From: Leptolyngbya sp. Heron Island J
Lineage (GTDB): Bacteria > Cyanobacteriota > Cyanobacteriia > Phormidesmidales > Phormidesmidaceae
Assembly: GCF_000482245.1 (NCBI RefSeq)
Contig: NZ_AWNH01000008.1
Span: forward strand, 1 to 64,000
Direction of reading: 5' to 3'
DNA length: 64,000 nucleotides
Part shown: positions 1 through 64,000 of the stretch, in pieces
Layout of the letters: each line of letters opens with the position of its first letter
Numbering within the stretch: the first letter of the stretch is position 1
The notes under the pieces: generated by a model
Seen by the model: the letters and a program-made list of their open reading frames with translations, nothing else
Told to the model about the DNA's origin: nothing
Database searches by the model: none
Position numbers and translations under genes: made by a program

Positions 1-61
1 AAGTCGGAGAATAGCTCTAGAGTTCGAGCCCACTCTGCGAGAAGAGCAAAGCTCTACATCC

Positions 62-143
62 CCCCCGCCCCTTCTCCCGCCAGGGGAAGGGGAGCCCGAG
101 TCAAAGTCCCTCGCCCTGGGGGAGAGGGATTTAGGGAGAGGGC
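62..143. repeat. Dispersed GC-rich palindromic repeat, family R1, copy 1
   Basis: The copy contains CCCCTTCTCCC, GGGGAAGGGGAG, CAAAGTCCCTC and GGGAGAGGGATTTAGGG in that order. The same order is found in the copy at 23499-23590. The pyrimidine-rich and purine-rich halves can fold back on each other. Related elements are common between genes in cyanobacteria; their function is unknown. Confidence 0.75.
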
Positions 144-509
144 AGAGGTTAGAGGTAGTCAGATTTTCCAGCTCTAGGGGATTTTGCCAATCGATGTTGG
201 TTGCGGTTCTCTTTCGGTAAGAAAGAGGGCATTAACAGTATTACGACTGAGCTTTTCGTTATATGCAGTCGTTGTCTAAACGGAGTTTGAAGATCCGAGA
301 GAGTATGGAGAATATTGACTGGCAGATAATGATTGACAAAAATACAGCCTGATATTATTGTTATCCATTCTCCATCAAGTCAACTCCGCACGACAGATTT
401 GATTGGGGCGATAATTCGGTTGAAATTTATCTAACGCTTGGTTTTATTGATTATCTATAAATATTTGGTCGTAAATGGCTGATTGCAAAATTTAGGAGCT
501 GGCTGAGAA

Positions 510-588
510 GGTTGGCCTCGGCTCCGCTCGGCCCACGATTCGGCCAACGATGTATGGGACGGTTGGCTTCGGTTCGGCTCGGCCAAGG
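510..588. repeat. Two imperfect direct copies of a TTGGC...CGGCTCGGCC repeat, family R4
   Basis: Two 28-bp units (about 510-537 and 561-588) both begin GGTTGGC and end near CTCGGCC. The spacer, read as its reverse complement, nearly matches CGTCCCATATATCGTTGGC at 18312-18330. This locus is therefore a relative of the tandem array at 18.3 kb. I see no coding potential. Confidence 0.55.
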
Positions 589-1411
589 ATATATAGGTTA
601 ATTGGGATGATCTGCTTGTTGTTTTGGGGTATAACTGAACGCTGCTGTTCTATTTAACGGCTGACCCTCAGGCAATTAGATTGGTGTAGAACGACAATTG
701 ACTGTGTGATTCGTTACTGCTGTCCGTGATTATACTGAGTGTCTGTATCCTTTGTATATCAGGGGTTTGCTTGGAAATAGGGTATTCGTTTTATCCGGAC
801 AGGGATTATGTTGTCAGTATTTTGAGGGGGACTATCAAGTGGATCTGCCGAATGTTTTATCAAGGCTATTTAACTTGTGACAATAGAAAGCCATGATTTT
901 TTCACTTGTAGTGCTGCTCAGATGGTGGGGAAATAACGATCTTATTTATAGGTGTAAATTATTATTGGCATTGCTAATTCTCGGGATGACTTGCGTTGTG
1001 AGATACCGTTGAATAGCAATGAGTTATTATTTCTTTGAACCGTCTGTTTATTTTCTATGTTCAACTATTCCATACTCCCGAGTCTGATGGGTGCTACGAG
1101 TAGTTTGTCATAGGCTTTCTGATTGACATCATGCTTTTTTACGGACGGCCTTTGGAAGCTACAAATTTTTGATAATTGTTGGTGCTTGATAATTGTCCAC
1201 ATTAAATCAATGTATCTGCTGTATTTCAGCAAAAGCGGGCTCTACTACAGATGTAATCTCTAACTTATCCAAGCGGAGTTGCATCAAGATTTCTTGAAGG
1301 TTGCTGAATCTAGATTTAAACCTGAGAGTCTGCTATTTGCGAATACCAACTAAGTGGGTGAACTCAATCTTCTATAAGATATGAACAAGCTGTTTAACTT
1401 TGTAGCTTTTG

Positions 1412-1518
1412 CCCCCAAACCCTCAATCCTGGGGGCTTTGAGTCTAGCCTCCCCCAGGATTGAGGGACGGAAGGGAGCCTCGATATCTGATAGCTAATTG
1501 GGTCAACCTACTTATCTA
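1412..1518 (+). promoter_or_regulatory. Structured leader, copy 1, before the first EPS gene
   Basis: The leader can form CCCCCA (1412-1417) with TGGGGG (1430-1435). It can alternatively form a perfect 16-bp stem between 1420-1435 and 1451-1466. The two stems share the G-run, so they exclude each other. A homologous leader lies at 2738-2839. Both have CCCCCAA, CTTTGA and ACCTACTTATCTA at nearly the same spacing. No T-run follows, so this is not a classical intrinsic terminator. A role in antitermination or attenuation is inference. Confidence 0.45.
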
Positions 1519-1550
1519 CTGCTCTCTAGATCTATGTTGGCATTAATGTG

Positions 1551-2612
1551 ATGCTTGATTTGTCAGTGTTGTTCTTCGGCTACGGGTTTTATTTTCTTGC
1601 CTTTAGTGTTGCGTTTGTTGTTGTTGTTGTTAGTGTACCCATTGTTAGATCTTTAGCGATCCGGTGTAACCATGTAGATTTGCCCAATGATCGCAAAGTG
1701 CATCAACGCCCGATGGTGCGCTTGGGTGGCGTTTCTATTTTTCTTGGTATGCTGGCGGCAGCGATCTGTCTTTGGCAGTTAGATGGCTTTAGTCACCTGT
1801 TGCCTAATGCTCAAAAAGAGATATTGATCCTTTTATTAGGTGGTAGTGGCTATTTCTTCTTAGGCTTTTTCGATGATTTAAAGGGACTGTCACCTAAGTT
1901 TCGTTTGATCTGCCAGCTGGCGATCGCGGCCCTAGTGTGGCAAAACGGCATTCGCATTGACTTTTTCAATGTGCCAGGTATTGGCGTGGTACACCTGGGA
2001 TTGTTGAGCTTGCCGATCACGTTGTTATGGATTGCTGGGTTAGTCAATGCCATCAACTGGATTGACGGCTTGGATGGCTTAGCCTCAGGTGTCAGTGCAA
2101 TTTCTGCCCTGATTACTGTGGGTATTTGTTTATTTATTGGAGAACCCTCGGTAGCGCTGTTGGCTATGGGTTTAGTGGGTAGCCTGTGTGGGTTTTTGGT
2201 CTATAACTTTAACCCGGCCTGTATCTTTATGGGGGATGGTGGCTCTTACTTTATTGGGTTTATGTTAGCGGTGATTAGCATCGCTGGCCTGGTGAAAGGC
2301 GCAACAGCTGTCACGATTCCACTGATTGTATTAGCCGTGCCCATTTTTGACATGACGCTGGTGATTGTTTCACGATTGCTGCAGGGTAAGTCTCCTTTTG
2401 TGGCGGACAAAAGTCATTTACATCATCGGCTGCTGAAGGTTGGGTTTTCCCATCGTGGCGCTGTGTTGTTTATTTATGCCCTTAGCCTATGGATTGGCAG
2501 CTGGGCGTTTCCCCTGGCTCCGATTCCCAATGGCATTTTGGCCATGGTGATTTCTACGCCGATTCTTGGGATTGCTTCTTGGCGGGCCTGGCGGGTGGCG
2601 CAGGTTTCTTAG
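1551..2612 (+). CDS. WecA/TagO-type undecaprenyl-phosphate sugar-1-phosphate transferase (MraY family)
   Basis: This is an integral membrane enzyme of the MraY/WecA family. It moves a sugar-1-phosphate from a UDP-sugar onto undecaprenyl phosphate and so starts glycan repeat synthesis at the inner face of the plasma membrane. Family motifs seen are the Asp pair in FFDDLKGLSPKFR near residue 105, NAINWIDGLDGLASG near 165, FMGDGGSYFIGF near 226 and HLHHRLLKVGFSHRG near 290. About ten hydrophobic segments fit the family, and 353 residues is the usual length. An ATG directly follows a GTG at 1548; I use the ATG. It is first in the EPS block and follows a structured leader. It could instead be a TagO homologue used for cell-wall glycans, but the neighbours favour EPS. 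Confidence 0.88.
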   Translation: MLDLSVLFFGYGFYFLAFSVAFVVVVVSVPIVRSLAIRCNHVDLPNDRKVHQRPMVRLGGVSIFLGMLAAAICLWQLDGFSHLLPNAQKEILILLLGGSGYFFLGFFDDLKGLSPKFRLICQLAIAALVWQNGIRIDFFNVPGIGVVHLGLLSLPITLLWIAGLVNAINWIDGLDGLASGVSAISALITVGICLFIGEPSVALLAMGLVGSLCGFLVYNFNPACIFMGDGGSYFIGFMLAVISIAGLVKGATAVTIPLIVLAVPIFDMTLVIVSRLLQGKSPFVADKSHLHHRLLKVGFSHRGAVLFIYALSLWIGSWAFPLAPIPNGILAMVISTPILGIASWRAWRVAQVS

Positions 2613-2737
2613 GGATGCAACTGTTATTCACAAGCCTTCTTGGCTGAGGTCACGTCGAAGCTTGGGTAGGGTGAATTCGCCTATTAAAAGGTCTTTTATA
2701 TTCAAGCAGCTGCCCAAGTTGTTTCAGGTTGTTCAGG

Positions 2738-2839
2738 CCCCCAAACTCCCAACCTTGGGGGCTTTGATTCAGTCTCTCCTAGTATTGGGAAAAGATGATC
2801 TTCAGACGCTGTAGATCTTTACGATTACCTACTTATCTA
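2738..2839 (+). promoter_or_regulatory. Structured leader, copy 2, before the second EPS gene
   Basis: This is homologous to the leader at 1412-1518. CCCCCAA (2738-2744) pairs with TTGGGGG (2755-2761), then come GCTTTGA, a diverged CTCTCCTAGTATTGGGA, and ACCTACTTATCTA at 2827-2839. The long second stem of copy 1 is degraded here, while the first hairpin and the 13-mer are kept. This suggests those two are the conserved parts. Confidence 0.45.
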
Positions 2840-2894
2840 TTTTTTGGCAACAGTTTTGTTTCATTGCTCTATCGTTTACTAGTGCTCACGCTTT

Positions 2895-4181
2895 ATGGTA
2901 CCTGGCAACCTATACCAACCTACTAAAACAGTCTCCTATGATGATCAAACTGATGTTCGGTCGACTCAACAAACTGTTAAATTAATCACTCAGTTTTTTG
3001 CTCCTGACTATGCCGCTACTGGTCAGCTACTGGATGAGCTAGTGAAACAGCTAGCAAAGCAGGGAATCCCGGTTGAGGTATTTACTGGACAACCGGGGTA
3101 TGCCTATGGTGAGGCTGAAGCACCCCAGCGGGAAATGAGCCAGAACCTGTATGTGCGTCGTTCGCGGATGACGCGGTTATGGTCTAACCGTGTGCGGGGT
3201 AAGGCGTTGAATGGTTTGTTGTTTGTGATCCGGGCATTTTTGCATTTGTTACGCCATGGCTGGCAAAAGGATAAGGTGCTGTTGCTAACGACAGCTCCGC
3301 CGTTTTTGCCGGTGATTGGTTATTTAATTAGTCTGTTGTTTAATACGCCTTATGTGGTGATTTTGTACGATCTATATCCAGACATTGCGATAGAACTCAA
3401 TGTAGTGAAATACAACCATCCGGTTGCTAAGTTTTGGCGGTGGTTAAATCAGCGGGTGTGGCGACGGGCAAAGTCGCTGGTTGTCTTGAGTCCATCGATG
3501 AAAGCGCGGGTGGTGGGCCACTGTCCGGATATTGTGGATCGGGTGGAGGTTATCCATAGTTGGGCGGACCCAGACTTGATCAAGCCGATTGAGAAGAAGG
3601 ATAATTGGTTTGCTCGTGAGCACGGTCTGGTGGATACGTTTACGGTGCTGTATTCGGGGAATATGGGCCGCTGCCATGATATTGATACGATTTTTGAGGC
3701 GGCAAAACTATTACGGAATGAGCCAATTAAGTTTGTATGTATTGGGGGCGGGGCAAAGCGTAAGACACTGATTGAGGATGTAAAGGCGGAGGGTTTGGAG
3801 AAAAACTTTTTGTTTTTGCCTTATCAGGATAAGAAGGATATTCCATATTCGATGACGGCTTGTGATGTGTCGTTGGTTAGTGTGAGTAAGGGGATGGAGA
3901 GTTTAGTGGCTCCGAGTAAGTTGTATCCGGCCTTATCATCACAACGGCCCATAGCTATCATTGGACCTCAAGGAAATTATATAGAGGAGTTAGTGAATGT
4001 AACTGCTTGTGGAAAAGCCTTTTCAAATGGGGATATTAGAGGGTTGGCGAAATTTCTCAAGACGCTACATAATGATGCAAATTTAGCAAAGACTATGGGG
4101 GCAAGGGGACGAGAGCACCTGATCCAAAACTACACACCCTATTTAGTTGCTCGTAACTATGTGGACATTATGCATCAGTAA
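2895..4181 (+). CDS. GT4 family glycosyltransferase, WcaI-like
   Basis: This is a cytosolic GT-B glycosyltransferase that probably adds a sugar to the lipid-linked EPS repeat unit. The N-terminal half starts with a basic/polar stretch of about 30 residues, then LITQFFAPDYAATGQLLDEL, which resembles the opening of colanic-acid WcaI proteins. The C-terminal half has the nucleotide-sugar domain with VLYSGNMGRCHDIDTIFEAA near residue 252 and PSKLYPALSSQRPIAIIGP near 340. At 428 residues it has family length. The ATG at 2895 gives a long N-terminus, so a later start is possible. It lies 282 bp after the WecA-like gene and has its own copy of the structured leader. Confidence 0.85.
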   Translation: MVPGNLYQPTKTVSYDDQTDVRSTQQTVKLITQFFAPDYAATGQLLDELVKQLAKQGIPVEVFTGQPGYAYGEAEAPQREMSQNLYVRRSRMTRLWSNRVRGKALNGLLFVIRAFLHLLRHGWQKDKVLLLTTAPPFLPVIGYLISLLFNTPYVVILYDLYPDIAIELNVVKYNHPVAKFWRWLNQRVWRRAKSLVVLSPSMKARVVGHCPDIVDRVEVIHSWADPDLIKPIEKKDNWFAREHGLVDTFTVLYSGNMGRCHDIDTIFEAAKLLRNEPIKFVCIGGGAKRKTLIEDVKAEGLEKNFLFLPYQDKKDIPYSMTACDVSLVSVSKGMESLVAPSKLYPALSSQRPIAIIGPQGNYIEELVNVTACGKAFSNGDIRGLAKFLKTLHNDANLAKTMGARGREHLIQNYTPYLVARNYVDIMHQ

Positions 4182-4193
4182 AGCGAGTTTAGG

Positions 4194-4227
4194 ACATTAA
4201 AAGCATTATAGTTAATGCTTTTAATGT
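4194..4227 (+). terminator. Perfect 15-bp inverted repeat after the WcaI-like gene
   Basis: The arms at 4194-4208 and 4213-4227 are exact complements around a 4-base loop. The position, 13 bp after a stop codon, suits a terminator or an mRNA 3'-end stabiliser. The stem is AT-rich and no long T-run follows, so termination efficiency is uncertain. Confidence 0.55.
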
Positions 4228-4369
4228 ATAAGAATAGGCTATTGGTATAACCGATAGGGAAAAGCTGTGAATCAGTTATTCGATAGTTTGTCTACTAATA
4301 TACTTAGAGGTTAACTAGGGTATTTTCGCAAGTCAGAATGAGTCAATAATTTAGCTGTACGTAGATAAA

Positions 4370-6166
4370 ATGTCTGCAAAAAATAATAACCATAATTTGC
4401 TCTTTGAGCTCAAACAACTCTTGGAGTATGTTAATCAAAAGAGAAAAAGACAGTTGCTTTTTCTTCTACTCATTATGATTTTTTCATCTCTGAGTGAAGT
4501 TGTCAGCCTAGGTTCTGTGCTTCCTTTCTTAGGAGCTTTGGGAAATGCTGATAAGCTACTTGAGAATAAATACTTGCTCCCATGGTTTGAAATATTTAGT
4601 ATTCAAACTCCAAGTCAATTAATTTCGGTACTCGCTGCTGTCTTCATCTTTGCAGTCATAACAGCTAATGCTCTGCGAATTTTAACAATAAATATTCAAA
4701 CTCATTTGGCAGCTAGCATATCTAGTGATCTGAGTTGTCAGCTCTATAAGAAGACTATCTTACAACCATATAGCTTTCATGTATCACATAACAGCAGTCA
4801 ACTTGTGAATGTGGTAACGGTAGATAGTCGTGCACTAACTACTGTTTTAGTAGCTTTATTGAGCATTGTTACTAACAGTTTCGTCATTGTCGCTCTTATC
4901 ATCGGATTATGTTTGATTGATGCGCGGATTGCTCTGGCTGCTGCTGTCTTGCTGGGGGGAGCTTACATTACCATTTATCGTGTACGCCGTAAACTTTTGG
5001 CGTATAACAGTCAAACACTTGTCCAGTGTAGTCAACAACAAATAAAGACTGTACAAGAAAGTTTGGGTGGCATTCGAGATGTTTTGCTTGGAGACATACA
5101 TAGCCATTATCAATCTACTTATCAGCAAGCGGATACAAAATTTCGCCATGCTGCAGCTTCAAATAAAGTGATAGGGTTGACTCCACGGTATGTCATAGAG
5201 TGTATAGCTATGACTGCAATTGGTCTCTTCGCTTTACTACTGAGTAGAGATGGGGACTTCAGTAGCACTTTACCTGTATTAGGCAGCTTAGCCCTTGGAG
5301 CCAATCGGTTGTTGCCAGCGTTACAGCATTCCTTTTCGGCGTTGGCCTCAATTCAGGGTTCACGCGAATCTCTTCGAAGAGTAATACAAGGCTTAGAGCG
5401 AAGTGTTGAAACATTTTCTAGAAAGGATTCTTTTTTTAATTTAGAATTTGAAGAAGGTATCCATCTAAAGAATATCTGGTTTCGTTATGGTACTGAAAAA
5501 GAAGACTGGATTTTACGTGACCTCAATCTATATATACCTGCAAGGAGCACAGTTGGCTTTATTGGGAGTACAGGCAGTGGGAAAAGTACAACTATTGATT
5601 TAATTCTTGGTCTACTTCAACCACAAAAAGGTTCAATTCTAATTGACGATAAACCTTTAACAGATAAAAACTTACGTCAGTGGCAAAAAAATGTTGCTCA
5701 CGTACCGCAGAGTATTTTCCTGAGTGATGCAACAATTGCAGAAAATATTGCATTTGGCATTCGAAAAGATTCTATTGACTTTGAGCGCGTTCACATGGCT
5801 GCTCAATTAGCAAAGATAGATGAATTTATACGGGAGCTTCCAGCTAAGTATGAGACATATGTGGGTGAAAGAGGAGTACGTCTTTCGGGCGGACAAAGGC
5901 AACGCATTGGTATTGCAAGAGCATTATATCAACAGGCTTCTGTCATAGTTTTTGATGAAGCAACTAGTGCTTTAGATAATGAGATGGAAAAAGAAGTTAT
6001 GGAGGCAATTAACGGGTTGAGTCATAAGTATACGGTGATTATGATTGCCCATAGATTGACTACAGTTTCAGCATGTGACTGTGTATTTTCCTTAGAGAAA
6101 GGAAGAATTGTAGCGCAAGGTAAACTTCAGAATTTGTTAGACGAAGCCTCTGTTTCTAAAACATAA
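4370..6166 (+). CDS. ABC transporter, fused permease and ATPase (MsbA/PglK-like flippase)
   Basis: This 598-residue half-transporter has an N-terminal six-helix membrane domain (about 20-320) and a C-terminal ATPase (about 360-590). In the ATPase I see Walker A GSTGSGKST near 400, the signature LSGGQRQRIGIARAL near 505, Walker B VIVFDEATSALD near 527 and the switch histidine in MIAHRLTT near 560. All catalytic residues are present, so a homodimer should be active. In an EPS block, such exporters flip lipid-linked oligosaccharides or export glycolipid; PglK is the best-known model. From here to 17.3 kb the DNA is more AT-rich than the flanks. Substrate is inferred from context. Confidence 0.87.
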   Translation: MSAKNNNHNLLFELKQLLEYVNQKRKRQLLFLLLIMIFSSLSEVVSLGSVLPFLGALGNADKLLENKYLLPWFEIFSIQTPSQLISVLAAVFIFAVITANALRILTINIQTHLAASISSDLSCQLYKKTILQPYSFHVSHNSSQLVNVVTVDSRALTTVLVALLSIVTNSFVIVALIIGLCLIDARIALAAAVLLGGAYITIYRVRRKLLAYNSQTLVQCSQQQIKTVQESLGGIRDVLLGDIHSHYQSTYQQADTKFRHAAASNKVIGLTPRYVIECIAMTAIGLFALLLSRDGDFSSTLPVLGSLALGANRLLPALQHSFSALASIQGSRESLRRVIQGLERSVETFSRKDSFFNLEFEEGIHLKNIWFRYGTEKEDWILRDLNLYIPARSTVGFIGSTGSGKSTTIDLILGLLQPQKGSILIDDKPLTDKNLRQWQKNVAHVPQSIFLSDATIAENIAFGIRKDSIDFERVHMAAQLAKIDEFIRELPAKYETYVGERGVRLSGGQRQRIGIARALYQQASVIVFDEATSALDNEMEKEVMEAINGLSHKYTVIMIAHRLTTVSACDCVFSLEKGRIVAQGKLQNLLDEASVSKT

Positions 6167-6308
6167 ACATTTAAACTTCTAAATAGATGAAGAGCTTAAT
6201 ACTCACATTTAAGAGATATAGAGAACCTGACTAGGATTTTTCAATCATTTATAAAAGTTTTTATAAACTGTAAAGCTCTAAACTAGGTAATCAGCTAATG
6301 AGTGGATC

Positions 6309-6863
6309 ATGCAATCAACTCTTAGGAACTCTATGACGCAATTTGAGAAATACACTTTTTCTGGTCTATTCTCCGATATCAGGTCTGATCTCCAAAGAAA
6401 TTCTAAATCTTTTCATGAGTCATTATTTCGATTGCTTTTTAATCCCTCAATAAGAGTCTTACTTTACTATCGATTATCTCACTGGTTATATAAGAAAAAA
6501 TTTCATAAATCGTCTTACATTATTAATTCTTGGCAAAATAAGTATGGCTGCTATATCTCTCGAAAATCTGAGCTTGGGAAACATGTCCGTCTCGTTCATC
6601 CTATTGGCATAGTAATTGGAGATGGCGTTGTTATTGAAGATGATGTAGCTATATGGCAAAATTGCACTTTGGGCAGTCATGGAAAAGATAATACTTCTCA
6701 ATCTTATCCATATGTAGAAAGTGGTGTTCGAATATATGCAGGAGCTGTAGTTGTGGGTGGTGTCAGGATTGGTAAGAATTCTGTGATTGGAGCCAACAGT
6801 GTAGTTTTAAGTGACGTACCTGAAAACTCTCTAGCTGTAGGAGTTCCTTACAAAAGAAAGTGA
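6309..6863 (+). CDS. Left-handed beta-helix O-acetyltransferase (CysE/WcaB-like)
   Basis: The C-terminal half shows hexapeptide repeats (HPIGIVIGDGVVIEDDVAIWQ, then VRIYAGAVVVGGVRIGKNSVIGANSVVLSDVP), which form the acetyl-CoA-binding beta-helix. The histidine in LGSHGK near residue 118 sits where serine acetyltransferases have a catalytic histidine. At 184 residues it lacks the long N-terminal helical domain of true CysE. An O-acetyl decoration of the EPS is therefore more likely than cysteine synthesis. A second ATG eight codons in is an alternative start. It lies between the ABC exporter and murB on the same strand. Confidence 0.8.
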   Translation: MQSTLRNSMTQFEKYTFSGLFSDIRSDLQRNSKSFHESLFRLLFNPSIRVLLYYRLSHWLYKKKFHKSSYIINSWQNKYGCYISRKSELGKHVRLVHPIGIVIGDGVVIEDDVAIWQNCTLGSHGKDNTSQSYPYVESGVRIYAGAVVVGGVRIGKNSVIGANSVVLSDVPENSLAVGVPYKRK

Positions 6864-6912
6864 AAATCTGAGAGGCTAGAAAGCTGTTCCAAAAATATTT
6901 AACTCGTGAGCA

Positions 6913-7797
6913 ATGCGTATTCCATCTTTTGTTAAAGAAAATGTTTTGCTGGCTCCGCACACATCGTGGAATGTTGGTGGGCCAGCTAGATGGTTAGCAG
7001 AACCTACTATAAATGAAGTTAGAGAATTAGTTCTTTGGGCATCGAACTATAGTATTCCAACTTACTTTATGGGTAGAGGTTCTAATGTTTTAGTTAATGA
7101 TAGCGGTTTGAATGGCTTAGTTATTTTGACCTCTAAATCAATGACAGAATTACGTCGTGAAGGAGACATTGTTGTTGCAGATAGTGGAGTGTCACTGCCT
7201 AAATTATCTCAGTTTGCCGCACGTGAAGGTTTTAAGGGCTTTGAATTTCTTATCGGAATACCTGGCACGGTTGGTGGGGCAATAGTTATGAATGCAGGTT
7301 TAACAGTCTTTAAACCAAGAGAAATGACATCTATTGTCAAAGATTTTGATGTCCTGAATCCAGATGGAAATATCGAGACTTTAACTATGGCGGATGTTAA
7401 AGCAGGATATCGTTATACAGACTTACTAAATCGTCAATCTCTAGTTTTACGCGCGCGTTTTCGCTTAGAAGAAGAAGAGGAACCCAGTAAAATACGGCGA
7501 GTAACATTGGAGCATCTTAATGAGCGTAAACGTAAACAACCTTTAAAACTTCCAACAGCTGGGAGTACATTTAAGTCACCACCCGGCAACAAAAGTGCTG
7601 GTTGGTATATTGAGCAAGCTAAGCTTAAAGGAACTCAAATCGGAGATGTAAGAGTTAGTTTGTTACATGCTAATTGGATTGAGAACTTGGGCAAGGGTTC
7701 TTCGGAGGATGTTTGTAAGCTGATTGATTATATTCAAAAGACTGTTGAATCCCGTATGGGAGTCGAGTTAGAACCCGAGATCTGTTATCTGGATTAG
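6913..7797 (+). CDS. murB: MurB-like UDP-N-acetylenolpyruvoylglucosamine reductase
   Basis: This is an FAD-dependent reductase that turns UDP-GlcNAc-enolpyruvate into UDP-MurNAc with NADPH. I see the FAD-binding motifs WNVGGPARWLAEP, GRGSNVLVNDSGLNGL and GIPGTVGGAIVMNAG. The GYRYTD arginine, the serine in AGSTFKSP near residue 218 and the C-terminal glutamate in ELEPEICYLD are all present, so it should be active. At 294 residues it fits the short (type II) MurB class. It lies 30 bp before a murA homologue and inside an EPS block rather than beside murC, its usual cyanobacterial partner. This suggests a second, dedicated copy, but I cannot see the rest of the genome. Confidence 0.88.
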   Translation: MRIPSFVKENVLLAPHTSWNVGGPARWLAEPTINEVRELVLWASNYSIPTYFMGRGSNVLVNDSGLNGLVILTSKSMTELRREGDIVVADSGVSLPKLSQFAAREGFKGFEFLIGIPGTVGGAIVMNAGLTVFKPREMTSIVKDFDVLNPDGNIETLTMADVKAGYRYTDLLNRQSLVLRARFRLEEEEEPSKIRRVTLEHLNERKRKQPLKLPTAGSTFKSPPGNKSAGWYIEQAKLKGTQIGDVRVSLLHANWIENLGKGSSEDVCKLIDYIQKTVESRMGVELEPEICYLD

Positions 7798-7827
7798 TAA
7801 ATCTATCAGGAAATTATTGAAAACGTT

Positions 7828-9084
7828 ATGGAAAAACTTACTGTTTATCCTTCATCTCTGAACGGCCAGGTAAGAATTAGTGGAGCTAAAAACTCTGCTC
7901 TAAGGCTTTTGGCTGCATCTTTGTTAACTTCTGGCACTATCCGCCTACAAAATTACCCAAGTACTTTACTTGATGCTGTACTACATGTGAGGATGTTGGA
8001 GGCTCTCGGTAAAAAATGCCGTCTTCTTGACAAGAATACTATTGACATAAGTGAAGAGCAAGTACCTTCTTCTGAATTAGTATGGTCTGAGCGCTCAATT
8101 CGCAATACTTTGCTAATTCTTGGAGCGTTAGTTGCTAGAACAGGCAAGGGAAAAGTTCCTTTACCTGGAGGGTGTAAACTTGGTAATCGGAAATATGACC
8201 TACACATAATGCTTTTGAAAGCTCTTGGTGCTGATGTATGGGAGGAACAAGGATATATCTGCGCTGAAGCAAAAGTAAGTCAACAGCTGATAGGTACAGA
8301 TATTTATCTACCGCTCCGTTCTACAGGAGCAACAGAAAATAGTATCATTGCAGCCTGCTTGGCAAAAGGTGTGACTCGCGTATGGGGGCCTCATATACGT
8401 CCAGAGATTTTAGACCTCGTTAATTTTCTAAATTCTATTGGTGCAAAGATAACAGTTTATGGTCAAGAAAGTATTGTTGTTGAGGGTGTCACTGAACTTG
8501 GCCAAACTACACATAGGGTCATTCCTGATAACGTCGAAGCGCTTACTTGGTTAATTGGTGCAGCTATTACAGATGGGGATATTGAGATAGCAGATTTTCC
8601 TTTTGAGCACTTAGAAATTCCACTTATCCATCTTCGTGAAAGTGGTGTTCGTTTTTACAGAATGGAAAATCATCTAATTGTTCGAGGTTCAACCTGCTAT
8701 CCAATTGATATCAGTACTGGTCCATACCCAGGGATTAATTCTGATATGCAACCACTCTTTGCTGTTCTAGGTGCAGTTGCGAAAGGAGAAAGTCGAATTG
8801 TAGATTTAAGATTTCCCGGTCGTTATGCTTATGCAGAAGAGCTATCGAAAATGGGAATGAAATATAAAGTAAGTAATAACCTGCTTATGATTGATGGAGG
8901 TCATCTTCTTAAAGGAGGAGAAACTGTTCAAGCTCTTGATTTAAGGGCTGGTGCAGCTTTACTCATAGGGGGCTGTGTGTCTAAGGAATGTATAACGATT
9001 GAGAACGCGTGGCAAATTTCTAGAGGCTATGATCGGCTACAAGAAAAATTATCTCAGTTAGGAGTAAAGTTCTCAGCGGTCTGA
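7828..9084 (+). CDS. murA: MurA-like UDP-GlcNAc 1-carboxyvinyltransferase
   Basis: The enzyme transfers enolpyruvate from PEP to UDP-GlcNAc, the step before MurB. It has the two-domain EPSP-synthase fold length (418 residues). The Lys21-Asn22 pair (AKNSALR), the catalytic loop cysteine Cys116 in PGGCKLGNR, the loop arginine, Asp306 in INSDMQPLF and the C-terminal DLRAGAALLIGG are all present. Because the cysteine is kept, it is predicted to be fosfomycin-sensitive. The KNSALR start differs from the common KNAALP, which indicates divergence. With the preceding murB it would supply UDP-MurNAc, plausibly for the EPS repeat unit. Replacement of the housekeeping copies cannot be excluded. Confidence 0.88.
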   Translation: MEKLTVYPSSLNGQVRISGAKNSALRLLAASLLTSGTIRLQNYPSTLLDAVLHVRMLEALGKKCRLLDKNTIDISEEQVPSSELVWSERSIRNTLLILGALVARTGKGKVPLPGGCKLGNRKYDLHIMLLKALGADVWEEQGYICAEAKVSQQLIGTDIYLPLRSTGATENSIIAACLAKGVTRVWGPHIRPEILDLVNFLNSIGAKITVYGQESIVVEGVTELGQTTHRVIPDNVEALTWLIGAAITDGDIEIADFPFEHLEIPLIHLRESGVRFYRMENHLIVRGSTCYPIDISTGPYPGINSDMQPLFAVLGAVAKGESRIVDLRFPGRYAYAEELSKMGMKYKVSNNLLMIDGGHLLKGGETVQALDLRAGAALLIGGCVSKECITIENAWQISRGYDRLQEKLSQLGVKFSAV

Positions 9085-9282
9085 ATTTTAATCTTTAGAG
9101 ATCAAATTACTAGCAAAGCTTTGAGCTTACTAATCTTTACGTAAAGGTTAAAATCTTAACTCATAAAAAGGCTCGTTGAAAATAAATTTTAAGGCATCCT
9201 GACATAGCTCTTAGCTTGTATGAGGTGATTTTAAGTATAAGAATAATTGTAGTTGGTATCTAATTCAAATATTACCTGTCAT

Positions 9283-10512
9283 ATGAAAATTGTTCAACTT
9301 ATTGGAAATTTTAGAAGTAATACCGGAAAGGGAGGGCATTACTATTCATGCTTATCTATCGCTGAAGAGCTGTCGAAAAATCACAAAGTGAGAATAGTCT
9401 CTGTAGGCAAAGAACAACCATCTATTTATAAAGGAAATCAGCTATGCTTTCATCAATTTGGTGAGGTAGAGAATCTAGATTCAATTGTTGAAAAACTACA
9501 TTCACAGCTGCAAGAAATAGTTCCTGATATTTTGCATGCATATGATCCAAAGTCAGGCTACATAGCTAGCCATTTAAATCATAAATATGGCTATCCTTAC
9601 ATAGTTACCAAACCAGGTGGAGCATGCCTACCTCCTTCAGTTCCTCTGTATCCGGCAATGATAGCTTTTCATCGTGAAGATCTAGACGATTTCTCAAAGC
9701 GTTTAGATTATCCAAAGAAAGTTTGGATGTTGCCTCATAGAGCTAAGCCTTTAACTAGAAGGTTGTTAAATAGGGAAAGTGTTTTTCAGAATGTAGCCAA
9801 AAACTGTTTACGAGTCTTGAGGATTGGTTCAATAACAGCAAGATATGAAGGCGCTCTGCTACAAGCTATAAATATTACCCAGCTTTTGAATAGTAGAGGG
9901 CTTTCTAGTAGTCTTGCTATCGTCGGATATGTGGAGTCTGAGGCTGTACTGAATCGTTTAAGGAATGTAGCTGGACAAGAAACTAGTTTTTACATATCCG
10001 AGGATGCGACTATCTCTGCATCAGATTATATTCTTGATGCAGATGTAGTTGTAGGAACTGGGAGATCAGTTGTCGACGGCTTATCTGCACGAAAAATTAT
10101 TTTAGTTCCAGTTAAAGGATCCAAGTATCCTGCATTACTCAATGAAGCAAAATTTAGTCACTTTTTTGACAAAAATTTTTCTCTAAGAGCAGAGAAGAGT
10201 AGCTTTATTTCTCCAGATAAACAGACTGAAGAGATTATCACCACTTTGAGTCAAACAGCTAAAAAGGAAATCTTAGAAGAGTGGTGTTGGAAAATATTTA
10301 CAGAGAATTTTGATGTCAAAGAAGGAGTGATCAAACTTTTAGATATCTATCATGAAATAAGTTTAAACAAAAATATAGTTGGTGTAGAGCAGCTTGAAAA
10401 GCTTGATCGTTTTTACAGGAGAAGGAATTTTGAGGAAAAATATGTTGTAGGAATTAAGAAGAAGATCAAGCATATTCTGTCGTATTCAAGACTTGATTCT
10501 TTATTTCTCTAA
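9283..10512 (+). CDS. GT-B-like glycosyltransferase, divergent
   Basis: I recognise the general GT-B pattern but no specific family. The N-terminus KIVQLIGNFRSNTGKGGHYY has the glycine-rich loop seen in GT4 enzymes. The segment VVVGTGRSVVDGLSARKIILVPV near residue 270 resembles the C-terminal nucleotide-sugar domain, with an altered EX7E region. A TTG-initiated extension begins at 9253, but the ATG at 9283 starts exactly at the first beta strand, so I choose it. The product has 409 residues. It probably acts on the EPS repeat unit, given that it sits between murA and the polymerase. Confidence 0.65.
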   Translation: MKIVQLIGNFRSNTGKGGHYYSCLSIAEELSKNHKVRIVSVGKEQPSIYKGNQLCFHQFGEVENLDSIVEKLHSQLQEIVPDILHAYDPKSGYIASHLNHKYGYPYIVTKPGGACLPPSVPLYPAMIAFHREDLDDFSKRLDYPKKVWMLPHRAKPLTRRLLNRESVFQNVAKNCLRVLRIGSITARYEGALLQAINITQLLNSRGLSSSLAIVGYVESEAVLNRLRNVAGQETSFYISEDATISASDYILDADVVVGTGRSVVDGLSARKIILVPVKGSKYPALLNEAKFSHFFDKNFSLRAEKSSFISPDKQTEEIITTLSQTAKKEILEEWCWKIFTENFDVKEGVIKLLDIYHEISLNKNIVGVEQLEKLDRFYRRRNFEEKYVVGIKKKIKHILSYSRLDSLFL

Positions 10513-10588
10513 AGTTTCTTTAGTTTTTTATGACTGGCATGATGAGAAGCAATGACATTTAAAGGATTTTATTCCTGGGGTGTTTTAT

Positions 10589-11923
10589 ATGATTGATACG
10601 ATTGCAGGCCTAGTAATTGTTTTAAACTCGACCTATTTTTTCATTTTTGCATCTCCTTTAATAGGTATACCAGTTGCCTTGGCAACTCAAGCATTGCTTG
10701 CTGCTAATTTCCTTTATATTTATCTACAAAAAAAACAATTACTGATACTCTTGCGTAAGAAAATTGTTATTGGCTGGGTTATTACTCTAGGTGTATGGCC
10801 TTTGCTAACAAGCTTATACTCTGCGTCTGCTAGTCCAAGAAATATAGGGCTAGCCCTATATTTCTGCTCACTATTTTTACTTGCGCTAATATACACTACC
10901 GTGAATGGCTGGAGAAAGTTTCATGCTCTTATTCTTTGGAGTGTTGTATTGTCAGCAATAGGACTTATTCTAAGCTTGATCTTTCCGGAAACATTTACTG
11001 CAGCAGGATTAGCTTCTGGAGCACGTTCATACTATAGAGGACGAGCCTTCGGTTTCTTCATGCAGCCTAATAGAGCTGCTGCTAATATAGCTTTTTTATG
11101 TATTATTTGGCTTTCAGGTAGTCAATTTAGTAATATTTTTAAGGTTTTTACTAAAGTTTTACTCTGGATGTTGTTGATTTTAGTGACAGCATCTAGAGGA
11201 GGGTTGGTAACATCAATTGCAGCTATTCTTTTGATATTTCTAGATTTTTCTTTATATAAGTGGAATGGTAAAAAATATCTGTATGTTATAGGAAAAACCA
11301 AGAAAAAAATATCTGAATGGCAACGAAAATCATTTCTAAATTTTAAGAAAAACATTTTCATTTATTTATTATTTCTAGCATGCTCTGTTCTTGTCTTTCA
11401 GCACTTATCTCCCAATCTATTTGGTGACATCGAAATCAGAGAGTTCGAGAGCGTTATATCTAGAACAACAGACTTTTTTGCGCTTGATTCGTTGGACGAA
11501 GTTCAGTCAATTGATTCAGCGCAGGTTAGATTAAGAGCTCAGAAACAATTTATCCACAGAATTTATGAGCACCCTCTTATTGGTCGAGGATTGGGTTCAA
11601 GTGTCCATGATGTTGAGAAGGGGGTACTGTTTCTTAGTAGCCACAATGCTTATCTGTCTGCTTTATATGACTATGGTGTACTTTATCTGATTGTATACAT
11701 ATACACGTGTATATATCTGTATAGAACCAGTCAAAAATCAAAGTTACAGTACTACTTAGGCAACAGAATAATCTTGCAGTTTTTATTGTGTGCGGCTGTC
11801 ACATCATTTTTTAACAATCAAGTTCATGATTCTAGAGCTTATTTTGCGATTTTAGGAGGACTAACCTCCTTAGCCTTAAACCCTGAGATATTGTATGTCA
11901 AATCAAATCAACGACACGGATAA
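10589..11923 (+). CDS. Wzy-like O-antigen/EPS polymerase
   Basis: This is a multi-pass membrane protein of 444 residues. It has roughly ten or more hydrophobic segments and a large extracytoplasmic loop (about 265-360). Within it are RGRAFGFFMQPNRAAANIAF and HPLIGRGLGSSVHD, followed by SSHNAYLSALYDYG. The order Arg-rich loop, G-x-G, then H-N-x-x-L is the Wzy_C/O-antigen ligase signature. It would join repeat units at the periplasmic face. A GTG at 10580 is possible, but GGGG at 10577-10580 is well placed as a ribosome-binding site for the ATG at 10589. Its 3' end overlaps the next gene by 29 bp, suggesting translational coupling. Confidence 0.82.
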   Translation: MIDTIAGLVIVLNSTYFFIFASPLIGIPVALATQALLAANFLYIYLQKKQLLILLRKKIVIGWVITLGVWPLLTSLYSASASPRNIGLALYFCSLFLLALIYTTVNGWRKFHALILWSVVLSAIGLILSLIFPETFTAAGLASGARSYYRGRAFGFFMQPNRAAANIAFLCIIWLSGSQFSNIFKVFTKVLLWMLLILVTASRGGLVTSIAAILLIFLDFSLYKWNGKKYLYVIGKTKKKISEWQRKSFLNFKKNIFIYLLFLACSVLVFQHLSPNLFGDIEIREFESVISRTTDFFALDSLDEVQSIDSAQVRLRAQKQFIHRIYEHPLIGRGLGSSVHDVEKGVLFLSSHNAYLSALYDYGVLYLIVYIYTCIYLYRTSQKSKLQYYLGNRIILQFLLCAAVTSFFNNQVHDSRAYFAILGGLTSLALNPEILYVKSNQRHG

Positions 11924-12953
11924 TTCTATCAGTCAATTGAGTATGCAAGTGCAGAAGATAATTGGTTTCCCAAGACAACCTGGAGACATTGGTGGACCTA
12001 GTAGTTTTCAGAGTCGTTTAGAACGTAAGCTAATTGAAACTGGTTGTAAGGTTACATACCCTAAAGATAATATCCACCCTGATGTCATTTTAGTAGTTAA
12101 TTCGACTTCAAAAATCTTATGGGTTTTACTCTCAAAACTACGTGGTTCTAGAATTGTACATAGACTAGATGGACTGTTCTGGAGATCTGAAGCTCTGGAT
12201 AATGTCTCGCTGTCGATAAAGTTGAAGCATAAGGTTTTAGACTTATTTAAGTTCTTTATTCGTAACTTTTTGGCTGACGAAGTTGTCTATCAAAGTGAAT
12301 TTATCAAAGATTGGTGGCATAAGAAGTACGGAAAAGCATCTTGTAGAGAAAACATTATTTATAATGGTGCTGACTTAGAGGAATTCTATCCTAGAGAAAA
12401 AGATACGACTTCGCTACCTCGAATTTTATGTGTTGAAGGGTATGTACAAGATGACATAGTTACCTTAAAAACTCTCACAGAAGCATCAACGAAGCTGGCT
12501 AGTTCAAAACTGATAGAAGAAACCTGGGTTTGTGGTGAGATTTCTCAAGATAGTCAAAAGTACATAAGTAGGTTTAGTGAGATTTCAATTAGAGGTAAAG
12601 TTCCTAGAGACGAAATGTCTAAATGCTTTTCCATATATGGAATTTATCTTGTTCTTGAAATTAATCCACCTTGCCCAAATTCGGTAATTGAAGCACTTGC
12701 ATCAGGTATGCCTGTAGTTGGCTTCGATACTGGGGCGCTTAGAGAGTTAGTACCACCAAATGCTGGAGTTCTAGTTCCATATGACGGGAATCCGTGGAAA
12801 CTGGAGGAACCAAATTTTGAGCTTATTTCAGAAGCCATAGCTCAAGTTTTGACTGACTGGCATGCTTTTAGTAAAGGTGCCAGAGAGACTGCCGAACAAA
12901 AATTTTCATTAGATACGATGTTTTTGAAATACCGAAAACTTTTGGGAGTTTAA
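11895..12953 (+). CDS. GT4-like glycosyltransferase
   Basis: This is a 352-residue GT-B enzyme. It has a short N-terminal domain (FPRQPGDIGGPSSFQSRLER near residue 25, IVHRLDGLFW near 90) and a typical C-terminal domain. In the latter, LEINPPCPNSVIEALASGMPVVGFDTGALRE near 255-285 contains the EX7E-type motif of GT4 retaining enzymes. It overlaps the polymerase gene by 29 bp. A second in-frame ATG at 11943 is a possible start just before the first beta strand. It probably adds a sugar to the EPS repeat unit; donor and acceptor are unknown. Confidence 0.8.
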   Translation: MSNQINDTDNSISQLSMQVQKIIGFPRQPGDIGGPSSFQSRLERKLIETGCKVTYPKDNIHPDVILVVNSTSKILWVLLSKLRGSRIVHRLDGLFWRSEALDNVSLSIKLKHKVLDLFKFFIRNFLADEVVYQSEFIKDWWHKKYGKASCRENIIYNGADLEEFYPREKDTTSLPRILCVEGYVQDDIVTLKTLTEASTKLASSKLIEETWVCGEISQDSQKYISRFSEISIRGKVPRDEMSKCFSIYGIYLVLEINPPCPNSVIEALASGMPVVGFDTGALRELVPPNAGVLVPYDGNPWKLEEPNFELISEAIAQVLTDWHAFSKGARETAEQKFSLDTMFLKYRKLLGV

Positions 12954-12977
12954 TGTAATTATTGATGGAATCAACAA

Positions 12978-13874
12978 ATGGCTTTACCTGATTTTGTGGT
13001 GATTGGCGCTCAAAAGTCTGCCTCAACTTTCATACAGTTTTGTTTGGCAGATCATCCTCAAATATTTATGCCTTACGGCGAAACATCCTTCTTTGAATCA
13101 ATAGATTATCCAAGCAAATATCAAGAGTCACTGGAAGTGATTTTTCAAAATAGGAAAGAAAAGATATTAGGTATCAAGAGGCCTGATTATTTAACAAATC
13201 CAAAAGTACCTCGAAGAATTAACAGTTTAATACCTAATGCTAAATTGATAGCTATTTTACGAAATCCGGTAGATCGCTTCGTATCTGCATACTATCATTA
13301 TATGCGGTATGGATTTATTCCAATTGAAGAACCAGAAATTGGAATTAAAAAAATACTTGACAATCAATATCAGTGTTCGTACAAGAGAGCTCAAGAAATC
13401 ATTGACTATGGCTTTTACTATAAGGGCCTCCAAGGGTACTTGGATATCTTTGAAGAGAGCCATATTCTTATCATTTTACACGAAGATATTATTGCGAATA
13501 AGCATGATGTAACTAAGATTATATATAAATATCTTGATGTTCATGAGGAATATGTACCATCTTCTATTGGACACAGACCTATGTCTGTTGTATATAACCT
13601 TTCTCGGCTTAAATTCTTGAGAGCTGGTAACTCGCTTGTTTATCAATATAATGATGAAAAGACTCGCCTGTGGAAAAGAAAAAACATCCTAGCTAGCGCT
13701 ATTTCTTACACCTTAAAAAGTTTTGATTCGGTTATCTTATCAAAAGTCTTTGCGAGCGAAAAACCATCTCTATCAAAAATAATTAGGAGTGAGCTTATAG
13801 ATCTTTATAAAGATGATATCCAAGCACTGCAAAAACTAATTAATCGAGACTTAAGTAGTTGGATGAAAATATGA
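12978..13874 (+). CDS. PAPS-dependent sulfotransferase
   Basis: The protein begins with the 5'-phosphosulfate-binding loop IGAQKSASTFI (residues 8-18). It also has the 3'-phosphate-binding motif RNPVDRFVSAYYHY near residue 95-108. Both are hallmarks of the heparan-sulfate-type sulfotransferase family. The lysine in the first loop is present, so the enzyme should be active. It has no membrane segment, so it would act in the cytosol on lipid-linked or nucleotide-linked sugar. This predicts a sulfated EPS, as known for many cyanobacterial sheaths. It lies 24 bp after a glycosyltransferase in the same operon-like run. Confidence 0.85.
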   Translation: MALPDFVVIGAQKSASTFIQFCLADHPQIFMPYGETSFFESIDYPSKYQESLEVIFQNRKEKILGIKRPDYLTNPKVPRRINSLIPNAKLIAILRNPVDRFVSAYYHYMRYGFIPIEEPEIGIKKILDNQYQCSYKRAQEIIDYGFYYKGLQGYLDIFEESHILIILHEDIIANKHDVTKIIYKYLDVHEEYVPSSIGHRPMSVVYNLSRLKFLRAGNSLVYQYNDEKTRLWKRKNILASAISYTLKSFDSVILSKVFASEKPSLSKIIRSELIDLYKDDIQALQKLINRDLSSWMKI

Positions 13875-13957
13875 TCATTGACTGCTTGAAAAATTAGTGG
13901 AATTTATGACCACAAAGCTTTAGGTTTAATGCTTACTAGTGATTTTAGACTAGCCTA

Positions 13958-15082
13958 ATGAAAAGAATCGCATTACTCTTTGAAAACTATGGTCCTTACC
14001 ATATGGCCAGGTTAGCGGCTTTAGAAAAGCTCTACTCTGGCACAGACTTTGAAGTTATCCCTATGGAGATAGGCCGATTTCAAAAGAAGTATGCTTGGGA
14101 AGTTGGTACTGAAGAGATACCTCAAAACCTAGTCTCAGTTATAGAAGATGATTCTATTGAAGAATCATCTTTTCTTAAAGTTATTTCAAAGTTGTTCAGT
14201 AAGTTGAATGATATTAATCCAGATACTATTGCCATTGCAGGTTATGCTGAACTACCCATGCTTGCATCTTTGTTGTGGGCTACTTTATTTCGGAAACACA
14301 CTATACTTATGTCTGCTTCTAAAGCAGATGATAGTAAACGTATATTCATAACTGAACTCATTAAAAAAGCGATCTTAAGGTTATTTAGGACTGCGTTAGT
14401 TGGCGGTCAACCTCAAAAACGTTATCTTTTAGCTCTTGGTAAATCTGCTGAAAGTATTTTTACTGGTTACAACGTTGTAGGTAATGATAACTTTCATCCT
14501 AAGGTGCTTTCGAAGTTTTCTTCACCTATAGAGCAGCCATTTTTTCTTACGATTAACCGCTTTATTGCTAAAAAAAACTTACATACGTTAATTGATGCCT
14601 ATGCTAAATATCGACAGATTTGTAGACACTGTCCTTACGAATTAGTTTTGTCCGGCGATGGTGAACTTTATCATGCACTTGAGAAACAAGTAGAATCTCT
14701 AAACTTAAAATCTGTTGTGCATTTTACTGGATTTCTTCAACAGAAAGAACTTCTGCCATATTTAGCTCATGCTTCCTGTTTCATACATGCTAGTGCTCAA
14801 GAGCAGTGGGGCCTTGTTGTGAATGAAGCTATGGCTGCTGGACTACCTGTTATTGTTTCAAACCGTTGCGGCTGTTTCGAAGATCTTGTTATTGAAGGCG
14901 TGAATGGTTTTGGCTTTGACCCCAATAGTCAAGATCAGCTTACTGACATCATGCTGAAAGTTAGTTCTAGTGATGTAGATCTAGATGAGATGGGTGAAGC
15001 TGCTTTATCTCATATTCAACAATTCTCTCCAGCTCGTTTTGCACAAGGCTTTAATGAAGCTTTGGAATATATGAATATCTAA
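13958..15082 (+). CDS. GT4 family glycosyltransferase
   Basis: This 374-residue GT-B protein has the C-terminal GT4 sequence TINRFIAKKNLHTLIDAY near residue 205. It then has LVLSGDGEL, HFTGFLQQKELLPYLAHAS and EQWGLVVNEAMAAGLPVIVSNRCG near 287-307. The last segment contains the EX7E motif. The N-terminus RIALLFENYGPYHMARLAAL contains the acceptor-side histidine often seen in the family. It is one of several sugar transferases in the block and is followed 17 bp later by another. Confidence 0.87.
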   Translation: MKRIALLFENYGPYHMARLAALEKLYSGTDFEVIPMEIGRFQKKYAWEVGTEEIPQNLVSVIEDDSIEESSFLKVISKLFSKLNDINPDTIAIAGYAELPMLASLLWATLFRKHTILMSASKADDSKRIFITELIKKAILRLFRTALVGGQPQKRYLLALGKSAESIFTGYNVVGNDNFHPKVLSKFSSPIEQPFFLTINRFIAKKNLHTLIDAYAKYRQICRHCPYELVLSGDGELYHALEKQVESLNLKSVVHFTGFLQQKELLPYLAHASCFIHASAQEQWGLVVNEAMAAGLPVIVSNRCGCFEDLVIEGVNGFGFDPNSQDQLTDIMLKVSSSDVDLDEMGEAALSHIQQFSPARFAQGFNEALEYMNI

Positions 15083-15099
15083 TTACTACATGATTAGTT

Positions 15100-16299
15100 A
15101 TGAATGTTTTGCTAGTTGCCCCATATCTAGGTCTTACTTATGGAGGTACTTCAAAAGTTGTATTAGAGTTAGCAAAATCTATTAATTCCGTATCTTCTTC
15201 CATTAATGTTGATGTGGTATCCACCAATGCTAATGGAGATAATTTTCTTAATGTAGAGCTTGGAGTATGGATTGAGAAAGAGAACTATCGTATTCAATAT
15301 TTTCCAACTTGGTATCGTAACGATTTAATTGTCAGTCTTCCGCTTGCTAAATGGCTTCTTAAGTCAATTAAAAGGTATGACATGATTCATACTCATACTA
15401 TTTTTGCACCGATAATCTCTTTTACAACTATGGTTTGTAATTTATATAACAAACCATATATCATCACACCTCATGGCATGCTTGATCCATGGGCCTTATC
15501 CTATAAAGCTCAAAAAAAGACTATTTATTATTCAATCGCTGAGAAAAAATTGCTCCAAAATGCTGATGCAATTCATGTTTTAGCAAGATCCGAAGCAATG
15601 CAAATTAAAAAATTAGGCTATCCGCAAGGATGTTTAATACCAAACGGTATACCTAATTCATTTTTTAATCAAACTTTTGATGAAAAAATATTTTATCAAA
15701 AGTTTCCTGAATTATATTCAAAAAAACTTATTTTATTTCTTAGTCGTATTGATCCTAAAAAAGGTTTAGATATACTTGCTTCAGCATTTTCGAAAGTCAA
15801 TGCATCTTTTCCAAATACACATTTGGTCTTGGCTGGGCCAGACAGTATCAACTATAAGCTTACTGTTGAAAAATATTTTTCTGATGCTGGTTGCTTAGAG
15901 TCTGTAACTTTTACTGGTATGCTCTCCGGCTCATTAAAATATTCTGCGCTAGCTGCCGCTGATTTTTATGTTTTGCCTTCTTATTCTGAGGGTTTTAGCA
16001 TGTCTGTCTTAGAAGGGATGGCATCTGGATTACCATGCATCATTAGCGAAAATTGTAATTTTCCGGAAGCTAAGAAAGCAAATGCAGCTCATATTGTTAA
16101 GCCAGATTCAGAATCTGTAGCGCAAGGGCTATTGCAATATTTGCGTGAGCCTCAAAAAGCGCAACAAATGGGAGATTTAGCTAAGCAATTCATTTTTCAG
16201 AATTATACATGGGAAAAATCAGCTAAGAAGTTAATTCAACTATACCATTCAATTTTAGAGGACAGAGAACTGAAAAAAAAGAGGATTTTTAGCTCATAA
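15100..16299 (+). CDS. GT4 family glycosyltransferase
   Basis: This 399-residue GT-B enzyme opens with LVAPYLGLTYGGTSKVVLEL (the glycine-rich acceptor loop). It continues with THTIFAPIISF and ITPHGMLDPWAL, a sequence common in mannosyl/galactosyl-type GT4 proteins. The C-terminal part has LFLSRIDPKKGLDILASAF near residue 210 and PSYSEGFSMSVLEGMASGLPCIIS near 293-316. The latter contains the EX7E motif. It lies 17 bp after another GT4 gene and is the last glycosyltransferase of the block. Confidence 0.88.
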   Translation: MNVLLVAPYLGLTYGGTSKVVLELAKSINSVSSSINVDVVSTNANGDNFLNVELGVWIEKENYRIQYFPTWYRNDLIVSLPLAKWLLKSIKRYDMIHTHTIFAPIISFTTMVCNLYNKPYIITPHGMLDPWALSYKAQKKTIYYSIAEKKLLQNADAIHVLARSEAMQIKKLGYPQGCLIPNGIPNSFFNQTFDEKIFYQKFPELYSKKLILFLSRIDPKKGLDILASAFSKVNASFPNTHLVLAGPDSINYKLTVEKYFSDAGCLESVTFTGMLSGSLKYSALAAADFYVLPSYSEGFSMSVLEGMASGLPCIISENCNFPEAKKANAAHIVKPDSESVAQGLLQYLREPQKAQQMGDLAKQFIFQNYTWEKSAKKLIQLYHSILEDRELKKKRIFSS

Positions 16300-16410
16300 T
16301 TTGATGTCGATTAACTATTTATTATGTCGAAAATATTTTGTATAATAAATCTTTTTTCAGAAAAATAAGAATAAGTCTAGCCTCCTAAAAATTACTTGCC
16401 ATATACTATT

Positions 16411-17289
16411 ATGTCTAACTTCTTAGCTGCTAATACTTTCAAGTATATTTGGATGCATCCGAACTCTGAAAATAGGAGAGTAAAAGGGATCTTAAAGTTT
16501 TTGGGTTGGCAATTTTATAAGCGAATCTTTAAGAAGCCTGTTGATATTGAAATTATTCCAAAATTTAAAATCCGTTGCTATCCTAATGGTTATTCTGCAG
16601 CTTCTGTACTCTACTGTGGGCTCTATGATTATAATGAGATGAATTTCTTACTGCGATATTTGCGACCAGAAGATTCTTTCTTGGATATTGGGGCTAATGT
16701 TGGTATCTACTCCATTTTAGCGGCATCTAGAATTAGCCTTGGAAAGGTGTTTAGTTTTGAGCCTCTTCCAAAAAATATCGATAGACTAAAGGAAAATTGT
16801 AAGTTAAACAAATTTGATCACATTGAGATTCACTCGGTAGCTATTTCAGATATTCAAGGTGAAATAGCATTAAATTTGGCGGAAGGCGACTCTATGCCTT
16901 TTATCACTTCAAGTCCAGAAGAGAATTCGATAACTGTTCCTACTGATACGTTGGATAATATTTTTAGAGGTAGAGAATTAAAGCAACTGACCTTGGCTAA
17001 GATTGATATTGAAGGGGCTGAATTCTTGGCCTTTAAAGGTGCAAGGTCTTTGTTGGAGAAACATCTTCCATATGTTTGGATTCTAGAGATTAATAACACT
17101 ATCAAGAATTTCAACCATACAGAAGAGGACGTTGTCAGTTTATTGAATAGCTTTGGTTATCATCTTTATGATTATGATGCAGCTCATAATTGTTTGAAAC
17201 CAATTGGATTAAAGCAGCAACAAGGGAAGAATGCCCTAGCGATTGCTGATAGCCATCTTGACTTTGTTCGAGAACGTTTGGCAAAGTGA
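16411..17289 (+). CDS. FkbM family SAM-dependent methyltransferase
   Basis: This is a class I methyltransferase of the FkbM type. SAM-binding motif I is FLDIGANVGIYSILAA near residue 90, the acidic residue follows in VFSFEPLPKN, and KIDIEGAEFLAFKGA near 196 is the family's characteristic segment. Such enzymes O-methylate sugars in many EPS loci, which fits its place at the end of this block. A TTG at 16396 would add five residues, but the ATG at 16411 is the better start. It is the last gene on the plus strand before the accessory junction. Confidence 0.85.
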   Translation: MSNFLAANTFKYIWMHPNSENRRVKGILKFLGWQFYKRIFKKPVDIEIIPKFKIRCYPNGYSAASVLYCGLYDYNEMNFLLRYLRPEDSFLDIGANVGIYSILAASRISLGKVFSFEPLPKNIDRLKENCKLNKFDHIEIHSVAISDIQGEIALNLAEGDSMPFITSSPEENSITVPTDTLDNIFRGRELKQLTLAKIDIEGAEFLAFKGARSLLEKHLPYVWILEINNTIKNFNHTEEDVVSLLNSFGYHLYDYDAAHNCLKPIGLKQQQGKNALAIADSHLDFVRERLAK

Positions 17290-17358
17290 AGAATGGTTAA
17301 TAAACGCTTATGAGCAAAAGCATTTAGTTATTATGATGTCTTGACTTCAACGTAGCCT

Positions 17359-17845
17359 CTATGGCGCGCTCGCACTTACAACCACCAGCCTCCTGGTTGT
17401 CCTATCTCCTAGCCTGGAGTCATTGTGGCGCTCGGTAGTGGTAGCATCTAAGTTCTTTTGGAAAAACACCTGATCACTATTTTCCAGATAATCTCTCACC
17501 TGTTCAACAAACTCAACAGCAGCCTCTAACGCCTGCGTTGCCAGTTCCTCAGTCAAAACAACGGCAGCTTCATAATCGCCTAGCTGACGCAAACCATAGG
17601 TCCTTTGCAGATTTTGAGCCATGCTAACAGGCAAATCACCTGCCTGGACAAAACTTTGACTAAACTGTTGAAGAACGCCTTTATGGGTACGGCTTCCTAT
17701 ATCCCTGATGGTCCGCCCGTGTAGTATAGTACATTGCATAGTATGCACGGGATATACAAGCACGGTAGTATGTGTTCTGTAACAGAAGCTGTGAAGCGAT
17801 TAACTCCTCCTCTGCCAGATCTAGAAACTGAGCAGCCTCACTCAT
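17359..17845 (-). pseudogene. HEPN-domain toxin-like gene, frameshifted
   Basis: The start codon at 17845-17843 overlaps the stop of the upstream MNT gene (ATGA). From it I read MSEAAQFLDLAEEELIASQL, then YYRACISRAYYAMYYTTRA, the N-terminal helices of a UPF0332-type HEPN protein. This frame stops at 17681-17683. The remainder (THKGVLQQFSQSFV, LRQLGDYEAAVVLTEE, ALEAAVEFVEQVRDYL) continues in another frame. The break therefore falls near 17690-17712 and looks like one extra base. The last 35 or so residues run into unrelated sequence. With its partner it would have formed an MNT/HEPN toxin-antitoxin pair; the HEPN half is probably dead unless the shift is a sequencing error. Confidence 0.75.
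17362..17422 (+). pseudogene. Fragment of a second YdcF-like gene
   Basis: Read on the plus strand, this 61-bp piece encodes GALALTTTSLLVVLS, which matches SAIALTTTSLLIVLS in the YdcF-like gene at 18721-18786. The DNA identity is about 80% by eye. No further homology continues on either side. It is therefore a diverged relic of a paralogue rather than a fresh copy. The C-terminal tail of the HEPN reading frame on the other strand runs through it, so that tail is probably not native. Confidence 0.55.
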
Positions 17846-18249
17846 ATAACAATGCCATCCTGGCGAATATTTCTCAATAATGGAGAATCACGATATAAGA
17901 AATCATTGATTGATACAGGAAGCACCGAAATCAACTCATCATATTTTAGTAACAGCTCGATTTCAGCATCACCCAGCCGCCAAATCTCATCACCACTGGA
18001 AACATCAATACCCTTGAGAACGATCAAGACATCTACATCAGAGTCTTGCGTTTCCTCATGACGGGCAAACGAACCAAAAAGCACTAACTTTGCTAAGCGC
18101 TTTCCATACAATTTTTTTAGCAATTGCTTGAACTCACCCAATAGTTGCTTAATTTTGGGGTTAAGGAAATCAACCTCCTCAATGGTGGGAAGGTCGTCTA
18201 ACTTAAAACCTGGAGTCAAGCCCGTGTGCTGATAATCTGGAGCGACCAT
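17842..18249 (-). CDS. Minimal nucleotidyltransferase (MNT) antitoxin
   Basis: The 135-residue protein carries the Pol-beta nucleotidyltransferase motif GSFARHEETQDSDVDVLIVL. It has Gly59-Ser60 and the metal-binding Asp71 and Asp73. In MNT/HEPN modules such proteins act as the antitoxin, in some cases by adding AMP to the HEPN toxin. The active-site residues are intact here although the HEPN partner is frameshifted. The N-terminal 45 residues are a charged helical extension. Transcription probably starts near 18.25-18.3 kb on the minus strand. Confidence 0.82.
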   Translation of the reverse strand: MVAPDYQHTGLTPGFKLDDLPTIEEVDFLNPKIKQLLGEFKQLLKKLYGKRLAKLVLFGSFARHEETQDSDVDVLIVLKGIDVSSGDEIWRLGDAEIELLLKYDELISVLPVSINDFLYRDSPLLRNIRQDGIVI

Positions 18250-18310
18250 AATTCCAGCCTAGGTAAAGTTTAGATAGTAAAGTATAGAGACTGGAATTGA
18301 ATTTTCGTAA

Positions 18311-18403
18311 GCGTCCCATATATCGTTGGCTTCGACTCCGCTCAGCCAACGACTCCGCTCAGCCAACGACTCCGCTCAGCCAACGACTCCGCTCAGGGGA
18401 CGC
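18311..18403. repeat. Tandem 17-bp repeat array nested in an inverted repeat, family R4
   Basis: The unit CGACTCCGCTCAGCCAA is present three times exactly (18333-18349, 18350-18366, 18367-18383), with a fourth partial unit to about 18397. The array is flanked by GCGTCCC on the left and GGGACGC on the right, and an inner CGTTGGC pairs with GCCAACG. Units of this kind often expand within cyanobacterial intergenic palindromes. The array has replaced the 5' part of an xisI-like gene. Confidence 0.8.
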
Positions 18404-18610
18404 TTATGTGTTTTCGATGCCGAAATCCGCAACGACAGAATTTGGCTCCACCACGATGGCCTGAATCATGGCATTACTGAAGACTGGCTGGCTGCTAGTG
18501 TTTCCAAAGAACAAATCATTTTAGCGTTTCGCCCTCTCCATAGTCGCCAGCATACTGGATTACGCGGTTGTTTAGACAAAGCAGCTCATACACGGCATCC
18601 TAGCTTTTAG
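18390..18610 (+). pseudogene. xisI remnant (C-terminal part only)
   Basis: The frame reads VFDAEIRNDRIWLHHDGL, then ITEDWLAASVSKEQIILAF and RPLHSRQHTGL. This corresponds to the C-terminal half of XisI (compare HFTIRNNKIWLLANSTEYDL and GVPKQDIVLGFHP in the intact gene at 20051). The N-terminal half is missing and the tandem repeat array abuts the break. No xisH lies in front of it. It is best read as a decayed second xisHI locus. Confidence 0.65.
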
Positions 18611-18688
18611 CCGTTCACCAGGAGCCACTAACACACTGTCTGGGTTAAAGTACATTTATGTACATTGACTGCTGCGGTATTCAGAATC

Positions 18689-19276
18689 ATGGCTAAGTTT
18701 TGGCGGCAGTGGCTAATTCATAGCGCGATCGCACTCACAACTACTAGCCTGCTGATCGTCCTATCGATCAAAGCCAGGCTGGAGATTTCAGCCTATCAAT
18801 CCCCCCGCCCTGAGGCCATCCTGGTGCTGGGTGGCGGTAATACCCGAGAGCCTGCTGCCGCCCAACTAGCCGCCCAAAATCCAGATCTCGACATATGGGT
18901 ATCCAGCGGCCTAGGTCCCACCCAAGCAAACGAAATCTTCTCAGCCCAGAACGTTGTCCTAACTCGGGTCAACCTGGACTATGACGCCACCGATACCGTA
19001 ACAAATTTTACAACCCTGGTTGCCGAACTACAGACCCACAACATTCGCCATATCTATTTAGTCACCTCCGACTTTCACATGCCCCGCTCCAAAGCCATCG
19101 CCTTCTGGGTGCTCGGCAGTCGCGGCATTGCCTACAGTCCGGTCACTGTTCCCTCCAACACACCACCGGAGCCGTATCACAAAATCCTGCGAGACGTTGC
19201 CCGCAGCTGGCTATGGCTCATCACCGGTCGCACTGGCTCCAGCCTGGACCCTGATCCGCCAGTTCGGTCTTCCTGA
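18689..19276 (+). CDS. YdcF/ElyC-like DUF218 membrane-anchored protein
   Basis: The 195-residue protein has one N-terminal membrane anchor (about residues 8-28). A DUF218 domain follows, with AILVLGGGNTREPAAAQLAA near 44, WVSSG, and IRHIYLVTSDFHMPRSKAIAF near 130. The glycine-rich loop and the Ser-Asp-x-H motif define the family. In Escherichia coli, ElyC affects lipid-carrier and cell-envelope metabolism; the biochemical role is unclear. A TTG at 18665 is possible, but ATG 18689 is chosen. A fragment of a paralogue lies at 17362. HIP1 sites reappear in this gene (18725), which marks the end of the AT-rich island. Confidence 0.75.
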   Translation: MAKFWRQWLIHSAIALTTTSLLIVLSIKARLEISAYQSPRPEAILVLGGGNTREPAAAQLAAQNPDLDIWVSSGLGPTQANEIFSAQNVVLTRVNLDYDATDTVTNFTTLVAELQTHNIRHIYLVTSDFHMPRSKAIAFWVLGSRGIAYSPVTVPSNTPPEPYHKILRDVARSWLWLITGRTGSSLDPDPPVRSS

Positions 19277-19646
19277 GAGGAGAGAGGGGAGATTGTACGG
19301 AGATAGATAAAATCTGGCGTTGCTGATCCTCGGTATGATTTTGTCTTGAAGATGTTGCTGTGTAGCGTTTCTCATCGATCGGTTCATCCTCTAAATCAGC
19401 AGCGGCTAAAATCTCAGGTTGGGACTGTGGATGGGGTGATGGGGGAGTTCAGTCGCGAGTGCTAGAGCGATTTAATCTGACGGAGGATAACACCTTTTGA
19501 TTTGCCTATCAATATCGTCATCAACTTGCTATCGGGGCCTACTCAGATTGCTTCATTTCAGGTTCGGTCGCCTTCACATACAGCACCAGTTCAACTAGAT
19601 ATTGAAGTGAGCTTTATAATGACTGTGTAAGGTTTGGAGCACCGCT
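19277..19646. other. 370-bp intergenic region
   Basis: It holds copy 1 of the 85-bp palindromic element (19319-19403) and a short purine-rich tract (about 19276-19293). About 240 bp in front of xisH remains, with no convincing gene and no clear promoter. Confidence 0.6.
19319..19403. repeat. 85-bp palindromic element, family R2, copy 1
   Basis: It starts GTTGCTGAT and ends ATCAGCAGC (8 of 9 complementary). The right half contains GATCGGTTCAT, shared with the copies at 21819 and 23941. It has the same 85-bp length as copies 2 (core) and 3. Confidence 0.75.
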
Positions 19647-20063
19647 GTGGCCAGGGACACATTTCATAACGTTGTCAGGACAGCACTCCTAAAAGAACAG
19701 TGGAAAATCACCCATGATCCCCTCGACTTGAAAGTGGGTGGTGTCGACATGGAAATTGACTTGGGTGCAGAAAGGATAATAGCTGCAGAACGGCAAGGTC
19801 AAAAAATTGCTGTCGAAATTAAAAGTTTTCTAAGCCAAGCTTCTGCAATTAGCGAATTCCATCGAGCACTCGGACAGTTTATAAACTATCGAACCGCTCT
19901 TGAATTTTACGAACCAGATCGAGTTCTCTATCTAGCTGTGCCAGATTTAACGTTCAACAGCTTTTTTCAGCTCGATTTTCCGAAAAGAGTTGTCAAAAAC
20001 AATACTCTCAAGCTCTTAATTTATGATGTTTCAGCCCAGGAGATCGTGCAATGGATAAATTAA
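19647..20063 (+). CDS. xisH: XisH-like PD-(D/E)XK nuclease-fold protein
   Basis: This is a homologue of XisH, an fdxN-element excision-controlling factor of heterocystous cyanobacteria. Most relatives lie far from any such element and have no known role. The protein has 138 residues with HDPLDLKVGGVDMEIDLGAE, AAERQGQKIAVEIKSF (the E-x-K of the nuclease fold, residues 55-60) and FHRALGQFINYRTAL. The start is GTG at 19647. It overlaps xisI by 13 bp, a typical pairing. Intact, in contrast to the decayed xisI at 18.4 kb. Confidence 0.88.
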   Translation: MARDTFHNVVRTALLKEQWKITHDPLDLKVGGVDMEIDLGAERIIAAERQGQKIAVEIKSFLSQASAISEFHRALGQFINYRTALEFYEPDRVLYLAVPDLTFNSFFQLDFPKRVVKNNTLKLLIYDVSAQEIVQWIN

Positions 20064-20386
20064 ACCAGTATCAAACAATCATCCAGGACCTGTTACTAGA
20101 ACACGCTAAGACAAAACCAGCTTATGGAGATATCGAAGTAGACGTTTCCTTCGATGCCGAGCGTCATCATTATCAGATCTGGCACACAGGCTGGTTACAA
20201 AAACGCTGGGTCCATCACTGCCCGATGCACTTTACTATCCGCAACAACAAAATCTGGCTACTTGCCAACTCCACTGAATACGATCTAGCTCAAGAACTTG
20301 TCGAGCAAGGCGTACCTAAACAAGACATTGTTCTGGGCTTTCACCCCAGCTATATGCGTGAACTGTCAGACTATGCCGTTGGCTAA
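20051..20386 (+). CDS. xisI: XisI-like protein
   Basis: The 111-residue partner of XisH. The family pattern is seen in YQTIIQDLLLEHAKTKPAYG, then FDAERHHYQIWHTGW, HFTIRNNKIWLLANSTEYDL and LVEQGVPKQDIVLGFHP. The start ATG lies inside the 3' end of xisH, so the two are translationally coupled. No integrated element or recombinase (xisF) is visible nearby, so an excision function here is doubtful. Its C-terminus identifies the remnant at 18390-18610. Confidence 0.88.
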   Translation: MDKLNQYQTIIQDLLLEHAKTKPAYGDIEVDVSFDAERHHYQIWHTGWLQKRWVHHCPMHFTIRNNKIWLLANSTEYDLAQELVEQGVPKQDIVLGFHPSYMRELSDYAVG

Positions 20387-20653
20387 CGGTTATTTCCTGT
20401 CTACAAACTACTGACTGATCGCAAAACAGCATTGCTGGTTACGATCGCCTCATCAGCATGCTCATTACCTCATCAAGTAAGGTAATGCAAAAGCTTGAAA
20501 TTTAGATCTGCGTACACGATTAGCCGACTTAGGGAGAGGCAAACTATCGCCAAAAGTCTGATCTACAAATTCATGGTGACACGTATCAATTATTATACGA
20601 TAGGCCTACATTTAGACCGCTTGACCTCCTATCTGTAACTGCTATTTGCCATC

Positions 20654-21808
20654 ATGAGTTTATACAGTACATTTACCTCAGAGTCCGTATCCGAAGGCCA
20701 TCCCGATAAAATGGCTGACCAGATTTCTGACGCCATTCTTGACGCGCTGCTTAGGGATGATATCCACTCCCGTGTGGCCGTAGAAACCATGGTCAAAACC
20801 GGTATGGCCATCATTGCTGGCGAAGTGCGGACTAGCACCTATGTGGATCTAGAAGATATTGTCCGCGATGTCATTCTAGACATTGGCTATGACAGCTCCG
20901 ATGTTGGATTTGATGGCGCTTCCTGTGCAGTAATCAATGCCATTGGCAAACAATCTGCTGATATTGCCATGGGTGTGGATGAAGGCGAAAACAAAGACCT
21001 GGGAGCAGGGGACCAGGGCCTGATGTTTGGCTATGCCACCAGCGAAACGGATGTGCTGATGCCAGCGCCGATCTACTACTCCCATCGGTTAGTAGAACGC
21101 CAGTCTTATTTACGTAAAAACCGAGTGCTGCCCTGGCTACGTCCTGATGCCAAAAGCCAGGTGACACTACGCTACGAAAATCGCAAGCCCGTGGCGGTTG
21201 ATGCGGTAGTTCTGTCGACTCAGCACGATCCAGATATTTCCCTAAGCGACATCCGTGAAGCGGTGATGGAAGAAATTATCAAGCCGGTGCTGCCTAACCA
21301 GTGGCTCCATGCTGAAACCCAGTATCACATTAACCCGACGGGCCAGTTTATTATTGGCGGTCCCGTGGGTGACTGCGGGCTGACCGGGCGGAAGATCATC
21401 GTGGATACTTATGGCGGTATGGCCCGCCATGGTGGGGGTGCCTTTTCCGGTAAGGACCCTTCCAAGGTAGACCGTTCGGCGGCCTATGCCGGTCGCTATG
21501 TGGCTAAAAATATTGTTGCTGCTGGCCTAGCGGACCTGTGTGAAATCCAGGTGTCCTATGCGATTGGTGTGGCGGAACCGACATCGATTTCAGTCAATAC
21601 TTTTGGCACCGGCAAACTGGAAGACGACAAAATTGCCATGCTGATTCGTGAGCATTTTGATCTACGTCCCCAGGGACTGATTAATATGCTCGACCTGCGT
21701 CGGCCTATTTATGGACCCACGGCGGCCTATGGTCACTTTGGGCGCGAGCTGCCTGACTTTACCTGGGAGAAAACGGATAAGGCTGAGCAGCTGAAGGCTG
21801 CTATGTAG
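20654..21808 (+). CDS. metK: S-adenosylmethionine synthetase, gammaproteobacterial type
   Basis: MetK makes SAM from methionine and ATP in the cytosol. The 384-residue protein has the metal/ATP motif SEGHPDK near residue 14, [12 protein letters not shown] near 117 and [19 protein letters not shown] near 259. It is complete. Its sequence (starting [20 protein letters not shown], with [16 protein letters not shown] and the C-terminal [20 protein letters not shown]) follows gammaproteobacterial MetK from end to end. Cyanobacterial MetK is about 420 residues and usually starts [20 protein letters not shown]. The next gene, ahcY, shows the same affinity, so joint transfer is likely. HIP1 occurs in this region, so transfer was not recent. 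Confidence 0.95.
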
Positions 21809-21815
21809 GATGTTT

Positions 21816-21906
21816 GTCGTTGCTGCTCCTCGGTCTGACTCGATTGGCAAGCTGCCGATCGGTGACGCTTTTAAGCGCTCGGTTCATCGTCCCAAGCAGC
21901 AACGAC
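21816..21906. repeat. 85-bp palindromic element, family R2, copy 2
   Basis: GTCGTTGCTGC (21816-21826) is exactly complementary to GCAGCAACGAC (21896-21906), with the 85-bp core at 21819-21903. CTCGGTTCATC is shared with the other copies. It starts 8 bp after the metK stop, so on the transcript it may end or separate metK from ahcY. Confidence 0.75.
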
Positions 21907-22034
21907 GACAGCTGGCCTGTTTGGACAACTTTACGTACATGAGCAGTCGGTGTAGCGGCTGCTTATAAACTGGTCTGGCGGCATAATGAAATGTACGGTC
22001 AGATCACGTCTGTCAAATTAAGCACTAGGAAATC

Positions 22035-23420
22035 ATGAGCGCAAATTTACTTACACGGGACTATAAGGTCGCTGATATCAATCTGGCTAGCTGGGGTCGT
22101 AAGGAAATTGCGATCGCAGAAGGCGAAATGCCAGCCCTAATGGCTATTCGCAGCAAGTATAACCAAAGCAAGCCCCTGGCTGGAGCCAAGATCATCGGCT
22201 GCATCCACATGACCATTCAGACTGCCGTTTTGATCGAAACCCTGATTGAGCTGGGTGCTGAAGTCCGCTGGTCGTCCTGCAACATCTTTTCAACCCAGGA
22301 CCATGCCGCCGCCGCCATTGCCGAAGCCGGTGTACCCGTCTTTGCCTGGAAAGGTGAAACTGAAGAAGAGTACATGTGGTGCATTGAGCAGACCTGTCGT
22401 ACCCCTGAAGGCGAACTGTGGAATGCCAACATGATTTTGGACGATGGCGGTGACCTCACCGGCTACATCCACGAAACCTATCCCGAAATGCTCACCAATA
22501 TCCACGGGGTGACCGAGGAAACCACTACCGGTGTGCATCGCCTTTACGAAATGCTGGAAAAAGGCGAACTCAAGATTCCGGCGGTCAACGTCAATGACTC
22601 AGTCACTAAGGCCAAAAACGATAACAAGTATGGCTGCCGCCACAGTCTCAACGACGCCATCAAGCGCGGTACCGATCACCTGATGGCCGGTAAAAAAGCC
22701 CTGGTGATTGGCTACGGCGATGTCGGTAAGGGCTCAGTCGCGTCTTTGCGCCAGGAAGGCATGATCGTCAAGGTGGCTGAAGTTGATCCCATCTGTGCCA
22801 TGCAAGCCTGTATGGATGGCTATGAGGTCGTTTCGCCTTACATCAACGGTGTCAACGACGGTACTGCTGCTAGCGTTAACAAAGAGTTGTTGGCCACTAC
22901 CGATCTGTTGGTCACATCTACCGGCAATGTCAATGTCTGTGATGCCAATATGCTGGCAGCGCTCAAGCCTAGCGCAGTTGTTTGCAACATTGGTCACTTC
23001 GACAACGAAATCGACACGGCCTATATGCGTAAAGCCTGGCAGTGGGAAGAGGTGAAGCCTCAGGTCCACAAGGTGTATCGCAGTGATGATCCTCAAGACT
23101 TTTTGCTGTTGCTAGCCGAAGGTCGTTTGGTCAACCTGGGTAACGCCACCGGCCATCCCTCCCGGATTATGGATGGTTCCTTTGCCAACCAGGTACTGGC
23201 CCAAATGTTCTTGTTTGAGCGTAAGTTTGCTGATCTGTCAGAGTCCGAGAAGGCCAATGCAATTACGGTAGAGGTACTACCGAAGCACCTTGATGAAGAA
23301 GTGGCTCGCTATATGGTCGAAGGCTTTGGTGGTGTGATCACCAAACTGACTCAGACCCAGGCGGATTACATCAATGTGGCTGTAGAAGGTCCTTACAAGA
23401 CAGATAGCTACAAGTACTAA
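22035..23420 (+). CDS. ahcY: S-adenosylhomocysteine hydrolase, gammaproteobacterial type
   Basis: AhcY splits SAH into homocysteine and adenosine, closing the SAM cycle next to metK. The protein has 461 residues. It has the substrate segment [20 protein letters not shown] near 190, the NAD-binding GYGDVGKG near 225, [11 protein letters not shown] near 297 and the C-terminal [12 protein letters not shown]. Catalytic Lys, Asp, His and Cys positions are kept. It closely follows Pseudomonas-type AhcY, apart from a shorter loop around [20 protein letters not shown]. Cyanobacterial SAH hydrolases are typically shorter. I looked for the SAH riboswitch that precedes many proteobacterial copies and did not find it. 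Confidence 0.95.
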
Positions 23421-23498
23421 GGTGTGTGTGCAGACAAATAAACTACTGTTTTAAGAGGCTTGGCGATCTCTAATCGGAGAGTTGCGTCATTTGTCGGA

Positions 23499-23590
23499 GG
23501 CCCTCATCCCCCACCCCCTTCTCCCCACGGGAGAAGGGGAGTCAGATCAAAGTCCCTCTCCCACAGGGAGAGGGATTTAGGGTGAGGGCC
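23499..23590. repeat. Dispersed GC-rich palindromic repeat, family R1, copy 2
   Basis: GGCCCTCA (23499-23506) is exactly complementary to TGAGGGCC (23583-23590). Inside are the same CCCCTTCTCCC, AGAAGGGGAG, CAAAGTCCCTC and GGGAGAGGGATTTAGGG blocks as in the copy at 62-143. Confidence 0.8.
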
Positions 23591-23680
23591 AATGCAGTAC
23601 CTAGAGCGACTTTTCAGTCTAATCTTCTAGATATGTATACACAGTAGCTTGGTAAGGGGAGGACTCTGTGCCTAATCATT

Positions 23681-23721
23681 AATAGCCTGGCTTCTTTAAA
23701 CGAGGAGGCCAGGCTATTTTT
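23681..23721 (+). terminator. Intrinsic terminator
   Basis: AATAGCCTGGC (23681-23691) pairs perfectly with GCCAGGCTATT (23708-23718), and a run of five T follows. It is oriented for plus-strand transcription. It lies 260 bp after ahcY, beyond the R1 repeat. It may therefore end an unannotated transcript that starts between 23.59 and 23.68 kb rather than the ahcY mRNA. Confidence 0.85.
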
Positions 23722-23940
23722 GTAAGTGCTGCCCGTAGTCCATCCCCGTTCGCCATGCGGTCGGCTCCAGCATTCTGAGGGTTTTATCCGAAAATGTTCT
23801 GAAGTTTGGCTGTCCGAGTGAAGGGTAAATAAAGTAAATAGGTGGTTTTCCCCTGGCTTTGATTAAAGTCATTTGTCCACTCAGGAGAACCTGTCAGCTG
23901 AGGATAAACTTAGAATGGCAGCCACCTATATTGGTTCGGC

Positions 23941-24025
23941 ATTGCTGATTTTTGGGATGGCTTTAGATATGAGCAGCTTTTGAATAGCAACGCTTCTAGA
24001 TCGGTTCATTCCCTAGATCAGCAAT
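23941..24025. repeat. 85-bp palindromic element, family R2, copy 3
   Basis: ATTGCTGAT (23941-23949) is exactly complementary to ATCAGCAAT (24017-24025). GATCGGTTCAT is shared with copy 1. It ends 32 bp before the start codon of the GDP-fucose synthase gene, so it lies in that gene's leader or promoter. Confidence 0.75.
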
Positions 24026-24057
24026 CGTATTCATTTTTTACCGATATCATCACCATT

Positions 24058-25002
24058 ATGGAAACTAACGCCAAGATATACGTTGCTGGCCATAATGGCC
24101 TTGTTGGTAGTGCAATTGTTCGTGCGCTCAAAGACCGGGGCTATACAAATTTAATTCTTAAAAGTAGCAAAGAGCTGGACCTGTGCCGTCAGGCTGATGT
24201 GGAGGCGTTTTTTGAGACGACTAAACCTGACTATGTCTTTTTGGCGGCGGCTAAAGTCGGTGGTATCCATGCTAATAACACCTATCGCGCCTCGTTTCTC
24301 TATGACAACTTGATGATTGAGGCCAATGTGATTCATGGTGCCTACAAGGTTGGTGTTAAAAAGCTATTGTTCCTGGGGTCCTCCTGTATTTATCCGAAGC
24401 TAGCGCCACAGCCGATGCGGGAAGAACACCTGCTGACGGGGGCGCTGGAGCCGACCAATGAACCCTATGCGATCGCAAAAATTGCGGGGCTCAAACTCTG
24501 TGAAAACTACTGTCGGCAGTATGGTGTAGATTTTATCTCCGCTATGCCCACTAACCTGTACGGCATCAACGATAACTTTGACCTGGCCAACTCCCACGTA
24601 CTGCCAGCCCTGATGCGTAAATTCCACGAAGCCAAGCTCGCCAACCAGCCGTCGGCAGAAGTCTGGGGCAGCGGCAGCCCCCTGCGTGAGTTTCTCTATG
24701 TGGATGACCTGGCGGATGGTTTGCTATTCCTGATGGATAACTATAGCGGTACTGAATTTGTCAATATCGGTAGCAGCAAGGAAGTCTCGATTAAGGAACT
24801 AGCCCTGACTATTAAGGAAGTGGTGGGCTATGAAGGCGAGATTGTGTTTGATAGCAGTAAGCCCGATGGTACTCCCCGCAAGCTGATGGACCCAGCCAAG
24901 CTGACGGCCCTGGGCTGGCAAGCGCAAACGTCGCTGAAAGACGGGATTGCCAAAACCTATGATTGGTTCCTGCTGCATTATGAGTCCTTACGTGGGGTAT
25001 AG
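24058..25002 (+). CDS. fcl: GDP-L-fucose synthase
   Basis: The enzyme (also called WcaG) epimerises and reduces GDP-4-keto-6-deoxymannose to GDP-L-fucose, a donor for EPS glycosyltransferases. The 314-residue SDR protein has the NADP-binding [13 protein letters not shown] near residue 8, LGSSCIYP near 108, and the catalytic Y-x3-K in [18 protein letters not shown] near 135. An upstream in-frame start at 23980 exists, but those codons lie in the R2 palindrome. ATG 24058 begins just before the Rossmann strand and is chosen. No GDP-mannose dehydratase gene (gmd) is in the window; it must be elsewhere. The product may feed the EPS block at 1.5-17 kb. Confidence 0.93.
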
Positions 25003-25031
25003 ATAGAGTTGCACTCACCCAAACTCTGACT

Positions 25032-27779
25032 ATGGGTCAACTCCTGGCACATCGCTATCGCATTGAAAAATTTATGGGTCAGGGGGGGTTTGGTAAAGTT
25101 TTCCTGGCCCATGATCAGCAATTACCGGGCAGCCCTCTGTGTGTTGTTAAACAGCTCAATCCGATCCATACCGAGGCGTTAGAGACAGCGACTCGGTTGT
25201 TTAATCTGGAGGCGGAAACGCTCTATCGGTTGGGGGAACATCCTCAAATTCCGAGACTGCTGGCCCACATTGAGGAAGCGGGGGAGCTGTACCTGGTGCA
25301 GGAGTATATTCCCGGACAGTCTCTCGCGGATGAGTTTAGGACGAGCAGGCTCAGTGTGGACCAGGCGATTGCCTTTCTGCAGGATTTGCTGACGGTGCTG
25401 GCGGCTGTCCATAGTCAACAGGTGATTCATCGGGATATTAAACCGAGTAATATTTTGCGGCGGCAGGGGACCGGACAGCTGGTGCTGATTGATTTTGGGG
25501 CGGTGAAGGCGCTGCAGGCGGCACCCAGTGGCGATCTGACGGTGGCGATTGGTTCTCTGGGCTATATGGCTCCGGAACAGCAGGCGGCTCGTCCGTGTTT
25601 TGGTAGTGATTTGTATAGCTTGGGGATGGTTGTTCTCCAGGGGCTATCGGGTCGTCATCCTATGGGTTTTGAGATGCCGGTGACCTGTGCTGGGGTGGGG
25701 GTGAGGGTGCCGGGCTGGCTGGCTGGGGTGATTGATCGGCTGGTGTGTTTGGATCATCGTGAGCGTTTTGGGACGGCGGCGGCAGCGCTGCGGGCGTTGT
25801 GTGGGAGAGAGGGTGAATCAGGGAGGTCGACTCAAGCGACGATGTTGTTGGGAGATGCTTCTGGTGGGAAGTTGGGGGCGGGGGCGTTGGGTTTCAGGAG
25901 TTCAACCCAACCTACGGTTCCGTCTGCGTCTGGTTATTCTCAACAGGCTGATCGGAATCGGCAGGCGTTGTTGAATAAGGTGCGTCGCTTTTGGATTGAG
26001 GGTGTGCTTGATCGTTCTCTCCATGGTCAGGTGCTGCTGCATCTTGGTTTAGAGGAACGGCCTGATGCGATCGCGCCTCCCTGGCAGATTACCTATGGGA
26101 CTCCAGGGCAGTCGCCTCAGCCTTTGCCAGCAGGTACTCAGGTCAGTCATGTATTTGAGGCCATTGGTGAGGGGCGGACGTTGCTGATCTTGGGTGAGCC
26201 GGGGGCGGGTAAAACGACAACGCTGCTGAGTCTGACGCGTCAGTTGTTAGAGCGACCGTCTCAGCGGTTGCCGGTAATTTTTAATTTGTCGTCGTGGCTC
26301 AATGGTCCCATTGAACCGTGGCTGGTGAAAGAGCTGAATAGTAAATATCAGGTACCTAAGGCCATTGGCCGCCGCTGGGTGGATGAACAGCAGTTGCTGT
26401 TGTTGTTAGATGGTCTAGATGAGGTGGGGTTCGGCCGTCGAGCTGCCTGTGTGGCGGCTCTCAATCAGTTTCATCAAGACTATGGTCCCGAGATGGTGGT
26501 TTGCTGTCGCATTCGTGACTATGAGATTCTTCCCCATAAGCTACAGTTCCAGGCAGCGCTTTACTTACGCCCTCTGACAGACAAACAGATTTTGACCTAT
26601 CTCAATCGTCCAGATCAGGGATTGACGGGACTAAAGTCGTTGTTGGAACAGAATGCGGCTGTGCAAGATACGACAACTTCTCTGCGGTCCCTGGCGCGCT
26701 CGCCCTTGATTTTAAACATTATGGTGCTGACCTATCAAGGTGTATCTTCAGCAGAGATTTTACGCCTGGGTCAGCATCAAGACTACCGTGACTATCAACA
26801 TCAGTTGTTTGATGCCTATATTCAGCGGATGTTGGAGCGACGTCCGCCCGGTGCCTATCGGCCTGAGCAAATTAAGGGATGGCTCCGGTCTCTGGCGCAG
26901 CGATTGGTCATGACGTCCCAGACTGTCTTTTTGATTGAGCGCATACAACCGGATTGGCTGCAGCCTGGGCTGAGATGGGTATATGTGGCGGGGTTGTGGT
27001 GTAGCTTTTTTGCGATCGCAATTCTGCTCGGAGCCCAGGTCTTGGCTCCCGATCGGTTGTTGTTGGCGGTGGTGTTGGGGGGGCTCATTTGCAGTCGCAT
27101 CTTTGGTGTTAGTCGTATTACCCCAGCTGAAACCCTGCGCTGGTCGTGGCGACAGGCGCGCAATAATTTGCTGTTGGGTCTCACCCTGGGGCCGCCCATC
27201 GGCTGGAGTCTTAAAGTTGGTTTTGGGTTTATATTTGGCGATGGTCCCTGTCTACTCAATGGCACCTGTCTTGCTAACCACAGCCTGATTGGCCTAGCGT
27301 TTGGTGCCACCCTCGGTCTGACGTTTGGCCTGATTCGGGGCTTGAGTGGGAAACAGGTGGGGAATACTAGTCGACCCAACGCGGGGATCTGGCAGTCTGT
27401 CCGCAATTCTACCCTCTTTGCCCTGGTATCCATGGTCACTCTCTATGTACCTGGATTTCTGTTGGGTAATACTAAAGCGTCGTTCTGGGCCGCTACTGGT
27501 CTGGCGTTTGGCTTTGCTGCAGGCGGCGGTGAGGCGTTGATTAAACACACTCTCCTCAGGATGATGCTGACCATGAGCGGAGCCACTCCCTGGAACTACA
27601 GTAAATTTTTAGACTATGCTGTGGCCAGTATCTTTTTGCAAAAGGTCGGGGGTGGCTATATGTTTGTTCACCGACTGTTGTTAGAGCATTTTGCAGCACA
27701 AGGAAAAGAGAATGACCCGTCGCTGACGCGGGTAGCGAAAGCATCTACAGTGTTGGGTTCTACGGATAAAAAGACATGA
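25032..27779 (+). CDS. Ser/Thr protein kinase-NACHT-membrane fusion protein
   Basis: Residues 8-260 are a Hanks-type kinase with the glycine loop GQGGFGKV, the lysine in VVKQL, HRDIKPSNIL and DFGAVK, so it should be active. A NACHT NTPase follows, with Walker A GEPGAGKTTTLLSL near 388 and Walker B LLLLLDGLDEVG near 457. From about 645 to 830 come several hydrophobic segments. The C-terminal YMFVHRLLLEHFAAQ near 877 is a motif seen in cyanobacterial NACHT membrane proteins. NACHT proteins are STAND switches, some of which defend against phage. It starts 29 bp after fcl but need not share its function. The role is unknown. Confidence 0.85.
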   Translation: MGQLLAHRYRIEKFMGQGGFGKVFLAHDQQLPGSPLCVVKQLNPIHTEALETATRLFNLEAETLYRLGEHPQIPRLLAHIEEAGELYLVQEYIPGQSLADEFRTSRLSVDQAIAFLQDLLTVLAAVHSQQVIHRDIKPSNILRRQGTGQLVLIDFGAVKALQAAPSGDLTVAIGSLGYMAPEQQAARPCFGSDLYSLGMVVLQGLSGRHPMGFEMPVTCAGVGVRVPGWLAGVIDRLVCLDHRERFGTAAAALRALCGREGESGRSTQATMLLGDASGGKLGAGALGFRSSTQPTVPSASGYSQQADRNRQALLNKVRRFWIEGVLDRSLHGQVLLHLGLEERPDAIAPPWQITYGTPGQSPQPLPAGTQVSHVFEAIGEGRTLLILGEPGAGKTTTLLSLTRQLLERPSQRLPVIFNLSSWLNGPIEPWLVKELNSKYQVPKAIGRRWVDEQQLLLLLDGLDEVGFGRRAACVAALNQFHQDYGPEMVVCCRIRDYEILPHKLQFQAALYLRPLTDKQILTYLNRPDQGLTGLKSLLEQNAAVQDTTTSLRSLARSPLILNIMVLTYQGVSSAEILRLGQHQDYRDYQHQLFDAYIQRMLERRPPGAYRPEQIKGWLRSLAQRLVMTSQTVFLIERIQPDWLQPGLRWVYVAGLWCSFFAIAILLGAQVLAPDRLLLAVVLGGLICSRIFGVSRITPAETLRWSWRQARNNLLLGLTLGPPIGWSLKVGFGFIFGDGPCLLNGTCLANHSLIGLAFGATLGLTFGLIRGLSGKQVGNTSRPNAGIWQSVRNSTLFALVSMVTLYVPGFLLGNTKASFWAATGLAFGFAAGGGEALIKHTLLRMMLTMSGATPWNYSKFLDYAVASIFLQKVGGGYMFVHRLLLEHFAAQGKENDPSLTRVAKASTVLGSTDKKT

Positions 27780-27847
27780 TAAAGCTGCAATCTTCAATTT
27801 GATGAAGACCTGACAAACGTGGGAAATATTGATATTGTAGTAAATGG

Positions 27848-27853
27848 TATAAC
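27848..27853 (+). promoter_or_regulatory. Possible -10 element for the 27-codon gene
   Basis: TATAAC lies 30 bp before a short reading frame for a membrane peptide. A TTGATA lies upstream but the spacing is short (13 bp). The call rests on position only. Confidence 0.25.
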
Positions 27854-27882
27854 CTGCTACAGAAGAATTAGGCCTTTAAATT

Positions 27883-27966
27883 ATGTATTCAACCGTACTT
27901 TTAATGCTTGGGGCGTTGGTGATTGTGATTGTGATTGTAGCTGTTGCAGGCTCCAAGTTTAGCTAA
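27883..27966 (+). CDS. Possible 27-residue single-span membrane peptide
   Basis: A short reading frame starts with MYSTVLLMLGALV, continues as alternating Ile and Val, and ends GSKFS. It would form one membrane helix with a short basic end, like the small subunits of photosystem and cytochrome complexes, but it matches none I know. AGG lies 10 bases before the ATG, a possible -10 box lies 30 bases upstream, and a GGGATC/GATCCC hairpin follows the stop immediately. This arrangement looks like a complete small transcription unit between two convergent genes. Confidence 0.4.
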   Translation: MYSTVLLMLGALVIVIVIVAVAGSKFS

Positions 27967-28030
27967 GGGATCAGGATTTTATCAGATCCCCAAACATGTT
28001 GTTTGCAGAGGCGTTCCATGGAACCCCTGC
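27967..28030 (+). terminator. Hairpins after the 27-codon gene
   Basis: GGGATC and GATCCC form a 6-bp stem directly after the stop codon. A second stem, with GTTCC-AT-GGAAC as its core and flanking GCAG/CTGC, follows at about 28003-28030. No clear T-run is seen. They could end the short upstream transcript or the convergent regulator gene. Confidence 0.35.
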
Positions 28031-28065
28031 ACGGTAAAAGATAGGACCTAATTGAATCCTCATTC

Positions 28066-28710
28066 CTAAGTCAAAGTTGTTTCCAATAGGTACTCAAGGT
28101 TGGGAACTCGACCCAACATTTTGATTTCAGCGGCGCAGACGTTCTGTACCAGAGCAATACTGCGCTCACGCTGTTCAGAGGGAGGCAACGTTTTAAGAGT
28201 ATTGATAACAATGTCTAGCTTGACAACAGCATCATTTAACTGTTGTCTCATATCTTTGAGTAAAGCGGTCTGGTCGTTATTTAATCCTGCGTGTAGCAGT
28301 TGGCTCTCTTTTTGTAACTCTGATATTTGAGCCTGTGAAATCGCTTGTTTTTGTAAACGGCTTTCAACAGCGCTCAGGACTTCTGAACGGGTAAAGGGTT
28401 TGGTTAGATAGTCGTCAGCGCCTAACACCATACCCCGACGAATGTCGCTCTTATTGGTCAGTGCGGTCAGAAAAATAAAGGGAATTCCCATGGTTTTGGG
28501 TTCCTGTCGTAGAGCGCGTAACACGTCATACCCATCTAGTTTGGGCATCATTACGTCACAGATGATCAAATCTGGAGTATGTTCCATGGCCCCGATTAGA
28601 CCAGTCATACCGTTGTCTGCACCGACGACGCTGTAACCCTCCAATTTGAGCAGCTCTAGCAGGTTTGCTCGGATTTCTACTTCGTCTTCAATTATGAGTA
28701 ACTTAACCAT
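28066..28710 (-). CDS. Response regulator with helical output domain
   Basis: The 214-residue protein has an N-terminal receiver domain (3-118). The acidic pair is in IIEDEVE, the phosphoacceptor Asp in LIICDVMMPKLDGYD near residue 51, the Thr in FLTALT and the Lys in DDYLTKPFTRSE near 105. The C-terminal 90 residues are helical (QISELQKESQLLHAGLNNDQ and onward) with no DNA-binding motif. It probably acts by protein contact. It lies 48 bp after the FHA histidine kinase gene on the same strand, so the two form a two-component pair. Confidence 0.87.
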   Translation of the reverse strand: MVKLLIIEDEVEIRANLLELLKLEGYSVVGADNGMTGLIGAMEHTPDLIICDVMMPKLDGYDVLRALRQEPKTMGIPFIFLTALTNKSDIRRGMVLGADDYLTKPFTRSEVLSAVESRLQKQAISQAQISELQKESQLLHAGLNNDQTALLKDMRQQLNDAVVKLDIVINTLKTLPPSEQRERSIALVQNVCAAEIKMLGRVPNLEYLLETTLT

Positions 28711-28758
28711 ATTTTTTTTGTAAACGTGACATTTCTAAGTAGATACACAAGTCGTTCC

Positions 28759-30732
28759 CTAGGCTTTTACCAGATTGCCCGAGAAAGCTGTAGGGTTACC
28801 AGAGGTGAGGATGGGAAGAGTGACAATGAATGTGGTACCGCTGCCAACGGTACTTTCAAAGGTAATGTGACCCTGGTGAAGTTCAACAGATTTTTGGATG
28901 ATGGCTAATCCTAATCCGGTACCTGAAATGGTACCGACATTAGGGCCGCGTACAAATGATTCAAACAGTGTAGATCGAGCGTCTTCGGGAATGCCGATAC
29001 CGTGATCCTGCACTCTGAGTTCAAGCTGTTTGTCTGCGGTGTCTAGTGTCACCAGGACTTCACCACCATTGGGAGAATAGTTAATGGCATTGGACAGTAG
29101 ATTGGTCAGGATATGACGCATTAGTTTGCGGTCGATCGGATGGGGAGTGCTGGAGAGTTGCGATCGCAACACCAGGGTGTGTCTGTTTGTACTGATCTGC
29201 AGTTCCTCAATAATTTCCTGGCAAAAATCATTTAACACCAACGGTTGTGGATTAAACTCGATACGACCTGCTTCTGCCTTGTTAATTAGGAGTACATCAT
29301 TGAGCAGCTCTGTCATATGGGTAGCGGCTGTTTGAATTTTATAGAGATACTGATGCTGTTTTTCAGGAGTCCACTTGTTTCCATAGTGCTCCAACAACTC
29401 TGCTGATGACAAAATTGTTGTTAAGGGGGTGCGAAACTCATGGGATGTCATCGACACAAACCGCGTCTTCATCTCATTTAACTCTCGCTCTCGTTCTAGG
29501 GTGTAACGGATCTCTGTTTCAACTTGTTTTCGTTTAGTGATGTCGCGAATAATCACCATAGCTTCTTGAGTGGCACTGTGGACAATGCGTGCTTCAAAAT
29601 GGAGGATTTTGTCGTCGGCAGTGAGCTGAAACTCAAGTATTTCAATGCCTCCAGTTGTTAATACTTGATTGATGCGCTGCTGCATGGCGTCTGCTACGGA
29701 TGGTGTTAGCACATCTGCCAAATTATGATGTAGACAGCTAGCGGGGGAAAAGGGAAGCGTATGGTGTTTGGGTTCGCTAAAGTTAACAAATTGACCGCTG
29801 TGGCTAATGCGAAACATAGGGTCTGGAATTGCATTAAGCAGTGCCCGATTAGTAGCATAGCTGGCCTGGAGAGCGGTTTGTTCTTGTTTTAGCCGTTCTG
29901 TTGTAGCCAGTAGCTGGGTGGTGCGCTCCTTAATCTGGGCTTCTAGCTCGTCGTGCAGGAGCTGGAGTTCAGCTTCTGCACGTTTGCGGTCTGTAATATC
30001 AACTAGATAACAACGAATCAGGTCGCTTTGAGGGATGTAGTGAAACGTCTGTTCAAAGATGCGATCGCCCACTGAGATGTTGCGAATAAAGTTGTGTTTT
30101 TCATGGGCTTTAACAGTGTCAATAACTCCATCTAAGATCGGATGACTCAATTTGGCCAGGTTGATGGTGGGAAATTGGCTGACGGCAGCAGGGTTGAGAT
30201 AGGTCAGCTCACCCGTGAGAGATAGCTCAATAATTGGGTGGGAGAAAAGCTCAGGAAAGGAGGCCAATCGGATAATCGCAGCATCCTGTATCCGATCTGA
30301 CTCAGGAACAGGCGATGCATCTACGGGGGCTGCAATCAAGGTAGCCATATATTTGGCGGCGTCTTCGCCACCGGACAGCAACCACTGCATGTTCTCATCT
30401 TCGACAGTTGTATGGTAGCGAACCTTGACGTTGGCCCCAAACACAATTTCATCACCGTGGTGCAAGTTTTGGGAACTACAGCGTCGACCATTGACAAATA
30501 GCCCATTGGTGCTAGGTTTACCTTGCAAATTCCCGTCAATGATGCGAAACCCATAATCGTCCTGACCAGGGTGGATCACCCTTAGTAAAATGGCATGCTG
30601 GCGGGACACTTCTTTGGAGTGTAAGACGATTGAGTTGCTGGCATCACGCCCAATGGAACCGGAATCAGCTTGTAAACTAACCGCCCGTTTACCCTGGTCG
30701 TCTTCAATAATAAAAAGATGTTGCATACCCAT
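28759..30732 (-). CDS. FHA-PAS-PAS sensor histidine kinase
   Basis: The 657-residue protein has an N-terminal FHA domain (about 5-110) with SIGRDASNSIVLHSKEVSRQHA, which binds phosphothreonine. Two PAS-like domains (about 150-260 and 295-400) and a coiled coil follow. The HisKA H-box is SMTSHEFRTPLTTIL near 430 and the ATPase has NLLSNAINYSP, DHGIGIP and GTGLGLAI. There is no membrane segment, so it is soluble. FHA on a histidine kinase suggests input from a Ser/Thr kinase; one is encoded 1 kb away, but a link is speculative. The partner regulator is next. Confidence 0.88.
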   Translation of the reverse strand: MGMQHLFIIEDDQGKRAVSLQADSGSIGRDASNSIVLHSKEVSRQHAILLRVIHPGQDDYGFRIIDGNLQGKPSTNGLFVNGRRCSSQNLHHGDEIVFGANVKVRYHTTVEDENMQWLLSGGEDAAKYMATLIAAPVDASPVPESDRIQDAAIIRLASFPELFSHPIIELSLTGELTYLNPAAVSQFPTINLAKLSHPILDGVIDTVKAHEKHNFIRNISVGDRIFEQTFHYIPQSDLIRCYLVDITDRKRAEAELQLLHDELEAQIKERTTQLLATTERLKQEQTALQASYATNRALLNAIPDPMFRISHSGQFVNFSEPKHHTLPFSPASCLHHNLADVLTPSVADAMQQRINQVLTTGGIEILEFQLTADDKILHFEARIVHSATQEAMVIIRDITKRKQVETEIRYTLERERELNEMKTRFVSMTSHEFRTPLTTILSSAELLEHYGNKWTPEKQHQYLYKIQTAATHMTELLNDVLLINKAEAGRIEFNPQPLVLNDFCQEIIEELQISTNRHTLVLRSQLSSTPHPIDRKLMRHILTNLLSNAINYSPNGGEVLVTLDTADKQLELRVQDHGIGIPEDARSTLFESFVRGPNVGTISGTGLGLAIIQKSVELHQGHITFESTVGSGTTFIVTLPILTSGNPTAFSGNLVKA

Positions 30733-31488
30733 AGAGCACTATTCGTTGGGCCTAAGTCTCATATCGGATAGCCCGCCATCAGTCTTCCCAATTCTGTGGG
30801 TATAGAAACGGTGTATAGCTACATCTCTGACCACGCTGAAAATAATCTTCCTAAGCCTGTTGCTTTAAAAGAGAACAAAGGTGGGATAAGTCTGTTTATT
30901 ATCAAAGCTGGGTTTGACGGTTCCACTGAGATAATCTAATGTCCGATAGCTACTTTATTTCTCAGTATTTCTATAGAAGCAAAAGACTGTTGTTTTTATC
31001 TCCCTGATCAGCTAAAAAGAGATAAGATAGTCTAGACTAAATGTTTTTAGCGCACAAGAAGAGTAATAGGAGGGAAAACCAGAGTAGGGAGCGTGACGCC
31101 TTTCATTTTTACGTGAGCTCCCTCAACCTTTGCAAATATCTGTTAGCTTGCCCATTCGTTATTATGTAGTGGCTCTCGCCTACCCTTTGACTCATTTGCA
31201 GCATCATTAGTCAAGCTGACTCTAAGAATGTCCGTAAGTCCATTAAAACGTCCCCCCTTATTTATATTGATAGGTTTAGTCCGATAAGCTAGACCTATGG
31301 CTAATGAATAACTACTAAATGCTTATCCCACAAAGGTTTCCATAAAATGCCGTATCAAAACTACACACTGGATGACAAAATAGGACGCAAGCAGCCTGAT
31401 ATATTAGTGGCTTCCTAATGTCTATGGTTAATAGGAGCAATACCCACTAACAGTGATTTCCTATACATCTTATTGATGGTGGCGGCCC
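30733..31488. other. 756-bp intergenic region between divergent genes
   Basis: It lies between the divergent FHA kinase and HTH-AAA genes. I see no protein gene. It contains the nested palindromes at 31011-31051 and a GGGAGC/GCTCCC hairpin (31087-31122). Promoters for both flanking genes should be here. Confidence 0.55.
31011..31051. promoter_or_regulatory. Nested inverted repeats, possible operator
   Basis: GCTAAAAA (31011-31018) and TTTTTAGC (31044-31051) are perfect 8-bp arms. Between them, off centre, is the perfect 12-bp palindrome TAGTCTAGACTA (31028-31039). The site lies between divergent genes, about 280 bp from the kinase gene start and 440 bp from the other. An operator for a dimeric regulator is possible; no regulator is identified. 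Confidence 0.3.
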
Positions 31489-32805
31489 ATGTCTCCTGAA
31501 GATGCCATCACACTGGTCGACAAACTCCTTTCCCCGTATCGGTTAACGGCTATCCAAGAGGTCGTTTTTAGACGATGCTGGCAAGGTTCAACCTACGCGC
31601 AAATTGCTGCCACTGAGGGCTACGATGCTGACTATGTCAGGGTTACGGGCTCTCGTCTCTGGCAAAAAATTTCCCACGTATTGGGGGAGCGAGTTACAAA
31701 AAAGAATATTCATGCGGTTTTACGGCAGCAGGCCTATCAGCTGCATCAGCCGGAAAAGCCCGGACCCTGGTGGCCTGGCCTGGATCAAGCGGATACCACC
31801 TTCCCCGGAAGCCCTCTGCCGTTAGGCTCTCCCCTATACATTGAACGGCCTCCGGTGGAAACCCAGGCCATGGGGGAATTGTTAAAACCCGGTGCCTTAC
31901 TCAGGGTACGTGCCCCGGAACGTTGGGGTAAAACCTCCCTGGTTAACCGCTTAGTGGCCCAGGCTCAAACCCTTAATTTCAAAGTCGTGCGGCTCAATTT
32001 CCGGCAGGCGGATGGGGGCATACTGACCAATTTTGATAAATTTTTACGTTGGTTTTGTGCCAACATTGCCCAGCAGCTCAAACTGACGGTGCAGCTAGAT
32101 GATGTGTGGAACATGGATCTAGGCAGTAAGGTCAGCTGTACTAACTATATGCAAATGAGTGTGCTCAGTTCGCTGCAGCAGCCGCTCTTATTGGTGATCG
32201 ATGATCTCCAGGCGGTGTTTGAGCATCCCACCATGGCCCAGGAATTTTTGCCTATGTTGCGGGTGTGGCACGAGGAAGCCAAAAATTTGACTGAGTGGGG
32301 CTATCTCCGACTGTTGGTTGCCTATGCTACTGAGGCTTTTATCCCGCTACAAATCCATCAATCGCCGTTTAATGTGGGTTTGCCGCTGCGGTTACCGGCC
32401 TTTACCCTAGAGCAAACCCAGCAGCTGGCCCAGCGCTATCGGATTGGCTGGGATCATGGCTTAATCTCGCTCCATACTCTAGTGGAAGGGCATCCATATC
32501 TGATCCATCTGGCTCTGTACAACTTGAGTGTGCATAAGATGGATCTGAAGCAGCTACTCGATGAAGCACCTCAACAAAGCGGGATCTATAGCGACCATCT
32601 ACGTAGCTATTTAGCCATTTTTGAGGCTGAACCGAATTTGGCGCGTACATTTTATCGAGTGATTGAACAGGAGACGGCCGCAGAACTAGAGCCCATGACC
32701 GCCTATCGTTTGGAAAGTATGGGGCTGGTTACCCTGGTGGGGAATACCGCCACCGCTAGCTGTAATTTGTACAGACAGTATTTTGGCGGGCGACTTACGG
32801 GTTGA
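31489..32805 (+). CDS. HTH-AAA (AAA-like/STAND) protein
   Basis: Residues 1-80 form a helix-turn-helix-like domain (TAIQEVVFRRCWQGSTYAQIAATEGYDADYV) of the kind placed before AAA-like domains in cyanobacterial conflict and signalling proteins. From about 105 an AAA-like NTPase of the PF14516 type follows. It has SPLYIERPPVE, the P-loop-like RVRAPERWGKTSLVNRLV near 142, and LLLVIDDLQAVFEHP near 235 as Walker B. The classical GxGGxGKT is altered to APERWGKT, as usual in this family. The last 100 residues are helical. Its 3' end overlaps the convergent pseudo-receiver gene by 11 bp. The function is unknown. Confidence 0.72.
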   Translation: MSPEDAITLVDKLLSPYRLTAIQEVVFRRCWQGSTYAQIAATEGYDADYVRVTGSRLWQKISHVLGERVTKKNIHAVLRQQAYQLHQPEKPGPWWPGLDQADTTFPGSPLPLGSPLYIERPPVETQAMGELLKPGALLRVRAPERWGKTSLVNRLVAQAQTLNFKVVRLNFRQADGGILTNFDKFLRWFCANIAQQLKLTVQLDDVWNMDLGSKVSCTNYMQMSVLSSLQQPLLLVIDDLQAVFEHPTMAQEFLPMLRVWHEEAKNLTEWGYLRLLVAYATEAFIPLQIHQSPFNVGLPLRLPAFTLEQTQQLAQRYRIGWDHGLISLHTLVEGHPYLIHLALYNLSVHKMDLKQLLDEAPQQSGIYSDHLRSYLAIFEAEPNLARTFYRVIEQETAAELEPMTAYRLESMGLVTLVGNTATASCNLYRQYFGGRLTG

Positions 32806-33199
32806 CGTCTAGGGAGCGGTTGAGGGCCGCAATGCTGTCCAGGGGCGTGACTAGCGGTCGCAGGGCCTGAATGTGGGCGAAGATGTCTTCAGCGGTGTAA
32901 GGGGCATAGAGATGGGCGTCGGCCCCGCTTGGACGGCTACGGTCAGTATCATGGTCGGCACAGACAATGACCGGTACATTGCCTAAAACGGTGCTGCACT
33001 TGATGCGATCGCACACTGCCTCCGCCGTAGAGACAATTGCCGACTCAACAATAATTAACTCAGGTGAAACAAAGCTTAGCACTGGCAGCAATGCCTGATT
33101 AATATCCACCTGAAAGACTGACAACCCGTGCCAGTGCAACAAATCTGCCAGTAGTGTTTGAGACTGATCAGTACTTCCAACAATTGCAATAGCCTTCAT
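32795..33199 (-). CDS. Degenerate response-regulator receiver (pseudo-receiver)
   Basis: The 134-residue protein has the receiver fold pattern: KAIAIVGSTDQSQTLLADLL, then PELIIVESAIVS, VPVIVCADHD and DAHLYAPYTAEDIFAHIQAL. The phosphoacceptor Asp is replaced by Glu in IIVES and the switch Lys by Ala in LYAPY, so it cannot be phosphorylated in the normal way. A longer frame starts at 33289, but AGGAG eight bases before the ATG at 33199 fixes the start there. It lies between two AAA-like genes and may be an adaptor for one of them. Confidence 0.72.
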   Translation of the reverse strand: MKAIAIVGSTDQSQTLLADLLHWHGLSVFQVDINQALLPVLSFVSPELIIVESAIVSTAEAVCDRIKCSTVLGNVPVIVCADHDTDRSRPSGADAHLYAPYTAEDIFAHIQALRPLVTPLDSIAALNRSLDVNP

Positions 33200-33522
33200 A
33201 ATCTTATCTCCTGTGATCCTGCCAATCGCTTGGTAATACTGACGGCAATATTGATACGATTTTGGGAACGTGGGCAGAGAGTCTCTCAAAAGCAGAGACT
33301 ATAACTACAAAAACGACAAGCTTGAGCAAAAAGCTTCCCTAGGGAATTTTGCTCAGCTGCGGTAATAATCTAATTTCTCTAATGACTGCAAACCCGTGTG
33401 CGACTAGGGTGTGAATCAAAAGATATCCTATGAACTAACTCACCATGAAAGCAATTTAAGGGAAAACACGGAAAATGTGTAAGGTGAAAAAAGTAATTTA
33501 AAAGAACTTTCTAACCGTCTTT

Positions 33523-36500
33523 CTAGATACCCCCACTACATAGCTGGCGATCCGCATCCGATAGATTGGCACCATAGCTCAGGTAGTCGTCAAGCCAGCG
33601 GCAGCCATCGTCGAGCAGCTGTTCGAAGCTACGATTATCCTGCCAATTCCAAAGGATGATTCTGCGATCATCGCCGCTGGAAATCAGGGTTTGACCATCG
33701 GGACTAAAGGCGACGCCCCAGGTCGCGCCGTTGTGGCCATATAGGGTGGTAACTAGGGTACCGTCCTGTCGCCAGATACGTACAGTGCGATCATAGCTGC
33801 TTGATGCTAGCAATTTGCCATCAGGGCTAAAGGCCACATTGTGAACGCGGCCGCGATGGCCCTCCAGGACGGCGATGGGCTGCCCGGTAATCGACCATAG
33901 TCTAATGGAATGATCGGCACTGGCGGAGGCAATGGTCTGGCTGTCGGGGCTGACGGCGACGCTCCAAACGGGGGCACGATGGCCGTGGATGCTTTTACGA
34001 AGCTCCCCCTGCCGATTCCAAATTTTGATCGTGTGGTCCCAACCGGCGGACACCAGATACTCGCCGTCCGGACTGTAGGCAATGCCATAGACGCGATCGC
34101 GATGGCCCCGTAGGGTGTGCATCAGGTCGCCATTGGGTCGCCAAATTTTGATGGTTTGGTCCCAGCTGGCGGAGGCAATTTCATCGCCTTCAGGACTAAA
34201 GGTGACGCTCCAGACGCGATCGCGATGGCCCCTTAAGGTTTGTAACAACGCTCCCTCAGGCCGCCACAGTTTAACGGTTTGGTCCCAACTAGCAGAGGCC
34301 AGGGTTTGACCATCGGGGCTAAAGGCTACCTGCCAGATGCGGTCGGTGTGGCCCTCCAAAACAGTCCTGAGGTTGCCCTGCCAGTTCCATAGCCGAATTG
34401 TTTTATCCCAGCTACCGGCGGCGATGGTCTGTTGGTTCAAGGCCAGATTGGTCACCGGACCTTCATAGCCATGGAGGGTTTGTGGGATTTTATCTAATCG
34501 CCACAGCCGCACCGTACTGTCGTCACTGCTGGAGGCCAACATCCCACCATCGGGGCTAAAATCAATGCCCCAGGTGCCTGCATCATGGCCATCTAAGCTG
34601 GCGACCAGGGTGCCGCTGCTGGTCCATAGTTTAATGGTATTGTCCAGGCTGGTTGAGGCTAGCTGTCGACCGTCGGGGCTAAACGTTACTTGCCAAACCC
34701 GATCTTGATGGCCCTGTAAGGTGATAGTCGCGCTTTCCCCGGTGGGTTTTTCAGCATCTTTTTCAGCATCTGTATTGAGGCTGCCATCCGCGTTCAGCTG
34801 CCACAGCTTAATGGTTTGATCATCACTGGCCGAAGCCAGCAGTTCGCCATTGGGGCTAAACGCCAGACCGTAGACAGGTGCCTGATGCTCCTTGAGTTCG
34901 TTTAACAGCTTTCCGCTAGTGGCCTCCCAGAGCTTAATGGTCTGGTCTGCGCTGGCGGTGGCCAATATTAAGCCATTGGGACTGATGGCCACCTGACTAA
35001 CACTGGTCTCATGGGCTGGAATATCTAATAACAGTTCACCTGTTCTATCCCAGAATTTCAGATGACCATCTTCACCGCCGGTCACCAGGGTTTGGCTATC
35101 CAAGGAAATGTCTATGGCATTGACTCGCCCCTCGTGGCTGCGCAGCGTCAATGGCGGTGCTACTACTGTAGGAATGTCGTTGTCGTAGCTGATGGGCCAG
35201 ATTTTCGCGGTGGTATCAGCACTGGCGGAAACAAGATATTCACCATCGGGGCTAAAGGCAACATCCCAAACCGCATTGGTATGGCCGCTGAGGGTGGTAA
35301 TCAGCTGACCGTTGGCGTGCCAGAGCTTCAGGGTATTATCCCAGCCAGCTGAGGCCAGGTATTGGCCATCGGGGCTAAAGGCGACACCGTAGACAGGTGC
35401 ACCATGACCCCGCAGCTGATTTGCTTCGGTAATGCTCTGGAGGGTGCGCCGCAGAGTTTGTTCAACCTGTTGTTTTACCCTCGGTTCAGGGACGGGTAAA
35501 CGCTGCAGCTGCTGGGCGGCCCGCACTGCTTCCAGTAAGGATTGCAGCCGATCGTCCTGGTTAAATAGCGCATCGGAATAATAGCTAATGGAAAGCGCCT
35601 GATTGTTTTGATTATCTTGTCGAGTTAACATTGTCTGCCGAGACTGGCGATAGGCCAGCATAGCGATGCTGGTAATGCTCAAAAAGGCGACTCCCATGCC
35701 CACTAACAAAAAGCGTTGTAAAGTCACATTGCGTTGTTGGGCTTCGAGGCGGGCTTCAAGTTCTTTCAGCCGTTCCGATTCCAATGCCTGCTGTACCTCT
35801 TGCCGATCTACGGCAACGCTGTCTGCTAAAAACTTATAGTCCAGGTCGCTGAGCTGTTGGTCTTTGGCCCAGGCCTGGGCTTCTGTTAACGACTGCCCCC
35901 GCAACAATCGGGAGCGGTCCTGTTGCCCCGATTGAATCCAGGCTTCAAAGGCTTGGGAATAGGGACGTAAGCGCACTAGATGATAGTCAACCCAGTGGGT
36001 GTTAAATACTTCTCGATAAATCCGGTTGCGGATGGTGAGCTGCCCGGCTTGTTTGACCACCAGACCCGAGAGTAACAACTCTTCTTGTAGATGATTGTCT
36101 TCGAGGGATAGGGGCTGACCTGATAACAGTTTTTTGTAGCGGCCCAGCAAACGGCTAATCAGTTGGGGGCGAGCGAGCAGGCGATCTTGGATAATGCGTA
36201 AATGGGGCGGTTCGTCTTGGGATTCCCAGTTTTTGATCAGCTGCGATCGCACCAGCGCATCCACCCAGATCGGTTCCGCATAAATTTCTGTTCGGGGCAA
36301 CAGATTCGTCACCACCATCTGACAGAGTTTTTGAGTCAAAAACGGTTGGCCATTGGTCCAGGCCAAAATATGTTCTAGTGTCTCATCCGCATTGGCTACC
36401 GTTGGCCTTAACCCGTCGCTCAGAGGCATCGCCTCGGCAACCGTAAAGCCGCTCAGTTCAATCGCCGTGCCAATATTAAACGGCGTACGATTTGGATTCT

Positions 36501-37074
36501 GGCAAAGGTCCGTTGGAGTCGCTACACCAAACAATGCAAAGGTAAGACGACGGTAATCTGGGCTATCGACCCGCTGATTATAACAATACCGAATCAGTGC
36601 AAACAGGTCGTCAGCCGCAAAGGGGAGCCCCAGAACACTATCAATCTCATCAATAAAAATAACAATCTTTTCCGCCACCAGCTGTTGCAGAATCACATCC
36701 TTCATAAAGTGATCCAGTCGCTGTACTGCCGATAGGCTATCCCCCTGTTGCCACCATTGTTGAAAATCACCGCTGAGCTGTAAACTCCGCCATAATTCTG
36801 CCGCAATGCCCATGTACCACTTTTCCGCCGTGATATTGTCGCTGCCCAGGTTAGTCAAGTCAATGGAGGCACAGCGGACACCGTCCTGTTCGAGCCGATG
36901 TTTAGTTCTCACCCGCAGGCTAGATTTACCAATTTGCCGTGTATTAAACACATAGCAAAACTCTCCTCGACCCAGACTTTCGTAGAGGTGATCGTCGGCC
37001 TGGCGTTTGATGTAGGTGGGGGCCTGGGCGTGAAGACTGCCGCCGACTTGATAGCGGGAGGGGGAGATGAGCAT
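33523..37074 (-). CDS. AAA-like NTPase with 14 WD40 repeats
   Basis: The 1183-residue protein begins with a PF14516 AAA-like domain ([20 protein letters not shown] near 38, [14 protein letters not shown] near 135). It then has a helical region, one membrane segment ([18 protein letters not shown] near 455-475) and 14 WD40 repeats from about 551 to 1160. Each repeat carries the L-x-GH...FSPDG...ASxSxDxTIKLW pattern; repeat 8 ([16 protein letters not shown]) is short and degenerate. Fourteen blades fit two seven-bladed propellers. Such proteins are abundant in cyanobacteria and their targets are unknown. The gene starts 70 bp after a GT2 gene on the same strand. Confidence 0.88.
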
Positions 37075-37077
37075 GGG

Positions 37078-37128
37078 AGAGGGGAGGGGAGGGCGGAAGA
37101 GGGCAGAGAGTAGAAAGTAGAGGAGTTT
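37078..37128. repeat. Polypurine/polypyrimidine tract
   Basis: About 50 bp in front of the AAA-WD40 gene are almost all purine on the plus strand. They include GAGGGCAGAG, also found at about 58866-58875 before upp (as GAGGGCAGAGGAG-like sequence) and near 136-150. This is low-complexity sequence that could form a triplex. The mRNA leader of the minus-strand gene would be pyrimidine-rich. Confidence 0.5.
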
Positions 37129-37143
37129 GTTGAACTTTATGAA

Positions 37144-38091
37144 TTACTCAAGTACTAGTTTGGCGATGGGTGGAGTGGTTTTTTGCTTGCGAAAATTTAC
37201 GGCTTGGCGGAGCAGCTGCCAGGCTTTGGGGGAGAAGATGGCAGGGATGCTAAAGCTGAGGGCAATGGGAAATTGTTTTTGTTTGAGGGCGACGATCATC
37301 CAGTGAAGGCTGAGGTATTGACGGATGGTGGTGAGGGTGGGTAGTTTGTCCTGGTGTTTGGGGCTAACATGCTGGTAGATGCGTTCTTTGATCAAAATAT
37401 TAGTATCGAGGCGGCGCTGTAGGGTGATTTTTTGGTCATAACCGCCTGGCCAGACCGTACGATAGGCCAGACATTGATTAATAAATAGGGCATCGCCGTA
37501 GTCAGCAACGCGAATCCAGGAGTCGATATCGTCAAAGCCGGTCATAGATAGATCCCAGCCGCCTGATTTAAGAAAAGCGTCGCGGCGGACAGCCACCTGG
37601 ATCGGGGTACCAAAGGGGACGACTTCTAAAAACATGCCGTAATGGATATCGGCCTGGGGAATATAAAACGCCTGGCCTGGTCCGGTGATGGGGGTCCGGC
37701 TGAGTTCCTGGCCATTGGTGTCGACCTGGGCGGCCTGGCAAGAACAAATGACCGCCGTCGGACGTTGCTGGATGGCCTGGGTTATGGCTTCGATGCAGTT
37801 GGGGGCCAGGTAGTCGTCGTCGTCGACGAGCTTAATCCAGGTGCCGGTGGCTTGCTCTACGCCAGCGTTGACTGCGCCGGAGTGGTTGGTGTTGGTGGCG
37901 TTACGGTGGTAAAGCACACGCTCACCCAGGCTTTTGACGTATTCCTGGGTGCCGTCGGTGGAGGCGTTATCAACGACGATGACTTGACAGGGGATGGTCT
38001 GGTCGAGGGCGGTGGCGATGGCGCGTTTGAGTAGCTCTAATCGGTTGTAGGTGGTGATGACGATACTGAAGGTGATGGTGTCGGGTTCCAT
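37144..38091 (-). CDS. GT2 family glycosyltransferase
   Basis: The 315-residue protein has the GT-A fold start FSIVITTYNRLELLKRAIAT and the nucleotide-binding QVIVVDNASTDGTQEYV. The metal-binding DxD region is in KLVDDDDYLAPNCIEA near residue 98. The acceptor-side region is GFDDIDSWIRVADYGDALF. There are no membrane spans. It is probably a cytosolic or membrane-peripheral sugar transferase for surface glycans, 20 kb away from the EPS block. The substrate is unknown. Confidence 0.88.
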   Translation of the reverse strand: MEPDTITFSIVITTYNRLELLKRAIATALDQTIPCQVIVVDNASTDGTQEYVKSLGERVLYHRNATNTNHSGAVNAGVEQATGTWIKLVDDDDYLAPNCIEAITQAIQQRPTAVICSCQAAQVDTNGQELSRTPITGPGQAFYIPQADIHYGMFLEVVPFGTPIQVAVRRDAFLKSGGWDLSMTGFDDIDSWIRVADYGDALFINQCLAYRTVWPGGYDQKITLQRRLDTNILIKERIYQHVSPKHQDKLPTLTTIRQYLSLHWMIVALKQKQFPIALSFSIPAIFSPKAWQLLRQAVNFRKQKTTPPIAKLVLE

Positions 38092-38251
38092 GAGCCCTGG
38101 CCTCGTGAGTTGCTCCCCGCTATTGTGCCAAATCTTAGGGATTGTATTAACGCTAGTTTTATGAGATAGCTGAAATCCTAATACATCTCATACTTGTTTG
38201 ATCGCTTCGATCTTAGAGATAAAGTATTACGCAAAAGTATTGTGCAGTATT

Positions 38252-38470
38252 TTACTGGCTGGTAGTTAATTGTTGGTGTATGGCTAGATAGTGTTGATAG
38301 TTTCCAGCACATTCGACAAAAATTTCATAATCGGAAGTTTCGCCCTGGCTATATTTGGTAAAAAACTCTGCTGAGTCCATTTTATATTGGATTTCATACT
38401 CGTAGAGCTGATTTGTGAGCGAAACTAGGGCATCAATAGGTGAGGTGTATTCAATAATCTGTTTTCGCAT
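38252..38470 (-). CDS. TumA-like antitoxin, apparently without its toxin
   Basis: This 72-residue acidic protein has DALVSLTNQLYEYEIQYKMD, SAEFFTKYSQGETSDYEIFV and CAGNYQHYLAIHQQL. That pattern is known from TumA-family antitoxins, which usually precede a TumE toxin. No TumE-like gene follows on the minus strand down to the GT2 start, so it appears orphaned. The family call is from memory and is moderate. Its neighbours, a Uma2 protein and a broken restriction gene, suggest a decaying accessory patch. Confidence 0.55.
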   Translation of the reverse strand: MRKQIIEYTSPIDALVSLTNQLYEYEIQYKMDSAEFFTKYSQGETSDYEIFVECAGNYQHYLAIHQQLTTSQ

Positions 38471-38555
38471 TGTTTTTTCCTGAGTTAAGATTATCCGCTA
38501 ACTCAAGATCTCCCTTAGAAAGGGGGGATTGGTGACTGGTCGGTGGTGGACTGCA

Positions 38556-39140
38556 TTATTGTTCATCAAATTCTACCGCTTCATAGAGTTCCGCCAGGGC
38601 TATCTCCACACCAACAGATTCCAGTCGAAAGCTAGCCTCTAACCCCCGATACTTAGTCAATAACCACTGGTCTGCCGACTGCCTGGCATAATGATCCACC
38701 TGGGGCCGATACTGATCGATTAGCACATATTCCTCAAAACTCTCGATGGTGCGATAGGCCTCAAACTTGTCACCGCGATCATAATTTTGAGTAGATTTTG
38801 AGAGCGTTTCCCCAATCAAAATAGGATTCATCACCGTGTCCTTTCGCCCTGGCTTCAGGTCTGGTGGACGTTTTGTCACCATCACGTCTGGATAGATGTA
38901 TAAGTTCGTATCGGGAATCCAAAGCCTTTGATCAGTGACAAAAATGCTGTAAGGTTGCCTTCGCAATGCCGCTGTTAGCAGAAAAACAAACATTCGGATA
39001 ATCTCATTATGCTCAGGTGTTCCCCCTGTCATCTCAACAATTTCTCCATTGCGAAATTCACTGCGTGTCTCTGATTTCACCTCTAAAGCCAGATATTCCT
39101 CAGCGGTGTAGGTTTTTGTCTGTGGTGTTGCGATAGTCAT
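38556..39140 (-). CDS. Uma2 family PD-(D/E)XK nuclease-like protein
   Basis: The 194-residue protein is a DUF820/Uma2 member, a family expanded in cyanobacteria. I see YTAEEYLALEVKSETRSEFRNGEIVEM near residue 12, the putative catalytic Asp in YIYPDVMVTKRPP, the Glu in PILIGETLSKSTQNYDRGDKFEAY, and SFEEYVLIDQYRPQVDHY. The nuclease-fold residues are present. The biological role is unknown; some copies are linked to transposons. Confidence 0.87.
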   Translation of the reverse strand: MTIATPQTKTYTAEEYLALEVKSETRSEFRNGEIVEMTGGTPEHNEIIRMFVFLLTAALRRQPYSIFVTDQRLWIPDTNLYIYPDVMVTKRPPDLKPGRKDTVMNPILIGETLSKSTQNYDRGDKFEAYRTIESFEEYVLIDQYRPQVDHYARQSADQWLLTKYRGLEASFRLESVGVEIALAELYEAVEFDEQ

Positions 39141-39227
39141 TTGTTAGCCCTCCTGCTCTTACTCAAATGGTATAAACCTTGCCTAACTTGAGAACGATAG
39201 TTTTCCTGTAAAAAGCAATCCCAGACG

Positions 39228-40539
39228 TTAACCTGATTGCGGCTGGTCACCATTGCCTGCTTCATTTACCGTATTACCAATTAGCTGATCAAACCCCGTC
39301 TCAACTAGCTTGCTAAAGTCCGACTCAATCTCAAAAACCTCGGTAAACTCAGCAAATGCCCAGCGGCTATAGCTATCCAGGTTATTTACTCCTGACACCC
39401 AGTAACGCAGCATGGTATCAGCCTTCACCTTGGCGTCTTCACCCCTATAGCCCTTAAGTTCCACAATCAGGTTCAGTGGATCATCACGACCGTCATCCAC
39501 CTGCACAATAAAATCAGGTAAATACTTTTTAGGCGTAGATCCCAGCCGATACGGTACTTCCAAGCCCAAATTGTGATTCTTTACGTAGGCCCGCACCCGA
39601 GGGTGGGCTTCAGCTACCCGGCAAAACTCCGATTCCCAATCGCTATTGCACACCACCCAATTGGCATGATTCAAATCCACCCCTTCACCGATAATGCCTT
39701 TATTACGAGTGGCTGAAGGACCGACCATAGCGGGGGGCAGTTCCAGCACTGAGTTCGCACTGAACTTAGCGGTTAGTCGAGTATCTGGCAGTTCTACCCG
39801 GTAGCCATCCACTCGGGTGAACTGAATTTCCAGATGGTCGCGATCTGGGCATACCGCTTTCACATGCACCGTTTGCCTGGGCGGGACCGGCTTCGCGATC
39901 ACAGGCTTCGCTGTAAAGTCAAAGGGAATACCCAAGACATCGGCATATTCCACATTGAATTTGCCTTCCTCATTGATGTCATAGGACTGCCGTCGCAGCG
40001 CTCGACCAATCACCTGCTCACAAAGCAACTGCGTGCCAAACGCACGCATACCCAAAACATGGGTCACCGTATTCGCGTCCCATCCCTCAGTCAGCATGGA
40101 TACCGACACCACGCAGCGAATTGACTCCCCCAGCTGGCCTTCTTTGCCAACGGTATTCATCACTTCCCGCAGCAAGTCCTGTTCGCTAATGTTTTGGCCA
40201 GCGGCCTGGTCACCGCTACGTTGCACCAGATCTTGTCGAAACCGTTCGATTTCCTCAGAAGCCTCAGCACAAAACGTTTTATCCAGTGCATCACCAGACT
40301 CTAGCTGCTCACTGTCAATCAGTAGCGTTCGCGGACGGGCTAATGGGTTGCCATACTTATCTGTGTTGCGAAATAAGTCTAAGCGTTCTGGGTAGGGCGT
40401 CACTTTACCATCCTCACCAACCCGCTCAAAGAGTGATGATCGTGTTGGTTGGTTGACCATCCTTATCTAGCTCCCAGTGACAAGCAGGATACTCGTAAGG
40501 AGAATTGAGAATCGGCTTGTCAAAAAATTGATCCGTCAT
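39228..40539 (-). pseudogene. Restriction endonuclease-helicase (type III Res-like), internally deleted
   Basis: From the ATG at 40539-40537 I read MTDQFFDKPILNSPYEYPAC and HWELDKDGQPTNTII, the N-terminus of a restriction helicase family of about 1000 residues (BPTD_3080-like). This frame stops near 40430. The C-terminal part continues in another frame with SMLTEGWDANTVTHVLGMRA, QVIGRALRRQSYD (helicase motif VI) and YLPDFIVQVDDG...LIVELKGYRGE (PD-ExK nuclease). Walker A, DEAD and the middle are gone. A second gap seems to join GEGVDLN to HANWVVCNSDW near 39670, where relatives have roughly a hundred extra residues. No methyltransferase gene is nearby. Confidence 0.75.
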
Positions 40540-40731
40540 ACAGACGCATGAAAATGCAAATGCTTATTGCCTGTCCGATATCATGCACTAAAAAACCAAC
40601 TTTTGTTGGCTTTTATCTCAAAGTTTTAAGAGAGATTCTGCCATCTGACTTGCGTAATCATGCTTCATGTTGTATCAATTCAGACATCTGATAAGGCTTA
40701 TGGGGAAAGAAATTAGTGGGTACAGCATTTT

Positions 40732-41868
40732 TTAATACATTTCGTATTTCAAAAACTGACAGGGAATAGAACCATTATAAATGGGGATTTTCCGGGCCGT
40801 TCTGAGACCGATACACTTGGTTAGTGCTTTGTTACCACTGAGAATATAGGCGGTCCAACCCTTAAAACGCTGTTTGAGAATATCCCCCATGAGTTTATAA
40901 AATGGGGCCAGATTTTCAGATTGGCCCAGACGTTCTCCATAGGGGGGATTGCAAATGAGGATACCGCTGTCGGCAGGGGCTTCAATATCGGCAAAGTCAG
41001 TGTAGTTAAATTCAATATGCTCGGCAACACCGCTGAAATCAGCATTGGTGCGAGCATCGCTGAGGATGTCCAGGTCGCGATCGCACCCCACCACCGGCAC
41101 CCCTAGCTCTGCCTTCTGCCGTTTTTTAGCCTCTGCCACCAGCTTCTGCCAAAGGTTTTTGTCATAATCAGGCCAGGTTTGAAACCCAAATCCCTGACTG
41201 GTGGCATCTCGAAACAACCCAGGGGCAATATTCAACGCTTGCAGTGTGGCCTCAATCGGTAACGTACCAGAACCGCACATAGGGTCGAGAAATGCCACCT
41301 CACCAGACCACCCAGTCAGTTGCACTAGGGCCGCTGCCAGAGATTCTTTTAAAGGGGCTGTACCCATGGCAGGACGGTAGCCACGGCGATGGAGACTGTT
41401 ACCAGAGCTATCTAAACTTACCGTCGCTTTGTTGTCTTTGATGTGCACATTGATCTGCACATCAGGATATTCCGTATCTACATCGGAGCGTTCGCCATGG
41501 CGATCCTGTTGCTGGTCGACGATGGCATTTTTGACCTGCAGGGCGGTGAAATGACTGTGGTTAAGACGCTGATTTTTACCGGTGGCTTTGACGGCCAAAG
41601 TGTGGCCTGGAGAAAGATAGCGATCCCAGTCGATACCGTGAATGCCGTGATAGAGGGCCTCACCGTCGCGACAGGGTACATGGCTAATGGTGACCAGGAT
41701 ACGAAAAGGCAGTCTGGCCCACAGGTTAATAATATAGAGGCGGGTGCGATCGCACCGAAAGCTGACGCCACAGAAGCCTGGTTCTACGCCTGCTGCGCCT
41801 AGCTGTTCTAGTTCTTGGGCAGCTAGCTCTTCCAAGCCACGGGCTACGGTTGCAAAGCAGTTGATCAT
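40732..41868 (-). CDS. RlmL-type rRNA (guanine-N2)-methyltransferase
   Basis: The 378-residue protein has an N-terminal ferredoxin-like/THUMP region (INCFATVARGLEELAAQELE, LVTISHVPCRDGEALYHGI) and a class I methyltransferase domain. SAM motif I is in FLDPMCGSGTLPIEATLQ near residue 196. The base-flipping motif is NPPYGERLGQSENL near 310. This matches the short RlmL/YpsC branch that makes m2G in 23S rRNA, without the C-terminal RlmK half of the enterobacterial fusion. It is a likely housekeeping gene. Confidence 0.88.
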   Translation of the reverse strand: MINCFATVARGLEELAAQELEQLGAAGVEPGFCGVSFRCDRTRLYIINLWARLPFRILVTISHVPCRDGEALYHGIHGIDWDRYLSPGHTLAVKATGKNQRLNHSHFTALQVKNAIVDQQQDRHGERSDVDTEYPDVQINVHIKDNKATVSLDSSGNSLHRRGYRPAMGTAPLKESLAAALVQLTGWSGEVAFLDPMCGSGTLPIEATLQALNIAPGLFRDATSQGFGFQTWPDYDKNLWQKLVAEAKKRQKAELGVPVVGCDRDLDILSDARTNADFSGVAEHIEFNYTDFADIEAPADSGILICNPPYGERLGQSENLAPFYKLMGDILKQRFKGWTAYILSGNKALTKCIGLRTARKIPIYNGSIPCQFLKYEMY

Positions 41869-41942
41869 TGAAGCCTAGTTGATTGGGTTTAATCATCATG
41901 CCTCATGAACCTGCCCCTTTGAGGAGCTAACAGATAATCAGG

Positions 41943-42036
41943 GGATTGCCCAAAAATAAAGTCCCAGGTTGAGGCCATAGCTGGGTGGAGGCGTGATGGG
42001 GTAACAGGAGAATTATTTAAGCGCGGGAACCTAAGC
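41943..42036. repeat. 95-bp dispersed intergenic repeat, family R3, copy A
   Basis: It is about 88% identical by eye to 58918-59012. Shared blocks are GGATTGCCCAAAAATAAAGT, CCAGGTTGAG, TGGGTGGA, ATGGGGTAAC and TTATTTAAGCGCGGGA. It lies 28 bp beyond the 3' end of the minus-strand kinase gene. Confidence 0.75.
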
Positions 42037-42063
42037 CTCTGGCTTTGCCGGAGATAATTTAAC

Positions 42064-43158
42064 TTAGCTTGTTGCTACGATTGGCAGAGTTTGGGGGAGG
42101 ATAATTTCGAAGATAGCTCCCTGTGGCTTATTGCTTTTGACATAGATCTCACCCTGGTGAGCCTGGACAATCATTTTACATAGGGCCAGCCCTAACCCGA
42201 TTTGAGACACATTAGGCATCAAAGTGCCAATCTCATATTTTTCAAAAATCTTTTGCTGTAGTTTTTCAGGCACACCAGGACCAGAATCAATTACCTGGAT
42301 TATCACTTTCTCTGCTTGATTGCTGTCTATTTTGATAATGATGTCACTATCTGCTGGAGCAAACTTAACGGCATTGGATAAGAGATTGTCTAACACCCGA
42401 TACATTAAGGTTGCATCAATCAGAATCTCATTGGTTAAGGTACTGGAAAATTGGCTAATGAGCGATTGGTTTTTCTGAGTCGCAATCGTTTTAAAGTTAT
42501 CCATCACAGATTGTACTAGCTGACAAATATCTACATTTCTACGGTTTAGACGAATATTGCCAGATTCTAATAATGCAATCTTTAACAAATCATCGATCAA
42601 AAGCTGTAATCCTTGAGCTGACTCGTAAATTTTTTCGAGTCTCTGTCGCATTGATGAATTCACCTCCATCTCGAGAAATTCGACACCTAGCAAAACATCC
42701 GTTAGACGATTACGTAAATCGTGAACTAGCATATGCACCATGTCTTCTCGAAATTGCAGCAGGGTTTGTAGATTGTCATGCTGATGTTTAATCCGGAGCA
42801 TCGAGTTAACCCTGGCTCGAAGTTCTAATCCATTTAGCGGTTTACTAATAAAATCATCAGCGCCTGCATTCAGACAGCATGCTAAATCATCTTTCCCGGT
42901 TAAGGCTGTCACCATCGTAATTGGGACAGCTTGCCATGCGGGGATTGCTCTAATCTGTTTACACAGCTCAATGCCGTTAATCCCCGGCATCATTACATCT
43001 AATAGGATTAAGTCAGGTTGAACAATGTCAAGGGAAGCGATGACTTCCTGAGAATTACCAATGTAATGGAACTCGTAATCTTGATTGCTTAAAAGGATAG
43101 AAATAACATCAAAGTTATCTGGCTCATCATCAACAATCAAAATAGTTGGGACTGTCAC
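42064..43158 (-). CDS. Receiver-histidine kinase hybrid
   Basis: The 364-residue soluble protein has an N-terminal receiver with TILIVDDEPDN, the phosphoacceptor Asp in DLILLDVMMPGING near 54 and the Lys in ADDFISKPLNG near 106. A HisKA-like domain follows, with the H-box MVHMLVHDLRNRLTDVLLG near 143. The ATPase has LDNLLSNAVKFAPAD, DSGPGVPE and IGLGLALCKMI. Key residues are intact. Proteins of this layout relay phosphate from another kinase. The 1301-residue kinase lies 211 bp upstream on the same strand. Confidence 0.88.
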   Translation of the reverse strand: MTVPTILIVDDEPDNFDVISILLSNQDYEFHYIGNSQEVIASLDIVQPDLILLDVMMPGINGIELCKQIRAIPAWQAVPITMVTALTGKDDLACCLNAGADDFISKPLNGLELRARVNSMLRIKHQHDNLQTLLQFREDMVHMLVHDLRNRLTDVLLGVEFLEMEVNSSMRQRLEKIYESAQGLQLLIDDLLKIALLESGNIRLNRRNVDICQLVQSVMDNFKTIATQKNQSLISQFSSTLTNEILIDATLMYRVLDNLLSNAVKFAPADSDIIIKIDSNQAEKVIIQVIDSGPGVPEKLQQKIFEKYEIGTLMPNVSQIGLGLALCKMIVQAHQGEIYVKSNKPQGAIFEIILPQTLPIVATS

Positions 43159-43369
43159 TCGCTAATCTCCCGATAGACACTGTCTTAAATACTGGTTTAC
43201 GCCAGGCCATCTCACTATTATCGTGAAAAATCCTTAATTTTCCAGTGCGGATGACACATGTTAGCGAGAAGCTATAAAAACTTTACTAATCCTGATATTT
43301 TGTATACAGATGCGGATATCTGTGGTGACCTGTCTTGGCGCTGACATCATCATCTGGATGAGCTCAGCC

Positions 43370-46300
43370 CTAATGTAAAAGCTGTTGAATGGTATCGATC
43401 AACTGTGTGAGCTTAAAGGGTTGCTTGCGATGTTGATAGACTCCGATAGTCTGATATTGCTTCTGATATTGCTCTTGTTCACTGTGCATTACTGGATCCG
43501 TCAGGATAATAACAGGCACAGTGATCAATGCTGGAACCAGGCGGATCTGTTGAATTACGTCTAGATTATGTGGTCCTGGCATTTGACTATCCATCAAGAT
43601 CAAGTCTGGCACTTCAGACTGACTGAGTGTGATCACTTCCTGCCTGTTTGCTGCAGGTCGTATGCGATAGCCTTTAGCCCTCAAATAGCTCATAATCGTG
43701 ATTATATTAGCGGCTTTATCTTCAGCCAATATAATTAAAGAAATGCCCGAGGATGTGGGGTGATCACCATCATCCTTAGAAAATGTTTGGAGAGGTTTTG
43801 CTGGGTCATCGTTAGATGTATTGATGCAGGGTAGATCAACGGTAAAACAACTGCCCTGCTCGATTTTACTGGTAACTCTTACGTCTCCACCGTGCAGGTC
43901 AACAAGTCGCTTGACCAGAGCCAACCCTAGACCAGTACCTGAGTATTGACGGTTTAAGGCACTATCGATCTGGATAAAGGGCTGAAACAACTTGTTAATA
44001 TCCTCACGAGCAATGCCAATGCCGGTATCACTAACAGCAATGCGCAGGAGCTGAGCTTTGCTGGATGCTGGATTGTGCAGACTAACGGCCAAGGTCACAC
44101 GTCCACCTTCGGGTGTAAACTTCACTGCATTGCTAAGCAAGTTTAGTAAAACCTGTCGTATACGTCGCTCATCTAGCCGGACGGTGGGTGCATAGAATGG
44201 AAATAGAGCTTCAATCTGAATATTTTTTTTGTTAGCTTGTTGTTGAATAAAATCGAGACTAGATTGACATAGAGGGATGACTGCTGTTGGTTTGAGATCT
44301 AGCGTCATCTGGCCAGACTCAATTTTAGCAACATCTAAAACCTCATTGATCAGTTCTAGTAGATGATTGCCACTACGCCGGATCATCTGTAATGGTTTAA
44401 TTTGTTGTTCATGAATCTGGCCAAATACCTGCTCTTGCAAACTCTCGGTCATGCCTAGAATCGTGTTAAGCGGGGTGCGTAGCTCGTGGCTCATATTGGC
44501 CAGGAACTCATCTTTAAGACGGGTAGCCTGCATCAGCTCTTCGTTAGTCAGTCGGAGTTCTAGCTCCGCTTGTTTCCGTCTGGTAATATCGCGAACAATT
44601 TTTGAAGCACCGACTACTTTGCCGGTTTCATCTCTCAAGGGTGAAATTGTTGCAGAAACGTCTATAGGAGTCCCATTTTTATGGAGATTAATTGTCTCAA
44701 AATTATTAATCCGTTTTCCCTGTCTGAGATTTTCCAGGATTTGAGGTTCCAAAGTAAGACGGTCGGGGGGGAACAGAATTCCTATGGATTGTCCGATGGC
44801 TTCAGCTTCTGTATAACCAAACAAGTCAACAGCGGCTGGATTCCAGCTGGTGATGATGCCATCTAAGTTCTTAGTGATGATGGCATCATCGGTTGATTCA
44901 ACTACATTGGCTAACAACCGAGCGCTTTGCTGACTCTGTTTGCGTTCGGTAATATCCTGCATCATGGCCAACACCGTAAATTGCCCCTCAAAGTCGGATA
45001 AAACAGATATAGAGATAGCAACGGTACGGTGCTGGCCATCTTTACGCTGGATTTGAGCTTCTATAGTGGTAGGAGCTTTTCCTGTCTGCAACTGCTGCAT
45101 AAAGCTGTTGACATAGGCTGCTTGAGGCATTGTTTCAGGAACTAAGCCAGGAATGACACCCAAATGATTGATTTCTTTCAGGGAATACCCTGTGATCAGC
45201 TTCATTTTACGATTCCAGACTGTGTGGCGTATAAACGGAGACTCATGGATTTGATGACAAACACAGAGCCCTTCAGCCATATTTTCGAGGATTTGCTGAC
45301 GAAACTTATTTTCTTTTTGAATCGTTGCCTCTGCTAACTTACGTTCGGTGTCGAGCTGTTTTCTTTGACTAATGTCTCTAACAAATGAAAAACAATATTC
45401 TTCACCATCAAAATCAAAATACTTTGTGTTAATTTCAATAGGGAATACCTGCCCGGCTTTCGTAGCATGAAATGATTCAAGCGTTAATGCAGATTGTTGT
45501 TTGATGGTTTGCCAAATGTTGTTCCAGTCATCTGGTGAAACGGTAGCATTAATATCCCATACTTTGAGTGTTTGAAACTCTGCGCGATCATAACCCAGCT
45601 TAGTAAGAGCTGTATCATTCACATAGTGAAAACTACCATCTGAGCGAATCAGATACACACAGTCAGCTGCAAAATCAACAGCTGATTGTGTCATCGCTAG
45701 GGCTTTTGTGCGTTCTTCAATTTTAACTTCTAGCGCTTTATTTAGATGTTGAAGGTGTTGCTGAGTTCTCTTTAAATTGGTAATGTCACGGGCGATTCCA
45801 TAAACAATACCTGATTCTGTATCAGGTATGGAGCGCCATGCTAACCATCGATAGGAGCCATCTTTACAGAGATAACGATTTTCAAAATCTAGAACAATAT
45901 CTCCATCTTTTAAGCAGTTAAATGTTTTTATGGTGGCTGCTCGATCTTCAGCATGCACGAGGTTAATAAAGGGAAGGTGGACTAATTCCTCGGTTTTGTA
46001 CCCCAAAACGCCTTCCCAGGCTGGATTAACTTCTAGGAAGTAACCGTCTAAACTGGCGATACATAAGAGATCAAGAGATAAGTTGAAAAATTTCTCTCGC
46101 TCTTTTTGAGCTTGTTTGCGATCGCTAATATCTTGCACAATTGCCAGACAGCGTTTGCGTTCACTGCCATCGTGATTGACAAAATTGAGAGTTATTTCAG
46201 CCCAAAAGGAGCTACCATCTTTGCGAATATATCGTTTTTCGAACTTATAGCTTTCAAGCTGTCTTGAGCACAGCTGCTGTACGGTTTCAATAGAGGTGAT

Positions 46301-47275
46301 TACATCGTCAGGATGACTGATCTCCTGAACTGTCATCGTCAGCAGCTCTGCCCGACTATAGCCGAGCATTTTACAAAAATAGGGATTTACCAGGGTCAAC
46401 TGCCCCGTTTGCGTATTGGATTCGACCAGACCTACGGCTGCTTGCTCAAAGAATGTTTTTGTGCGAGCGGCACTAAGGCGACGGACAGCTTCGAGGCGTT
46501 TGCGATCGCTAATGTCGCGAACAAATCCCTCATAATAACTGGGCTGACCTTGTTCATCGAGCACGAGTCGCCCACTTTCAGACACCCATAGAGTTGTCCC
46601 ATCCCGGCGATAAACTTCTGACTCAAATCCAAAGATATATCCCTGCCCTGCAATGATTTTCTCAAACTCATCACGTCGTTCAGGGGCCACATAAATTTGG
46701 TGTTTGCTTGTATTCAGTTGAGAGATTAATGCCTCAGGATCAGCATAGCCATACAACTCGGCCAGAGCCTGATTGGCAATCAAATATTGACCATCAGGGG
46801 TACTTTGATAAATACCCTGCGCCGCATTTCTATAAATAGAACGGTAGTTTGTTTCTCTTGCCAAAGAATTTAAGCAAGTCTGCTGATAGTCTAAGCGCTT
46901 TTCAAGCCCCTTAGTGGCCTGTTGGACAATGTCTGGCAACAGGGGTAGATCGGACTTTACTAAATAATCAAAGGCACCCGCCTTGATCATCTCCACTGCT
47001 AAACGTTCACCACCTACATCCGAAATAACAATCAGCGGTATCTTGAGCTGGCTACTCTCAACTACAGCCAGAGAGGTCAGAACGTTTAACTCCAACAAGC
47101 TATAGTTTGAGATAATCACATCCCAAAAACGGCCAGTAATAGCCTGGTACAGGGACTCAGCGGTACTGACCCATTCCCAAATAGGATGAAGTCCACCGCT
47201 GTGCAACGCTTGCAATATCGGCAGCAGATCCGTTTCTGAATCGGCAATGAATAGAACTTGCAAACGTTCATCCAT
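43370..47275 (-). CDS. Hybrid histidine kinase with six PAS domains and two receivers
   Basis: Using the ATG at 47275 (GGAG lies ten bases before it) the protein has 1301 residues. The order is an N-terminal receiver (5-120), six PAS domains (about 130-920), HisKA with FLANMSHELRTPLNTILG near 945, the ATPase (NLLSNAVKFTPEGG, DTGIGI, GTGLGLALVK) and a C-terminal receiver (about 1180-1300). The first receiver reads DVIISNYSLLE, with Asn in place of the phosphoacceptor Asp, so it is probably inactive. The last has DLILMDSQMPG and is intact. No membrane span is seen, so the signal is probably intracellular. The gene precedes another kinase and follows an OmpR-type regulator. Confidence 0.87.
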   Translation of the reverse strand: MDERLQVLFIADSETDLLPILQALHSGGLHPIWEWVSTAESLYQAITGRFWDVIISNYSLLELNVLTSLAVVESSQLKIPLIVISDVGGERLAVEMIKAGAFDYLVKSDLPLLPDIVQQATKGLEKRLDYQQTCLNSLARETNYRSIYRNAAQGIYQSTPDGQYLIANQALAELYGYADPEALISQLNTSKHQIYVAPERRDEFEKIIAGQGYIFGFESEVYRRDGTTLWVSESGRLVLDEQGQPSYYEGFVRDISDRKRLEAVRRLSAARTKTFFEQAAVGLVESNTQTGQLTLVNPYFCKMLGYSRAELLTMTVQEISHPDDVITSIETVQQLCSRQLESYKFEKRYIRKDGSSFWAEITLNFVNHDGSERKRCLAIVQDISDRKQAQKEREKFFNLSLDLLCIASLDGYFLEVNPAWEGVLGYKTEELVHLPFINLVHAEDRAATIKTFNCLKDGDIVLDFENRYLCKDGSYRWLAWRSIPDTESGIVYGIARDITNLKRTQQHLQHLNKALEVKIEERTKALAMTQSAVDFAADCVYLIRSDGSFHYVNDTALTKLGYDRAEFQTLKVWDINATVSPDDWNNIWQTIKQQSALTLESFHATKAGQVFPIEINTKYFDFDGEEYCFSFVRDISQRKQLDTERKLAEATIQKENKFRQQILENMAEGLCVCHQIHESPFIRHTVWNRKMKLITGYSLKEINHLGVIPGLVPETMPQAAYVNSFMQQLQTGKAPTTIEAQIQRKDGQHRTVAISISVLSDFEGQFTVLAMMQDITERKQSQQSARLLANVVESTDDAIITKNLDGIITSWNPAAVDLFGYTEAEAIGQSIGILFPPDRLTLEPQILENLRQGKRINNFETINLHKNGTPIDVSATISPLRDETGKVVGASKIVRDITRRKQAELELRLTNEELMQATRLKDEFLANMSHELRTPLNTILGMTESLQEQVFGQIHEQQIKPLQMIRRSGNHLLELINEVLDVAKIESGQMTLDLKPTAVIPLCQSSLDFIQQQANKKNIQIEALFPFYAPTVRLDERRIRQVLLNLLSNAVKFTPEGGRVTLAVSLHNPASSKAQLLRIAVSDTGIGIAREDINKLFQPFIQIDSALNRQYSGTGLGLALVKRLVDLHGGDVRVTSKIEQGSCFTVDLPCINTSNDDPAKPLQTFSKDDGDHPTSSGISLIILAEDKAANIITIMSYLRAKGYRIRPAANRQEVITLSQSEVPDLILMDSQMPGPHNLDVIQQIRLVPALITVPVIILTDPVMHSEQEQYQKQYQTIGVYQHRKQPFKLTQLIDTIQQLLH

Positions 47276-47430
47276 GGTTTCAAGACTCCAAGTTATCCGT
47301 TGAGGAGCCACGCAAGATGATCGCATATCCCATCCTGGTCGCTGTGACTAACGACCAGTGATGATCTGCTAATTTTTTCCCAGTTGCCATCTATGATTGT
47401 TTCTAAAAAACGCCCATCGACATAAAAATG

Positions 47431-48099
47431 TCATATGGGCATGCGATATCCCATACCACGAACAGTTTCAATCAAATGATTGCCAAGCTTCTTCCGCAGA
47501 TATCCCACATACACATCCACCACGTTAGACCCTGGAAGATGATTGTATCCCCATACTTGGTCCAGTAGCTGTTCACGACTCAAAACTTGTCCTGGATGGT
47601 TCATAAAAGTTTCTACCATCGCAAACTCACGGGCTGAGAGCTCAACGACTTGTTTACCCACCTGAATTGACCGTGTACGTAAATTGAGTTGGATGCCATG
47701 ATAGTTGAGTATCCATTCTTTCTCAGGATCGTGAGCGACCCTGGTACGCAGGCGAGCCCGAATTCGGGCCAACAGCTCCTCAAATCGAAACGGCTTAGTG
47801 ACATAGTCATCAGCTCCTAATTCAAAGCCGGTTAGTTTATCCGACATATCATCACGCGCCGTTAAGATTACAACTGGAATCTGACAACCTTGACCACGAA
47901 GTTCTTCCAGTATTGATAGCCCTGTCCTACCTGGCAATCCTAAATCAAGCACAAGCAAATCGAACTCACCACTCAGGGCATAAACAAGCACATCATGTCC
48001 TGCGGCTACATGTTTAGTGAGAAATCCATGCTTATGTAGGCCTTGTTCTAAAAATAACGCTATCCGTGAATCATCCTCAGCAATTAAAATCTGTCTCAT
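47431..48099 (-). CDS. OmpR/PhoB family DNA-binding response regulator
   Basis: The receiver has ILIAEDDSRIALFLEQGL, the phosphoacceptor Asp in DLLVLDLGLPGRTGLSIL near 51, VVILTARDD and ADDYVTKPFRFEEL. The C-terminal winged helix has LNLRTRSIQVGKQVVELSARE, FAMVETFMNHPGQVLSREQL and VVDVYVGYLRKKLG. At 222 residues from the second ATG it has family length. It is a complete transcription factor. It is the first gene of a minus-strand run with two histidine kinases, so one of them may be its partner. Confidence 0.93.
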   Translation of the reverse strand: MRQILIAEDDSRIALFLEQGLHKHGFLTKHVAAGHDVLVYALSGEFDLLVLDLGLPGRTGLSILEELRGQGCQIPVVILTARDDMSDKLTGFELGADDYVTKPFRFEELLARIRARLRTRVAHDPEKEWILNYHGIQLNLRTRSIQVGKQVVELSAREFAMVETFMNHPGQVLSREQLLDQVWGYNHLPGSNVVDVYVGYLRKKLGNHLIETVRGMGYRMPI

Positions 48100-48117
48100 T
48101 GTTAATTTTTCCGGCAA

Positions 48118-48778
48118 TCTAGCAAGGCTGATAGTTGCCCTATCCTGGTCATGGATGCAGGCGTACTCGAATTCTATGGATGCAAGGTGAACTACTGTGA
48201 CTACTATGGGTCCTGAAGCTAGATTTCAAAATTGACGTTAGATTCCAGGAGGATGTTAGGAATCAGGTTTCAAGGTGCTAACCAATAATAATACTCAGAC
48301 TTAAATCACCGCCATCAGGGCAAACTGATTGAGATTGAATGGCTCAAGAGCAATCAATTGTTCACCGATGCCCGCAGGCTAAAAAATTAGCCTCCTATAG
48401 ATTTTCAGTATTTTACTGGGCTGTAAACACGGCGACAACCCAGACTCAGGTGTCTTCATAGGAATTCATTGAAAGTCTAATTTAAATCGTCTGACCTACG
48501 TTGAAATTCACGGCATTTTGTATAAGACGCTACCTTGTAACGTGATTACCTTCTAGCCCATAGCTGATAATGAGAGCTCTCTCATGAAAGCTGCTTTCAT
48601 GAGAGAAATTTAAGATTTTGTTCACTTAGGTTTTAACAATATTCGCCAGGCAGGGGTACAGACCCTTAATGAGTAAGACGAACCTACTATGCACCCTTTG
48701 AGATGGGAGAAGCTTTTGTATCCTGCAGCTCTTGTTGTCAGAAAAGTATCCTGTCTTCCTCAAAATTTTAGTTGAGCC
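48118..48778. other. 661-bp intergenic region
   Basis: It separates the divergent OmpR-type regulator and the COG4671 gene. I see no protein gene. It contains a small hairpin AGGCTAA-AAAA-TTAGCCT (48376-48393) and the overlapping hairpins at 48570-48606. Confidence 0.55.
48570..48606 (+). promoter_or_regulatory. Overlapping alternative hairpins in the leader of the next gene
   Basis: A perfect 13-bp stem forms between 48578-48590 and 48594-48606 with a 3-base loop. The segment CTCTCAT in its left arm also matches an upstream ATGAGAG (48570-48576), giving a competing fold around GAGAGCTCTC. No T-run follows. It lies 170 bp before the COG4671 gene. It may be an operator or RNA switch; the function is unproven. 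Confidence 0.35.
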
Positions 48779-49999
48779 ATGATTGATCAGTGGTCCAACA
48801 AAAACGCTTCAAAAACTTTGTTGTTTTACTGCCAGCCTGGTCTTGATGTCGATCAGTTGAAGTGCAGTATGACCATTATTCATGGTCTGGCCCAAGAGTT
48901 TGAGGTTTATTTTGTTAACGGTGGCAATGTAATTCAAGATTTTTATCTGCCCCAGGGGGTTCAAGTTGTTAATCTGCCAGCTGCTAAATCTGGGCAGCAG
49001 ACCCCTGGTAAACTGTCATGGGTGGAAGATTCGTTGGATATCTGCCTGGCTGTACGGCGGCGGCAGCAGCTGTTGGAACTTTGCGATCGCATCCGGCCCA
49101 GTGCAGTTTTGCTGGAGCTATTTCCCTTTAACCATCAGAGGTTTACCAACGAACTTATCCCTCTGTTAGAGCGGGCCAGGCAATATGGTGCCAAAACAAT
49201 CTGCAGTTGGCGCGATGTCATAGGCCCGGCCATCAATCCGCTCCATCACCATCCTCAACTATGGCAGCTGCTCAATCAGTATTTTGATCAGCTGCTCATC
49301 CATAGCGATCCCAACTTAATCTCTCTGGATTACTCCTTGGTACCCATTAGAAACCTCACCTGTCAAATCAACTACACCGGTTTTGTAGTCCCTAATATAG
49401 ACCGAGGATTCGCCCCCAAAGTCAGCACCGCTCCTCCAACCATTCTTGTCAGTATAGGTGACGGACGTTCGGACCATACATTACTCAATTGCATTGCTGA
49501 GGTCAGTCAGTATCTGGAGGATAAAATCCCTCATCATATTCACATGGTTACAGGGATATTTACTCCTATGGACGTCTATGAGCACCTACAGACACTGGCA
49601 GCAGACCAACCCAATCTCACAGTTCAGCGCTATCACTGTGATCTCCTGAGCGTCATGGCCCAAGCCGATTTATTTATTGGTATGGCAAATGATAATACTC
49701 TCCTGGATGTGTTGCAAACCAGGGTGCCAGCGATGTTGTTGCCGTTGCCAGCAGATAAAAATCAAACCCAGAGACTGTGCCCTCAACGTTTGGCAGAGTT
49801 AGAGATTATTAAAATAGTTGAACATGATCTAGAGCCTATTCTTTTCTCCTTTGAAATCTTAGAAGCCCTGAGTCGTTATCCCCATCAACACGTTTTCTGC
49901 TTGCGAGGCGTGCAAGTAACAGCAACTCGTATTAAACAGTTGGTCACCAGAGAACGTGACACTACCCCAGTGGACCATAGTCTAAATTCCTCCCTTTGA
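48779..49999 (+). CDS. COG4671 predicted glycosyltransferase (GT28-like)
   Basis: The 406-residue protein resembles MurG-like GT-B enzymes. The N-terminal half has TLLFYCQPGLDVDQLKCSMT, then AVLLELFPFNHQRFTNELIP near residue 118 and TICSWRDVIGPA. The C-terminal half has ILVSIGDGRSDHTLLN near 222 and ADLFIGMANDNTLLDVLQTR near 298, the nucleotide-sugar side. The ELFPF...R-DV pattern is typical of COG4671 proteins, which lack a known substrate. The gene stands alone between regulators. Confidence 0.7.
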   Translation: MIDQWSNKNASKTLLFYCQPGLDVDQLKCSMTIIHGLAQEFEVYFVNGGNVIQDFYLPQGVQVVNLPAAKSGQQTPGKLSWVEDSLDICLAVRRRQQLLELCDRIRPSAVLLELFPFNHQRFTNELIPLLERARQYGAKTICSWRDVIGPAINPLHHHPQLWQLLNQYFDQLLIHSDPNLISLDYSLVPIRNLTCQINYTGFVVPNIDRGFAPKVSTAPPTILVSIGDGRSDHTLLNCIAEVSQYLEDKIPHHIHMVTGIFTPMDVYEHLQTLAADQPNLTVQRYHCDLLSVMAQADLFIGMANDNTLLDVLQTRVPAMLLPLPADKNQTQRLCPQRLAELEIIKIVEHDLEPILFSFEILEALSRYPHQHVFCLRGVQVTATRIKQLVTRERDTTPVDHSLNSSL

Positions 50000-50147
50000 G
50001 CCAGCCATGAACCCGGTGAAAAGCCACTCTATAGAGAGTGACACCTTGCGCACGATCCGCGAGATAGCATCCGTCTCATTCATTGAAACTGCCATTGCGG
50101 CTGAATGGTAAATAACTGATTCAGGTACGATTACAGCACTTACCGAT

Positions 50148-50175
50148 CCAGTATTCAGTTGCCAGTATTCAGTTG
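50148..50175. repeat. Tandem 14-bp duplication
   Basis: CCAGTATTCAGTTG occurs twice in a row (50148-50161 and 50162-50175). The second unit overlaps the last codons of the ComFB-like gene. It looks like a recent slippage event. Confidence 0.8.
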
Positions 50176-50519
50176 ATGGATGAGTTGGCCGCATCACCAG
50201 GTGTATCAAACGGCTGGTATATGTGCCTGATGACATTTAATGGCACCATGTAGCGAATCCCTTCATGGATCAGCTCTTTAATCTGCTGTTGTTGTCCTAA
50301 CGATAGCTGAGCAACCTTATTTGACAAAAGGTCTTCCTGGCTGGCATTAACAGCAATATGACTGTTGGGAATACGTCTGAGCACATACAGCATCAGCTTG
50401 CTGCGAAAGTCGGCATCCTGAAAAGCAAGCTGGTGTGGGTTTTCAGGATAGGTGGCCAAAATCTGGTCAATCCATATCTTGGCCACCAGGCGGGTTAAAT
50501 TAATAATCTGTTTTGGCAT
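50169..50519 (-). CDS. Possible ComFB-family small protein
   Basis: This 116-residue protein has LVAKIWIDQILATYP followed by a segment (DADFRSKLMLYVLRRIPNSHIAV). The latter resembles the Asp/Leu-Asn-Arg-Leu-Pro core of ComFB-type proteins, which in cyanobacteria bind cyclic dinucleotides. The resemblance is partial (RRIPNSHIAV instead of NRLPPLYATS). It is mostly helical with no membrane span. The C-terminus falls in a tandem duplication, so its last residues may vary between strains. It is a real gene by codon pattern and position; the family call is tentative. Confidence 0.5.
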   Translation of the reverse strand: MPKQIINLTRLVAKIWIDQILATYPENPHQLAFQDADFRSKLMLYVLRRIPNSHIAVNASQEDLLSNKVAQLSLGQQQQIKELIHEGIRYMVPLNVIRHIYQPFDTPGDAANSSIN

Positions 50520-50575
50520 TTTATTATCGACATCCTATCAAAGCTTCAAGGGCGATCCTGCGAGAATGGAAAACG

Positions 50576-50611
50576 CCACAGTATTGAGTGCAGGAGGCCT
50601 CAATACTGTGG
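50576..50611. promoter_or_regulatory. Perfect 13-bp inverted repeat between divergent genes
   Basis: CCACAGTATTGAG (50576-50588) and CTCAATACTGTGG (50599-50611) are exact complements around a 10-base spacer. Neither neighbouring gene ends here: the ComFB-like gene starts at 50519 and the oxoprolinase gene at 50765. A terminator is therefore unlikely and an operator more plausible. Confidence 0.45.
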
Positions 50612-50764
50612 TCACATCAGGTTTCTAGGTAAAACGCTTTTGTCTAACGTAGATCAAGAATATGTAGATCTTATGTTGACCCATAGATTTTGGTCAGCGG
50701 AGGTGCCCTACCCAAGGACTACTGAACCCGATACCATAGGCCTTTGGCCCATAGTATTGTCCCC

Positions 50765-53700
50765 ATGGAGCAGTCATCTAATCTCGGCAATCGCTGGCAG
50801 TTTTGGATCGATCGCGGCGGCACCTTTACCGATGTGGTAGCCCAGCGCCCCGACGGTAGTCTGGTGATTCATAAACTTCTATCTGAGAATCCTGAACAGT
50901 ATGAAGATGCACCCCTGCAGGGTATCCGAGACATTTTGGCCATAGCCCCAGAACAACCGCTGCCGACGGACCACATTGGGGTGGTGAAAATGGGCACGAC
51001 GGTGGCGACCAATGCTCTGTTGGAGCACAAAGGCGATCGCACCGTGTTGGTGATTACCCAGGGCTTTAAAGATGCGCTGCGGATTGGCTACCAAAATCGA
51101 CCGGATATCTTTGCCCGTCAAATTGTCTTACCAGCCATGCTCTATGAACGGGTAATTGAAGTGGAAGAACGCTACAGTGCCCAGGGAGAAGAACTGCTCC
51201 CCGTGCAGCTATCGGCTTTAAGCAAACAGCTGCAACAGGCCTATGGGGCCGGCATTCGCTCCTGTGCCATTGTGTTGATGCATGGCTATCGCTATCCTGA
51301 CCACGAAAATCAGGTGGCAGCCCTGGCCCAGGACATTGGGTTTACCCAAATTTCCGTATCCCATGACGTCAGCCCGCTGATGAAGCTGGTGAGTCGGGGC
51401 GATACCACCATGGTGGATGCGTACCTATCGCCCATTCTCAAGCGTTATGTTGACCGGGTGGCGTTGGCCCTGGGGGCTACCGCCAATCACAAGACGGGAC
51501 CAGCCGCCCAAACCCAGCAGCCTCAGCTCATGTTTATGCAGTCCAATGGGGGACTCACCGACGCCCATTTGTTTCGGGGCAAAGACAGCATTTTGTCCGG
51601 ACCGGCTGGGGGGGTAGTCGGTGTGGTGCAGACAAGCGCGATCGCAAATCTGCATAAAATCATTGGTTTTGACATGGGTGGCACCTCCACCGATGTCTCC
51701 CACTACAACGGCGAGTATGAACGGGTGTTTGAATCGGAGGTGGCCGGGGTGCGCATCAAAGCACCGATGATGGCCATCCATACGGTGGCAGCCGGGGGGG
51801 GCTCTATTCTCCAGTTTGACGGAGCCCGCTATCGGGTTGGTCCAGACTCTGCCGGGGCGAATCCGGGTCCAGCCTGCTATCGCAAAGGTGGCCCCCTGAC
51901 GGTCACCGACTGCAATGTGATGCTGGGAAAAATCCAACCTGCATTTTTCCCCCAGGTTTTTGGCCCAGACGGCCATCAATCATTAGATGTAGCCGTGGTC
52001 AAACAGCAGTTTGTAAGCCTGGCTGAGCAGATCCACCAGGAGACGGGCGATGTGCGATCGCCTGAGCAAGTCGCCGCTGGTTTTCTTGCCATTGCCGTTG
52101 AAAACATGGCCAACGCCATCAAAAAAATCTCAGTGCAGCAGGGCCACGACGTCTCGGAGTACACCCTGTCTTGCTTTGGGGCGGCAGCTGGCCAGCATGC
52201 CTGTCTCCTCGCCGATGCCCTGGGCATGCAACAAATTTTTATTCACCCTTTGGCGGGGGTATTATCCGCCTACGGCATGGGGTTAGCAGATCTGCGGGCC
52301 TTACGACAAGCCGCCATAGAACAACCTCTCACCGCCGAAATTATCCCTGTACTGCAACAAACACTAGACGAGATTACCGCTCCCGCCCTGGCCGAAGTCA
52401 AACGCCAGCAGGTTGCCGATGAGTGCATCGTTGTCCTGGCCAGGGTGCATGTTCGCTACACTGGCACAGACACCGCTCTGATCGTCAATTTTGGTGAGTT
52501 GTCAGCCATGATGGCCCAGTTTGAACAGGACTATCAGCAGCGCTACGGGTTTACCATGCCAGCCAAACCGCTGATGGTGGAAGCCGTTTCAGTGGAAGTT
52601 GTGGGCAAGATGCCAATGCCCCAAGAACCGATCGAGGACTCACCGCGCCCCCATCCTCCCGTCCCCGTTACCACCGTATCGATGTTTACCGCCCATGTCT
52701 GGCAGCCCACTCCCCTGTTTCAGCGCCATGACCTGCGACCAGGAGACCAGATTCCAGGGCCTGCCATTATCGTCGAAGCCACCGGCACCAATGTGATCGA
52801 ACCTGGCTGGGTCGTAGAGGTTAGCGATCGCAACCACCTTTTGCTCACCAAGGACACCGTTCATAAAACAGCTCAAACAGAGCCCGGCAGAACAGCCAAA
52901 CCAGAGCGATCAGCCCCTTCCCGTCAGTCCCTGGCCACCCCTGATCCAGTGATGCTAGAGATTTTTAACAATCTGTTTATGGCCATCGCTGAACAGATGG
53001 GCTTTACCCTACAAAAGACCAGTCACTCAGTCAACATCAAAGAGAGATTAGACTTCTCCTGCGCCATTTTTGACCACCAGGGTCAGCTGGTCGCCAATGC
53101 CCCCCATATCCCTGTGCATCTGGGCTCCATGGGCCAAAGCGTCGAAAGCCTGATCGCCGCCAAAGGCAAACACCTGAAACCCGGCGATGTCTATGTGCTC
53201 AACAACCCTTATAACGGCGGCACCCACCTCCCCGACATCACCGTCATCACCCCCGTCTTTCCTCCTCGCTCTGCTCCCGCTGCCATCTCCCCCACGTCCC
53301 CTCTTTTCTACGTCGCCTCCCGTGGCCACCATGCCGACATTGGCGGCATCACCCCCGGCTCTATGCCCCCCAACAGTACAACGGTGATTGAAGAAGGCGT
53401 ACTAATCGACAACTTTCAGCTGGTGGATCGGGGACAGTTTCGAGAAAATGAGCTACTGGAGCTACTGACCCAGGCCCCCTATCCTGTGCGTAACCCCCAT
53501 CAAAATATTGCCGATCTCCAGGCTCAAATCGCGGCCAATGAGAAAGGTGTCCAGGAGCTGCATAAAATGGTGGACCACTATGGTCTGGCCACGGTGCAAG
53601 CCTATATGCAACATGTGCAGGACAATGCCGAAGAGTCGGTGCGACGGGTGATTGAGGTGCTCAATCCTGGTCAATTTACCTATCACATGGACGATGGCGC

Positions 53701-54490
53701 TCAGGTACAGGTGGCAATTAGCTGCGATCGCACTCAACGCAGTGCCCGCATTGATTTCTCGGGCACCTCACCCCAGCAGATCACCAACTACAATGCCCCG
53801 GCTGCTGTTTGTAAAGCCGCCGTCCTCTATGTCTTTCGCACTCTGGTCGACGACCAGATTCCCCTCAATGCGGGCTGTCTCAAACCATTAGAAATTATTA
53901 TCCCAACTGGCTGTATGCTCAACCCCCAGTATCCAGCGGCAGTGGTGGCCGGTAATGTCGAAACATCTCAGGTAATTACCGATGCTCTGTATGGAGCCCT
54001 GGGGATCATGGCAGCCGCCCAGGGGACCATGAACAACTTCACCTTTGGTAGCGATCGCTATCAATACTATGAGACTATTTGCGGCGGTTCAGGCGCTGGA
54101 CCAGATCACCCTGGCACCGATGCGGTCCAAACCCACATGACCAACTCTCGTCTCACCGATCCAGAAATCTTAGAATGGCGGTTCCCTGTCATTTTAGAGA
54201 GTTTTAGCATCCGTCAGGGCAGCGGCGGCCAGGGGCACCACCCAGGGGGTAACGGTGTGATCCGACGAGTCACCTTTAGGGAAGCCATGACCGCCGCGAT
54301 TCTCTCCAACCATCGCCACGTTGCTCCTTTTGGTTTAAAGGGAGGGACTCCTGGCAAAACCGGCCACAACTATCTCTTGCGACAGAATGGCACAACAGAA
54401 AACTTAGACAGCAAAGCCAGCGTCCAGATGCAGCCCGGCGATACAATTGTGATTGAGACCCCTGGCGGCGGCGGCTATGGTGTTCTCTAG
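50765..54490 (+). CDS. 5-oxoprolinase/hydantoinase, fused HyuA-HyuB
   Basis: The 1241-residue cytosolic enzyme would hydrolyse 5-oxoproline to glutamate with ATP. The N-terminal HyuA-type part has FWIDRGGTFTDVVAQRPDG, KMGTTVATNALLE, GFDMGGTSTDVS (ATP site near 300) and HTVAAGGGSI. The C-terminal HyuB-type part starts near 730 with SVNIKERLDFSCAIFD and HLGSMGQSVE, followed by NNPYNGGTHLPDITV, GSGAGPDHPGTDAVQTHMTN and the end ETPGGGGYG. A Pro/Ser-rich insert (PPRSAPAAISPTSP) interrupts HyuB before LFYVASRGHHADIGG and lies in a pyrimidine-rich DNA stretch. A TTG at 50744 is possible, but ATG 50765 is chosen. The fused form is usual in eukaryotes and many bacteria. Confidence 0.9.
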   Translation: MEQSSNLGNRWQFWIDRGGTFTDVVAQRPDGSLVIHKLLSENPEQYEDAPLQGIRDILAIAPEQPLPTDHIGVVKMGTTVATNALLEHKGDRTVLVITQGFKDALRIGYQNRPDIFARQIVLPAMLYERVIEVEERYSAQGEELLPVQLSALSKQLQQAYGAGIRSCAIVLMHGYRYPDHENQVAALAQDIGFTQISVSHDVSPLMKLVSRGDTTMVDAYLSPILKRYVDRVALALGATANHKTGPAAQTQQPQLMFMQSNGGLTDAHLFRGKDSILSGPAGGVVGVVQTSAIANLHKIIGFDMGGTSTDVSHYNGEYERVFESEVAGVRIKAPMMAIHTVAAGGGSILQFDGARYRVGPDSAGANPGPACYRKGGPLTVTDCNVMLGKIQPAFFPQVFGPDGHQSLDVAVVKQQFVSLAEQIHQETGDVRSPEQVAAGFLAIAVENMANAIKKISVQQGHDVSEYTLSCFGAAAGQHACLLADALGMQQIFIHPLAGVLSAYGMGLADLRALRQAAIEQPLTAEIIPVLQQTLDEITAPALAEVKRQQVADECIVVLARVHVRYTGTDTALIVNFGELSAMMAQFEQDYQQRYGFTMPAKPLMVEAVSVEVVGKMPMPQEPIEDSPRPHPPVPVTTVSMFTAHVWQPTPLFQRHDLRPGDQIPGPAIIVEATGTNVIEPGWVVEVSDRNHLLLTKDTVHKTAQTEPGRTAKPERSAPSRQSLATPDPVMLEIFNNLFMAIAEQMGFTLQKTSHSVNIKERLDFSCAIFDHQGQLVANAPHIPVHLGSMGQSVESLIAAKGKHLKPGDVYVLNNPYNGGTHLPDITVITPVFPPRSAPAAISPTSPLFYVASRGHHADIGGITPGSMPPNSTTVIEEGVLIDNFQLVDRGQFRENELLELLTQAPYPVRNPHQNIADLQAQIAANEKGVQELHKMVDHYGLATVQAYMQHVQDNAEESVRRVIEVLNPGQFTYHMDDGAQVQVAISCDRTQRSARIDFSGTSPQQITNYNAPAAVCKAAVLYVFRTLVDDQIPLNAGCLKPLEIIIPTGCMLNPQYPAAVVAGNVETSQVITDALYGALGIMAAAQGTMNNFTFGSDRYQYYETICGGSGAGPDHPGTDAVQTHMTNSRLTDPEILEWRFPVILESFSIRQGSGGQGHHPGGNGVIRRVTFREAMTAAILSNHRHVAPFGLKGGTPGKTGHNYLLRQNGTTENLDSKASVQMQPGDTIVIETPGGGGYGVL

Positions 54491-54689
54491 ACCCATGGTC
54501 ATCAGCTGGGCCTAAATCAAATAAAGCATAGCAAAAACGCAAACCGTACCTGGCCCATCCCTCACAATTTCCTCAAATTGTCGACATATCCTAAAAGTAC
54601 AGGTTCCTTTGGGAAGCACTTCAAGCACCTAAAAACTTCAGGTGAACGCTATCGCATTAGCAGTTTTCGAGTTATTTGGAGGAATTAGT

Positions 54690-55157
54690 ATGACACTCAC
54701 ACACTGGCGTCCCTTTGGTTCCATTGAGCGATGGGAACCCTTTGGCGAATTTGACGCCCTGAGGAAAGAAATGGACAAACTGTTTGATCAGTTTAGGCCA
54801 GGTTGGGCAGAAGACGAAAACGGCTTTGGTTTTGTCCCCTCCGCTGAGATCAATGAAACCGAAACTGAAATTCATCTCAAGCTAGAAGTTCCAGGGATGG
54901 AAGCTGACGACTTGGATATTGAAGTAACCGATGGCGCAGTTATCATCAAAGGCGAACGGCAATCGGAAACAAAAACTGAGGAGAAAGGCGGATTCCGTTC
55001 CGAATTTCACTATGGCAAGTTTGAGCGACGGATTCCAATGCCTGCACGAATTGTGAAAGACCAGGTGGTGGCCGAATATAAGGCTGGTGTCCTCAGCCTG
55101 ACCATTCCTAAATCCGAAGAGAAGACAACAGAGGCTGTTAAAGTTAAGGTTGACTAG
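54690..55157 (+). CDS. Hsp20 small heat-shock protein
   Basis: The 155-residue protein has a short N-terminal arm (HWRPFGSIERWEPFGEFDAL), an alpha-crystallin domain (about 50-140; EINETETEIHLKLEVPGM, DLDIEVTDGAVIIKGERQSE, FERRIPMPARI, AEYKAGVLSLTIPK) and a short C-terminal tail without a clear I-x-I. It would form oligomers that hold unfolded proteins. A longer frame starts at 54642, but GGAGG at 54678-54682 is ideally placed for the ATG at 54690. A segment about 110 bases upstream can pair with this ribosome-binding site, which may give heat control. Confidence 0.92.
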   Translation: MTLTHWRPFGSIERWEPFGEFDALRKEMDKLFDQFRPGWAEDENGFGFVPSAEINETETEIHLKLEVPGMEADDLDIEVTDGAVIIKGERQSETKTEEKGGFRSEFHYGKFERRIPMPARIVKDQVVAEYKAGVLSLTIPKSEEKTTEAVKVKVD

Positions 55158-55202
55158 TGGCTGAGATTTGAGGTCATTAGCGATCTTCAGATAGAAAATT
55201 GC

Positions 55203-55240
55203 AAACCATCCTATGGGCATTGATGCTAGTAGGATGGTTT
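55203..55240. terminator. Bidirectional terminator between hsp20 and yihY-like genes
   Basis: AAACCATCCTA (55203-55213) and TAGGATGGTTT (55230-55240) form a perfect 11-bp stem that lies between two convergent genes. AT-rich outer base pairs give a T-run at the end of the stem on both strands. Confidence 0.7.
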
Positions 55241-55261
55241 CTCTATGGCCACAAAAAGATT

Positions 55262-56167
55262 TTAGTCGTTTTGATGGCAACGGCGACTACCAAATATATG
55301 AGCATAAACGTAGGTAAACTCGCCACCCAGGAAAAAGATTTGGCTGGTTAGATAAATCCACAGTAGTAGCACCATCACACCACCAATCAGACCGTAGGAC
55401 TGGAATCGACTACCCAGGCTGATGATGCTATTACTGATTAACTGTTGTAACAAAATCAAAAGACTAGCCGTCAGAACAGCACCCAGACCAACATCGTGCC
55501 AGGTGACTCGGGTAGTTGGTAGTACCCGGAACAGAATCATCACCACGGCTATCAACAAAATAAAGGATGCCCCCCATTGTAACGGTGGCAGCAGCACCAC
55601 CCGATCCAGCTCAATCAGATCGCTATAGGTACTGACACGTTCTAAAATGGCTAGCAAAATGTCAATTGCAATTTGAGTCAGCAACGACAACAGAATTAGC
55701 AATGCTGAGCCCACTACCAGGAGAAACGCCAGAATACGTTTCCAGATTAACCGCAATATGATTTCTAACCAGTGTCTATGTTCTTGGGCAGCTGGACGGA
55801 CATGCCATATTTTGTCAAAAGCATGGCTCAGAGCATTAAAAAAGCTACTGGCTGTAAATAACAGCACGAGAAAACCAATAATACTAGCGCCGGTACTTTT
55901 CTGGTGAAATTCCACCAGGGTAAGCTGAACAATTCTAAAGGCAGCCGGTGGCAATGCATCCCCGGCAAATAGCAGAATCTGATCGTAAGCATTACTCTGG
56001 GGACCAAGCCAAAAACCGACTACACTCAAAATCACCAAGATGATTGGAAACATGGAAAATAGAGCGTAGTAGGCCAAAGCGGCACCCATCTCCAAACAGC
56101 CATCTCGTTGCCATTTGAGAAAGGTGCGAGCGAATAATTTTGTCCATGGAGACTGGAGTAGTGACAC
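55262..56167 (-). CDS. YihY/BrkB family membrane protein
   Basis: The 301-residue protein has about six membrane segments. It carries the family sequence FLKWQRDGCLEMGAALAYYALFSMFPIILVILSVVGF at 17-53 (read in parts: MGAALAYYALFSMFP, IILVILSVVGFWLG). Further along are ASSFFNALSHAFDKIWHV, LPTTRVTWHDVGLGAVLTA and GGVMVLLLWIYLTSQIFFLG. The family was once annotated as RNase BN, which is incorrect; its transport or envelope role is unknown. The gene lies at the end of the minus strand block after the URC cluster, with 78 bp to the small acidic gene. Confidence 0.87.
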   Translation of the reverse strand: MSLLQSPWTKLFARTFLKWQRDGCLEMGAALAYYALFSMFPIILVILSVVGFWLGPQSNAYDQILLFAGDALPPAAFRIVQLTLVEFHQKSTGASIIGFLVLLFTASSFFNALSHAFDKIWHVRPAAQEHRHWLEIILRLIWKRILAFLLVVGSALLILLSLLTQIAIDILLAILERVSTYSDLIELDRVVLLPPLQWGASFILLIAVVMILFRVLPTTRVTWHDVGLGAVLTASLLILLQQLISNSIISLGSRFQSYGLIGGVMVLLLWIYLTSQIFFLGGEFTYVYAHIFGSRRCHQND

Positions 56168-56245
56168 AGTGGTTACCTGGCAGAATAGGGTCTGTGATTT
56201 TTCTATTGAGCCAATTCCACTTTACCGCCGAGTGCTGCTCGTGGG

Positions 56246-56599
56246 TTATTCACCATCATCTCCTAGCTCAACCGCCAACTCAGCCGCAAATCGAGCAAAT
56301 GAGAGCAACGCTTCTAGCTGATTATCATGGGGACCATCCTGACATTCCCCCCACTCCCATTCCCAAAACCAGCTACCAGGGTCATCACTGTCTTCAAAGA
56401 TCTCCAGACCTGGAATTGCATTAGTGACTTTGGTCGGAATTGGTTCATAGGCTGTGCTTAGTAAGATATCGTTGATGGTGGCAGCGTTATCATCTAGCTG
56501 ATTTTCGTCAATATCTTGCTTAAGGCTGATGGCCTGGCTCAGAATGCCACTGAGCATATCAGTAATATTTGTCTGATTTGTGTCTTGGTTAGGATTCAT
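56246..56599 (-). CDS. Small acidic protein of unknown function
   Basis: I do not recognise this 117-residue protein. It starts MNPNQDTNQTNITDMLSGIL and is rich in Asp/Glu (SLKQDIDENQLDDNAATIND, IFEDSDDPGSWFWEWEWGE). It has a Trp-rich centre and ends in a helix (ALLSFARFAAELAVEL). It has no signal peptide and no membrane span. A longer frame upstream runs inside the dehydrogenase gene and is ignored. The ATG at 56599 lies 62 bp after the dehydrogenase stop on the same strand, so it may be the last gene of the uracil-catabolic cluster. Confidence 0.65.
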   Translation of the reverse strand: MNPNQDTNQTNITDMLSGILSQAISLKQDIDENQLDDNAATINDILLSTAYEPIPTKVTNAIPGLEIFEDSDDPGSWFWEWEWGECQDGPHDNQLEALLSFARFAAELAVELGDDGE

Positions 56600-56660
56600 T
56601 AAGTAGCTGAAGAAGTATACGCTATTAAAAAATGATGCTGTGGTGTTTTTATACACCAAC

Positions 56661-58133
56661 CTAAAACTGTCGTGACCATTCTTTGGGCCAGCGTTCAACG
56701 ACAACTTTAGTCTGGGTAAAAAACTCAACGGCATGTTGACTTTGTCCATGGAGATCGCCATAGAAACTTTCTTTCCAGCCGCTAAAGGGGAAAAACGCCA
56801 TCGGTGCGGCCACGCCAATATTAATGCCGATATTGCCCGCTTCGGCTTCGTAGCGAAACTTGCGGGCAGCGGCACCGGAATTGGTAAATAGGCAGGCCAT
56901 GTTGCCCCAGCGGCTTTGGTTGACCAGGGTAATGGCGTCATCTAGGGTATCGACGTGGATCATCCCCAGCACTGGACCAAAAATCTCGGTTGTGACGACC
57001 TGACCCTGGGGGGGAACATCCTGCAGCAGGGTGGGGCGGACAAAGCTGCCTTGCTCATAGCCGGGAATTTGGGGATTGCGGCCATCGACGAGAAGTTTAC
57101 CACCTTCGTCTATCCCAGCTTGGATCAGAGAGGCGATGCGATCGCAGCTCCCCTGATTAATCACCGCCCCCATCTGCACACCATCCTCCAAACCATTGCC
57201 CACCACCCGGTTTTGAGCCGTTTCCACCATGGCCGCAGTAAAGTCTGTCTGCACTGACCCCACCGTAATCGCCAGGGATGCTGCCAAACACCGCTGTCCA
57301 GCACAGCCAAAGGCACTATCCGCCACAATCCGAGTGGTCATCTCCAGATCCGCATCAGGTAAAATCACCACCGGGTTTTTAGCCCCACCCTGGCACTGCA
57401 CTCGCTTGCCCGTCTCCGCCGCGCGACGGTAGATATATTGTGCCACCGGACTCGACCCCACAAAGCTAATCGCCTTGACCGTGGGATGATCCAGCATGGC
57501 ATCCACTACGGTCTTGCTGCCATTCACCAAATTCACCACCCCGGCGGGTAGTCCCGTCTGATCAATCAGGTCCATAATCTTTTGCATCGTCTGGGGCACC
57601 TTTTCAGACGGCTTAATGATGCAGGTATTGCCACAGGCAACGGCATAGGGAAAAAACCAAAAGGGAATCATGGCCGGAAAGTTAAACGGCGCAATAATTC
57701 CCACTGCACCCAGGGGCTGACGAATCATAATCTCATCAATGCCCCGAGCAATGTCTTCTGAGTTAATCCCCTGCATCAGGGTGGGAATACCACAGGCCAC
57801 TTCCACATTTTCAATGGCCCGCTGCAGTTCTCCCTGAGATTCTTTGAGGGTTTTCCCACACTCGGCAGTAATGGTTTTAGCCAGATCGTCTCGGTGGGTT
57901 TCTAGGAGAGTTTTTAGTTTAAAGAGATATTGGATTCTCTCCGTAGGGGGCATCCGTCGCCAGGTGGTAAAGGCCTTGCTGGCAGATGTTGCTGCCTGGT
58001 CCAGGTCACTGGCTAATGACAGGGGAACCTCGGTTAAGACATCTTTAGTAGCGGGATTGACAACATCGAGATAGTCAGTGGTGGCGGACGAGTGCCAGGC
58101 ACCAGCAATATAGTTTTTAAGTTGTTTCATCAT
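56661..58133 (-). CDS. mmsA: CoA-acylating (methyl)malonate-semialdehyde dehydrogenase
   Basis: This MmsA/IolA-type aldehyde dehydrogenase (490 residues) turns malonate or methylmalonate semialdehyde, NAD and CoA into acetyl- or propionyl-CoA and CO2. It has [13 protein letters not shown] near 27, [18 protein letters not shown] near 150 and the NAD-binding [10 protein letters not shown]. The catalytic cysteine lies in [14 protein letters not shown] near 285, and EIFGPVL near 385. The QRC(L/M)A motif and the lack of the usual Glu in the ...QGGAKNP segment are typical of MmsA. It follows the uracil phosphoribosyltransferase gene by 75 bp. In the URC pathway it would consume malonate semialdehyde. 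Confidence 0.92.
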
Positions 58134-58208
58134 AGAGCCCAGAAACTAAACGTTGAATACAAAATTGAATGCACTAACCAAAAATCTCCCCTCCTGGGAG
58201 GGGATTCT

Positions 58209-58841
58209 TTATTGAGTACCAAACATGCGATCGCCAGCATCCCCTAGACCTGGCAAAATGTAGCCGTGTTCGTCAAGTTTGTCGTCAATGGCGGCGGTAA
58301 AAATTGGCACGTCAGGATGTTCTTGGTGAAAGCTTTTAATCCCTTCGGGGGCGGCTAGCAGACAAACAAATTTAATTGACTGGGGTCGAGTTTCTTTGAG
58401 CCGATGGACCGCTGCGATCGCAGTATTGCCCGTGGCAATCATTGGATCGACGATCAGCATCTCCCGCTCACTGACGTCTTTTGGTACCTTAAAATAATAC
58501 TCCACTGGCATCAGCATTCTAGGATCGCGGTAGAGACCAATATGGCCCACCCGCGCCGATGGAATCAGCTTGAGCATGCCGTCCAAAATTCCCTGGCCCG
58601 CCCGCATAATCGAGATCAGCACCAGCTTCTTACCCGTGAGCATGGGAGCTTCCATGGAGGCAAAGGGAGTCTCAATCAAGACTTTCTCCATGGGCAATTC
58701 ACGGGTAACCTCATAGGCCAATAACAGGCTAATCTCCTCCAACAACTGTCGAAATTTAGCCGTACTAGTGTCCTTCTGACGCATCAGGGTCAGCTTATGC
58801 TGAATCAAAGGATGCTCAATTTGTGTGACTTGTTTGTTCAT
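58209..58841 (-). CDS. upp: Uracil phosphoribosyltransferase
   Basis: Upp makes UMP from uracil and PRPP. The 210-residue protein has the expected start [20 protein letters not shown], then [13 protein letters not shown] and [20 protein letters not shown]. The PRPP-binding loop is [20 protein letters not shown] near 127, and the uracil-binding end is [20 protein letters not shown]. An in-frame start at 58928 lies in low-complexity and repeat DNA, so ATG 58841 is chosen. Within this cluster Upp would serve uracil breakdown by the URC route, in which UMP is the first intermediate, as well as salvage. Confidence 0.95.
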
Positions 58842-58917
58842 TAGAAATAAAAAGAGAGAGCAGGGAGGGCAGAGGAGAGAGAAAAGAGAGGGGAGCCATA
58901 AAATGAGTCCGCTAAGA

Positions 58918-59012
58918 GGATTGCCCAAAAATAAAGTTCCAGGTTGAGACTATAGATGGGTGGATGAGTAATGGGGTAACGGGAGACTTATTTAAGCGCG
59001 GGAGCCTCAAGC
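58918..59012. repeat. 95-bp dispersed intergenic repeat, family R3, copy B
   Basis: It is about 88% identical by eye to 41943-42036. It lies 40 bp beyond the 3' end of the minus-strand URC4 gene and before upp. Both copies therefore have the same placement and orientation relative to an upstream gene end. Confidence 0.75.
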
Positions 59013-59051
59013 TTTTATATTTCTCGGCTCTCATTCCCCATGCTGCCGTCC

Positions 59052-60275
59052 TCAAAACACAGTCCCGTCGCTTTGAATTGCAATGGGCGGTGCGCCAGTG
59101 GAGCGTCGCTGTTGGGCAATCCGGCGGCCAGCGGCCCAGGTACCCCCTTCTAACACTTTGATCAATGGCAGCTCGTCAGACGCTTTATCGAGCAACTGGC
59201 GGACACGGGCTCCAATTTTGTCTAGCATGACGACGGTTAACGCCCGCCATTCCACCACCACCGTTGAACCGGGTAGGTGGGTCTGGCGAGTCACCTCAGG
59301 ATGTTTGGGCACCAGCAACCCCAAATCGACGCAAAGCCCGCCATTGCGATACTCGGCTAACCCCGTCAGGGCATCTAGATTAGTCACCGTGATTCCAGCA
59401 GCGGTCAAGGGTTCTACCAGAGAATAGGTTAACCACTGGGATAACTTATGAAACGGCACCAGAGTTGAGCCGGGTCCCTGGTCAGGAAAGGCGGGATGGG
59501 GCCAAACGTCCCCCAGGTTAGTGTCCGCCAGGGCTATTCGACCGGGCCAGATGGAGCTGAAGCTTTGGAGCACCTCGGTGAGCAAACTCCCAGCATCCAG
59601 GGTTTGCCCATAGTGCCGGATCAGGTAGTCGAGCAAGTTACCCGGTCTGGCAGGGTTGGCCCCAAACCGCTCCGGTTGAGCTGTGAGGGCTGCCCCCAGC
59701 TGATGCAGTAGGGTCAACCGCCCCCCCAGGCCCACCAAAGGGTTGGTTTCACTGACTTGAAAGGCCTGGGCCAGATCGGCTGCGGTTAAGGATTGTAAAC
59801 CCACGGCATCAACCTGATGGAGCCGTTGGGAATCGGTGGAAAAGAAGCCCCGCTCAAATGCTCGTAAACTGGCCACCGCCAGTCCTTCTGAACGACTCAG
59901 GATTTGGTCGGTGGCAAAGTCCTGATACTGCCACTGGCTACCGGCACCGGCATCCAGCAAAACACTAATGATCGCCAGGTCGAGCTGTGATTTAGCGATC
60001 GCACCCTCAATGGTTTCCTGGGTTGTGGGCACTAGGGTGGGAGCTAACCGGGAGCCAAAGTGACGCCAGCGACTATGAAACGGCACGTCAAAATCGGGAT
60101 ATAGCTGCTGGGTGGTATCCACCACATAGTTGGCCACCTTGTCTAACTTAGAAAGATCGCAGGCAAAATGCTCCAGCTGATCCGCCTGGCAAAGTTCAAA
60201 CAGCTGGTGGGTGCGATCGCGAATTGCCTGAGGCCGTTGCAAATAGGCAATTGCCGCCTGTTCTGCCGGGGTCAT
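59052..60275 (-). CDS. URC4/Urg3-like DUF1688 protein of uracil catabolism
   Basis: The 407-residue protein belongs to DUF1688, the family of yeast Urc4 (Urg3), needed for uracil use as nitrogen source. Family segments are IRDRTHQLFELCQADQLEHFAC near 18-39 (in parts), DVPFHSRWRHF near 63, DAGAGSQWQYQD near 108, RSEGLAVASLRAF, and FHKLSQWLTYSLVEPL near 276. The reaction is not firmly established; Urc4 acts after Urc1 on a ring-opened UMP product. The start codon overlaps the stop of the URC1 gene by 4 bp (ATGA), showing tight coupling. Confidence 0.88.
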   Translation of the reverse strand: MTPAEQAAIAYLQRPQAIRDRTHQLFELCQADQLEHFACDLSKLDKVANYVVDTTQQLYPDFDVPFHSRWRHFGSRLAPTLVPTTQETIEGAIAKSQLDLAIISVLLDAGAGSQWQYQDFATDQILSRSEGLAVASLRAFERGFFSTDSQRLHQVDAVGLQSLTAADLAQAFQVSETNPLVGLGGRLTLLHQLGAALTAQPERFGANPARPGNLLDYLIRHYGQTLDAGSLLTEVLQSFSSIWPGRIALADTNLGDVWPHPAFPDQGPGSTLVPFHKLSQWLTYSLVEPLTAAGITVTNLDALTGLAEYRNGGLCVDLGLLVPKHPEVTRQTHLPGSTVVVEWRALTVVMLDKIGARVRQLLDKASDELPLIKVLEGGTWAAGRRIAQQRRSTGAPPIAIQSDGTVF

Positions 60276-61540
60276 AGGCCATCCTCATACTGACGGCCAA
60301 TGGTTTGGGTGAGCACGGTCGCATCAGGGACATCCCCTTCGGTGTAGTAGCCTGCCGCCTTTTTTGCTTTGATTTCCACCTGAGCATCCGCTGGAATCAG
60401 CTCCTCTGGAATAGAAATCCGTTCCACAATTTCAATTCCCGACTGGGTCACCGCGTCGTATTTCAAGTTGCTCATGGAAACAAACTGATCGATCCGGGTC
60501 ATGCCCAACCAATGCATCACATCGGGCATCAGCTCTTGAAAGCGCATATCCTGCACCCCAGCCACACATTCGGTGCGGGTGAAGTAGGTATCGGCGCGAT
60601 CGCCGCCTTCTTGACGCTTACGGGCGTTATAAACCAAAAACTTAGTCACTTCACCCAAAGCTCGACCTTCCTTACGGGCATAGATAATCACACCGGCTCC
60701 ACCCACCTGGGCAGTTTCGAGGGCAACTTCAATGCCATGGACCAGGTAGGGACGGCAGGTGCAAATGTCTGAACCAAAGACATCGGACCCATTACACTCG
60801 TCATGAATGCGTACGGCCAGGGGGCGATCGGGGTCAGTAATGGCTTCTAGATCCCCCAGAATGTAGACCGTATGGCCGCCAATGGGAGGCAAAAATACCT
60901 GCAGGTCGGGTCGGGTGACCAGTTCTGGAAACATACCGCCGGTCTGCTCAAATAGGGTGCGACGCAGATCGCTTTCTCTGACACCAAACCGCTGGGCAAT
61001 GCCGGGGAGATACCACACGGGTTCAATGGCAGCTTTAGTCACCACTAGCTCACCCCCCTCCTTAAGGATTTTGCCATCAACGCGGATACGGCCCTGGGTA
61101 ACGGCCTCTTGCAATTCTGGGATATTGATATGGGCCTTGGTAATGGCAATGGAGGGGCGAATATCGTAGCCCTCTGTTCTGAGATCTGCAAATAAATCGT
61201 GATCCAGAGCCCCAAAGGGATCGAGGGAAATAATTTTGTCAGGGACAGTCCAGCTGGGATGGGGGCCAATGGAAACGGTGGGGGCTGTGTCAGTTAAATC
61301 AGCCCGGTGATCGTGTTCTAAATCACCGCTGGCAATGGCCAACGCTCGATACACCGCATAGCCCCCAGAATGGGTACCAATGACATTCCGATGGGCACGA
61401 TTTCCCAGGGTGGCAATAATGGGACCGCGCTCATATGGGTCCGCCTCACCCCATTTAATCTCAATGGAATCTTGACCAGAATGGCCGGGATGAGACGTTA
61501 GAACAATATGCTTGTGCCGAGGTGGCTGTGCTGTTGCCAT
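60272..61540 (-). CDS. URC1-like GTP cyclohydrolase II homologue of uracil catabolism
   Basis: The 422-residue protein carries a GTP cyclohydrolase II (RibA) domain in its C-terminal part. The zinc cysteines are in DECNGSDVFGSDICTCRPYL near 246-265, and IIYARKEGRALGEVTKFLVYN gives the catalytic Arg region. The N-terminal 190 residues and the absence of other riboflavin genes separate it from RibA. They match Urc1, which opens the pyrimidine ring of UMP. It is the first enzyme gene of the minus-strand cluster URC1-URC4-upp-mmsA. Confidence 0.88.
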   Translation of the reverse strand: MATAQPPRHKHIVLTSHPGHSGQDSIEIKWGEADPYERGPIIATLGNRAHRNVIGTHSGGYAVYRALAIASGDLEHDHRADLTDTAPTVSIGPHPSWTVPDKIISLDPFGALDHDLFADLRTEGYDIRPSIAITKAHINIPELQEAVTQGRIRVDGKILKEGGELVVTKAAIEPVWYLPGIAQRFGVRESDLRRTLFEQTGGMFPELVTRPDLQVFLPPIGGHTVYILGDLEAITDPDRPLAVRIHDECNGSDVFGSDICTCRPYLVHGIEVALETAQVGGAGVIIYARKEGRALGEVTKFLVYNARKRQEGGDRADTYFTRTECVAGVQDMRFQELMPDVMHWLGMTRIDQFVSMSNLKYDAVTQSGIEIVERISIPEELIPADAQVEIKAKKAAGYYTEGDVPDATVLTQTIGRQYEDGL

Positions 61541-61692
61541 GGTAGAACCCGTTTGTCAACGAACCCCCAAATTATCCTATTTTTAGTCCACGGGACTGTA
61601 ATTGAAGTATCAGTCTCGTTACAGTAGCCTTTGGTGAAGGCATGGGTGAGCTGACCGGGCAGCTGGGCTAGGACGGTCAGCTCACCGGTTTC

Positions 61693-63366
61693 TCACTTAA
61701 ATCGATAGCGTTCCTCAAACCCACGAATTGCTGTTTGCAGGGTGGGATAAATGTGCTCATTGCCAATCAGCTCCTGTAACCCAGACCGTTTGAGTTGGGC
61801 GTACAGGTCTTGTTTGACCCGCGCCAGGGCCAGGGTAATTCCCTGATCGGCAAGCTCGTGATGCAGCTCTGCCAGCATGTCGGCGGCGGTGATATCAATT
61901 TCGGCCATGGCTTCTGTGTTGAGAATAAACCACTCGACTTGCTCCTGTTCAGCTGCGATCGCAGCCATGGCCCGGCGTTTAAAGTTCTCCACATTGGCAA
62001 AACAAATGGGGGCATCGTAGCGATAGATGACGATGCCAGGAATTGTAGTGGCATCGTCCCAATCGTCAATATCATGCCAACCGGCGAGACCGAGAACTTT
62101 ACCCAGTACGGCATCGTGGGGACGGGCCACGCGGGCAAAGAGATCAATAACAGACAGACTGATTGCGATCGCAATGCCCACCAACAAATCAGTGGCCAAC
62201 ACCCCCAGGGTGGTCACCACGGCTAGGGCAAATTCAGTACTGCGAAATCGTAACAGTCGGACAAATTCCGAAATCTCAATCAAGCGAGTCGCCGCATAAA
62301 TCACCAGGGCTCCCAGGGCCGCCTGGGGAAATAGCGACAACAGTGGTCGCAAAAAGACCAACACCCCCACCACCGTCACCAGGGCCACCAGGGAAAAGAG
62401 CTGAGTTTTGTTCCCCAGAGCATTGCCCAGCACCGTGCGGCTGCCGCTACTGCTGATGGGAAACCCCTGCATCAGACCCGCACCGATGTTGACAGCGCCC
62501 AGGGCCAGCAGTTCCTGGTTAGCATCAATTTTGTAGCCATTGCGGGTGGCAAAGGCCCGAGCCGTCAGCACATTGTCGGAATAGCCAACAATGGCAATAC
62601 CGATAGCCGCTGCAATCAGGGGATTCACTTGAGCCATCGACAGTTTTGGTACGGTCATTTGGGGGAATCCGGCTGGAATATCTCCCACCACCGCCACCCC
62701 CAGCTGGTCCAGCTGAAACAGCTTCACAGCCGCTGTTGCCAGCAGCACCGCTAACAATGGCCCAGGGGCATTGGACCAGCGCGATTGCACAACAAACAAA
62801 AAGGCCAAAACAGCCATCGATACCATCAGGGTAGGACCATGAAACTGGCTAAGATGATTCAAAAAAGCCTGAATCTCTCCAAAAACACTGTCAGCATCGA
62901 CAGGAATACCGCTGACTTGGCTAAGCTGCCCTGTCATCATAATCACGGCAACTCCCGCCATATAGCCAATCAGAATGGGTTTAGACAGTAAATCGGCAAG
63001 AAACCCCAATCGCGTTATGTAGCCGAGCAGGTATATCAGTCCCACCACCAGAGCCAACAGCGCCGCCAGGATGGCATAGTTGCTACCGCCGGGTGTCGCC
63101 AATGGCCCAATGGCGACGGCTGTCATTACTGCAGTTGTCGATTCTGGCCCTACAGAAAGCTGGGGCGATGACCCCAGCAGGGCGTAAATCACCATTGCTG
63201 GCAAGATGGCCCATAGCCCTGCTACGGGTTGCACTCCAGCCAACTCGCCATAGGCCATGCATTGGGGAATTAAATAAGCCGCCACCGTCAATCCAGCTAA
63301 GATATCCCCCCTTAACCAGGCTGACTGATAAGACAACAATTGCTTTAGCCCCAATGGCAGCTCCAT
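61693..63366 (-). CDS. SulP family anion transporter with STAS domain
   Basis: The 557-residue protein has about 12-14 membrane segments with the SulP start SYQSAWLRGDILAGLTVAAY, IPQCMAYGELAGVQPVAGLW and LGSSPQLSVGPESTTAVMTA. Further motifs are SISSSGSRTVLGNALGNKTQ-like sequence near 300 and a C-terminal STAS domain (from about 440) with VEWFILNTEAMAEIDITAADML. SulP carriers move sulfate, bicarbonate and other anions and share their fold with uracil/xanthine permeases. It lies 152 bp before the URC1 gene on the same strand. A role in the uracil pathway is possible but unsupported. Sulfate uptake would also suit the EPS sulfotransferase. Confidence 0.87.
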   Translation of the reverse strand: MELPLGLKQLLSYQSAWLRGDILAGLTVAAYLIPQCMAYGELAGVQPVAGLWAILPAMVIYALLGSSPQLSVGPESTTAVMTAVAIGPLATPGGSNYAILAALLALVVGLIYLLGYITRLGFLADLLSKPILIGYMAGVAVIMMTGQLSQVSGIPVDADSVFGEIQAFLNHLSQFHGPTLMVSMAVLAFLFVVQSRWSNAPGPLLAVLLATAAVKLFQLDQLGVAVVGDIPAGFPQMTVPKLSMAQVNPLIAAAIGIAIVGYSDNVLTARAFATRNGYKIDANQELLALGAVNIGAGLMQGFPISSSGSRTVLGNALGNKTQLFSLVALVTVVGVLVFLRPLLSLFPQAALGALVIYAATRLIEISEFVRLLRFRSTEFALAVVTTLGVLATDLLVGIAIAISLSVIDLFARVARPHDAVLGKVLGLAGWHDIDDWDDATTIPGIVIYRYDAPICFANVENFKRRAMAAIAAEQEQVEWFILNTEAMAEIDITAADMLAELHHELADQGITLALARVKQDLYAQLKRSGLQELIGNEHIYPTLQTAIRGFEERYRFK

Positions 63367-63595
63367 AATCGATCTAACTCACACTCACAGATGTCTTTAT
63401 CCTAAAAAATTCCGACAACTTTCAGTCAAGCCTCAGGGTAAGGGATACCCCTAGCGGTTAGGTTTGCCCATGGTGTCAAGCGAGAACAAGGTTAAGTAAC
63501 GTAAAGCCCTGTAAATATATGGAATTTACGTTTCCTGACTCCACCTTGAATTATTAGGATCAGAGTACAAATACTTAATGGGGAAGGAGAGCGTT

Positions 63596-63781
63596 ATGCA
63601 ACGGACTGCTTTCATTAGTGTAGTGTTAGCGATCGCAATTGTTCTCTTCATGCCAACGGTTGCTTTGGGTTCTGCTAACTCTACAGACGCCAATACCTCA
63701 GATGTAACCGATACGGTCACACCTAAGCATCGAGGCGGCTCTCATCACGGTGGCCATGGCAACCACGGCGGATGTTATTAG
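63596..63781 (+). CDS. Small secreted Gly/His-rich peptide
   Basis: This 61-residue protein has a signal peptide (MQRTAFISVVLAIAIVLFMP, cleavage likely after VALGSA). The Thr/Asp-rich linker is STDANTSDVTDTVT. The tail PKHRGGSHHGGHGNHGGCY holds five histidines and one cysteine. AAGGAG six bases before the ATG at 63596 fixes the start over an ATG at 63578. I know no family for it. The tail could bind metal ions in the periplasm or outside the cell. It stands alone at the end of the window. Confidence 0.7.
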   Translation: MQRTAFISVVLAIAIVLFMPTVALGSANSTDANTSDVTDTVTPKHRGGSHHGGHGNHGGCY

Positions 63782-64000
63782 GTAACTCTAAGCAAACTCT
63801 AAGCACAACTTTGCTAGATGCTCTAGAAGCTGCTCCCTGCTTCACAATGGTCGATCATACCATCGATAATGGCAGTGGCTCACTCATCTTCTTACTCGAA
63901 CCTACGACTCGCTAACTCATGACTTTTGAGTGGATGCTACTCGGTTTCAAGCTCAGTAAAATTACAGAATTAGCAACCGTGAAATTTGAGTAACCGTAGT

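Follow-up and report, generated by a model that had tools for sequence, protein, structure and literature searches.

Our analysis points to a pair of genes in Leptolyngbya sp. Heron Island J, here called murB′ and murA′, as a module devoted to making a sugar nucleotide for an exported polysaccharide and not as peptidoglycan genes, a reading to which, judging from sequence comparisons, we assign a probability of about 0.75. The product is likely a lactyl-ether sugar, and peptidoglycan is an unlikely purpose of the pair. The two genes are paralogues of housekeeping genes, MurA′ belongs to a distinct group spanning several phyla, the linkage to polysaccharide genes is recurrent, the residues required for the chemistry are intact, and the acceptor side of MurA′ is altered.

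The window (the whole stretch of 64,000 nucleotides that was analysed) comprises a co-directional run of 13 genes on the + strand (1548-17289) with gaps of no more than 282 bp. The run is opened by a WecA-family sugar-phosphate transferase (1548-2612; PF00953, and the ECA_wecA model below its cut-off), followed by a WcaI-like GT4 glycosyltransferase recognized by profile matches (2895-4181), a PglK/MsbA-like ABC exporter (4370-6166; PF00005/PF00664, best NCBIfam model PglK with 306.7 vs. a cut-off of 1000), whose cargo is probably a lipid-linked oligosaccharide, and a hexapeptide (EpsC/CysE-like) acyltransferase (6309-6863; 139.3 bits with NF041874, missing the cut-off of 150). Then come murB′ (6913-7797, 294 aa), encoding a paralogue of the UDP-enolpyruvyl-sugar reductase MurB, and murA′ (7828-9084, 418 aa), encoding a UDP-sugar enolpyruvyltransferase paralogue; both frames are intact and 30 bp apart. 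Downstream lie a putative GT4-like protein (9253-10512; PF13477, E = 1.1e-4, just below the cut-off), which clusters with homologues located near murA′/murB′ in three Bacteroidota loci (L041, L042, L043), a membrane protein of the Wzy_C/O-antigen-ligase family (10580-11923; PF04932), a GT4 glycosyltransferase (11895-12953), a sulfotransferase-domain protein (12978-13874; PF00685/PF13469), two more GT4 glycosyltransferases (13958-15082 and 15100-16299; like the preceding one, by profile match), and an FkbM-type methyltransferase (16396-17289; PF05050) that closes the run. No further peptidoglycan genes were seen in the window (HMM search on ORFs to about 20400, and inspection by eye of ORFs of at least 150 aa beyond), and the sole MraY-superfamily gene seen, that at 1548, is WecA/Glycos_transf_4-like, with 69 bits vs. 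the mraY cut-off of 192.

This layout agrees with a first-pass annotation of the sequence, which had noted adjacent MurB and MurA homologues with full catalytic residues inside an exopolysaccharide (EPS) block, now confirmed by profiles and residues, had placed them between an acetyltransferase (the hexapeptide acyltransferase upstream) and glycosyltransferases (the GT4-type proteins downstream), and had remarked on the absence of other peptidoglycan genes. As to the sulfated nature that it ascribed to the polysaccharide, the one sulfotransferase-domain gene at 12978 is the entire basis.

The murB′ product passes both NCBIfam murB equivalogs (NF010480, 291.9 vs. 259 bits; TIGR00179, 213.3 vs. 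144.5 bits), and its R167, S218 and E289, which we take to be the catalytic Arg/Ser/Glu of MurB, are invariant in 14 of 14 aligned MurBs. It differs from an ordinary MurB in being only 40% identical to the housekeeping copy of the same genome, in grouping with other cassette MurBs, and in having murA′ rather than murC as a partner. MurA′ matches PF00275 and passes the subfamily model NF006873 (382.2 vs. 297 bits), and it bears the complete catalytic set K21, N22, R92, C116, R121, D306, R332, D371, R373 and R399. The E. coli counterparts are K22, N23, R91, C115, R120, D305, R331, D369, R371 and R397, and they are kept in all 16 MurA′ rows of the alignment. The AlphaFold model of MurA′ (pLDDT 91.4) has the MurA fold, with a TM score of 0.93 and Z of 52.6 to 1uae, and superposes on UDP-GlcNAc-bound MurA; given this confident model and the superposition, MurA′ should work by a mechanism like that of MurA.

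With about 37% identity, the same fold and the same catalytic Cys, Lys, Asn, Asp and Arg, MurA′ nevertheless departs from genuine MurA (TIGR01072) in several respects: it is additional to the housekeeping enzyme, forms a separate group, has an altered UDP-sugar side and an EPS context, and falls below the murA equivalog cut-off of 392.7 bits. The window protein scored 362.7 bits, and all five MurA′ proteins scored were below the cut-off (the four others at 321.5-386.1), as were both scored members of a sister group, MurA″ (the two groups together span about 321-386), whereas the housekeeping controls L036 (557.6) and L085 (440.6) exceeded it.

The genome (8.06 Mb, 119 contigs, 99.26% complete) does hold separate copies of both genes, so that the pair in the window is not the only source of either enzyme; had it been, this would have spoken against the first-pass reading. 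A second MurA, 38% identical to that of the window, is encoded on contig C78 among unrelated genes, and the second MurB is encoded on contig C80 directly beside murC; both pass the NCBI equivalogs comfortably (murA, 557.6 vs. 392.7; murB, 354.3 vs. 259). A third, distant MurA match (C46, 26% identity) was taken as AroA-like by its low score. Another MurA is present in each of the nine MurA′-bearing genomes among the 14 genomes searched.

Proteins with 58-75% identity to the window MurA are encoded by Anabaenopsis and two more genomes of its order, Oscillatoria CS-180, Leptolyngbya PCC 6406, five Bacteroidota/Balneolota genomes and one Rhodospirillales MAG, as well as by plasmids from Qingshengfaniella, Rhizobium and Agrobacterium (plasmid matches were followed at 45% or more identity to the window MurA, with the addition of Haematobacter, found via the Phormidesmis copy). 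The members thus span Cyanobacteriota, Bacteroidota, Balneolota and Alphaproteobacteria. After removal of duplicates and of matches with fewer than 330 aligned residues or shorter than 360 aa, the 16 distinct MurA′ rows formed one group in a 67-row tree built by a quick method (SH-aLRT 98), and the 13 rows included in a careful 37-row tree grouped with support of 98/95; left out of the latter tree were three Rhizobium rows, five long rows, of which one was a cyanobacterial housekeeping MurA, and another 22 rows of housekeeping cyanobacterial enzymes. A clade uniting the four cyanobacterial MurA′ with ten cyanobacterial housekeeping MurAs was rejected (logL lower by 272.8, p-AU = 1.4e-46), which sets the window MurA apart from the housekeeping cyanobacterial enzymes. 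The sister group MurA″ includes Phormidesmis LEGE 11477, a second pair of the Rhodospirillales MAG and three IMG/VR contigs (two distinct rows were used). A copy on a Haematobacter plasmid shows 53% identity to that of Phormidesmis, with matching letters at most of the signature sites, and a copy from a Clostridia MAG falls into MurA″ in the 67-row quick tree on a long branch, its placement being unsure.

In a MurB tree made by the quick method from long rows, the cassette MurBs of cyanobacteria, together with one from Balneolaceae, formed a group of their own, which lies beside the cyanobacterial housekeeping MurBs; thus, the separation from housekeeping enzymes that the first-pass reading called for is clear for MurA and less so for MurB. 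The MurB partners derive from at least three groups in this quick tree (cyanobacteria plus Balneolaceae; alphaproteobacteria; Bacteroidota), and since four label changes are needed on the tree, the cassette MurBs do not form one group. This suggests that MurA′ is the constant part of the module, with the reductase perhaps recruited on several occasions.

MurA′ is rare. It was detected in three of the 59 relatives' genomes searched (the genome itself, G013 and G028), i.e., in two of 58 others, with five genomes of this draw, some of them incomplete, lacking any MurA match. Larger draws yielded the genome itself alone among 386 genomes of the phylum (threshold 1e-88), three genomes of 291 (the seed G059, G616 and G723) and one of 395 (the seed G062). 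The fourth match of the 291-genome draw (L142 in G501) has housekeeping residues and no EPS genes among the four neighbours scanned, and it served as a control. Rarity, spread over phyla and location on plasmids fit horizontal transfer.

Polysaccharide genes accompany murA′ in independent lineages. We considered 15 loci after collapsing (the window, L038-L046, L055, L058, L140, L141 and Rhizobium, whose five plasmid records were counted as one); at L057, L060 and L061 the neighbourhood check was limited to murB. A glycosyltransferase was present in the fetched flanks of all 15 loci, as judged by Pfam in 12 (the window, L038-L042, L044-L046, L055, L140 and L141), by annotation in L058, and by similarity to the scanned ones in L043 and Rhizobium. 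Twelve of the 15 also have an exporter, a flippase, a Wzy protein or a chain-length kinase, and no export or polymerisation gene was seen in the fetched flanks of L040, L055 and L140. The weakest case is L055, where one GT2 and the acyltransferase are the sole polysaccharide genes within 15 kb, among choline and proline genes. A homologue of the hexapeptide acyltransferase adjoins the pair in six of the 15 loci (the window, L039, L043, L045, L055 and L141), as well as in the Clostridia locus L048, and the order exporter-acyltransferase-murB′-murA′ is common to the window, L039 and L141. A MurB homologue is found within 3 kb of murA′ in 14 loci, the exception being L040, whose genome combines MurA′ with a single MurB of the housekeeping type. 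Taken together, this recurrence across phyla lends good support to the first-pass suggestion of a muramic-type sugar in a secreted polysaccharide.

The same data bear on two other explanations. The genes could be a non-functional or neutral acquisition residing in the EPS block by chance, as the patchy, rare distribution and the broken murB remnant downstream of murA′ in L038 might suggest; we find this hardly credible in view of the full-length frames, of catalytic and signature residues that stay invariant over deep divergence, and of the nearly constant murB partner. Alternatively, the first-pass annotation had also proposed a second, regulated source of UDP-MurNAc; the pair would then serve peptidoglycan while being expressed along with EPS, comparable to MurA1/MurA2 of Firmicutes. 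Intact chemistry residues and paralogy to essential enzymes would suit such a role, but in four phyla MurA′ goes with polysaccharide genes, most of the relatives searched lack it, and none of the six Firmicute MurA rows has the MurA′ letters at E. coli positions 188, 163 and 327 (E188 and V163 are retained in all six, and position 327 is V, I or L), so that we regard a second peptidoglycan supply as very unlikely.

As a module for an exported polysaccharide, the pair would act in the following way. With PEP as the donor, MurA′ would place an enolpyruvyl group on the 3-OH of a UDP-hexose; reduction by MurB′ would yield a 3-O-[(R)-1-carboxyethyl] (D-lactyl) ether. One of the glycosyltransferases encoded in the block would then incorporate the lactyl sugar in a repeat carried on a lipid, and this repeat, following the general logic of lipid-linked export, would be handled by the exporter and the Wzy-like protein.

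The signature of MurA′ bears on the identity of the acceptor. Letters present in 16 of 16 MurA′ rows and missing from 40 housekeeping rows correspond, among others, to the replacements A92N, V161R, V163T, A186H, E188R, R232N, P303N, T304S, V327R and N330G (E. coli numbering); two later-added MurA′ members agree with this signature, and L142, the control, has the housekeeping letters. At position 188, E is found in 40 of 40 housekeeping rows and R in MurA′. Both MurA′ and MurA″ have an arginine at 327 (21 of 21 rows), which does not occur in the 46 others; those at 161 and 188 are not general in MurA″; in the window protein the three residues are R164, R191 and R328. Class-switching sites make up nine of 28 pocket positions and 46 of the 391 remaining ones (Fisher p = 0.006), a modest enrichment that is suggestive only, since the docking lists behind it are a rough definition of the pocket compiled post hoc and not measured contacts. 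The pocket positions are those in the docking tables of PMC10816260 and PMC8587927, with the numbering of the latter taken as that of E. coli, and they were listed when the switched columns were already known.

One possibility is that the pair makes ordinary UDP-MurNAc and that the exported polysaccharide contains MurNAc as such. Such an activity is in line with MurB′ passing the MurB equivalogs, with the full catalytic set and the predicted fold of MurA′, which is that of UDP-GlcNAc-bound MurA, with the WecA-family transferase at the head of the block, and with UDP-GlcNAc being always at hand. It is harder to reconcile with the failure of MurA′ to reach the murA equivalog cut-off and with invariant acceptor-side replacements, including R188. 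Moreover, the housekeeping enzymes could already provide UDP-MurNAc, so that a signature conserved over four phyla needs another reason. Thus, of the first-pass claim that the two proteins together make UDP-MurNAc, the catalytic competence is retained, while UDP-MurNAc specifically is not established. Ordinary UDP-MurNAc destined for the polysaccharide is in our view a tenable but tentative explanation.

Since the murA cut-off is missed and the UDP-sugar side is consistently altered, the lactyl group may go to an acceptor other than GlcNAc. We consider a UDP-uronic acid, mainly UDP-GlcA, which would give 3-O-lactyl-GlcA ("nosturonic acid"), to come close to an even chance as the acceptor; UDP-GlcNAc, giving MurNAc, is a serious candidate at somewhat under even odds, and another sugar is unlikely. 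The first pointer to a uronic acid is provided by the three new arginines (161, 188 and 327), which are at or near acceptor-side positions.

The second pointer is an SDR gene of the epimerase type, which lies close to the pair in L045, L047, L048, L058, L140, L141 and L150 and is directly preceded in L048, L058 and L150 by a UDP-glucose-dehydrogenase-like gene. The second-best solved match of this SDR is 6zl6, which we take to be a UDP-glucuronate 4-epimerase, and its YAATKK...GRPDM stretch is presumably a mark of the UDP-glucuronate 4-epimerase family. The best solved match, however, is 5u4q, deposited as a dTDP-glucose 4,6-dehydratase; the SDR exceeds no NCBIfam cut-off and lies near only four of the 15 MurA′ loci, and epimerase-type SDR genes are common in EPS loci generally, which counts against the uronate link. 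Neither a UDP-glucose dehydrogenase nor an epimerase-type SDR was seen in the window. Two UDP-glucose dehydrogenase homologues are encoded elsewhere in its genome, but as all 13 genomes searched have one, this presence says little. L042, L045 and L048 encode UDP-GlcNAc C6-dehydrogenase-like enzymes that score below the TviB cut-off, so that other acceptors are possible.

The third pointer is chemical. Nosturonic acid shares the ether position and the configuration of muramic acid. It is described in PMC6017307 and PMC5635763 as 3-O-[(R)-1-carboxyethyl]-D-GlcA, a residue of the Nostoc commune EPS, and PMC5983295 reports 3-lactyl-GlcA in an EPS of Vibrio alginolyticus (CNCM I-5034) that also has GalA. 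The ether expected of a MurA/MurB product is thus found in one cyanobacterial EPS and in one from a different bacterium; it differs from the present case in being known as a chemical structure, with no gene link in the cited passages. On these grounds, we tentatively suppose, at less than even odds, that MurA′ and MurB′ act on UDP-GlcA or another UDP-uronic acid and represent the genes for lactyl uronic sugars of the nosturonic-acid type, a horizontally spread offshoot of the muramic pathway marked by R164, R191 and R328. The sister MurA″ of Phormidesmis, the Haematobacter plasmid and the IMG/VR contigs, which has only the 327 arginine of these three, would perform a related reaction.

A MurA-like enzyme in a non-peptidoglycan pathway has a precedent in NikO, the UMP enolpyruvyltransferase of nikkomycin biosynthesis (PMC6801904). 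NikO resembles MurA′ in being MurA-like with a different acceptor and in its fold (Z = 43.2), but it is only 24-25% identical to MurA′, uses UMP and belongs to an antibiotic rather than an EPS pathway. If our proposal is true, MurA′ would be a second case, besides NikO, of a MurA re-aimed at another acceptor, and its signature would serve to predict lactylated polysaccharides from sequence. Lactyl-ether EPS sugars such as nosturonic acid are known as structures, and the marked MurA′/MurB′ pair would make the question of their genes directly testable. Where automatic annotation assigns "murA/murB" to genes of EPS or plasmid loci, the implied function may be wrong.

Among the matches listed from the open-licence PMC literature, we found neither papers linking lactyl-ether EPS sugars to genes nor a precedent for a murA′/murB′ gene pair in EPS; given the open-licence scope, the absence of a gene-pair precedent is weak evidence of novelty. 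The matches to "1-carboxyethyl" that were examined were rejected as lactyl ethers, being carboxyethylidene groups (pyruvate ketals). One match to "O-lactyl" came from the searchable text of a paper on Klebsiella surface carbohydrates (PMC11048683).

MurA′ and its sister group MurA″ occur together in a Rhodospirillales metagenome-assembled genome (G067; contigs C31, C37 and C41). This genome encodes three homologues each of MurA and MurB; one pair among them is of the MurA′ type and one of the MurA″ type. On plasmid pOT1-6 of Haematobacter massiliensis (locus L150), MurA″ and a MurB are encoded in a single cluster with a UDP-glucose dehydrogenase, an epimerase-type SDR and glycosyltransferases (6773–13711).

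A MurA″-type gene followed by a GT2 gene was also seen on three putative viral contigs from IMG/VR, which may be phages or plasmids (L052, L053 and L054; 4950–7095). In L054 the neighbourhood of this gene also encodes an actin-like partition protein, together with a DNA methyltransferase. The Anabaenopsis locus L038 carries a transposase gene or fragment on the 5′ side of murB′ (8325–8978), and a second murB′, present as a broken remnant, lies 3′ of murA′ (11266–11622).

In the window, shortly past the exopolysaccharide gene run, a small nucleotidyltransferase gene (NTP_transf_2; 17842–18249, minus strand) matches the PADLOC candidate family PDC-S09. XisH and XisI homologues (PF08814 and PF08869) are encoded side by side at 19647–20386 on the plus strand.
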